Below, in pieces: positions 1 to 32,479 of a stretch of 32,479 nucleotides of DNA; within the stretch, counting starts at the first letter, position 1; every line of letters starts with the position of its first letter. The stretch lies in assembly GCA_020445785.1 (NCBI GenBank), contig JAGRFZ010000061.1, positions 1 through 32,479 of the forward strand, in the 5' to 3' direction. The position numbers and the translations under genes are program-made. Source of the DNA: Rhodocyclaceae bacterium. Lineage in GTDB: Bacteria > Pseudomonadota > Gammaproteobacteria > Burkholderiales > Rhodocyclaceae. The notes beneath the pieces were generated by a model that saw only the letters and a list, made by a program, of their open reading frames with translations, was not told where the DNA came from and made no database searches.

Positions 1-47
1 ACATCGCTAGCTCATCCCTGGCAACTCCGGGTCGCCTGGCTGGAGTG

Positions 48-533
48 TTACTGGGCGGTACCGCTGATCGTCACCGAGCGATCATCGAGTTTGATGGAAA
101 GCGGAAGCGTCTTGTGGGCCACCACCGGAACGCTGGCGCGCCACACCGCCCGCTCGAGATCGCGATAGGCGGCGACCACGCCGATGAAACGGGTGTCGGG
201 CTGGGTGGTACGTTGGATCGAATGGGTATCGCCGGGACGCAGGACCATCTCCTCGCGGGTATTGAGGTCGCCGGCGAGGGTCTGCTGGTCGTTGTCCCAC
301 AACGAGAAGAAATCGGCATCCTTGAAGGTCGACAAGGCCTTGAGCTCATACACGCGGACGACCAGCGGCGAGGGCCTGCCGGAGCTGTCCGGGTTGAGGT
401 TCTCCTCGGCCTGGAAGGTGGCGGCGACGACGGTCGGATCCGGGGTGGACGAGCAGCCGACGGCCAGCAGCACGGCCAACGCGGCGACGAGAAACGTGAG
501 TGGGGATCTGCCAAGCGGGAAGGAATGCAGCAT
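48..533 (-). CDS. tssJ: TssJ, T6SS outer-membrane lipoprotein
   Basis: Outer-membrane lipoprotein that anchors the T6SS membrane complex (TssJLM) by binding periplasmic TssM. It has 161 residues, the usual family length. An N-terminal hydrophobic signal ends in a lipobox (LAVGC) with the lipidated Cys near residue 27. The mature part has the small beta-sandwich pattern of TssJ, including LVVRVYELK near residues 60-68, the FFSLW stretch, and the PGDTHSI and FIGVVAAYR strands. I chose the ATG at 533 because GGAG lies about 9 nt upstream and the signal peptide then begins cleanly; the frame stays open upstream to 632, but those residues do not resemble a signal. It lies downstream of the spike-module genes on the same strand after a 237-nt gap with a possible promoter. 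In related loci tssK and tssL follow, which here would lie beyond base 1. Family assignment is firm. Confidence 0.92.
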   Translation of the reverse strand: MLHSFPLGRSPLTFLVAALAVLLAVGCSSTPDPTVVAATFQAEENLNPDSSGRPSPLVVRVYELKALSTFKDADFFSLWDNDQQTLAGDLNTREEMVLRPGDTHSIQRTTQPDTRFIGVVAAYRDLERAVWRASVPVVAHKTLPLSIKLDDRSVTISGTAQ

Positions 534-614
534 CTGTCTTGTCTCCAGAGGAAGGTCCGCCCGGAGCCCGCGACCGCCACGCGGAGCGCATCGCCGGGCA
601 CGATACGGCATGGG

Positions 615-620
615 ATTATA
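615..620 (-). promoter_or_regulatory. Candidate internal -10 element before tssJ
   Basis: On the minus strand the sequence reads TATAAT exactly, in otherwise GC-rich DNA between the DUF4150 gene and tssJ. Transcription would begin near 608 and leave a leader of about 75 nt before the tssJ ATG. No good -35 hexamer is visible 16-18 bp upstream, so this is a candidate only. It would allow tssJ and downstream core genes to be expressed separately from the spike module. Confidence 0.35.
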
Positions 621-770
621 CGCAATGGCCATCGACCGAAATCGAGGGCCAGCGCATTCCCAGGCGACGGATGCGACGTTTCCCGGCGCCTTCCTGATCA
701 GCGGTCAACGGCACACACGGGGCGTTCTGAAACGCGATCGCCGCTGCGGAATGCGGACCGCAGCCGACGC

Positions 771-1172
771 TCACGGCGCCAGCAGCAATACGTTCACCTG
801 GCTCGGCGCGATCCGCATGCCGGGCGCATTGGTCGAATTCTGCAGCGACATGCTGGTCATGCGGGTGGCGGGCATGCCGGCTACCAGTACCGTGAACGCG
901 GCGGTGAGGTGGCGTGCCGGCCCCATGACCAGGCCCGAGGCGACGCCCAGCGCAAGACCGGGGTTGTCGCCGTTGGACAGCGGCACCGTGGTGCTCATGT
1001 TGTGGGCCGGGGTACAGCTCCACAGCACGTTGTAGGCGGCCGGCACCCCCATCGGGCCTGCGGCGATGTTGGGATAGGGAATCGGTACCGGCACCGGTGA
1101 CGGCGGCGCCGGCGTCAAGCACACGTCGGGGAACGCAAAGTCGACGCCGCCCATCTGGGAATTCGCAAACAT
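771..1172 (-). CDS. DUF4150 / PAAR-like T6SS spike-tip protein
   Basis: A 133-residue protein that matches DUF4150, a PAAR-like family expected to cap the VgrG trimer as the sharp tip of the T6SS spike. The family signature is at the N terminus: MFANSQMGG, then FAFPDVCLTPAP, then the PYPNIA motif. Cys18 and Cys53, together with His residues near 57 and 88, are candidate metal ligands (inference from composition). There is no C-terminal extension, so unlike many DUF4150 proteins this one carries no fused toxin. The ATG at 1172 follows the stop of the upstream DUF3540 gene by only 3 nt, with a GGTGGG/GAGG-rich stretch before it. The two genes are certainly co-transcribed and probably translationally coupled. 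Family call firm; spike-tip role is from family knowledge. Confidence 0.9.
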   Translation of the reverse strand: MFANSQMGGVDFAFPDVCLTPAPPSPVPVPIPYPNIAAGPMGVPAAYNVLWSCTPAHNMSTTVPLSNGDNPGLALGVASGLVMGPARHLTAAFTVLVAGMPATRMTSMSLQNSTNAPGMRIAPSQVNVLLLAP

Positions 1173-1175
1173 GCC

Positions 1176-1820
1176 TCAGCCCACCTGGATCTGCTTGCCG
1201 TCGAACTTCACCAGTTCGCGCGATTTGACGATCGCGTGCTCGGCGTTCATGTTGAGGATCTTGTCGGCGCGCAAGTCGAGGTGGCCGACGCGCACCAGCT
1301 CCATGTCCTCCACTTGGCGCGCATGGCTGCGGGCGCGCAAGGAAAAGGCGTCGCTGACCTGGCGGATCATGCGCGCGGTGGTATCGATCGAATCGGCGAA
1401 CCAGTGCAAGGCCTTGCCAATCAGATTCACGCGTTCGCCGCTGATTTCGACCTCGCGGCCGACCACCGCCACCGAGTCGCCCTTCAGCGCTGCGCCGGAG
1501 TCACCACCGAATTCGGCGGTACCGCGGGCGCGCAGGCTGGCGTCACCTTCGACCTCGATTGCCAGTGAACGGCCGACGCGCATCTCTACCGGCGCATCGC
1601 TGTGGCGTTCGAGGATCGAAAGTACGTAGCAGTCCGTCTCGCGGCGGGACAGCAGCACGATGTCGCCGCACGCCGGTTGCACCAGGCAGGAAAAGGCCAG
1701 CCGCGCGCGGACGATGCCCTGGGGGGTGGAAACCATGACGCCGGCTTCGCCGCTCTTCTCGACCTCGCCGACCTGCTGGATGATGCCCTCGGTCACCTGG
1801 GCGTTTTCGGTGTGATTCAT
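1176..1820 (-). CDS. DUF3540 domain protein, T6SS spike-module component
   Basis: A 214-residue protein of the DUF3540 family, found almost only beside DUF2169, pentapeptide and DUF4150 genes in T6SS loci. The first 80 residues form a small beta-rich domain (VSTPQGIVRARLAFSCLV, then CGDIVLLSRRETDCYVLSIL) resembling the OB-like domain of VgrG/gp5. Residues about 90-140 have alternating hydrophobic strands reminiscent of a short beta-helix, followed by a helical segment and a final beta stretch. The start at 1820 is marked by GGAGAGGAG a few bases upstream; the frame is open further upstream but overlaps the previous gene. It lies 23 nt after the pentapeptide gene and 3 nt before the DUF4150 gene. 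The exact function is unknown to me. A VgrG-like adaptor between spike and tip is an inference. Confidence 0.85.
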   Translation of the reverse strand: MNHTENAQVTEGIIQQVGEVEKSGEAGVMVSTPQGIVRARLAFSCLVQPACGDIVLLSRRETDCYVLSILERHSDAPVEMRVGRSLAIEVEGDASLRARGTAEFGGDSGAALKGDSVAVVGREVEISGERVNLIGKALHWFADSIDTTARMIRQVSDAFSLRARSHARQVEDMELVRVGHLDLRADKILNMNAEHAIVKSRELVKFDGKQIQVG

Positions 1821-1843
1821 TACTCCTCTCCTTGCCGCCGGCT

Positions 1844-2896
1844 TCAGCCGGCCGGTCTCCAGTTTTCGGCCTTCACGGTGTCTTCGTCGTCGGGTGCTGC
1901 CTGATTCCGGTTCGGCATCTCGGCGCCGTCGGCACGCACCCCGCGCAGGCCGGCGCGGGTCATGTCGGCACCGACGAAGCGGCAGCCATTCAGTTCGGCG
2001 TGGGCCATGTCGGCATAGCGCACGCTGGCACCGTCGAAGCTGCAGTGGCGAAACTTCGCCTTCTGCAGCACCGACTCCACAAGGTGTGCATTGCGGAAGC
2101 TGGTCCGCTCGCCTTCGGCATCCATCCAGATCGACTGCTCGAGGCGCGCGTCGTCGAAGCGCGCCTCGTCGACGCAGGCGCCGATCCACAAGGTGTGCTG
2201 ACCGTCGATGCCACTGAAATCGGCGCCCGCAAGGCGGGCGCCCTTGAAGTTGCTGCCGGACAGGCGCGCACCGGCAAAACTGGCGCCGGTGAGGTCCGCG
2301 TCCATGAACTGGCTCCGGGTCCAGGCCGCGGCGCTGAAGTCCATGCCGGCCATCGAACAGTCCGCGAATACGCACTGGTCGCCGCCGGGCCGGAGGAAGT
2401 GCACCTGGCGCAGATCCGCCTTGTAGAACACGGTCTTGGCGAAATGCGCCTCGTCCAGCGCCACCGTGCCGAATTGGCACTCGACGAAACTGGCCTGGAT
2501 CAGCCGCGCGCCGACGAAGCGGCTGCCGTCGAGCCGGCACTTGACGAGATTCGCGAACTCCATGTCGGCGCCGTCGAAGGACGTCGACTCCAAGCCGGAT
2601 TCATTGAATGTGCAACCCACCAGCCGGGTGCCGCCGAAGCCGGCGCGCTGCAGACTGGTGGCGTGGAAGGTGCCGAGCCGCAGGTTGGCGTCGGCAAAGC
2701 GGGCACCGTCCATCCGGCAATTCACGAACGAGGATTCCTGCAGATCCGCACCGCTGAAATCACAGTCGGAAAAGTCGCAATCGCTGAAGATCCCCCGGGT
2801 CAGGGTCTGTCCAGCGAGCGAAGCGCCTGCCATCCGAACTTCGTTGGCCGGCTCGCCCCGGGCCAGCAGGGCCTTCAGTTCGTCCACCGTGCTCAT
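1844..2896 (-). CDS. Pentapeptide-repeat protein, T6SS-associated
   Basis: About 350 residues. Almost everything after residue 40 is tandem pentapeptide repeat of the A(D/N)LXX / A.F.. type (for example CDFSDCDFSGADLQ, then ANLRLGTFHATSLQRAGF). This predicts a right-handed quadrilateral beta-helix of roughly 14-15 coils. The N-terminal 25 residues (MSTVDELKALLARGEPANEV) look like a capping helix. A short charged tail follows the repeats. The start at 2896 has GGGAGGG about 8 nt upstream; an earlier in-frame ATG at 2962 lacks this support. It sits between the DUF2169 and DUF3540 genes on the same strand, so it is part of the spike module. No enzymatic motif is visible. Possible roles are a structural spike component, an adaptor, or a secreted DNA-mimic-like effector. 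The family is certain; the role is not. Confidence 0.88.
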   Translation of the reverse strand: MSTVDELKALLARGEPANEVRMAGASLAGQTLTRGIFSDCDFSDCDFSGADLQESSFVNCRMDGARFADANLRLGTFHATSLQRAGFGGTRLVGCTFNESGLESTSFDGADMEFANLVKCRLDGSRFVGARLIQASFVECQFGTVALDEAHFAKTVFYKADLRQVHFLRPGGDQCVFADCSMAGMDFSAAAWTRSQFMDADLTGASFAGARLSGSNFKGARLAGADFSGIDGQHTLWIGACVDEARFDDARLEQSIWMDAEGERTSFRNAHLVESVLQKAKFRHCSFDGASVRYADMAHAELNGCRFVGADMTRAGLRGVRADGAEMPNRNQAAPDDEDTVKAENWRPAG

Positions 2897-3038
2897 GCAA
2901 TGACCCTCCCCTCGCTTCGCAATACCTGCCCCGAGGCGCGAGAATGGGGTTTCGCGCGGCACAGCTTCGTGTCGTTCGAGCGGGCTGGCCGGGCAAGCAC
3001 AGCCCTGGTGGGGATGCCTCCTTGGCGCGACCGGATGC

Positions 3039-5735
3039 TCATTTGTCCTTCCTCGCCGAGGCCGGCGGCTCGACCTTGCGCCGTGGCAGGGTCCGGGCCT
3101 TCGCCATGTAGGCGTCGTCCAGTCGGGTCTCGGTATCGACGTCGACGCGCGCCAGATCCGACGCGAACAGGTTGCAGCCGGTGAGATCGGCGCCGTTGAA
3201 TACCGCGTGCTGGGCGACCACCTGCATCAGATTCGCCCGGGCCAGCCGCGCGCGGCTGAAGTCCGCCTTCATCAGCATTGCTCCTTTCAGGCTGCTGCTT
3301 TCGAAACAGCCCTCGATACAGCTCGCTTCCGAAAAATCCGCCCCATCCAACTGGGCCGATGTGAAGTCGCACTGGGCGAGGGGCGTGCCCCGAAAGTTCG
3401 CCTTCGGCATTTCCACCTCGCGGAAGCTCGCGCCGTCGAGCGCGCTGCGATAGACGAAGCGCACGTTTGGCCCCCGGCACTTGTCGAAGCGCGCCCCGTC
3501 GAGCCGGCAGGTGATGAAATCGGTCGACTCCACGCCGGCCGACGTGAAGTCGGTGCCCGACAACGTGCACTCCAGCACCGTCGCGCGGGTCAGGTCGGCG
3601 GCGGTGAACGTGCTGCCGCCGAGGCTGCACTTGATCAGCGTGGCCTGGCCCAGCCGTGCGGCCGGCCAGCGGCTTTCTTCCGCCTCGACCTCCAGCAGCG
3701 TCACGCCTTGCCAGTCGCTGCGCTCGAGATTGGCCTTGGCGAGCCGCGTGTATTGCACGATGGCGTCGGTGAACGTAACGCCGACGCAGGACGCTTCGCT
3801 GAAGTCAGCCTTGCCGATGTTGGCGCCGGTCATCGATGCACCGTCCAATCTGGCACCGCGAAAATTCGCGTGGGCCAGGCAGGCGTTGGTGAAATTCGCG
3901 CCGAGCAGGGTGGCGCCGGCAAAGTCGATGCCTTCGAGTTCGCCACCGGAGAAGTCGACGCCGGACAGGTCCATACCGCTGAAGTCGCCGGCCTTGAGCT
4001 TGAGCCCGGCGAAACTCTGCCCTGCCTGGCGCGCGCGCGCGGCGCTGTCGCGCCAACGGCTCGCCACGTCGCGGGCCAGCGGCGGTGGTGCCGGCTGCAT
4101 GTGGGCAACGCCGCGGGTCATCGACGCCTGGATCGATTCGGCCCGGTCCACCAGATCCCGCAGGCGCTGGTCCACCCGCGGCATCTGCACATCCGGCATC
4201 TGCGTCGCCTGCGAGACCATGCTGTCGAAGCGCGACATCAGTTGGCGCGGGGTGTCCATCACTGCCGGCGGCGTCGGATGCAGCATGCGCGAGACGTCGG
4301 ACTCGCCGATGCCCTGGTCGCGGAGAATCTTGCCGAAGCCTTCGCGCATCGCCGCCTTCTGGGCCGACATCGCACTGTCGAGATCCGAGGGCCGTGGCAT
4401 GGAGGCGAACAGACTTCTGCTGGCTGCCATCAGACCGGTCGGATCGGGCGGAACGTGGGTCGGCGGGCGCGGGATGCCGGATCGGTTGATCGCTGTCGCC
4501 GCGGCCTGCCTTGCCGCACTGGCGATCTCGGCTCCGTGGGTCTTCAGCATCGCGTCGTCGACCTTCTTTTCGGCCTCGGCCAGGCGCTCGCTGATCGCCG
4601 TCACGTCGACGCCGCTGCTGCCGAGCTTTTCGCGAAAATGCGTCACCAGCTCGTTCGGCGTCGCCATGCCCTCGGGCAGCAGTTCGTGGTCATCCAGCAC
4701 CTTCTCGGCCCCGTGCTCGGGATCGAGCCGATCGCGGATCGCCTGGACATAGTGCTCGGGTCCTTTCGGTCGATCGCGCCATTCGAAGCCGGCACACAGC
4801 AGCTCGACCTCGTCCGCGAATTCGTCCGCGACCTCGAACATCGCATGCCACACCAGGACCACCCGCAACCGGTTGGGCAGCAGCCAGACCGTGGTCAGCC
4901 GAGGCTCGCCGAGACGATCCTTGAAGCCGTCTCCCCGCTTCATGCGCGCCAGCACCACTGGCCGGATGCCGGGCAGCCGGAACTGCAGACGCGGGTGCTC
5001 CGGGTGCATGTGCGTGATCTCGATCGGCTCGTCGCCGGCAAAGTCGCCTGCCTGCCACTGGTCGGCCGAAGCAATGCAGTGATAGCGCCAGTCGAAATCC
5101 CGCGGTGGGCCCGGGAATTCGCTCTTCAACCAGGCATCGTCGTAGGTACCGTCGAACTGCCGACGCTGCGGCCACATCGGCGGCAACGGCCCGAAACTGG
5201 CAGGCATCGCCGGCTCCCGGGGCGAGGTGCAGGGGTAGTCCGGGTGCTGCACCGGAGGAATCGCCAGCAGCGGCCCGGCCGCGGTCTGCTCCGGCGCAGT
5301 CCCGCGGCCGACCGGGTTCTCGGCCACCTTGGGCCCGCCCCAGGTCTGCTCCCATGTCAGCGGCAATCGGGCGAACGGACGCACGTCGCTGATGCGTTGG
5401 TTGTCGAGCCAGTAGCGTTCGCCGTACACGTGCAGAGCCTTGGCCAGCGCGCCGACCCGGGCGGTCACCTCGAGACCGGTCACCGCCTCGCCGCCGGGCG
5501 CACAGGCCTCGCCGATCATCAGGAATTCCGCGCCGGACTTCGGCAGGCCGGCATCGAGCGGCACCTCCGGATGCATCAATGGCGCCACCTCCTGCCACAA
5601 CTCCTGCTCGGGCAGCAGCGCCGGCTCTTGCTGGATCGGCAGATAAGCCATCACCGCGACGCCGAGGTAGGCCCGGTGCTGCCGCTCGAAACAGCGGTGC
5701 AGCACCGACAGATGCTGGGGTTTCATGATCCGCAT
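3039..5735 (-). CDS. DUF2169 domain protein fused to pentapeptide repeats (T6SS adaptor/chaperone-like)
   Basis: An 898-residue three-part protein. Residues about 1-320 are a DUF2169 domain: MKPQHLSVLHRCFE at the start, the YLPIQQEPALLPEQELW segment, LTWEQTWGGP near 126-135, and DWRYHCIASADQ near 215-226. Residues about 320-570 are a helical, charged linker. Residues about 575-880 are tandem pentapeptide repeats (LKAGDFSGMDLSGVDFSGGE onward). DUF2169 proteins are known as T6SS adaptors or chaperones that help load DUF4150-type effectors (Agrobacterium Tde2 system). The pentapeptide fusion suggests a long beta-helical arm. The ATG at 5735 overlaps the stop of the upstream membrane-protein gene by one base (TGATG), implying translational coupling. 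No toxin motif was found in the linker. Domain calls are firm; the function is inferred from relatives. Confidence 0.9.
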   Translation of the reverse strand: MRIMKPQHLSVLHRCFERQHRAYLGVAVMAYLPIQQEPALLPEQELWQEVAPLMHPEVPLDAGLPKSGAEFLMIGEACAPGGEAVTGLEVTARVGALAKALHVYGERYWLDNQRISDVRPFARLPLTWEQTWGGPKVAENPVGRGTAPEQTAAGPLLAIPPVQHPDYPCTSPREPAMPASFGPLPPMWPQRRQFDGTYDDAWLKSEFPGPPRDFDWRYHCIASADQWQAGDFAGDEPIEITHMHPEHPRLQFRLPGIRPVVLARMKRGDGFKDRLGEPRLTTVWLLPNRLRVVLVWHAMFEVADEFADEVELLCAGFEWRDRPKGPEHYVQAIRDRLDPEHGAEKVLDDHELLPEGMATPNELVTHFREKLGSSGVDVTAISERLAEAEKKVDDAMLKTHGAEIASAARQAAATAINRSGIPRPPTHVPPDPTGLMAASRSLFASMPRPSDLDSAMSAQKAAMREGFGKILRDQGIGESDVSRMLHPTPPAVMDTPRQLMSRFDSMVSQATQMPDVQMPRVDQRLRDLVDRAESIQASMTRGVAHMQPAPPPLARDVASRWRDSAARARQAGQSFAGLKLKAGDFSGMDLSGVDFSGGELEGIDFAGATLLGANFTNACLAHANFRGARLDGASMTGANIGKADFSEASCVGVTFTDAIVQYTRLAKANLERSDWQGVTLLEVEAEESRWPAARLGQATLIKCSLGGSTFTAADLTRATVLECTLSGTDFTSAGVESTDFITCRLDGARFDKCRGPNVRFVYRSALDGASFREVEMPKANFRGTPLAQCDFTSAQLDGADFSEASCIEGCFESSSLKGAMLMKADFSRARLARANLMQVVAQHAVFNGADLTGCNLFASDLARVDVDTETRLDDAYMAKARTLPRRKVEPPASARKDK

Positions 5736-6088
5736 CAGTGGGCCCAGTCCTCGTCGATGACGACATGGTCGAGATCATCGGGCTCGACCTTGAGCCGCAG
5801 CACCTTGCCGGGCTGAACGGCGGGCAGGTGGATCTGGGGGATCACGGTCAGCAAACGGACCTCGTAGTTCGTCGATGACGTGCCGGCGACCGCCAGGTGG
5901 AGCTCGACCCGGGGATTGTTATTGACCCATTCGCCGGTCTGCCGTGCGGCCAGGACGCGCCCGCTGGCCGCCATGCCCTCCTGTCGGAGGCGGGCGTCAC
6001 GGTCGCTACCGCGCTGGCCGAGCACCACCACCGCGACGATGATGACCAGCGCCAGGACCCACCAATACCACGCATTGGAAGTGGCCAT
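5735..6088 (-). CDS. Small single-pass membrane protein in T6SS operon
   Basis: A 117-residue protein with one strong N-terminal transmembrane segment (WYWWVLALVIIVAVVVLG, residues about 8-25), then a soluble domain of about 90 residues. The soluble part reads as alternating beta strands (GRVLAARQTG, VELHLAVAG, NYEVRLLTVIPQIHLPAVQPGKVLRLKVEP). It resembles small DUF3592-like extracytoplasmic domains, but I cannot name a family with confidence. It begins 6 nt after the vgrG stop codon and its own stop overlaps the DUF2169 start, so it is locked into the operon. With the N terminus inside, the beta domain would be periplasmic. Possible roles are an envelope accessory factor or a protective protein for a cargo. 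The short length and position would also fit an immunity protein, which is speculation. Confidence 0.8.
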   Translation of the reverse strand: MATSNAWYWWVLALVIIVAVVVLGQRGSDRDARLRQEGMAASGRVLAARQTGEWVNNNPRVELHLAVAGTSSTNYEVRLLTVIPQIHLPAVQPGKVLRLKVEPDDLDHVVIDEDWAH

Positions 6089-6094
6089 CGGTGG

Positions 6095-8347
6095 TCAGGA
6101 GAAGATCTGCAAGGCCGCTTGCCGCAACGCCAGCGCACCTTGCGTGATCTTGGTAGCGGGATTGATCATCTGCAAGCCGGCCGTGACCTTGTCCAGCCCC
6201 TTGGTCGCGTTCTTGAAGGCGATGTTTTCGCTCTTGGCCGTAACCGCGCTGGTCTTCACCCCGATCGTTTCGACGACGACGCCTTTCATGTCGGTGGCGA
6301 TGCCGGTCACCCCATACTTGATTGCCGACAGCCAACTGGACTTGGTCGTCAGGCCGTTGATCTGGGTTCCCCCCAGCAGGTTCATGCCGGCCGGCGCGGT
6401 GACATTGACCGCCGCGGGGGTGGTCAGGTTGATGCCGGCGGCAGCGGTGATGCTGGCGGGGCCACCGGCAGTGAGCGAGATCGCGGCGCCGGCCGTGAGC
6501 GAATAGGATGCAGCGACGGTGACCGACTGGCTCGCGCCGATCATGGTCGACTGGGAGGCGGCGATGGTCAGTGTGTCGGAAGCGCCGATGTTGGTCGTGC
6601 GCGACGCGCCGATGGTCACGCTCTCGGTGGTGCCGACCTTCTCGGTGCGACTCATTCCGATCGTGATGTCTTCCTTGCCGCCGACCTTCTCGGTGCGATT
6701 ACCGCCGATCTCGATATCCTCGTTGGCCACGACCTTTTCGCTACGATTGTTGCCGATCTCGGTCTCTTCGTCGTTTCCGACCTTCTTGGTCCGGTCGTGG
6801 CCGACGGTCAGGGTCTCGTCGGCCTCGACCATGGTGTCCATGTTGCGCTCGGCATGGACGTACACCTGCTCGGCGCCCTTCTTGTCCTCGAAACGGATTT
6901 CGTTGAAGTTGGCCGCGCCGCCGCCCTTCGACGAACGGGACTTGATGCCGGTCTGGGTGGCGTTGGCCGGCAGGTCGTAGGGCGGCATCTGGTTGGCGTT
7001 GTAGACGCGCCCGGTGATGATCGGGCGGTCCGGGTCGCCCTCGAGACACTCGACGATGACCTCCTGGCCGATCCGCGGAATCGCGATCATGCCCCAGTTC
7101 TTGCCCGCCCACGGATGGCTGACCCGCATCCAGCACGAGCTGTTCTCGTCGTTGTTGCCGTATCGGTCCCAGAAGAACTGGACCTTGACGCGGCCGTATT
7201 CGTCGGTGTGGATCTCGTCGCCGGCCGGCCCCACCACCACCGCCGTCTGCGGCCCCTTGACCAGCGGTCGCGGGGTGCGCCGCTCCGGGCGGAACACGTG
7301 CTCGGTGTTGAGCACTTCGAAACCGACATCGTAGGTCGCACCGCCGAGGCCGTCGCTTTCGAAACCTTCCGCTTGGCAGTTCATCTCCGAGCGGGTGACC
7401 AGATACTCGGCGTTCTGGTCGGCCCGCGGATGTCCATAGACGGAGAGGCTGCAGCCGACCGCAATACCGCGGGCATTGGCGGAACCTTCCGCGACTTCGT
7501 AGCCGCGCTGCACTTCCTCGATGCGGGTCTGGGCGTAGACCTCGCCGTCGCCCTTGACGAGGTACTCGCCGGGAAAGTCGAACACCTCGTAGTCGGCATG
7601 GGGGTGGTTGCGCTCGATCAAGGCCTTGGCATCGAGCTTGACGTTGGGCTTCTTGAAGTCGTAGTCGGTATGGGCCCATTTGCCGGGCTTGAATTCGCGC
7701 CGAAACTCCCAGTGGGCAATGTTTTCGAGTTCGCTGCGGCCGCTGCCGCTGGGCTTGATGTAGGGCACCTGATCGTAGCCGGGAAACGGCGAATGGGTCT
7801 CCATCGAATCCACCAGGATCAGCTTGTTCTGATCGCCGTCGAACTCGAAGTAGTAGTAGATGCCCTCTTCCTCGAGCAGCCGGCTGACGAAGTTGAAGTC
7901 CGTTTCACGGTACTGGACACAGTACTCGCGCGTCTCGTAGTTGCCGCTCAGGCGGTCCTCGAAATCCGCCGTCGGATGGTCGGCAAACACTTCCTTGACG
8001 ATTACCGGCACCGTCTTTTCCTGGAAGATCCGGCAGTCGGCGGTACGGGTCAGGAACCACATCCAGGCGTGCACGGTCGCCCGATAGACGTGAAAGCGGC
8101 CGTGCATGCCGGCCTGGGCGAAGCGGGTGACATAGCCGGCGAAATAGCGCAGCGACTCGTCGGGCATCTTCATTTCGACATGCACGTTCTGGGCGAGGAT
8201 GTCGTCGACGCTGATGGCGTCGTTCTCGCTCAGGCACTCGAGCTCGAAGCAACTGACCCTCGAGAGCCCCTCCAGCGCACGCATCCGGTAGAACAACAAG
8301 TCGTCGCCCAAGGGAGAGACCAGCTTGAAGAGATCCGAACCTGCCAT
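6095..8347 (-). CDS. vgrG: VgrG (TssI), T6SS spike protein
   Basis: Trimeric T6SS spike protein of 750 residues. The N-terminal gp27-like part spans residues about 1-380, with the ETDFNFVSRLLEEEGIYYYFEF motif near 147-168. The gp5 OB-fold follows, with HTDEYGRVKVQFFWDR near 406-421 and CWMRVSHPWAG after it. Then comes SRSSKGGGAANFNEIRFEDKKG, the conserved entry to the gp5 needle. Residues about 510-650 are beta-helix repeats with a recurring NRTEKVG / TIGASRT pattern. A tail of roughly 90 residues (from about WLSAIKYGVTG) follows. It is moderately hydrophobic and shows no known toxin fold. Translation begins at 8347 with GAGGAGG upstream. It is the first gene of the visible T6SS transcription unit. 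Family certain; whether the tail is an adaptor-docking segment or an effector domain is unknown. Confidence 0.96.
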   Translation of the reverse strand: MAGSDLFKLVSPLGDDLLFYRMRALEGLSRVSCFELECLSENDAISVDDILAQNVHVEMKMPDESLRYFAGYVTRFAQAGMHGRFHVYRATVHAWMWFLTRTADCRIFQEKTVPVIVKEVFADHPTADFEDRLSGNYETREYCVQYRETDFNFVSRLLEEEGIYYYFEFDGDQNKLILVDSMETHSPFPGYDQVPYIKPSGSGRSELENIAHWEFRREFKPGKWAHTDYDFKKPNVKLDAKALIERNHPHADYEVFDFPGEYLVKGDGEVYAQTRIEEVQRGYEVAEGSANARGIAVGCSLSVYGHPRADQNAEYLVTRSEMNCQAEGFESDGLGGATYDVGFEVLNTEHVFRPERRTPRPLVKGPQTAVVVGPAGDEIHTDEYGRVKVQFFWDRYGNNDENSSCWMRVSHPWAGKNWGMIAIPRIGQEVIVECLEGDPDRPIITGRVYNANQMPPYDLPANATQTGIKSRSSKGGGAANFNEIRFEDKKGAEQVYVHAERNMDTMVEADETLTVGHDRTKKVGNDEETEIGNNRSEKVVANEDIEIGGNRTEKVGGKEDITIGMSRTEKVGTTESVTIGASRTTNIGASDTLTIAASQSTMIGASQSVTVAASYSLTAGAAISLTAGGPASITAAAGINLTTPAAVNVTAPAGMNLLGGTQINGLTTKSSWLSAIKYGVTGIATDMKGVVVETIGVKTSAVTAKSENIAFKNATKGLDKVTAGLQMINPATKITQGALALRQAALQIFS

Positions 8348-8424
8348 CCCTGCCTCCTCGAACCGCTTTCGCGGATTGCTCGAAATCGACCCGTCCGGCG
8401 CGCATCCGCCCGTCGAACTCCTGC

Positions 8425-8430
8425 ATTCTA
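8425..8430 (-). promoter_or_regulatory. Candidate promoter -10 for the vgrG operon
   Basis: The minus strand reads GCTAGAATG here, giving a TAGAAT -10 (5 of 6 to consensus). The start of transcription would be near 8418 and the leader about 70 nt. The same GCTAGAATG string lies upstream of yheS at the other end of the window. No clear -35 is seen, and no sigma-54 -24/-12 element was found in this gap. Confidence 0.35.
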
Positions 8431-8528
8431 GCCACAGCCCCCACCGAACAGGGCACGGACGGGGCCTCGATGCGGCCGGCCGTCACACCCGGACGCCATT
8501 CGACCGGGGACTACACGGCCCCGTGCGA

Positions 8529-11369
8529 CTAGCCTGACGCCGCCAGCGGCTCGGCCGGCGGGCCCAGCCATCGCAGCAGGTCAGTAACCAATTGGTCGGG
8601 ATCTACCGGCTTTGGGATGTGTCCATTCATGCCTACTTCGAGACATTGTTCACGGTCTTCGTCGTATGCGTTGGCAGTCATCGCCAGAATCGGGATGCCG
8701 GCGTAGCCGGGCAGGCGGCGAATCCGACGCGTGGCCTGCAGACCATCGAGTACCGGCATCTGCATGTCCATCAGAATCAGATCGTAGGACTTGCTGCGGG
8801 CCGCCTCCACGGCCTCGGCGCCGTTGGCTGCGACGTCGATCTGGGCGCCGGTATCGGCCAGCAACTCGAGCACGACCTCCTGATTGACCAGGTTGTCCTC
8901 CGCCAACAGGATCCGGCGCCCGGCCATATCGCCGTCGGCCGCGGGCGGGCGAGCGGGGTCCTCGGCAATTGGCGCCGAGGCCTCGACTTCGACCGGGTCG
9001 GACGCATCGAGCGGCACTTCGAACCAAAACAGGCTGCCCGCACCCGGCCGACTGTTCACGCCGATCTCGCCGCCCATCATGCTGACCAGCCGGTGGCTGA
9101 TCGCCAGCCCCAGGCCGGTACCGCCGAACTCGCGGGTGGTTGTATTGTCGGCCTGGGAAAACGGCAGGAAAATCCGCTCGACCTGGTCGCAGTCGATGCC
9201 GATGCCACTGTCCGCGACTTCGAATCGCACCCGCACCTGCCCTTGCCCGGTGGCGGCGCAGCGCACCGCGATCGCGACACGGCCCTGGCTGGTGAACTTG
9301 ACGGCATTGCTGGCGAGGTTGATCAGAATCTGGCCGAGCCGCATTTCATCGCCGTGCAGGCGTGGCGGCAGCCTTGGGTCGATGTCGAACGAGAGCGACA
9401 GCCCCTTGGCCCGAGCGAGTTCGCCGAGCAGCCCCTCGACCTTGGCCATCAGCCCGGCGCAACTGAATTCCGCGGTCGAGACGGTCATCTGGCCGGCGTC
9501 GATCTTGGACAGGTCGAGCACGTCGTTGATGAGGCCGAGCAGATGCTGCGCCGCCACCGACAGCTTGTCGAGCTGCTCGAGCTGGCGCGGTGCCGAGAGG
9601 CTGCGTCGGAGCAGGTGGGCGAGGCCGATGATCGCGTTCATCGGCGTTCGGATCTCGTGGCTCATATTGGCAAGGAAAGCGCTCTTGGCCCGATTGGCGG
9701 CTTCCGCCGCGTCGCGCGCGGCCACCAGTTCGGTGGTGCGCGTGGACACCAGTTGCTCGAGTTTGGCGCGATAGCGCGCCAGTTCCTCTTCTTCGCGGCG
9801 GATGTCGGTGATGTCCTGGATGACCACGTGCAGCAGTGGGCGACGCTGGCGAATGATCGGCGTCAGCATGATGTCCGCCGTAAACGGCGTGCCGTCGGAC
9901 TTCAGGTGCTGCCACTCGAAGCGGTGACTCCCCTCGGCGTGGGCGCGGTCGATCATTGCCCGCGCCAGCTCGGCCGAGTTCGAGCCATCCGGCTGCTGCC
10001 GCGGCGACAACTCCACCACCGAACGCCCGACCAGCCCGGAAATGTCGGCCACGCCGAGCAGTCGCAGCGCAGCCTGGTTGGCGTCGACCACCCGGTCGTG
10101 GTCGATCAGGATCGTCGCCAGCGCGGAGTCCCGGAAGAGCGCGCGAAAGCGCTGTTCGCTTTCGAGCAGGGCGTCCTCCGCTTCGCGGCGCTCGGAAATG
10201 TCTTCCACCGTGCCAACCGCGTTGACCGCCCGACCGTCCTCAGCGAAGCGCAGCTCCGCCCGCTCCAGCATCCAGCGGATGCCACCGGCGACCGCGATGC
10301 GGTGCTCGACGAAATAGGGCAATCCCTTGAGGGCCGCGCGCCAGGCGCCGTCGATCAGCGGAAGGTCTTCGCCGACCACGCAGTCACGGAAGTCCGCGAG
10401 GGTGACACGCGCACCGACCGGAAGGCCGAACAGGCGGTAGGTCTCGGCCGACCAAAGCAGCTCGCCGCTGGCGATGTCGAGCGTCCAGCTACCCTGGCGG
10501 GCTACTGCCTGGGCGCGGTTGAAGGCCTCTTCGGAGGTGCGCAGACGCTCCTCGACCTGCTTGCGATCATGGATGTCCATGTGGATGCCGACCATGCGCC
10601 GAGCACGCCCCTGGTCGTCCCGCGCCACGACCAGCCCGCGGGTCTGAATCCACTTCCAGTACCCACCCTTGTGACGCATGCGGAAATCGACGCGGTATTC
10701 CGGTGCGCGACCCTCGAGATGCTCCGCGAGGCAGGCCAGCACGGCGTCCCGATCGTCCGGGTGGATCGCATCGGCCCAGCTCTCGTAGGTCGCGGGCAAT
10801 TCCTGGTCGGCATAGCCGATCATCGCTTTCCACAAGGGAGAGAAATAGACTTCGCCGGCAGCCAGATTCCAGTCCCATACGCCGAGCCCACTGCCTTCGA
10901 CGGCGGTCTTCCAGCGCAATTCGATCTCGGCCGCGCGTACCGGCCCCCCGCCACCGTCGCCGGCGGGCTCCAGCAGCGCCTTGCAGGCGCCGTTTCGACA
11001 GCAGCCCCGCCAACGCATCCGCCGCGACCGCTCGCCGCCGGCGAGGGTCAGTTCGACATCGAAGGAACCGTCCCGACCGAGGGCGGCCTGGACGCGCTCG
11101 CGATCGGGCGGGGCGAGCCTAGTCAGCCAATCGTCGAGATCGACGCTGCCGTCGCCGTCGATCGACAGCGCACGCGTCGCGACATCGGCGGACCAGACGA
11201 CAATGCCGAGATCGGACAGCAACCCGGCAGGCATGGAGTTGGAGGGCGTGGCGCATTCCTCGGCCATCGACGTAGGGTACCCGAACCCATTTTGCTTGGA
11301 CGCTGCTTCTACGGCATCCAGACTTCCGAACTGTAGCGTTGCCGCCACGCCGCCAACCGGCGTCGGCAC
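8529..11369 (-). CDS. Soluble multi-PAS hybrid sensor histidine kinase / response regulator
   Basis: A hybrid kinase of up to 946 residues without transmembrane segments, so it should sense a cytoplasmic signal. Order: a degenerate PAS-like region (about 50-120), three PAS/PAC domains (about 150-275, 285-395, 400-525), a coiled linker, then HisKA with His571 in MSHEIRTPMNAIIG. HATPase_c follows, with the N box NLASNAVKFT, DSGIGI, and GGTGLGLAIS near 749-758. The C-terminal receiver has the acidic pocket LLAEDN, Asp868 in LILMDMQMPVLDG, and Lys in IPKPVD. There is no Hpt domain. The longest start is a GTG at 11369 with GGGGTGAT upstream; ATGs at 11267 and 11234 are alternatives, so the first 35-45 residues are uncertain. 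It is divergent from the two-receiver gene across about 80 nt, which suggests a shared pathway (inference). Confidence 0.9.
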   Translation of the reverse strand: MPTPVGGVAATLQFGSLDAVEAASKQNGFGYPTSMAEECATPSNSMPAGLLSDLGIVVWSADVATRALSIDGDGSVDLDDWLTRLAPPDRERVQAALGRDGSFDVELTLAGGERSRRMRWRGCCRNGACKALLEPAGDGGGGPVRAAEIELRWKTAVEGSGLGVWDWNLAAGEVYFSPLWKAMIGYADQELPATYESWADAIHPDDRDAVLACLAEHLEGRAPEYRVDFRMRHKGGYWKWIQTRGLVVARDDQGRARRMVGIHMDIHDRKQVEERLRTSEEAFNRAQAVARQGSWTLDIASGELLWSAETYRLFGLPVGARVTLADFRDCVVGEDLPLIDGAWRAALKGLPYFVEHRIAVAGGIRWMLERAELRFAEDGRAVNAVGTVEDISERREAEDALLESEQRFRALFRDSALATILIDHDRVVDANQAALRLLGVADISGLVGRSVVELSPRQQPDGSNSAELARAMIDRAHAEGSHRFEWQHLKSDGTPFTADIMLTPIIRQRRPLLHVVIQDITDIRREEEELARYRAKLEQLVSTRTTELVAARDAAEAANRAKSAFLANMSHEIRTPMNAIIGLAHLLRRSLSAPRQLEQLDKLSVAAQHLLGLINDVLDLSKIDAGQMTVSTAEFSCAGLMAKVEGLLGELARAKGLSLSFDIDPRLPPRLHGDEMRLGQILINLASNAVKFTSQGRVAIAVRCAATGQGQVRVRFEVADSGIGIDCDQVERIFLPFSQADNTTTREFGGTGLGLAISHRLVSMMGGEIGVNSRPGAGSLFWFEVPLDASDPVEVEASAPIAEDPARPPAADGDMAGRRILLAEDNLVNQEVVLELLADTGAQIDVAANGAEAVEAARSKSYDLILMDMQMPVLDGLQATRRIRRLPGYAGIPILAMTANAYDEDREQCLEVGMNGHIPKPVDPDQLVTDLLRWLGPPAEPLAASG

Positions 11370-11451
11370 TAAAGATCACCCCGGTCGACCCGTTGCCATC
11401 GGGTGTTGCGGTCCGTCCGGTACCGCCAGGTCGCTCCGGGAGGACATTCCA

Positions 11452-12249
11452 ATGCTCGCGCCACTCAGCCTTCGGGATCTGCAAGTGATTCTGGTCGAAC
11501 CGTCGAGGAGTCAATCGACGTTGATCCGTCGGATGCTGGAGGCGCAGGGCCTGGCCATCCTGCAGGTCGCCGGCTCCGGTAGCGAAGCGCTCTCGGCGAT
11601 GGAAGCACACCAACCGAATCTGGTGATCAGCAGCCTCTACCTGCCGGACATGGCGGGCACCGACCTGGTGGCGGCGATGCGCCGCAGAACCGCCCTCGAC
11701 CGGATTCCGTTCATCCTGATGTCGAGCGAGACCCGCCCCCAGGTTCTCGATCCGGTACGGCAGGCCGGCGCGTGTGCGATCCTGCCGAAGCCCTTCGGGC
11801 GCGAGCAGTTGCAGCGGGCGTTGATCGGTGCGATGGACCGTCTCTCACCCGAGCCCGACCTCGATCGGCTCGAACCGGAGCGTCTGCGCATCCTTCTGGT
11901 GGACGACAGCCAGACCAGTCTCCGTCACTACCGGCGCATGCTCGAAGATCTGGGGGTGCATCAAATTCGCGAAGCCGGCAACGGCGTCGAGGCGGTGGCC
12001 CTGCTCGCCGAGACCATGGTCGACCTGGTGATCACCGACTACAACATGCCCGAGATGGACGGTCATGGGCTGGTCGAGTACATCCGCCAGCAGAGCTGGC
12101 AGTGTTCGGTGCCGGTACTGATGGTGACCAGCGAGCACGACGAGCAACGGCTCGCCGCGGTGGAACGGGCCGGCGTCTCGGCAATCTGCGACAAGCCCTT
12201 TTGCCAGGCTTCGATCCGACGCCTGCTGGCGGATGCGCTGGCCGCCTGA
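11452..12249 (+). CDS. Two-receiver-domain protein; first receiver lacks the phospho-acceptor Asp
   Basis: 265 residues made of two CheY-like receiver domains and nothing else. Receiver 2 (about 145-265) is complete: LLVDDS acidic pair, Asp in LVITDYNMPEMDG, Ser/Thr in LMVTSEHD, and Lys in CDKPF. Receiver 1 (about 10-130) keeps the fold and the Lys (LPKPF), but the acidic pair reads VEPS and the acceptor position is Ser61 (LVISSLYLPDM). It therefore cannot be phosphorylated in the normal way. The ATG at 11452 has GGGAGGAC about 8 nt upstream. There is no DNA-binding or enzymatic output domain, so it should act by protein contact. It lies between the hybrid kinase (divergent) and the NtrC-class regulator (convergent, 17 nt away) and is a likely phosphotransfer partner of the former (inference). 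Confidence 0.9.
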   Translation: MLAPLSLRDLQVILVEPSRSQSTLIRRMLEAQGLAILQVAGSGSEALSAMEAHQPNLVISSLYLPDMAGTDLVAAMRRRTALDRIPFILMSSETRPQVLDPVRQAGACAILPKPFGREQLQRALIGAMDRLSPEPDLDRLEPERLRILLVDDSQTSLRHYRRMLEDLGVHQIREAGNGVEAVALLAETMVDLVITDYNMPEMDGHGLVEYIRQQSWQCSVPVLMVTSEHDEQRLAAVERAGVSAICDKPFCQASIRRLLADALAA

Positions 12250-12266
12250 GGTCGCCCGCGTAGGCC

Positions 12267-13649
<1,383 letters not shown>

Positions 13650-13680
13650 CGCGCCGTCCGCTCGATTCGATGCGTCGATT

Positions 13681-13709
13681 TTGCCAGAGGGCGCGCCGCT
13701 CAATACAAT
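13681..13709 (+). promoter_or_regulatory. Sigma-70 promoter of mobB, positioned for a leaderless transcript
   Basis: TTGCCA (13681-13686, 5 of 6 to the -35 consensus), exactly 17 bp, then TACAAT (13704-13709, 5 of 6 to the -10). The mobB ATG begins at 13717, seven bases after the -10, where transcription normally starts. There is no Shine-Dalgarno sequence between promoter and ATG. Confidence 0.7.
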
Positions 13710-13716
13710 CCGCGCC

Positions 13717-14235
13717 ATGAAGATCCTCGGAATCGCAGGCTATTCGGGCTCCGGCAAGACGACCCTGATCGAGGCATTGATCCCGCTATTGAGCCTGCAC
13801 GGCCTGGTGGTCTCGGTGATCAAGCGCGCCCATCACGGCTTCGACGTGGACAAGCCGGGCAAGGACTCCTGGCGCCATCGCCAAGCCGGCGCGCAGGAAG
13901 TGATGCTGGCGAGCCCGGAGCGGTGGGTGCTGATGCGCGAGTTGCGCCGCGATCCGGAAGAGAACCTCGACAACCTGCTGTCGCGCCTGTCGCCCTGCGA
14001 TCTGGTGCTGGTGGAAGGCTTCAAGGCGGCACCGATTCCCAAGATCGAGGTCTGGCGACCGGCCAACGGCAAGCCGGCGCTGCATCCGGAAATTCCCTCG
14101 GTGGTCGCAGTCGCAACCGACGGCGACTGTGCCGCGGCGCTGCCGATCCTCGACCTGAACGACACCGAGGCCGTTGCCCGCTTCATCGTCGACGCATTGC
14201 CCGGTCTGCCGCAGGCCGGCCGGGGCAGTCGCTGA
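13717..14235 (+). CDS. mobB: MobB, molybdopterin-guanine dinucleotide biosynthesis adaptor
   Basis: A 172-residue P-loop GTP-binding protein that assists MobA in attaching GMP to molybdopterin to form the bis-MGD cofactor of DMSO-reductase-family enzymes such as nitrate reductase and formate dehydrogenase. Walker A is GYSGSGKTT at residues 8-16. The MobB signatures KRAHHGFDVDKPGKDSWRHR (about 37-56) and LVLVEGFKAAPIPKIEVWR (about 94-112) are present, and the length is typical. The ATG immediately follows a sigma-70 -10 element, so the mRNA is probably leaderless. Its stop codon abuts the stop codon of convergent dusA with no base between them. No mobA or moe gene is in the window. Confidence 0.95.
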   Translation: MKILGIAGYSGSGKTTLIEALIPLLSLHGLVVSVIKRAHHGFDVDKPGKDSWRHRQAGAQEVMLASPERWVLMRELRRDPEENLDNLLSRLSPCDLVLVEGFKAAPIPKIEVWRPANGKPALHPEIPSVVAVATDGDCAAALPILDLNDTEAVARFIVDALPGLPQAGRGSR

Positions 14236-15252
14236 TCAGGCAGCGCGCGGCAGCGGCTCCTCCATCTGTCGGGCCGCCTGGCGCACCACCTCCGGGTCGT
14301 TGTCACGCAGCGCGGCCGGATCGGACAGGGTGCGGCGCCAGCGCCGGGCGCCCGGCATGCCCTGGTAGAGACCGAGCAGATGCCTGGTCATGTGCTTGAG
14401 CGGCACCCCCTCGGCGATCCTCGCCCGTAGAAAGGGCAGCATCGCTTCGACCACATCGCGCCGCCGCGGCAGCGGGTGGTCGTCGCCGAACAAGCGGCGG
14501 TCGGCTTCCACCAGGATCCACGGGTTGTGATAGGCCTCGCGGCCGATCATGACCCCATCGACGTGGGCGAGCTGATATTCGATCGACGGCCAGTCGCCGA
14601 TGCCGCCGTTGATCAGGATCTCGAGCTGCGGGAAGTCCTGCTTGAGGCGGTACACGTAGGGATACTTGAGCGGCGGTATCTCGCGGTTCTGCTTCGGCGA
14701 GAGCCCCTTCAGGATCGCGTTGCGGGCATGCACGATGAACACCTCGCAACCGCTGCGGTGATGGACCTCGCCGACGAAGTCGCGCAGGAATCCATAGTCC
14801 TCGACCTGATCGATGCCGGTGCGGTGTTTGACCGTGACCGGTACCGTGACCGCGTCGCGCATCGCCGCCAGACAGGTCGCGACGAGCTTCGGTTCCGCCA
14901 TCAGGCAGGCACCGAACGCACCGGATTGCACGCGCTCCGAGGGGCAGCCGACGTTCAGGTTGATCTCACTGTAGCCCGCCGCCGCCGCCAGCGCCGCGCA
15001 ACGGGCCAGATCTTCGGGATCGCTGCCGCCGAGTTGCAGCGCCACCGGCTGTTCGGCGGGGTCGAAGGCGAGGAAGCGATCGCGGTCGCCATGCAACAAT
15101 GCACCGGTGGTCACCATCTCGGTGGTGAGCCAGGTATGGCGCGAGATCAAGCGCGCGAAGTAGCGGTAGAAGCGGTCGGTCCAGTCGAGCATCGGCGCCA
15201 CGGCGAGACGCCGTGGCGCGACGACATGGCGCCCCGATGCCGGCAACGGCAA
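14236..15252 (-). CDS. dusA: tRNA-dihydrouridine(20/20a) synthase DusA
   Basis: FMN enzyme that uses NADPH to reduce U20/U20a in the tRNA D-loop. It has about 338 residues, as usual for DusA. The conserved N-terminal motif LAVAPMLDWTDRFYRYFARL, the catalytic Cys at about residue 103 in NLNVGCPSERVQSGAFGACLM, the VKHRTGID segment and the HARNAILKGLSPKQNREIPPL motif (Dus A subfamily) are all visible. The ATG at 15192 falls inside the conserved APM motif, so the true start must be upstream. In that interval the frame has no ATG, only TTG codons at 15252 and 15246 and a GTG at 15201. I place the start at TTG 15252, five bases after the ubiK stop; 15246 is equally possible. It is read directly after ubiK, probably by translational coupling. 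Confidence 0.9.
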   Translation of the reverse strand: MPLPASGRHVVAPRRLAVAPMLDWTDRFYRYFARLISRHTWLTTEMVTTGALLHGDRDRFLAFDPAEQPVALQLGGSDPEDLARCAALAAAAGYSEINLNVGCPSERVQSGAFGACLMAEPKLVATCLAAMRDAVTVPVTVKHRTGIDQVEDYGFLRDFVGEVHHRSGCEVFIVHARNAILKGLSPKQNREIPPLKYPYVYRLKQDFPQLEILINGGIGDWPSIEYQLAHVDGVMIGREAYHNPWILVEADRRLFGDDHPLPRRRDVVEAMLPFLRARIAEGVPLKHMTRHLLGLYQGMPGARRWRRTLSDPAALRDNDPEVVRQAARQMEEPLPRAA

Positions 15253-15257
15253 GTCGC

Positions 15258-15512
15258 TTAGTCCGTTCCTGCGCCGGGCACCGCGGCGGCCTCGAGGCTG
15301 GCCACCCGTTTCTCGAGTTCGGCGATCTTTTCCTGCGCGCGTTCGAGCAGCGCGCCCTGGACCTCGAATTCCTCCCGGGTCACCAGATCGAGACGTGAAA
15401 AGCCACTCGACAGCAAGGCCCGGACATTCTTCTCGACATCCTTTGCCGGACTGTTGGCGGCCAGTTCGGCCAACCGTGAACCGAGTTCGTCGAGCAGTCG
15501 GGGGACAGCCAT
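15258..15512 (-). CDS. ubiK: UbiK (YqiC-type), ubiquinone biosynthesis accessory factor
   Basis: An 84-residue small helical protein of the UbiK/BMFP family, a trimeric coiled-coil accessory factor of the soluble Ubi complex that makes ubiquinone under aerobic conditions. Visible features are LLDELGSRLAELAANSPAKDVEKNVRALLSSGFSRL (residues about 6-41), LVTREEFEVQGALLERA (residues about 43-59), and a C-terminal heptad-like helix KIAELEKRVASLEAA that forms the trimer. AGGAGA lies 6-7 nt before the ATG at 15512. It is first in a two-gene unit with dusA. Its 5' region faces the torF-glnK-amtB promoter, and the tandem NtrC sites lie only about 56-89 bp upstream of its ATG, so NtrC could also touch this promoter (inference). 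Confidence 0.9.
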   Translation of the reverse strand: MAVPRLLDELGSRLAELAANSPAKDVEKNVRALLSSGFSRLDLVTREEFEVQGALLERAQEKIAELEKRVASLEAAAVPGAGTD

Positions 15513-15567
15513 GGGGATCTCCTGTGTAGCGGCGCGCCGATCTTACCATGCGCCGAAGGCCCCGAAA

Positions 15568-15584
15568 TGCACGCAATCGGTGCA
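15568..15584. promoter_or_regulatory. NtrC-binding site 1 (enhancer of torF-glnK-amtB)
   Basis: TGCACGCAATCGGTGCA: 17 bp with TGCAC/GTGCA arms and a 7-bp centre, matching the enterobacterial NtrC consensus TGCAC-N7-GTGCA in all arm bases. Its centre is about 146 bp upstream of the predicted sigma-54 transcription start. Confidence 0.85.
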
Positions 15585-15601
15585 TGCACCGAAAAAGTGC
15601 A
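15585..15601. promoter_or_regulatory. NtrC-binding site 2, directly abutting site 1
   Basis: TGCACCGAAAAAGTGCA: a second perfect TGCAC-N7-GTGCA site starting at the base after site 1 ends, so the centres are 17 bp apart. Paired sites are the usual arrangement for cooperative NtrC oligomerisation, though abutting spacing is unusually tight. Confidence 0.85.
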
Positions 15602-15664
15602 TCGAGCCTCCTCGTCTGCGATGTTGCAGTGCATTAACGGGCACCTTCGATCGAGGGGTCATTG

Positions 15665-15677
15665 CAACATATTGTTT
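15665..15677. promoter_or_regulatory. AT-rich IHF-like bend site
   Basis: CAACATATTGTTT matches the IHF consensus (YAANNNNTTGATW) with one mismatch. It lies in a markedly AT-rich stretch (about 15661-15696) between the NtrC sites and the -24/-12 promoter, where IHF or intrinsic bending would help looping. Near-matches are common in AT-rich DNA. Confidence 0.4.
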
Positions 15678-15695
15678 TATTGATTGTATTTGTAT

Positions 15696-15711
15696 TGGCA
15701 CGATTCCTGTT
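15696..15711 (+). promoter_or_regulatory. Sigma-54-type promoter of torF-glnK-amtB
   Basis: TGGCACGATTCCTGTT: a perfect -24 element (TGGCACG), then GG and GT separated by 10 bp where consensus has GG-N10-GC. The -12 element thus has one mismatch at a normally conserved base. Transcription would start near 15722, 37 nt before the porin ATG. The tandem NtrC sites upstream strongly support the call. Confidence 0.75.
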
Positions 15712-15758
15712 AAGGGGAGCCCACTGATTTCTGCATCTCAATTCTCAAGGAGAGAAAC

Positions 15759-16457
15759 ATGCGCAAATCCCTGCTCGCAGTGTCGGTGCTCGCGGCCATG
15801 CCGTTGCTGAGCGCCACCGCCCACGCAGAGGAATCCCCGATCAGCGCCAATGTCGCACTGGTTTCCGACTACCAGTACCGTGGCTTCTCGCAGACCAGCG
15901 AGAACATGGCGCTGCAAGGCGGCTTCGACTACGCCCACGAGAGCGGCTTTTACGTCGGCACCTGGGGATCGAACGTGTCGTGGCTGTCCGACGGCCGCTC
16001 GGACGTCAGCAGCAGCCTGGAAGTCGACATCTACGGCGGCTACAGCACCGAGATGTCCGGTGTCGGCATCGATGTCGGTCTGCTCCAGTACCTGTATCCG
16101 GGCCACTATCCCGACGGCTACAACAGCGCCGACACGCTGGAAGGCTACGTCGGCGTTTCCTACGGACCGGTCACGCTGAAGGTCTCCCACGCGTTCACCG
16201 ACTTGTTCGGCATCGACGATTCGGACGGTTCCCAGTACTACGACCTGTCCGCATCGCACGACATCGGCGGCATTTCGCTCAGCGCCCATGTCGGCCGCCA
16301 GAAGGTCGAGGGCGGCGGTTCCTACAACGACTGGAGCCTCGGCGCCGGTACCAGCCTGGTCGGTCTCGACTTCGGCCTGACGTACACGGACACCGATGTC
16401 GATGACGCCGATCTGGCCGATCAGCGCCTGATCCTCTCGGTCGGCAAGTCCTTCTGA
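15759..16457 (+). CDS. TorF-family putative porin, first gene of the glnK-amtB operon
   Basis: 232 residues with a classic signal peptide (MRKSLLAVSVLAAMPLLSATAHA, cleavage after residue 23). The mature part is rich in alternating amphipathic strands with Tyr/Gly/Ser, e.g. ANVALVSDYQYRGFSQTSENMALQGGF at about 29-55. That opening motif and the C-terminal Phe (LILSVGKSF) are typical of the TIGR02001/TorF family of outer-membrane beta-barrels. AAGGAGA precedes the ATG by 6 nt. It lies directly downstream of the NtrC/sigma-54 control region and 56 nt upstream of glnK, so it should be induced by nitrogen starvation. The co-transcription suggests an outer-membrane channel for ammonium or another small nitrogen compound (inference). 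Substrate not established from sequence. Confidence 0.88.
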   Translation: MRKSLLAVSVLAAMPLLSATAHAEESPISANVALVSDYQYRGFSQTSENMALQGGFDYAHESGFYVGTWGSNVSWLSDGRSDVSSSLEVDIYGGYSTEMSGVGIDVGLLQYLYPGHYPDGYNSADTLEGYVGVSYGPVTLKVSHAFTDLFGIDDSDGSQYYDLSASHDIGGISLSAHVGRQKVEGGGSYNDWSLGAGTSLVGLDFGLTYTDTDVDDADLADQRLILSVGKSF

Positions 16458-16465
16458 GGCCATGA

Positions 16466-16852
<387 letters not shown>

Positions 16853-16883
16853 GCGAAGCCTTTTTCGAGTAAAGGGGAATCCA

Positions 16884-18194
16884 ATGAAGAAACTTCTACC
16901 CATGCTGCTGGCTGCTTCCGCAGTCGCGCTACCCGGGATGGCCTGGGCGCAGGAGGCCGCCATCGAAGTCAACAAGGGCGATGTCGCGTGGATGATGACG
17001 TCCACGCTACTGGTGCTGTTCATGGCCCTGCCCGGCTTGGCGCTGTTCTACGGCGGCCTGGTGCGCTCCAAGAACATGCTGTCGGTGCTGATGCAGGTGA
17101 TGGTGGTGTTCTCGCTGATCAGCGTGTTGTGGGCCGTCTATGGCTACAGCCTGGCGTTCGGCGGCGAAGGCACGATCATCGCCGGCCTCGACAAGATGTT
17201 CCTGAAGGGCATCACGATGGACTCGCTGGCCGACACCTTCACCGACAACGTGAAGCTGCCCGAGTACCTGTTCATCGCCTTCCAGTGCACGTTTGCGGGC
17301 ATCACCTGCGCCCTGATCGTCGGCTCCTTCGCCGAGCGGATCAAGTTCAGTGCGGTGCTGCTGTTCTGCGTCATCTGGTTCACCTTCTGCTACCTGCCGA
17401 TCGCCCACATGGTGTGGGGTACCGGTGGCTACCTGCTCGACGCCGGCGCCCTCGACTTCGCGGGCGGCACCGTGGTGCACATCAACGCCGGCGTCGCCGG
17501 TCTGGTCGGTGCCTATGTGCTCGGACCGCGGATCGGCTACGGCAAGGAGTCGATGGCCCCGCATTCGCTGACCCTGACCATGGTCGGTGCCTCGATGCTG
17601 TGGGTCGGCTGGTTCGGCTTCAATGCCGGTTCCAACCTGGAAGCGACCTCCGGTGCGACCCTGGCCTTCATCAACACCTTGCTCGCCACCGCCGCCGCAA
17701 CCCTCGGCTGGACCATCGCCGAAGCCATCTTCAAGGGCAAGCCCTCGATGCTGGGTGCCGCCTCGGGTGCCGTCGCCGGCCTGGTCGCGATCACCCCGGC
17801 CTGCGGTAGCGTCGGCCCGATGGGCGCGATCGTGCTGGGCCTGCTCGCCGGCTTCATCTGCCTGTGGGGTGTCAGCGGCCTCAAGCGCATCCTCGGTGCC
17901 GACGACTCGCTCGACGTGTTCGGCGTGCATGGTGTCGGCGGCATCCTCGGTGCGATCCTGACCGGCGTGTTCACCGCCCCGTCGCTCGGCGGTACCGGCG
18001 GCGACGACTTCTCGATCGCCAGTCAGGTCTGGATCCAGACCGAGGGCGTGCTCATCACCATCGCCTGGTCCGCGATCGTCGCCTTCATCGCCTACAAGCT
18101 GGTCGATGTCGTGATCGGTCTGCGGGTGCCGGAGGACGAGGAGCGCGAAGGCCTGGACATCACCTCCCACGGCGAAACCGCCTACGTACGCTGA
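16884..18194 (+). CDS. amtB: AmtB ammonium transporter
   Basis: Inner-membrane ammonium channel of 436 residues. A cleavable signal peptide (cleavage after AWA, about residue 22) is followed by 11 predicted membrane helices. The pore twin histidines are visible as His199 (TVVHINAG) and His349 (FGVHGVGG). The Amt signature region near 195-215 and the phenylalanine-gate segments (FIAFQCTFAGITCALIVG) are conserved. The cytoplasmic tail (VPEDEEREGLDITSHGE) is the GlnK-binding region. AAAGGGG precedes the ATG. It is the last gene of the porin-glnK-amtB operon, followed by an intrinsic terminator. Confidence 0.97.
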   Translation: MKKLLPMLLAASAVALPGMAWAQEAAIEVNKGDVAWMMTSTLLVLFMALPGLALFYGGLVRSKNMLSVLMQVMVVFSLISVLWAVYGYSLAFGGEGTIIAGLDKMFLKGITMDSLADTFTDNVKLPEYLFIAFQCTFAGITCALIVGSFAERIKFSAVLLFCVIWFTFCYLPIAHMVWGTGGYLLDAGALDFAGGTVVHINAGVAGLVGAYVLGPRIGYGKESMAPHSLTLTMVGASMLWVGWFGFNAGSNLEATSGATLAFINTLLATAAATLGWTIAEAIFKGKPSMLGAASGAVAGLVAITPACGSVGPMGAIVLGLLAGFICLWGVSGLKRILGADDSLDVFGVHGVGGILGAILTGVFTAPSLGGTGGDDFSIASQVWIQTEGVLITIAWSAIVAFIAYKLVDVVIGLRVPEDEEREGLDITSHGETAYVR

Positions 18195-18222
18195 TCCCAC
18201 CCTCCTCTTGGCGGTTGGCGCG

Positions 18223-18252
18223 CGGGGCACCTTCGGGTGCCCCGTTTTTCTT
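18223..18252 (+). terminator. Intrinsic terminator after amtB
   Basis: A 9-bp GC-rich stem (CGGGGCACC / GGTGCCCCG) closed by a TTCG tetraloop and followed by GTTTTTCTT. This is a textbook rho-independent terminator on the plus strand. The T-run is on one side only, so it does not serve the convergent purU gene. Confidence 0.95.
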
Positions 18253-18293
18253 CCGAATCGGCCGAGGTCACGGCGCCGATCGGGCCGGTGCGA

Positions 18294-19169
18294 TCAGCGG
18301 AAGACGACCGTCTTGTTTCCGTGCACCAGCACCCGGTCCTCGAGGTGGTATCGCAGGCCGCGGGCCAGCACCGCCTTTTCGATGTCCTTGCCGTAGCGCA
18401 CCATGTCCTCGACCGAATCGGAATGATCGATGCGGATCACGTCCTGCTCGACGATCGGCCCCTGGTCGAGTTCGGCGGTGACGTAATGGCAGGTGGCCCC
18501 GATCAGCTTGACGCCTTTCTCCCAGGCCTGGTGGTAGGGCTTGGCGCCGACGAAACTCGGCAGGAAGCTGTGGTGGATGTTGATGATGCGGCCGGGATAG
18601 GCCGCGCACAGTTCCGGTGACAGGATCTGCATGTAGCGCGCCAGCACCATGGTGTCGCCGCGCACCTCTTCGAAGATGCGCTGCACTTCGGCGTAGGCCC
18701 GCAGTTTGTTGTCCCGGCTCACCGGCACGTGATGGAACGGAATGCCGTGCCATTCGACGAAGCCGCGGAAGGTGTCGTGGTTCGAGATCACGCACGGGAT
18801 CTCGATGTCGAGTTCCTTCGATTGCCAGCGGGCCAGCAGGTCGTAGAGGCAGTGCTCCTGTTTCGACACCATCACCACGACCCGCTTCTTGACCGCGCTG
18901 TCGGTGATCTTCCAGTCCATCTCCAGTTCGGCGGCGATCGGCTGGAAGCGCTCGCGGAACTCGGTCAGCATGAACGGCAGGGAATCCGCGCGAATCTCGA
19001 TGCGCATGAAGTAGCGCCCGACCGCCTCACCCTCGCGCGGGGGCTCCGCGTGCAGCGCAGTCTCGAGGATCCAGCCGTGGTGCTCGGCGATGAAGCCGGA
19101 GACGCGGGCGACGATACCCACCCGGTCCGGGCACGACGCCGACAGCGTGTAGAACCGTTGGTGATGCAT
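18294..19169 (-). CDS. purU: PurU, formyltetrahydrofolate deformylase
   Basis: Hydrolyses 10-formyl-THF to THF and formate, balancing one-carbon pools and supplying formate to PurT. 291 residues. An N-terminal ACT domain (about 5-90, starting FYTLSASCPDRVGIVARVSGFIAEHHG) precedes the formyltransferase-fold catalytic domain. Catalytic residues are visible: Asn in CVISNHDTFR, His in NIHHSFLPSFVGAKPYHQA (about 207-225), and Asp in ELDQGPIVEQDVIRIDH. I start at ATG 19169, 4 nt after the thrH stop; an ATG at 19193 would overlap thrH and adds residues not typical of the family. No strong Shine-Dalgarno is seen, so coupling to thrH translation is likely. Confidence 0.94.
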   Translation of the reverse strand: MHHQRFYTLSASCPDRVGIVARVSGFIAEHHGWILETALHAEPPREGEAVGRYFMRIEIRADSLPFMLTEFRERFQPIAAELEMDWKITDSAVKKRVVVMVSKQEHCLYDLLARWQSKELDIEIPCVISNHDTFRGFVEWHGIPFHHVPVSRDNKLRAYAEVQRIFEEVRGDTMVLARYMQILSPELCAAYPGRIINIHHSFLPSFVGAKPYHQAWEKGVKLIGATCHYVTAELDQGPIVEQDVIRIDHSDSVEDMVRYGKDIEKAVLARGLRYHLEDRVLVHGNKTVVFR

Positions 19170-19173
19170 GGCG

Positions 19174-19788
19174 TCAGCCGTCGATGGCGGCAAAGGCGCG
19201 GTCGATCTCCTGCCGCAGGGCGTCGTAGTCGCGGGTCACCGGATACTGCGGAAATTCGCGGATCACGTTCTCGGGCGGACGGAACAGGATGCCGCCGTGG
19301 GCCTCGCCCAGCATCGCCGTGTCATTGTAGGAATCGCCGGCGGCGACCACCTGGAAGTTCAGTTCCTTGAAACGCCGCACCGCCTCGCGCTTCTGATCGG
19401 GCATGCGCAGATGGTAGTTCACGACGACTCCGTCGGCGTCGGCCTCGAGGCTGTGGCAGAACAGGGTCGGCCAGGCCAGTTGGCGCATCAGCGGCTTGGC
19501 GAACTCGTAGAAGGTGTCGGACAGGATCACCACCTGGTATTGCTCGCGAAGGCCGTCGAGGAAAGCTCTGGCGCCGGGCATCGGCGCCAGCGTGCCGATG
19601 ACCTGCTGGATGTCGTCGAGGCCGTGGCGATGCTTCGCCAGGATGTCGAGCCGGTAGCGCATCAGGGTGTCGTAGTCGGGCTCGTCGCGAGTGGTCCGGC
19701 GCAATTCGTCGATGCCGGTCTTGTTGGCGAATTCGATCCAGATCTCCGGAACGAGGACCCCTTCGAGGTCGAGACAGACGATTTGCAC
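19174..19788 (-). CDS. thrH: ThrH, bifunctional phosphoserine phosphatase / homoserine phosphotransferase
   Basis: 204-residue HAD-superfamily enzyme that dephosphorylates phosphoserine and can transfer the phosphate to homoserine. HAD motif I reads CLDLEGVLVPE with Asp7 as nucleophile and Glu9 where most HAD enzymes have Asp, a ThrH hallmark. Motif II is VVILSDTFYEF, motif III uses the Lys in MPDQKREAV, and motif IV is AAGDSYNDTAML. The start codon is GTG at 19788 with AGGAAG about 8 nt upstream. It forms a two-gene unit with purU, linking serine/one-carbon metabolism, which makes sense physiologically since serine feeds the folate pool. Confidence 0.93.
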   Translation of the reverse strand: MQIVCLDLEGVLVPEIWIEFANKTGIDELRRTTRDEPDYDTLMRYRLDILAKHRHGLDDIQQVIGTLAPMPGARAFLDGLREQYQVVILSDTFYEFAKPLMRQLAWPTLFCHSLEADADGVVVNYHLRMPDQKREAVRRFKELNFQVVAAGDSYNDTAMLGEAHGGILFRPPENVIREFPQYPVTRDYDALRQEIDRAFAAIDG

Positions 19789-19821
19789 GGCAGGCTTCCT
19801 GTAGGCGCGGGAAAACCCTGA

Positions 19822-19827
19822 ATGATA
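19822..19827 (-). promoter_or_regulatory. Candidate -10 element of thrH-purU
   Basis: Minus strand TATCAT (5 of 6 to consensus) in the context GCTATCATT, which would start transcription near 19815, 27 nt before the GTG. No convincing -35 is visible. Confidence 0.3.
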
Positions 19828-19842
19828 GCGTCAAACGGGGGT

Positions 19843-19866
19843 CCCCGGCCTTTTCGGCCGGCGACC
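19843..19866 (-). terminator. Weak hairpin after the tyrR-like gene
   Basis: On the minus strand CCGGCC-GAAAA-GGCCGG forms a 6-bp GC stem right after the regulator stop codon. Only CGTTTG follows, with no proper T-run, so any termination would be partial or rho-assisted. Confidence 0.4.
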
Positions 19867-19870
19867 GGGG

Positions 19871-21388
19871 CTAGCCGCGGCCGATGCCGTAGCGGCGCAG
19901 ACGGGCTGCGATCGCCGAATGCGAGGCGCCCAGCCGTGCCGCGAGCTGGCGGCTGGACGGAAAGCGCGGGTAGAGTCGGCGCAACAGGTCTGCCTCGAAA
20001 CGGGCCACCGCCCCGCCCAGGGTATCGATCTCGTCGAGTGGCTCGCCGTCCGGCGCGGCCGGCGAATCGGCGAGCTCGAGATCCTCCGCATCGAGCACGC
20101 TTCGCTCGCTCATGGTCACCGCGCGAAACACCGCATTCTGCAACTGGCGCACGTTGCCGGGCCAGGGATTGGCCTTCAGCGCAGCGCGCGCCGCGGCCGA
20201 AAGCCGGATCTCGCCCCGGCCGGTCTGGGCGCAGGCCCGGGCGAGAAAATGCTCGGCCAGTGCGACGATGTCCTGGCGCCGCTCGCGCAGCGGCGGTACG
20301 TGCAGGCCGAGCACGTTGAGCCGGAACAGCAGGTCCTGGCGAAACGTACCCTCGGCCACCATCTGCTCGAGGGCACGGTGGGTGGCGCTGATCACCCGCA
20401 CGTCCACCCGCTGCTCGCGCTCGCCGCCGACGCGCCGAAAGCTGCCGTCATTGAGGAAGCGCAGCAACTTGGCCTGCAGATAGGGGGACATCTCACCGAC
20501 CTCGTCGAGAAACACGGTACCGCCGTCCGCCATCTCCAGCAGACCCGGCTTGCCGCCCTTGAGCGCACCGCTGAAGGCGCCCGGGGCGTAGCCGAACAGC
20601 TCGCTCTCGGCCAGGCTCTCGGGCATCGCGGCGCAGTTCAGCGCGAAGAAGGGCATCCCGCGCCGCCGGCTGCCGGCATGACAGGCGTGCGCCAGCAATT
20701 CCTTTCCGGTCCCGGTCTCGCCGGTGATCAAGAGCGGGGCGTCGACCTGCGCCATCCGCGCCGCGCGCCGGCGCACCGCGAGAATCTCGGTCGAGCGACC
20801 GAGCACCGCCTCGAAGCCGCCGGCGTCGTAGTTTTGCAGCGCCGAAAGACGCCGCCCGATTCGTTGCGGCGCGTGCAGGGTCAGCACCGCGCCGGCACGG
20901 TCGGCGAGCGGCAAGGTTTCCACCAGGAACGGCTCGCCACGCAGGCGGACTTCGGTGACGCCGGACTGCAGCCGCGCCAGGCCCTCGATCGGAACCACCT
21001 CGCCGAACAGCTCGGACAGGGAGCGCCCGAACAAGGCCTCCTCGGCGCACCCGGCGGCAGTTGCGGCGGCGGCGTTGGCGACCACCACCCGCTGCTCCCC
21101 ATCCACTGCCAGGATCGGGTCGGCCTGGGACGCCAGCAGAGCCTCCAGATAGCGCGCGCGGCGCACGCCCGGCAGCATCGCCACCGGCTCCGCCGAGCGC
21201 ACGTCGTCCACCGCCAGCAGATGCTCGCGCAGACGGGCGAAACCGGGCTCCGCGAGCGCCGGGACGTCGAGGAACAGATGGGGCGGCTCGACTTCGACCG
21301 CGGTCAGATCGAGGCCCTGGCGCGAGACCACGGCGAGAATCTCGTGGGCGATCCCGACCCGATCGGTGAAAAGGACATCGACGCGCAT
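19871..21388 (-). CDS. TyrR/PhhR-like sigma-54-type regulator (ACT-PAS-AAA+-HTH), probable activator of dadA
   Basis: 505 residues with the TyrR layout. An N-terminal ACT domain (about 1-75, MRVDVLFTDRVGIAHEILAV) is the amino-acid sensor. A PAS domain spans about 80-175. The AAA+ domain (about 190-420) has Walker A GETGTGKE near 223-230 and Walker B TVFLDEVGEM. A TyrR-type helix-turn-helix ends the protein (SSRQLAARLGASHSAIAARLRRYG). The sigma-54-contact loop reads GAFSGA (270-275), a conservative change from GAFTGA, whereas E. coli TyrR has lost it. The ATG at 21388 matches the family start, but no Shine-Dalgarno exists; instead a 35-bp palindrome ends 1 bp before the ATG. Divergent from dadA, whose promoter is sigma-54 type, so it is the obvious activator and an autoregulator. 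The amino-acid ligand is unknown. Confidence 0.9.
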   Translation of the reverse strand: MRVDVLFTDRVGIAHEILAVVSRQGLDLTAVEVEPPHLFLDVPALAEPGFARLREHLLAVDDVRSAEPVAMLPGVRRARYLEALLASQADPILAVDGEQRVVVANAAAATAAGCAEEALFGRSLSELFGEVVPIEGLARLQSGVTEVRLRGEPFLVETLPLADRAGAVLTLHAPQRIGRRLSALQNYDAGGFEAVLGRSTEILAVRRRAARMAQVDAPLLITGETGTGKELLAHACHAGSRRRGMPFFALNCAAMPESLAESELFGYAPGAFSGALKGGKPGLLEMADGGTVFLDEVGEMSPYLQAKLLRFLNDGSFRRVGGEREQRVDVRVISATHRALEQMVAEGTFRQDLLFRLNVLGLHVPPLRERRQDIVALAEHFLARACAQTGRGEIRLSAAARAALKANPWPGNVRQLQNAVFRAVTMSERSVLDAEDLELADSPAAPDGEPLDEIDTLGGAVARFEADLLRRLYPRFPSSRQLAARLGASHSAIAARLRRYGIGRG

Positions 21389-21389
21389 C

Positions 21390-21424
21390 GTATGGATTTC
21401 AATACGGCGTATTGAAATCCATAC
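21390..21424. promoter_or_regulatory. 35-bp perfect palindrome: paired operators O1 and O2
   Basis: Arms GTATGGATTTCAATAC (21390-21405) and its exact reverse complement (21409-21424), separated by GGC. Each 16-bp arm is itself a near-dyad of form GTATNGANNTCNATAC, so this is best read as two operator copies with centres 19 bp apart. It lies between the regulator's ATG (21388) and a possible minus-strand promoter with a TTTACA -35, the place for autorepression. Confidence 0.8.
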
Positions 21425-21490
21425 ATAACACGTACTCGATTGTAAATACAGCGGTTTCGTTCCGAAAAAGGCGATCGGACGACGCCATTC

Positions 21491-21506
21491 GTATGGATAT
21501 CGATAC
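21491..21506. promoter_or_regulatory. Third operator copy O3
   Basis: GTATGGATATCGATAC is identical to the O1 arm at 14 of 16 positions and is palindromic except at one base pair. Its centre lies about 98 bp upstream of the predicted dadA start, a normal enhancer distance for sigma-54 activation. Confidence 0.75.
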
Positions 21507-21539
21507 GGACGACCCCGTCCGGCGCCCGAAAAGTTTCCA

Positions 21540-21552
21540 TAACCATCTGATT
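21540..21552. promoter_or_regulatory. IHF-like site between O3 and the dadA promoter
   Basis: TAACCATCTGATT matches the IHF consensus YAANNNNTTGATW with one mismatch and sits between the enhancer and the -24/-12 element, where IHF usually assists looping. Supported by position more than by sequence. Confidence 0.4.
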
Positions 21553-21570
21553 TACAGTGATTTTTGCCGT

Positions 21571-21585
21571 TGGCACGGGGTTTGC
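21571..21585 (+). promoter_or_regulatory. Sigma-54 promoter of dadA-ridA-symporter
   Basis: TGGCACGGGGTTTGC: a full consensus -24/-12 element with GG and GC separated by 10 bp. Transcription would start near 21597, about 50 nt before the dadA ATG. Confidence 0.9.
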
Positions 21586-21646
21586 GAACCCGCCCTGGCA
21601 TGTGGCCGGGATGCGGCTGCGGAAATCTTCCCCAAGGAGAAGGACG

Positions 21647-22957
21647 ATGCATGTACTGATACTCGGCAGCGGCGTAATCGGCACGACGATGGCCTACTAC
21701 ATGGCCCGCGACGGCCACCAGGTGACGGTCGTCGATCGCCAGCCCGGTCCCGCCCTGGAAACCAGCTTCGCCAACGCCGGCGAAGTTTCACCCGGCTACT
21801 CGGCACCGTGGGCCGGCCCCGGGGTGCCACTGAAGGCGATCAAGTGGCTGCTGATGCACAATAGCCCGCTGGTGATCAAGCCGATGCTCGATCCGGCGAT
21901 GTGGCGCTGGGGCCTGGCGATGCTGGCGAACTGCACCGCCGCCCGCTATCGCGTCAACAAGAGCCGGATGGTGCGGCTGGCCGAATACAGTCGCGACTGC
22001 CTACGCCAACTGCGCGCCGAAACCGGCATTCGTTACGACGAACGCAGCCAGGGAACACTGCAACTGTTCCGCACCCAGAAGCAGCTCGACGGCGTCGGCA
22101 AGGATGTCGAGATCCTCGAGGACTTCGGCGTGCCCTACCAGGTCCTCGACCGGCCGGGCTATCTCGAACACGAGCCGGCGCTCGCCGACGTCCAGGAGAA
22201 ATTCGTCGGCGCCCTGCGCCTGCCCGGCGACGAGACCGGCGACTGCTACAAGTTCACCAGCGAGATCGCCGCGATGGCTGCCGAGCTGGGCGTCGACTTC
22301 CGCTTCGGCGTGTCGATCGACGCCATCGAGTACGCCGTCGACCGCATCAGCGGCGTACGCACCAGTGCCGGCCGCCTCGCCGCGGACCACTACGTGCTGG
22401 CCCTCGGCAGCTACTCGCCACTGCTCGCCAGGCCGCTGGGCATCGACCTGCCGATCTACCCGGTCAAGGGATTCTCGATCACGGTGCCGATCACCGATGC
22501 CGAACGGGCGCCCCAGTCGACCATCATGGACGAGACCCACAAGGTGGCCGTGACCCGTCTCGGCGACCGCATCCGGGTCGGCGGCACGGCGCAGCTCTCC
22601 GGCTACGACCTGCAACTGGAGGCGGGCCGGCGTCGCACCCTGGAATTCGTCGTCCAGGACCTCTTTCCCCGTGGCGGCGACGTCGGACGCGCCGAATTCT
22701 GGACCGGCCTGCGGCCGATGACGCCCGACGGCACGCCGATCATCGGCGACAGCCCGTATTCCAACCTGTCGCTCTGCACCGGCCACGGCACCCTCGGCTG
22801 GACCATGGCCGCCGGCACCGGGCGGCTGATGAGCGACCTGGTCAGCGGCCGACGACCCGAGATCGACACCGAAGGCCTGGCGCTGTCGCGCTATCGCCGC
22901 ACCGTGAGCAAACCGACCCACACCCAAGGAGAAGCCATCCAATGCAAAGCATCCTGA
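21647..22957 (+). CDS. dadA: DadA, D-amino acid dehydrogenase
   Basis: 436-residue FAD-dependent quinone-linked dehydrogenase that oxidises D-amino acids (typically D-alanine) to imino acids, which become keto acids and ammonia. The N-terminal dinucleotide fold is [25 protein letters not shown] (about 7-31). The DadA motif [19 protein letters not shown], the central [12 protein letters not shown], and the C-terminal [30 protein letters not shown] are all present. AAGGAGAAGG precedes the ATG at 21647. It overlaps ridA by 16 nt. It is membrane-peripheral by family knowledge. Driven by a sigma-54 promoter with upstream operators for the divergent TyrR-like protein. No racemase (dadX) is present in the unit. 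Confidence 0.95.
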
Positions 22958-23322
22958 CCCCGAATGCACCCAGCGCGATCGGGCCCTACAGCCAGGCGAC
23001 GGCGAGCGACGATGGCTGGCTGTTCACCTCCGGCCAGATCCCGCTCGACGCCAACGGCGAGCGCCGCGACGGCGACATCGCGGCCCAGACCGAGCAGGTC
23101 TTCGACAACCTCGAGGCGATCCTCGGCGCCGGCGGCAGTTCGCTTGCCGAGGTGCTCAAGGTCACGGTCTTCATGACCGACCTGGGCGAGTTCGCGACGA
23201 TGAACCAGATATTCGCCCGGCGCTTCGGCGAACACCGGCCAGCACGCTCGACCGTGCAGGTGGCTGCATTGCCGACCGGGGCCCGGGTCGAGATCGAGGC
23301 GATCGCCCGCCGCCGGCGCTGA
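22942..23322 (+). CDS. ridA: RidA-family enamine/imine deaminase
   Basis: 126-residue trimeric RidA (YjgF/YER057c/UK114) protein that hydrolyses reactive enamine/imine intermediates to keto acids and ammonia. The conserved residues are visible: SAIGPYSQA near 11-19, Arg102 in [11 protein letters not shown], and Glu117 in ARVEIEA, the same 15-residue spacing as Arg105/Glu120 of E. coli RidA. It starts inside the end of dadA (16-nt overlap) with AAGGAG upstream, so the two are translated together. This fits directly: DadA releases imines and RidA clears them. Whether it is RidA proper or an Rid1-3 subgroup member cannot be settled by eye. Confidence 0.93.
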
Positions 23323-23358
23323 ACCGACAGACCAACAGAAAAAGGAGAGAAGAGGGAC

Positions 23359-24738
23359 ATGGAGACACTCACCACGATCGTCACCGCGATCAACAATTTC
23401 GTCTGGGGACCGCCGATGCTGGTGCTGATCCTCGGCACCGGCCTATACCTGCAGTTCCGCCTCAGGCTGATGCCGATCACCCACATCGGCATGGGCTTTC
23501 GTCTGGTCTGGCGTGGCCGCAGGCCCGACGCCGACGCCAGCGGCGACATCAGCCCCTACGCCGCGCTGATGACCGCGCTGGCCGCAACGGTCGGCACCGG
23601 CAATATCGCCGGCGTCGCCACGGCGATCGCGATCGGCGGCCCCGGCGCCCTGTTCTGGATGTGGGTCACCGCATTGGTCGGCATGGCCACCAAGTACGGG
23701 GAAGTGGTGCTGGCGGTGCATTACCGCGAGCGCGGTGGCGAGGGCGGTCATGTCGGCGGCCCGATGTACGCGATCAAGAACGGTCTCGGCCGCCACTGGC
23801 GCTGGCTCGGTGCCGCCTTCGCGATCTTCGGTGGCCTTGCCGGTTTCGGCATCGGCAACATGGTCCAGTCCAACAGCATCGCCGGTGCACTCGAGGCAAG
23901 CTTCGGCATCGACGCCTGGCTGACCGGCGCGGTGCTCACGGTGCTCACCGGATTCGTGCTGCTCGGCGGCGTCAAGCGCATCGGCGCGGTCGCCGAGAAG
24001 CTGGTGCCGTTCATGTGCGTGGCGTACGTCCTCGCCGCGCTGGCGGTGCTCGCCGTCTACGCCAGCGAGATCCCACATGCCTTCGCGCTGGTCTTCCAGT
24101 ATGCCTTCAGCCCGGCCGCGGCGACCGGGGGCTTTGCCGGCGCGGCGGTGCTGATGGCGCTGCGTTTCGGCGTCGCCCGCGGCATCTTCTCGAACGAGGC
24201 CGGCCTCGGTACCGCCGGCATCGCCCAGGCCGCCGGTCGTAGCAAGAACCCGGTCGAATCGGGGCTGATCGGCATGATGGGCACCTTCATCGACACCCTG
24301 ATCGTGTGCACCATGACCGGCCTGGTGCTGATCGTCACCGGTGCGTGGTCGAGCGGCGTCCAGGGCGCGGCGCTGACCGCCAACGCCTTCGCCACCGCGT
24401 TCCCCGGCATCGGCGGCCATTTCCTGGCCATCGCCCTGGCGGTGTTCGCCTTCACCACCATCCTCGGCTGGGCCTACTACGGCGAGCGCTGCTGGGAATA
24501 CCTGCTCGGGCGCTCGGTCGACAAGCCGTACCGCGTGGTGTGGACCCTGTTCGTGATGGTCGGTGCGGTGACCCAACTCGACTTCGTCTGGCTGGTCGCC
24601 GACACCCTCAATGCGTTCATGGCCTTCCCCAACCTGGTGGCCCTGTTGCTGCTCTCGCCGGTGATCTCACGGCTCACCCGGGAGTATTTCGAAGAAGGTC
24701 GGGTGAGCCCGACGCTGGCGAGCGCCCGCGGCACCTGA
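23359..24738 (+). CDS. AGCS-family alanine/glycine:cation symporter
   Basis: 459-residue inner-membrane Na+ (or H+) coupled amino-acid symporter of the AGCS family (AgcS/DagA type). About 10-11 hydrophobic helices are visible. Family motifs include LMTALAATVGTGNIAGVATAIAIGGPGALFWMW (about 71-103), GGPMYAIKNGLG (about 133-144), and GIFSNEAGLGTAGIAQAA (about 275-292). AAGGAGAG lies before the ATG, 36 nt after ridA. As third gene of the dadA unit it probably imports the D-amino acid (D-/L-alanine or glycine) that DadA oxidises. Substrate stereo-preference is inferred from context. Confidence 0.93.
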   Translation: METLTTIVTAINNFVWGPPMLVLILGTGLYLQFRLRLMPITHIGMGFRLVWRGRRPDADASGDISPYAALMTALAATVGTGNIAGVATAIAIGGPGALFWMWVTALVGMATKYGEVVLAVHYRERGGEGGHVGGPMYAIKNGLGRHWRWLGAAFAIFGGLAGFGIGNMVQSNSIAGALEASFGIDAWLTGAVLTVLTGFVLLGGVKRIGAVAEKLVPFMCVAYVLAALAVLAVYASEIPHAFALVFQYAFSPAAATGGFAGAAVLMALRFGVARGIFSNEAGLGTAGIAQAAGRSKNPVESGLIGMMGTFIDTLIVCTMTGLVLIVTGAWSSGVQGAALTANAFATAFPGIGGHFLAIALAVFAFTTILGWAYYGERCWEYLLGRSVDKPYRVVWTLFVMVGAVTQLDFVWLVADTLNAFMAFPNLVALLLLSPVISRLTREYFEEGRVSPTLASARGT

Positions 24739-25030
24739 GACTTCACCGAGGAGTCCGCGTCCCTTCGACGCATGATGCGGGCGACGCCACGGCGCCGCCC
24801 GTGTCGCGTTCGTCGCCGGCGGCTGCTCGCGATCGAACGGCGCGGCGCGCATCTCACGCGGCGCCCGATGCCCGCGGGGCGTACAATCTGGATAACAGCG
24901 AAGGCGTGACGAGACAGTGATCGCCGCGCCCTCGGGCACGGCGCAGCGACAGGCCGGCCCCGCGATGCGGGCATGCGCAAGAGGCCGTCGACGTGCCCCT
25001 CACGACACCTTGTCGATCCAGGAGCAAATC
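24739..25030. other. 292-bp gene-free stretch
   Basis: Between the symporter stop and the next small ORF. It contains GC-rich imperfect repeats but no poly-T terminator for the dad unit. A possible -10 (TACAAT, 24882-24887) lacks a -35. An ATG at 24917 is in frame with the following ORF, but the upstream part reads as random low-complexity residues. Confidence 0.4.
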
Positions 25031-25234
25031 GTGGCCGAATCAACCAGCGACCCCGCGTGGACACGCGAACGGACAGAGACCGAACTGGCGGCGCGCATGT
25101 CCCAGAGAAACGATCTCAAAATCAAACTGGACCACTTCGTCCAGACTCGTCAGGACACCACCTCGGTCGGTCACGAGCTCGAAGAAGTCGAAGCCCATAT
25201 CGCGCGGCTGCAACAAGAACTGGCCGCGCTCTGA
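25031..25234 (+). CDS. Small hypothetical coiled-coil protein
   Basis: 67 residues starting at GTG 25031, chosen because GGAG lies 6 nt upstream (25021-25024). An in-frame ATG at 24917 would add 38 residues of Arg/Ala-rich sequence with no family look. The protein is highly charged and helical: RERTETELAARMSQRNDLKIKLD, then VGHELEEVEAHIARLQQELAAL at the C terminus with leucine heptads. It has no signal peptide, membrane segment or Cys. I do not recognise a family. Codon usage fits the genome (G/C-rich third positions). It is monocistronic, with the dad unit upstream on the same strand and the PhoX-like gene convergent. It ends just before a branched inverted-repeat structure. Probably a real small gene, not certain. 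Confidence 0.55.
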   Translation: MAESTSDPAWTRERTETELAARMSQRNDLKIKLDHFVQTRQDTTSVGHELEEVEAHIARLQQELAAL

Positions 25235-25235
25235 T

Positions 25236-25304
25236 CGCTGCCGCGCATGCGGCCGGCATCGCTCGAACGAATCGATGCCGGCCCGCTTGCGGGCCGTGGC
25301 AGCG
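25236..25304 (+). repeat. Branched inverted-repeat element after the small ORF
   Basis: Outer arms CGCTGCC (25236-25242) and GGCAGCG (25298-25304) enclose two inner hairpins: GCCGGCATCG (25252-25261) with CGATGCCGGC (25273-25282), and GGCCCGC (25280-25286) with GCGGGCC (25289-25295). The inner hairpins share three bases, so the full forms compete. No T-run follows. It could be a rho-independent-like 3' end, an mRNA-stabilising fold, or an intergenic repeat element. Confidence 0.55.
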
Positions 25305-25386
25305 CGAAGCCGGGAGACGATGGACACGCCCCCAGCCCGCGTCCAGTGCGCTCGCCGGCACCTGACGGCGGGCCGGGCACTTCGCC

Positions 25387-26805
25387 CTACTTCAGCTGAC
25401 CCTTGCGCTGACCGAGGGTCACCTGCCACAGGGCATCGTTGCCGCTGGCCGGATGCTGAATCGAAATGATCGCGCGATTCGGCACGTTCGGGTCGAAGGT
25501 CAGACCGGTAGGCTCGGCGCCCGGTACGCCGTGGGTCAGCCAGCGTCCGATGCGATCGGCGACCAGATCGCCGTCGCTGTCGACCGCCTGCCAGACGTCC
25601 GCCGAGGCCGGCTCCTGATCTTCGATGACGTACAGGTGGCCGTCGGCGTCGATGGCCAGATTGTCCGGGTTGTTGAATACCGCGCCGACGGCTTCACCGG
25701 TGGCGACATCGCGTGTCGAACGATCGACGAACACCTTCACGTCGGCGGTGTCGCCCTGCAACGCCACCGCATAGACGGCGTCCTCACTGGTGGCGGTGAA
25801 GAACAGGACTTCGCGGCCATTGCGCAGATCGATGACGACGTCCTCGGGCCGGCCGTACGGCGTGCCATGAACCTCGTCCGCCGCAGCGCGCCCCGCGGTT
25901 CCGGTCGGCACCACGCCGAGACCGGCGTCGGCGTAGATGAACGGGTCCACCAGGGTCAGGGCGTTGCCGACGGCATCGGTCAGCGCCACCCAGCGCGCCG
26001 CACCGGTGCGGCGCGTCGCCGCGTTGGCGGCCGAATCCCAGTTCTCGTCCGGCTGGCCATCGAAGGCATCGACGGCGAGGACGAAGGTCTGGCCGACGCC
26101 GAGATCACCGGGCGTCAGGGGCACGTACTTGTAGATCGAGCCGGAGTTGTTCTCGTCGACCACGTACATCGCGCCGGCCGCATCGAAACGCACCCCTTCG
26201 TGTGCGATCGCCGGCACCCTGTCCAGCCAGCGTACACCGGCGGAGGCCGCGTCGGACGCGAAGGGATTGGTGATTTCGAACAGCCGCCCGCCGGTCGTCT
26301 CCTCGCCCGTGACGATGGTGTCGAAGGGCGTGTAGGTGGCCGGATCGAGACGGGTGAATTCGTCGTTCAGGGGATCGAAGCTGGCCGGGTCGGGGTTGCG
26401 GGCCGCATTGCCGCCGCCGATGCCGTGCATCAGCGTGACGAAATTTCCGGTATCCACGTCGTAGCGGAAGAGGCCGGCGCCGTTGCCGACCTCGGCTGGA
26501 ATGAAAATCGAGCGACCGGCATCCGGATAGGCGCCCCGGGCCGAGTTTTCCGGCGCCGAGAAGGCCACCATATCCCAATTGCCGAAAGTCGATGGCAGAC
26601 CACGCGCGGTCAGCGTGTCGCGATCGATGATCTTGTGCTGCTTGTAGCCCGGCGGCAGATCGAAGGGCCTCGTCTCTTCGACGTCGATTGCCACCGGTTC
26701 CTTCGAGGCCACGAGTGCAGTGCCGGTCGACAGTGGCGGTACGGCCCATGCCGAGACACCGGACAACACCGCGGTGACGGCGACGAAGAGATGGGAGAAC
26801 TTCAT
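25387..26805 (-). CDS. Exported PhoX/DUF839-family beta-propeller protein
   Basis: 472 residues. A Sec-type signal (MKFSHLFVAVTAVLSGVSAWA, cleavage about 21) leads a protein with PhoX-family landmarks: FDTIVTGEETTGGRLFEI (about 161-178), IAHEGVRFDAAGAMYVVDENNSGSIYKYVPL (about 200-230), GRPEDVVIDLRNGREVLFFTAT, FNNPDNLAIDADGHLYVIEDQ and GAEPTGLTFDP. These Glu/Asp/Asn-rich loops are the metal-binding positions of the propeller. Canonical PhoX uses a Tat signal and has Cys before the Glu-Glu pair as an iron ligand; here the signal is Sec-like and the position is Gly167. So it may be an esterase-like or non-phosphatase paralogue rather than a true PhoX. GGAGG precedes the ATG. Transcribed alone, with no Pho box recognised upstream. 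Confidence 0.85.
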   Translation of the reverse strand: MKFSHLFVAVTAVLSGVSAWAVPPLSTGTALVASKEPVAIDVEETRPFDLPPGYKQHKIIDRDTLTARGLPSTFGNWDMVAFSAPENSARGAYPDAGRSIFIPAEVGNGAGLFRYDVDTGNFVTLMHGIGGGNAARNPDPASFDPLNDEFTRLDPATYTPFDTIVTGEETTGGRLFEITNPFASDAASAGVRWLDRVPAIAHEGVRFDAAGAMYVVDENNSGSIYKYVPLTPGDLGVGQTFVLAVDAFDGQPDENWDSAANAATRRTGAARWVALTDAVGNALTLVDPFIYADAGLGVVPTGTAGRAAADEVHGTPYGRPEDVVIDLRNGREVLFFTATSEDAVYAVALQGDTADVKVFVDRSTRDVATGEAVGAVFNNPDNLAIDADGHLYVIEDQEPASADVWQAVDSDGDLVADRIGRWLTHGVPGAEPTGLTFDPNVPNRAIISIQHPASGNDALWQVTLGQRKGQLK

Positions 26806-27094
26806 GATGACCTCCAGTCATTGCTGTGCGAGTTGGGTGACGAACCCGGCACGACGCACCGCGGCGCCCATCCCGCCGGAAGGCCGGCGACGATTCGGCA
26901 GCACGGCCGCACCAGGATGCCCGGCAGTGTCGGGGCAGTGGATTACGCGGATGTGACGGGCGACGGCGACGGCGAAACGGCGCCGGGCGCGCCGGCCGGC
27001 AAGCACGGACACCTCAAGTCGCATGGCGTTCCTACCGTTATGCCGACATCGTCGGCGAGGATCGCCGACTTCTTCCGCGCAGCCACCATCGCCC
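26806..27094. other. 289-bp divergent gap between the PhoX-like and kinase genes
   Basis: No gene is supported here. Near the kinase end, GCCGAC-ATC-GTCGGC (27042-27056) overlaps TCGGCGA-GGA-TCGCCGA (27052-27068), two perfect inverted repeats sharing TCGGC. They could be an operator pair or mutually exclusive mRNA hairpins. No clear -35/-10, sigma-54 or Pho-box sequence was found. Confidence 0.45.
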
Positions 27095-30000
27095 ATGTCC
27101 GGACTCCTCGTCCTGTCCCTGAGCCTGCTCGCCGCCCTCGTCTACAGCCTGTTTCTGATCCACGGCCTGCGGCGCCGGCTGGCGTACCAAGCCTCACGGC
27201 TGGCGACCTTCGAGCAATTTTCGGGCGATTGGATCTGGCAACAGGACGCGCAATTCCGGTTCATCGACGCCGGGCCGGCGACCGCCGCAGGCGACGACCC
27301 GGCGATCGACATCGGCCAGACCCGCTGGCACGACGCCGCGGCGCAGATCGATCCGGCAGCCATGGCCGAGCACCGCCAGCAATGCGAGCGACACCTGCCG
27401 TTCCGCGACTTCCAGTACGGGCGCCATCAGGCCGACGGCAGCGTGCGCTGGTTCGTCGCCAGCGGCTACCCGGTATTCGACGACCATGGCGAGTTCCGCG
27501 GCTATCGCGGCCTGGCCCGGGAAGAGACCGGCCGGCTCAAGACAGAACGGGCGCTGCGTCGCAGCGAGCAGCACCTGGCGGCGATCGCCGCCGGCTCGCC
27601 GGTACCGATGTTCGCGCTCGACGACTGCGGCCGGGTGATTCTCTGGAACCGCGGCTGCGAGGTGGTGCTCGGCGTCCGCGCCGACGAGATGATCGGCCGC
27701 CGCGACGCTTGGCGGGCGTTCTACGGCGAAGCCCGACCGGTGCTCGCCGGCTGCGTGCTGGCGCCCGATCCGCTGGCCGCAGCGGCAAGCCTGTACGGTG
27801 CCGCGGTACGGCCGTCGGAGAGCATCCCAGGGGCGCTGGAGGCGGAGGGATTCTTTCCACGGATGGCGGGCCGCGACCGCTGGCTGGCCTTCGTCGCCGC
27901 GCCGATGCTCGACGACGATGGCAAGGTCATCGGCGCCATCGAGACCCTGCAGGACATCACCGAGCGCAAGCTTGCGGAGCAACAGCTCGAGCAGCGCAAT
28001 GCCACCCTGCGGGCGTTGATCGACAACATGCCGAGCGGCATTTCGCTGGTCAATGGCGAACTCGAACTGGTGGCCTGGAACCAGCGCTTCCTCGAACTGG
28101 TGGACCTGCCGGCCTCGCTCTTCGAACACCCCCCGGTGCGCCTCGAGGACCTCTACCGTTTCAACGCGCGGCGAGGCGAGTACGGAGAGGGCGACGCCGA
28201 GGCGAAGGTGGCCGAGCTGCTGGCCCGCGCCGAGCAGATCGGCAGTGGTTCGCGCGAGCATCAGCGACCCTCCGGCACGACCCTGGAGATCCACACCGCG
28301 CCGATGAACGGCGGCGGCTTCGTCAGCATCTATACCGACATCACCGCACGCAAGACGGCAGAGGCCGCGCAACGCCTGCAGAGCGCCTACCTGGAGGCGG
28401 TCATCGACCACTTGCCCCAAGGCATCAGCGTGTTCGACCACGAGCTGCGGCTGAAGCATTGGAATGCGCGCTTGTCCGAGATCTGCGACCTGCCGCTGGA
28501 GGCGCTGTTCACCGACGCCCGCTTCGAGGATCTGGTGCGCATTCCCGCCCTGCGCGGCGAATACGGACCCGGCGACCCGGACGAGCAGGTACGGGAGCGC
28601 CGCGAATTGGCGCTCCGCTTCGAACCCCACAATTTCGAGCGCGCGCGACCGAACGGCAAGGCCCATCTGGTGGAGGGCCGACCGATGGTGGTGGATGGCC
28701 GCGTCGCCGGCTTCGTCACGACGTACACCGACATCACCGAACGGCGGCGCAACGAGCGGCTGGTGGAACGCCAGCGGGCCGAACTCGAAGCCGCCCAATG
28801 CACCGCCCACATCGGCAGCTGGCGCTGGGCAGTGGCGGCCGCGCGGCCGGAATGCTCGGCCGAGATGCTGCGCCTGCTCGGACTCGACGAGATCGGGCCG
28901 CTCGACGCCTTCCGGCGCCTGCTGCGCCGCATATTGCCGGCCGATCGGCGCTCCCTGGTCGCCGCGATCCGGGCGCTGACCGCAGGCGGCAAGCGCCTCG
29001 ACGGTGTCTGGCGGATCGGTCGCCCAGGACGCGAGCAAGTGTTTCTGCGGCTGATCGCCAACGTCGAGCGTCATCGCGACGGCCGCGTGCTGGGCTACTC
29101 CGGCATCGCCCAGGATGTCACCGAGTTGCGCAAGGCGGAGGACGCGCTGCGGGCCAGCGGCGAGATGCTGAAGACCATCTTCGAACAGGGCCCGGTACCG
29201 CTCGCGCTGGTGCGCATCGACAGCGAGGTGCTGCTGATGGCCAATCGCGCCTGGCGGCAACTGTTCGCCCCCGAACAAGGCATGGTCGTCGGCCATACCC
29301 TCGGCAGCATCGGCATCTGGCGCGACCGGGAACGCTGGCTGGCGCTGCGCGAGCAATTGCGTGTGGGGGACGACATCGCGGACTTCGAGGCAGCCCTGAC
29401 CCGTCACGACGGCAGCGAGGTGATCTGCGAGATCTCCGGCCGCGCGGTCGAGGTCGAAGGCGATGCACTGATGCTGGCCTCGTTCGTCGACGTCACCGAG
29501 GAACGACGAATCCGGGCCGAGATCGAAGCCCTCAACGCCAGTCTCGAACAGCGCGTCTCGGCGCGTACCGCGGAACTGCGATCCGCCAACGACCATCTGG
29601 CGCAGGCCATGCGCCAGCTCGTGCAGGCCGAAAAGATGGCCTCGCTGGGCGGGCTGGTGGCGGGCATCGCCCACGAACTCAACACCCCCTTGGGAAACGC
29701 CACCACGGTGGCCAGCGCGCTGCGGGAGCGGGTCGGCCGCTTCGGCGCCGAGGCGGCCTCGGGTCGTATGCGCCGCTCTGCGCTGGAGGAATTCGTCAGC
29801 GGCTGCGACGAGGCCACCACGTTGCTGGAACGCAACGTGGACCGGGCGGCCCGCCAGGTCGCCCACTTCAAGCAAGTGGCGGTGGACCAGGCGAGCGAAC
29901 GGCGGCGGCGCTTCGACCTGCGCACCACGGTCGAGGAGGTGGTGAGTGCCTTGAGCCCTCAGTTGCGGCACACCGGCCACCAGGTCCGTATCGAAATCGG

Positions 30001-30382
30001 GGAGAACATCGAGCTCGACAGCTTCCCCGGCCCCCTCGAACAGATCGTGACCAACCTGGTGGAGAATGCACTGATCCATGCTTTCGAGGGCGACGGCGTG
30101 ATCCGCATCGTCGCGGCGGACGGCGGTGGCCCGGCGATATCGATCGAGATCAGCGACGACGGCCGCGGCATGAGCGAGGAAGTGCGCGACCATGCCTTCG
30201 ACCCCTTCTACACGACCCGTCTCGGCAAGGGTGGCAGCGGTCTCGGCCTGTACATCGTCTTCAATCTGGTCACCAGCGTGCTCGGCGGCAGCATTGCACT
30301 GGCCAGCGAGCCGGGCAAAGGCACCTGCTTCCGGATCGACCTGCCGCGCATCGCGCCGGATGCCGGCCAGCCGGAGACCTGA
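27095..30382 (+). CDS. Membrane-anchored six-PAS sensor histidine kinase
   Basis: 1095 residues. One N-terminal transmembrane segment (residues 2-22) is followed by six PAS regions at about 36-145, 155-290, 303-418, 430-548, 560-680 and 690-805. The third and fourth are tandem PAS_7-type domains sharing a GISxV...WNxR...LP core and a RGEYGxGD motif. A coiled coil leads to an HK4-like dimerisation domain with His860 in GIAHELNTPLGNA. The ATPase domain has NLVENALIHAF, DDGRGM and GKGGSGLGLYIV. There is no periplasmic loop or receiver, so sensing is cytoplasmic. I start at ATG 27095, which yields the membrane segment; no Shine-Dalgarno is evident, and an in-frame ATG at 27023 is possible. No response regulator is adjacent; its partner is unknown. 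Confidence 0.92.
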   Translation: MSGLLVLSLSLLAALVYSLFLIHGLRRRLAYQASRLATFEQFSGDWIWQQDAQFRFIDAGPATAAGDDPAIDIGQTRWHDAAAQIDPAAMAEHRQQCERHLPFRDFQYGRHQADGSVRWFVASGYPVFDDHGEFRGYRGLAREETGRLKTERALRRSEQHLAAIAAGSPVPMFALDDCGRVILWNRGCEVVLGVRADEMIGRRDAWRAFYGEARPVLAGCVLAPDPLAAAASLYGAAVRPSESIPGALEAEGFFPRMAGRDRWLAFVAAPMLDDDGKVIGAIETLQDITERKLAEQQLEQRNATLRALIDNMPSGISLVNGELELVAWNQRFLELVDLPASLFEHPPVRLEDLYRFNARRGEYGEGDAEAKVAELLARAEQIGSGSREHQRPSGTTLEIHTAPMNGGGFVSIYTDITARKTAEAAQRLQSAYLEAVIDHLPQGISVFDHELRLKHWNARLSEICDLPLEALFTDARFEDLVRIPALRGEYGPGDPDEQVRERRELALRFEPHNFERARPNGKAHLVEGRPMVVDGRVAGFVTTYTDITERRRNERLVERQRAELEAAQCTAHIGSWRWAVAAARPECSAEMLRLLGLDEIGPLDAFRRLLRRILPADRRSLVAAIRALTAGGKRLDGVWRIGRPGREQVFLRLIANVERHRDGRVLGYSGIAQDVTELRKAEDALRASGEMLKTIFEQGPVPLALVRIDSEVLLMANRAWRQLFAPEQGMVVGHTLGSIGIWRDRERWLALREQLRVGDDIADFEAALTRHDGSEVICEISGRAVEVEGDALMLASFVDVTEERRIRAEIEALNASLEQRVSARTAELRSANDHLAQAMRQLVQAEKMASLGGLVAGIAHELNTPLGNATTVASALRERVGRFGAEAASGRMRRSALEEFVSGCDEATTLLERNVDRAARQVAHFKQVAVDQASERRRRFDLRTTVEEVVSALSPQLRHTGHQVRIEIGENIELDSFPGPLEQIVTNLVENALIHAFEGDGVIRIVAADGGGPAISIEISDDGRGMSEEVRDHAFDPFYTTRLGKGGSGLGLYIVFNLVTSVLGGSIALASEPGKGTCFRIDLPRIAPDAGQPET

Positions 30383-30455
30383 TCGCCTTCGCCCGGCCGC
30401 TCGAACGTCGCGCAGCGATTGGAGGAGGGGCCAGTGAACCGGCCACCGCCGGCGC

Positions 30456-32363
30456 TCAATCCTCCAGCGCCTCGAGCGCTTCGTGCAGCTCGAGCCAGCG
30501 GGTTTCGGCCGTTTCGATGGATTCGCCGAGCGTCGCCTGGCGCTTGAGGACGAGCTGCACGGCTTCGCCGTCGCCCTGCTGGTAGAAAGCCGGGTCGGCC
30601 ACCTGGGCGTCGACGGCCGACTTTTCCCGGTGCCATGCCTCCAGCCGGCGCTCGATTTCGCCCAGTTCCTTGTTCAGCGGCCGCCGCGCCGCCAGCCGCG
30701 CCTGGCGCTGGGCGGAGGCCTCGGCACGCTGCTGCTGGCGGTTCTGGCGGTCGGCCTCGCGCGTCGGGCAGCGGGCCTCCGACGCCGCCTCGCTGCGCTG
30801 GCGGGCGAGCCAGTCGCGGTAGTCGTCGAGATCGCCGTCGAAGGCCTGCAAGCGGCCGCCGTGTACCAGTAGGAAGCGATCACAGGTGGCACGCAGCAAG
30901 GCGCGATCGTGGGAGACGATCAACATGGCCCCGGCAAAGGCCTGCAACGCAAGGGTCAGCGCATGGCGCATCTCCAGATCGAGGTGGTTGGTGGGCTCGT
31001 CCAGCAACAGCAGATTGGGCCGGCGCCAGATCAGCAGGGCCAGCGCGAGGCGGGACTTCTCGCCCCCGGAGAAGGGGCCACAGGGGCTGGTGGCGGCATC
31101 ACCCCGAAAATCGAAGCCCCCGAGGTAATCGCGCAAGGCCTGCTCGCGGGTGACCCGATCGAGCCGCTGCAGGTGGGCCAGCGGCGATTCGTCCGGGCGC
31201 AGCGCTTCGAGCTGGTGCTGCGCAAAGTAGCCCAGCGCCAGACCCTTGCCCTCGCGGCGCTCGCCGGCACTCGCCATCAGGCCACCGGCCAGCAGCTTGA
31301 TCAGCGTAGACTTGCCGGCGCCGTTGCGCCCCAGCAGCCCCACCCGCTCGCCCGGGCGCAGAGTCAGATCGAGCGCTTCGAGCACCGGCCGGCCCTCGTA
31401 GCCGGTGGCGGCATCCTCGAGCTGGAGCAGCGGATCGGGCGCAGCTTCGGGCGCGCGGAAGGAAAAATCGAACGGCGTATCGACGTGCGCCGCGGTAATC
31501 AGCTCCATGCGCTCCAAGGCCTTGATCCGGCTCTGGGCCTGGCGCGCCTTGGTGGCCTTGGCACGGAAACGTTCGACGAAGCGGTGGAAGTGGGCGCGCT
31601 CGCGCTGCTGACGCTCGTAGAGGGACTGCTGCTGGGCCAGGCGCTCGGCCCGCACCCGCTCGAAGGCGGAGTAGCCGCCGGGATACAAGCTCAGCCGCTG
31701 GTTCTCGATGTGCGCGACATGCCCCACCACCGCGTCGAGGAAATCGCGATCGTGGGAAATCAGCAGCAAGGTACCGGCGTAGTCCCGCAGCCACTGTTCG
31801 AGCCAGATCACCGCATCCAGGTCGAGGTGGTTGGTGGGTTCGTCCAGCAGCAGCAGATCGGAGCGGCACATCAGGGCCTTGGCCAGATTGAGCCGCATGC
31901 GCCACCCGCCGGAGAAAGACGCCACAGGCCGCGCCGCCTCCGCCTCGCCGAAACCGAGCCCATCCAGCAAGGCCGCTGCGCGCGCCGGCGCGGCGTAGGC
32001 ATCGATCTCCTGCATGCGACCGTGGAGGAGGCCGATCGCTTCGCCGTGGTGGGTCGCCTCGGCGACCGCCAGCTCCCGTTCGATGCGCCGCAGCTCGCGA
32101 TCACCGTCGAGGGCGTAGTCGATCGCCGAGCGATCGAGTGCTGGCGTTTCCTGCGCGACGTGGGCGATCTCCCAGCTCGCCGGGATTTCGAGATCGCCCT
32201 GGTCCTGGTGCAGGTCGCCGCGCAGCAGCGCGAACAGGCTCGATTTGCCGCAGCCGTTGGCCCCGGTCAGGCCGACCTTCCAACCGGGGTGGATCTGCAG
32301 TTCCACGTCTTCGAAGAGTACCTTGGCAGCGCGGGCGAGACGCAACTTCCTGAACTGGATCAC
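30456..32363 (-). CDS. yheS: YheS-type ABC-F ATPase
   Basis: 635 residues, soluble, with two ABC domains in one chain and no membrane part, so an ABC-F translation factor that acts at the ribosomal E site rather than a transporter. Walker A motifs: GANGCGKSS (34-42) and GRNGAGKST. ABC signatures: SFSGGWRMRL and FSGGEKSRL. Walker B: LLLLDEPTNHLD in both halves. A charged interdomain linker (ERQQRERAHFHRFVERFRAKATKARQAQ) precedes domain 2, and a C-terminal coiled-coil extension (about 530-635) is present. The N-terminal MIQFRKLRLARAAKVLFED and the SWEIAHVAQETPAL stretch match YheS rather than Uup or EttA. Start codon GTG at 32363 with a weak Shine-Dalgarno; a -10 element lies about 30 bp upstream. 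Convergent with the kinase gene, 73 nt apart. Confidence 0.94.
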   Translation of the reverse strand: MIQFRKLRLARAAKVLFEDVELQIHPGWKVGLTGANGCGKSSLFALLRGDLHQDQGDLEIPASWEIAHVAQETPALDRSAIDYALDGDRELRRIERELAVAEATHHGEAIGLLHGRMQEIDAYAAPARAAALLDGLGFGEAEAARPVASFSGGWRMRLNLAKALMCRSDLLLLDEPTNHLDLDAVIWLEQWLRDYAGTLLLISHDRDFLDAVVGHVAHIENQRLSLYPGGYSAFERVRAERLAQQQSLYERQQRERAHFHRFVERFRAKATKARQAQSRIKALERMELITAAHVDTPFDFSFRAPEAAPDPLLQLEDAATGYEGRPVLEALDLTLRPGERVGLLGRNGAGKSTLIKLLAGGLMASAGERREGKGLALGYFAQHQLEALRPDESPLAHLQRLDRVTREQALRDYLGGFDFRGDAATSPCGPFSGGEKSRLALALLIWRRPNLLLLDEPTNHLDLEMRHALTLALQAFAGAMLIVSHDRALLRATCDRFLLVHGGRLQAFDGDLDDYRDWLARQRSEAASEARCPTREADRQNRQQQRAEASAQRQARLAARRPLNKELGEIERRLEAWHREKSAVDAQVADPAFYQQGDGEAVQLVLKRQATLGESIETAETRWLELHEALEALED

Positions 32364-32393
32364 GGTCGATGGATGGGGATCGGAAAAACACCC

Positions 32394-32399
32394 ATTCTA
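32394..32399 (-). promoter_or_regulatory. Candidate -10 of yheS
   Basis: Minus strand GCTAGAATG gives TAGAAT (5 of 6), starting transcription near 32387 and leaving a short leader of about 24 nt before the GTG. The same nine-base string precedes vgrG. No strong -35 is visible in the GC-rich DNA upstream. Confidence 0.45.
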
Positions 32400-32479
32400 G
32401 CCCGCCCGCCGACATCCTCCGTGCCACCTGCCGGGCCATGGAAATCTGCCGCCTCTAGCCCGGACATTTCACCAGTAGC

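Follow-up and report, generated by a model that had tools for sequence, protein, structure and literature searches.

A predicted sigma-54 switch for D-amino-acid catabolism under a TyrR-like activator, and its conserved three-box layout, in a Rhodocyclaceae bacterium

Introduction

Which protein turns on the breakdown of D-alanine, and through which kind of promoter, is the question raised by a locus of a Rhodocyclaceae bacterium (assembly GCA_020445785.1, contig JAGRFZ010000061.1) in which the gene of a TyrR-like regulator is divergent from a dadA-ridA-symporter operon. D-alanine catabolism is usually described as being under the control of Lrp. A first-pass annotation of the whole analysed stretch of 32,479 nucleotides, here called the window, had instead proposed a sigma-54 switch for D-amino-acid catabolism that is run by the TyrR-like protein. 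In our follow-up, this predicted switch proved well supported: operator motif and promoter element are conserved, and the genome holds an rpoN gene. However, the annotation had missed a precedent, the TyrR/dadA pair of Azospirillum brasilense (PMC6375630), and two of its more specific proposals, on the nature of the operator and on the division of labour between its copies, were not supported.

Methods

Relatives of the locus were drawn from 121 and 399 genomes around the species of the window and from 398 genomes across the phylum. Further relatives were taken from a named genome collection (80 loci kept) and from plasmid records (77 matching, 5 of them used as dadA loci). Twenty intergenic regions, that of the window included, were compared, in which the gene divergent from the regulator is dadA (18) or an AGCS gene (2). 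The training set consisted of the 19 regions other than the window (17 dadA, 2 AGCS); L015, L027–L030 and other loci without a divergent dadA or AGCS gene lie outside these 19 training loci.

A free-running motif search ended in an AT-rich pattern that was weak and had an excess of sites, and a search that imposed three sites per locus but left the spacings free was used instead. It was restarted 600 times for the real set and 80 times for each shuffled set (n = 10). In the layout scan, each box of a pair had to score at least 4 bits. A looser threshold on the summed pair gave 13 loci with a spacing of 24 bp, which were partial overlaps of 19-bp sites, and 3 were left at 4 bits per box. Counts over 139 loci leave out L145–L151, which overlap other loci, whereas the count over 145 loci includes them. 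The phylogenetic tree was calculated from 65 of the 90 regulator proteins; the 25 left out were near copies, one with an odd end, and L113.

Results

The target operon lies on the plus strand and its three genes score well above the cut-offs of their family models. It starts with dadA (21647..22957), which encodes a D-amino acid dehydrogenase (NF001933, 674.5 bits, cut-off 383), continues with ridA (22942..23322) for a Rid-family enamine/imine deaminase (TIGR00004, 148.6 bits, cut-off 106) and ends with the gene of an AGCS-family sodium:alanine/glycine symporter (23359..24738; TIGR00835, 499 bits, cut-off 273). The end of dadA and the start of ridA share 16 bp (22942–22957), which suggests translational coupling between the two genes.

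The divergent gene (19871..21388, minus strand) encodes a TyrR-family, sigma-54-type activator of 505 aa with an ACT-PAS region, an AAA+ domain with a GAFSGA loop and a TyrR-type HTH. Its TyrR/PhhR-type HTH (TIGR04381, HTH_TypR) scored 73.8 bits over a cut-off of 30 and is the sole match to this model in the genome, which is 89% complete. Against the full-length TyrR model (NF008085 equivalog), which it matches from end to end, the protein reached 445.7 bits and thus stayed under the equivalog cut-off of 576; we therefore regard it as a member of the TyrR family and not as TyrR itself. Residues 1–161 match the N-terminal structure of E. coli TyrR (2jhe; 46.2 bits, E 2.7e-11) and residues 454–504 match the structure 1g2h. 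Among the Pfam matches are PAS and Sigma54_activat (215 bits), with the ACT domain not listed.

The sigma-54 contact loop, which the first-pass annotation had given as GAFSGA, was read again with the same letters. Together with the HTH above its cut-off and the match to 2jhe, it upholds the assignment of the regulator to the TyrR family with a sigma-54-type loop. A serine in place of the loop threonine is listed for an experimentally validated sigma-54 activator, BkdR of B. subtilis, in the available text of PMC3162934. The locus combines two features that are expected with a sigma-54 enhancer-binding protein: an AAA+ domain with a GAFTGA-type loop, and a target with a -24/-12 element and upstream sites. 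As for IHF, the best IhfA match in the genome is a fragment ended by a contig edge, which scored 118.4 bits against a cut-off of 120.25, and three weaker matches scored 56–63 bits. Downstream of the regulator and on the same strand, genes for ThrH (phosphoserine phosphatase/homoserine phosphotransferase) and PurU (formyltetrahydrofolate deformylase) occupy 18294–19788. The window contains a second sigma-54-type response regulator at 12267–13718, which is NtrC/AtoC-like and scored below all curated cut-offs.

Between regulator and dadA, we re-found all the parts that had been annotated: three boxes, a 35-bp palindrome, an IHF-like site and a consensus -24/-12 element before dadA-ridA-symporter. 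The core GTATNGANNTCNATAC occurs exactly at 21390–21405 (O1), 21409–21424 (O2) and 21491–21506 (O3). At up to two mismatches, the window has 4 matches to this core, against a mean of 0.19 and a maximum of 2 in shuffled copies (n = 100); three exact matches in the window are far beyond chance. In the whole 4.58-Mb assembly, O1, O2 and O3 are the only exact matches, with one-mismatch matches at four further places, and a reversed-pattern control of the core search returned a single match in the same assembly. O1 is the exact reverse complement of O2, and the two form a joint 35-bp palindrome (21390–21424) around a single unpaired centre base. The rest of the assembly contains no second O1/O2-like pair at up to 3 mismatches over 20 letters, and the layout is missing at the one-mismatch core sites elsewhere in the genome (L004–L007). 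On these grounds, a wider regulon in this genome was rejected. A search of the genome for plain TGTA-N10-TACA was uninformative, with 5 sites versus 26 in the control.

The operator had been described as 16 bp long, which holds for the exact matches at all three sites; as TyrR boxes, however, the sites span 18 bp. Under a motif learned without the window, the boxes, to which no strand is assigned, score 21.6 bits for O1 (CGTATGGATTTCAATACG, 21389..21406), 23.0 bits for O2 (CGTATTGAAATCCATACA, 21408..21425) and 21.3 bits for O3 (CGTATGGATATCGATACG, 21490..21507). Measured from start to start, O1 and O2 are 19 bp apart, O2 and O3 82 bp, and O3 and the -24 element 81 bp. The sigma-54 element TGGCACGGGGTTTGC (21571..21585, plus strand) matches the consensus. 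Taken alone, such a match carries little weight, since chance would supply about 2.2 per window at up to one mismatch; what counts is the conserved position. With +1 set about 12 nt past the GC of the -12 element (near 21597), the boxes are centred at -199.5 (O1), -180.5 (O2) and -98.5 (O3), the last in agreement with the annotated value of about -98. The IHF-like site TAACCATCTGATT (21540..21552, minus strand) is one mismatch from YAANNNNTTGATW and has its centre at about -51. A consensus scan of 21300–21700 detected no sigma-70-like promoter, which says little because the chance expectation for this stretch is only 0.4.

On the regulator side, O1 directly adjoins the ATG (21386–21388), so that 21386–21425 leaves no room for a Shine-Dalgarno sequence. 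The regulator message may perhaps be leaderless, as a Shine-Dalgarno sequence does not fit before this ATG.

The arrangement recurs in relatives. The motif learned from the 19 loci with the window held out, TGTATCGAATTCGATACA, carries 17.0 bits, compared with 6.5–7.0 bits in 10 shuffled sets that were given fewer restarts. Under this motif the window sites score 21.3–23.0 bits, and in shuffles of the window region (n = 500) the best, second and third sites never rose above 16.4, 8.8 and 5.1 bits. The first-pass annotation had suggested searching upstream of orthologous loci for the motif together with a -24/-12 element, and both are present in 19/19 related intergenic regions. The spacing between O1 and O2 is 19 bp in 20/20 regions. 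O3 follows O2 at 80–84 bp in 14 of the 20, at 69–71 bp in four, at 115 bp in one (L024) and at 33 bp in one (L025). A sigma-54 element lies downstream of O3 in every one of the 20 regions, with 10/10 letters in 15, 9 in four and 8 in one.

The distances from O3 to the -24 element cluster at 68–73, 79–83 and 91–93 bp, about one turn apart. We do not claim helical phasing: the periodicity measure was not specific to 10.5 bp, and the O2–O3 distances, taken over distinct values, had no evident phase (R 0.30).

A match to the IHF consensus with at most one mismatch stands between O3 and the -24 element in 12/20 regions (6 exact), against a mean of 1.1 and a maximum of 5 in mononucleotide shuffles (n = 300 runs). 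Ten of the 12 IHF-like sites are centred at -48 to -52 and two at -62. The four Azospirillum loci are without such a site, their best match having 3 mismatches, and control stretches between O2 and O3 have sites with at most one mismatch in 5/20 regions, none of them exact (shuffle mean 0.8). IHF is thus likely but not certain to take part.

Contrary to the annotation, which had given the regulator its own operator distinct from the TyrR box, the sites follow the established TyrR pattern. The rule given for a TyrR box in the available part of PMC4374768 is 18 bp with an invariant G-N14-C. All three window boxes fit this frame, and the G at position 2 has a frequency of 0.97 in the held-out motif. 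Moreover, a motif found independently before gcvH in the GcsR group (13 Pseudomonas loci, three sites imposed) has the same 18-bp frame, and one gcvH box in L032, L034 and L035 is letter-identical to O3 of the dadA locus L021. Judged by its letters, the window operator is a TyrR/GcsR box and not a kind of its own.

The likeness to the GcsR group extends to the layout. Its pair is spaced at 19 bp in 13/13 loci, the third box follows 69–85 bp on, and 12/13 loci have a sigma-54 element with at least 9 letters. In P. aeruginosa, GcsR binds three 18-bp sites, as seen by EMSA, before gcvH2, whose promoter has a predicted RpoN site, according to the available text of PMC4894688; the available part of PMC9159945 gives the gcvH2 promoter as the single well-supported GcsR site in P. 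aeruginosa. Like the window regulator, GcsR of P. aeruginosa PAO1 (Sarwar et al. 2016, PMC4894688) is a TyrR-like activator of the sigma-54 type, and its three 18-bp sites, which lie upstream of an RpoN site, probably serve a single operon. GcsR differs in that it controls glycine cleavage, in that its gene is on the same strand as its target and not divergent, and in that it falls into a separate clade (100/100) in a comparison made with Pseudomonas relatives of the PAO1 protein. No gcvH or gcvP match was found within 16001–26000 of the window. With no adjacent glycine cleavage genes and a place in another clade, the window regulator does not qualify as a GcsR orthologue.

Other branches of the family depart further from this layout. 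The PhhR proteins of Pseudomonas and Halomonas belong to the TyrR family, have a divergent gene and share the 18-bp box frame. They differ from the window regulator by a GAFEGA-type loop, by two boxes 73–84 bp apart and by the lack of a good -24/-12 match. In detail, with two boxes imposed on 14 loci, the distance between the boxes was 82–84 bp in 13 loci and 73 bp in the remaining one, and a sigma-54 element with at least 9 letters was found in 0/14 phhA intergenic regions. The PhhR of L107 and of the Halomonas-group loci have GAFEGA-type loops, though the annotation of the P. aeruginosa protein calls it sigma-54-dependent. TyrR of E. coli and E. cloacae has the same ACT-PAS-AAA+-HTH architecture and the 18-bp G-N14-C box, whereas it is without a GAFTGA-type loop, concerns aromatic amino acids and uses the core TGTAAA versus GTATNGA.

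In the recognition helix, the window and GcsR groups have R and the others K, and G at box position 7 has a frequency of 0.89 with R (33 loci) versus 0.36 with K (14). We do not claim a rule from this, as the K-bearing PhhR group also favours G at position 7 (0.80).

What do O1 and O2 do? The first-pass annotation had let O3 activate dadA and O1/O2 repress the regulator. In such a division, O3 alone would be the dadA enhancer and the pair would serve the repression of the regulator's own gene. Some observations fit: O1 abuts the regulator ATG in the window and lies 1–21 bp from the start codon in all 16 regions outside Azospirillum (37–155 bp in the 4 Azospirillum regions), O3 is the top-scoring box in 9/20 regions, and TyrR of E. 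cloacae represses a divergent gene through a box over its promoter, as far as described in the available part of PMC4374768. Against it, the 19-bp pair also stands before gcvH (13/13) and before alr-dadA-regulator operons (L029, L030, L152–L154), where it is not placed at a separate regulator start. In two Undibacterium genomes, the 2+1 unit and a -24/-12 element precede an alr-like gene, dadA and the regulator on one strand (identities of the alr-like genes with the alr query: 28% and 27%), and in two genomes of another class of the phylum (L115, L144) the 2+1 unit is located between the regulator and alr-dadA. In addition, a prediction written beforehand, that three genomes with dadA on the regulator strand carry the layout further upstream, held in 3/3; two of them have an alr-like match alongside and two a possible extra box 19 bp on.

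From the gcvH and alr-dadA cases it follows that the 19-bp pair travels with the catabolic promoter. O1, O2 and O3 look like one enhancer, because the pair, O3 and the -24/-12 element are kept together at promoters away from a regulator start. We consider the split between an activating O3 and a repressing O1/O2 unlikely, and self-limitation through O1/O2 in the window a plausible side effect, since the pair covers the regulator start.

The 35-bp palindrome could also be thought to act at the level of RNA, as a hairpin in the regulator leader that causes attenuation or blocks translation. Just ahead of the AUG, the window leader (21380–21432, minus strand) would indeed fold, with -27.2 kcal/mol (z -7.3). 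However, two adjacent palindromic boxes fold by construction. In the 19 relatives, the predicted folding of the O1–O2 pair is weak (0 to -11.7 kcal/mol), whereas its spacing on the DNA does not vary; palindromic letters number 12–26 of 37 in these relatives versus 34 in the window. A hairpin function is therefore extremely improbable, and the hairpin was rejected as the conserved element.

The spacing of the pair is specific, and so is the class of regulator that accompanies it. Across 139 loci, the full layout with its pair at 19 bp was found in 47, a pair at 24 bp in 3, and pairs at other spacings of 17–32 bp in none. A scan of 145 loci gave the layout in 47, two of which are duplicates of one place, and first-order random copies gave 0 in 3 x 145. 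Sorted by the loop of the regulator, the layout is present with GAF[T/S] loops in 47/60 loci, with E/D loops in 0/26 and with absent or other loops in 0/34. This link is a strong association and not proof, because the motif was derived from T/S loci, a sigma-54 element is a condition of the scan and the genomes are not independent of one another.

Thirteen of the 60 T/S-loop loci were without the layout in the stretch first scanned. L110–L112 have it beyond that stretch, L025 and L113 have the pair with a third box at 33 bp, and the GcsR loci L037 and L040 reveal it only with their own GcsR motif. No layout was found in the T/S-loop loci L054, L088, L114, L116, L124 and L138, nor in larger stretches around three T/S-loop regulators without the layout (L155–L157).

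These counts bear on whether dadA is read from a sigma-70 promoter, as with E. coli TyrR, so that the match to TGGCAC-N5-TTGC would be due to chance. About two chance sigma-54 elements per window are indeed expected at up to one mismatch, and the E. coli protein, which is without the loop, works with sigma-70 according to the available text of PMC3162934. Yet the sigma-54 element follows O3 in 20/20 regions, the window regulator has a GAFSGA loop, and the E/D-loop and loop-less classes show the layout in 0/60. A sigma-70 promoter is thus very improbable here, and we retain the sigma-54 element as the predicted dadA promoter.

Discussion

We propose, with a probability of about 0.85, that the locus is a local sigma-54 switch in which the TyrR-like regulator would act on one O1–O3 enhancer and turn on dadA-ridA-symporter. 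The proposal rests on sequence, that is on the parts, their layout, the conservation of this layout and its association with the loop type. The ACT-PAS region of the regulator would sense alanine, with D-alanine the most likely form. By analogy with GcsR and activators of this type, three dimers on O1, O2 and O3 may build one AAA+ hexamer. IHF would bend the DNA at about -51, and the GAFSGA loop would remodel the sigma-54 polymerase at TGGCAC-N5-TTGC. With dadA-ridA-symporter switched on, D-alanine would be imported and oxidised, and RidA would clear imine intermediates. Binding to O1/O2 would probably also limit the expression of the regulator, because the two boxes cover its translation start, but this would not be the reason for the conservation of the pair.

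With regard to the substrate, the operon could be of the dguRABC kind and serve mainly D-glutamate or D-glutamine rather than D-alanine. In P. aeruginosa, dguRABC is reported (He et al. 2014) to comprise an activator gene adjoining genes for a D-amino-acid dehydrogenase, a RidA-like protein and transport, with D-glutamate as the substrate. By this description, the gene set is alike and the substrate differs. The transport gene in the window, however, is that of an AGCS sodium:alanine symporter, alr lies beside dadA in the relatives L101, L115, L144 and Undibacterium, and an AGCS gene is the first target in L011 and L031. We consider a main role in D-glutamate or D-glutamine use distinctly unlikely and favour D-alanine as the substrate of the switch.

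In the 65-protein tree, the window regulator belongs to a clade of 16 rows (14 dadA, 2 AGCS) with a support of 100/100. The GcsR proteins form a separate clade (100/100), and the PhhR/TyrR side is likewise distinct (100/98). Every row of the window clade that has a name is betaproteobacterial. Four Azospirillum plasmid proteins fall outside it, and the divergent pairing with dadA is therefore not the property of one clade; on this tree, which does not include Sp7, 4 changes are required to explain the dadA-divergent label. The joins at the base of the tree are uncertain, as the outgroup is distant and sits on a long branch.

The closest described system is that of A. brasilense Sp7 (Jijon-Moreno et al. 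2019, PMC6375630). According to the available text of this account, tyrR is divergent to dadA and the region between them contains three boxes and a -12/-24 element; in a tyrR mutant, dadA mRNA is absent and growth on D-alanine as a carbon source is lost. The authors left open, in that text, whether TyrR binds D-alanine and whether it acts from enhancer sites. The window has this A. brasilense-type layout of divergent dadA, 2+1 boxes and -12/-24 element, and the two systems are alike in the divergent dadA, the sigma-54-type activator and the placement of two boxes upstream of tyrR with a third by dadA. They differ in that A. brasilense belongs to another class and in that its boxes were found with enterobacterial TyrR motifs, the consensus being TGTAACG-N4-CTTTACA (PMC6375630). 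The available part of that account does not mention RidA, the symporter, a spacing rule or IHF.

Sigma-54 activation of dadA by a divergent TyrR-like protein is thus essentially published already for A. brasilense, to judge from the available text of PMC6375630. Our additions are the exact spacing geometry and its occurrence in three classes, the reading of O1–O3 as a single enhancer, the association with the loop and the IHF-like site, none of which we met in the literature searched. Our literature search found no account of the spacing rule or of the betaproteobacterial system, although the figures of PMC4894688 and PMC6375630 may show the spacing.

A nutrient-specific sigma-54 switch appears to control the catabolism of D-alanine in Azospirillum and in a range of betaproteobacteria. 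The 19-bp pair with its distant third box is a readable rule: the position of the promoter was predicted from it in three genomes, and it tells TyrR relatives that have a sigma-54-type loop apart from those that lack one. The layout also lends itself to a clear-cut test of the idea that three fixed dimers serve as the template for the activator hexamer.

The genes found under the layout, named from family models, include dadA, AGCS genes, alr-dadA operons and gcvH. In L036, the layout precedes a gene for a permease of the D-serine/D-alanine/glycine type (family-model name) upstream of gcsR. In L127, L139 and L142, TyrR-like regulators with a GAFTSA loop are divergent to methionine gamma-lyase under the layout; the enzyme name comes from a family search for L127 and from a like sequence start for L139 and L142. 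In L149, the layout stands before a gene for a branched-chain amino-acid-binding-type protein, and in L027 (Zoogloeaceae bacterium) and L028 (Denitromonas), at 3273–3988, before that of an Lrp/AsnC-type regulator and not dadA; in both cases the family model scored below its curated cut-off. The gene after this Lrp/AsnC regulator in L027 and L028 we take, from its sequence start, to be diaminopimelate-epimerase-like. Weak boxes of 6–10 bits are among those of L015/L149, L027, L028 and L127.

It is likely, if less so than the switch in the window itself, that TyrR-like activators with a functional GAF[T/S] loop share one portable three-box enhancer. Its elements would be the 19-bp pair, a third box at about 70 or 82 bp and, about 71, 82 or 92 bp beyond that box, a sigma-54 promoter. 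Across alpha-, beta- and gammaproteobacteria, it would be placed before dadA, alr-dadA, AGCS/APC transporters, gcvH, methionine gamma-lyase, a branched-chain amino-acid binding protein and an Lrp-type regulator; where the regulator has lost the loop, it was not seen. If true, the fixed 2+1 geometry would template the assembly of the hexamer, and it could help to find undescribed amino-acid switches.

A relative of the regulator in L113, listed with a single internal TGA, stands divergent from a gene of the indolepyruvate oxidoreductase type, and the boxes there are spaced at 19 and 33 bp.
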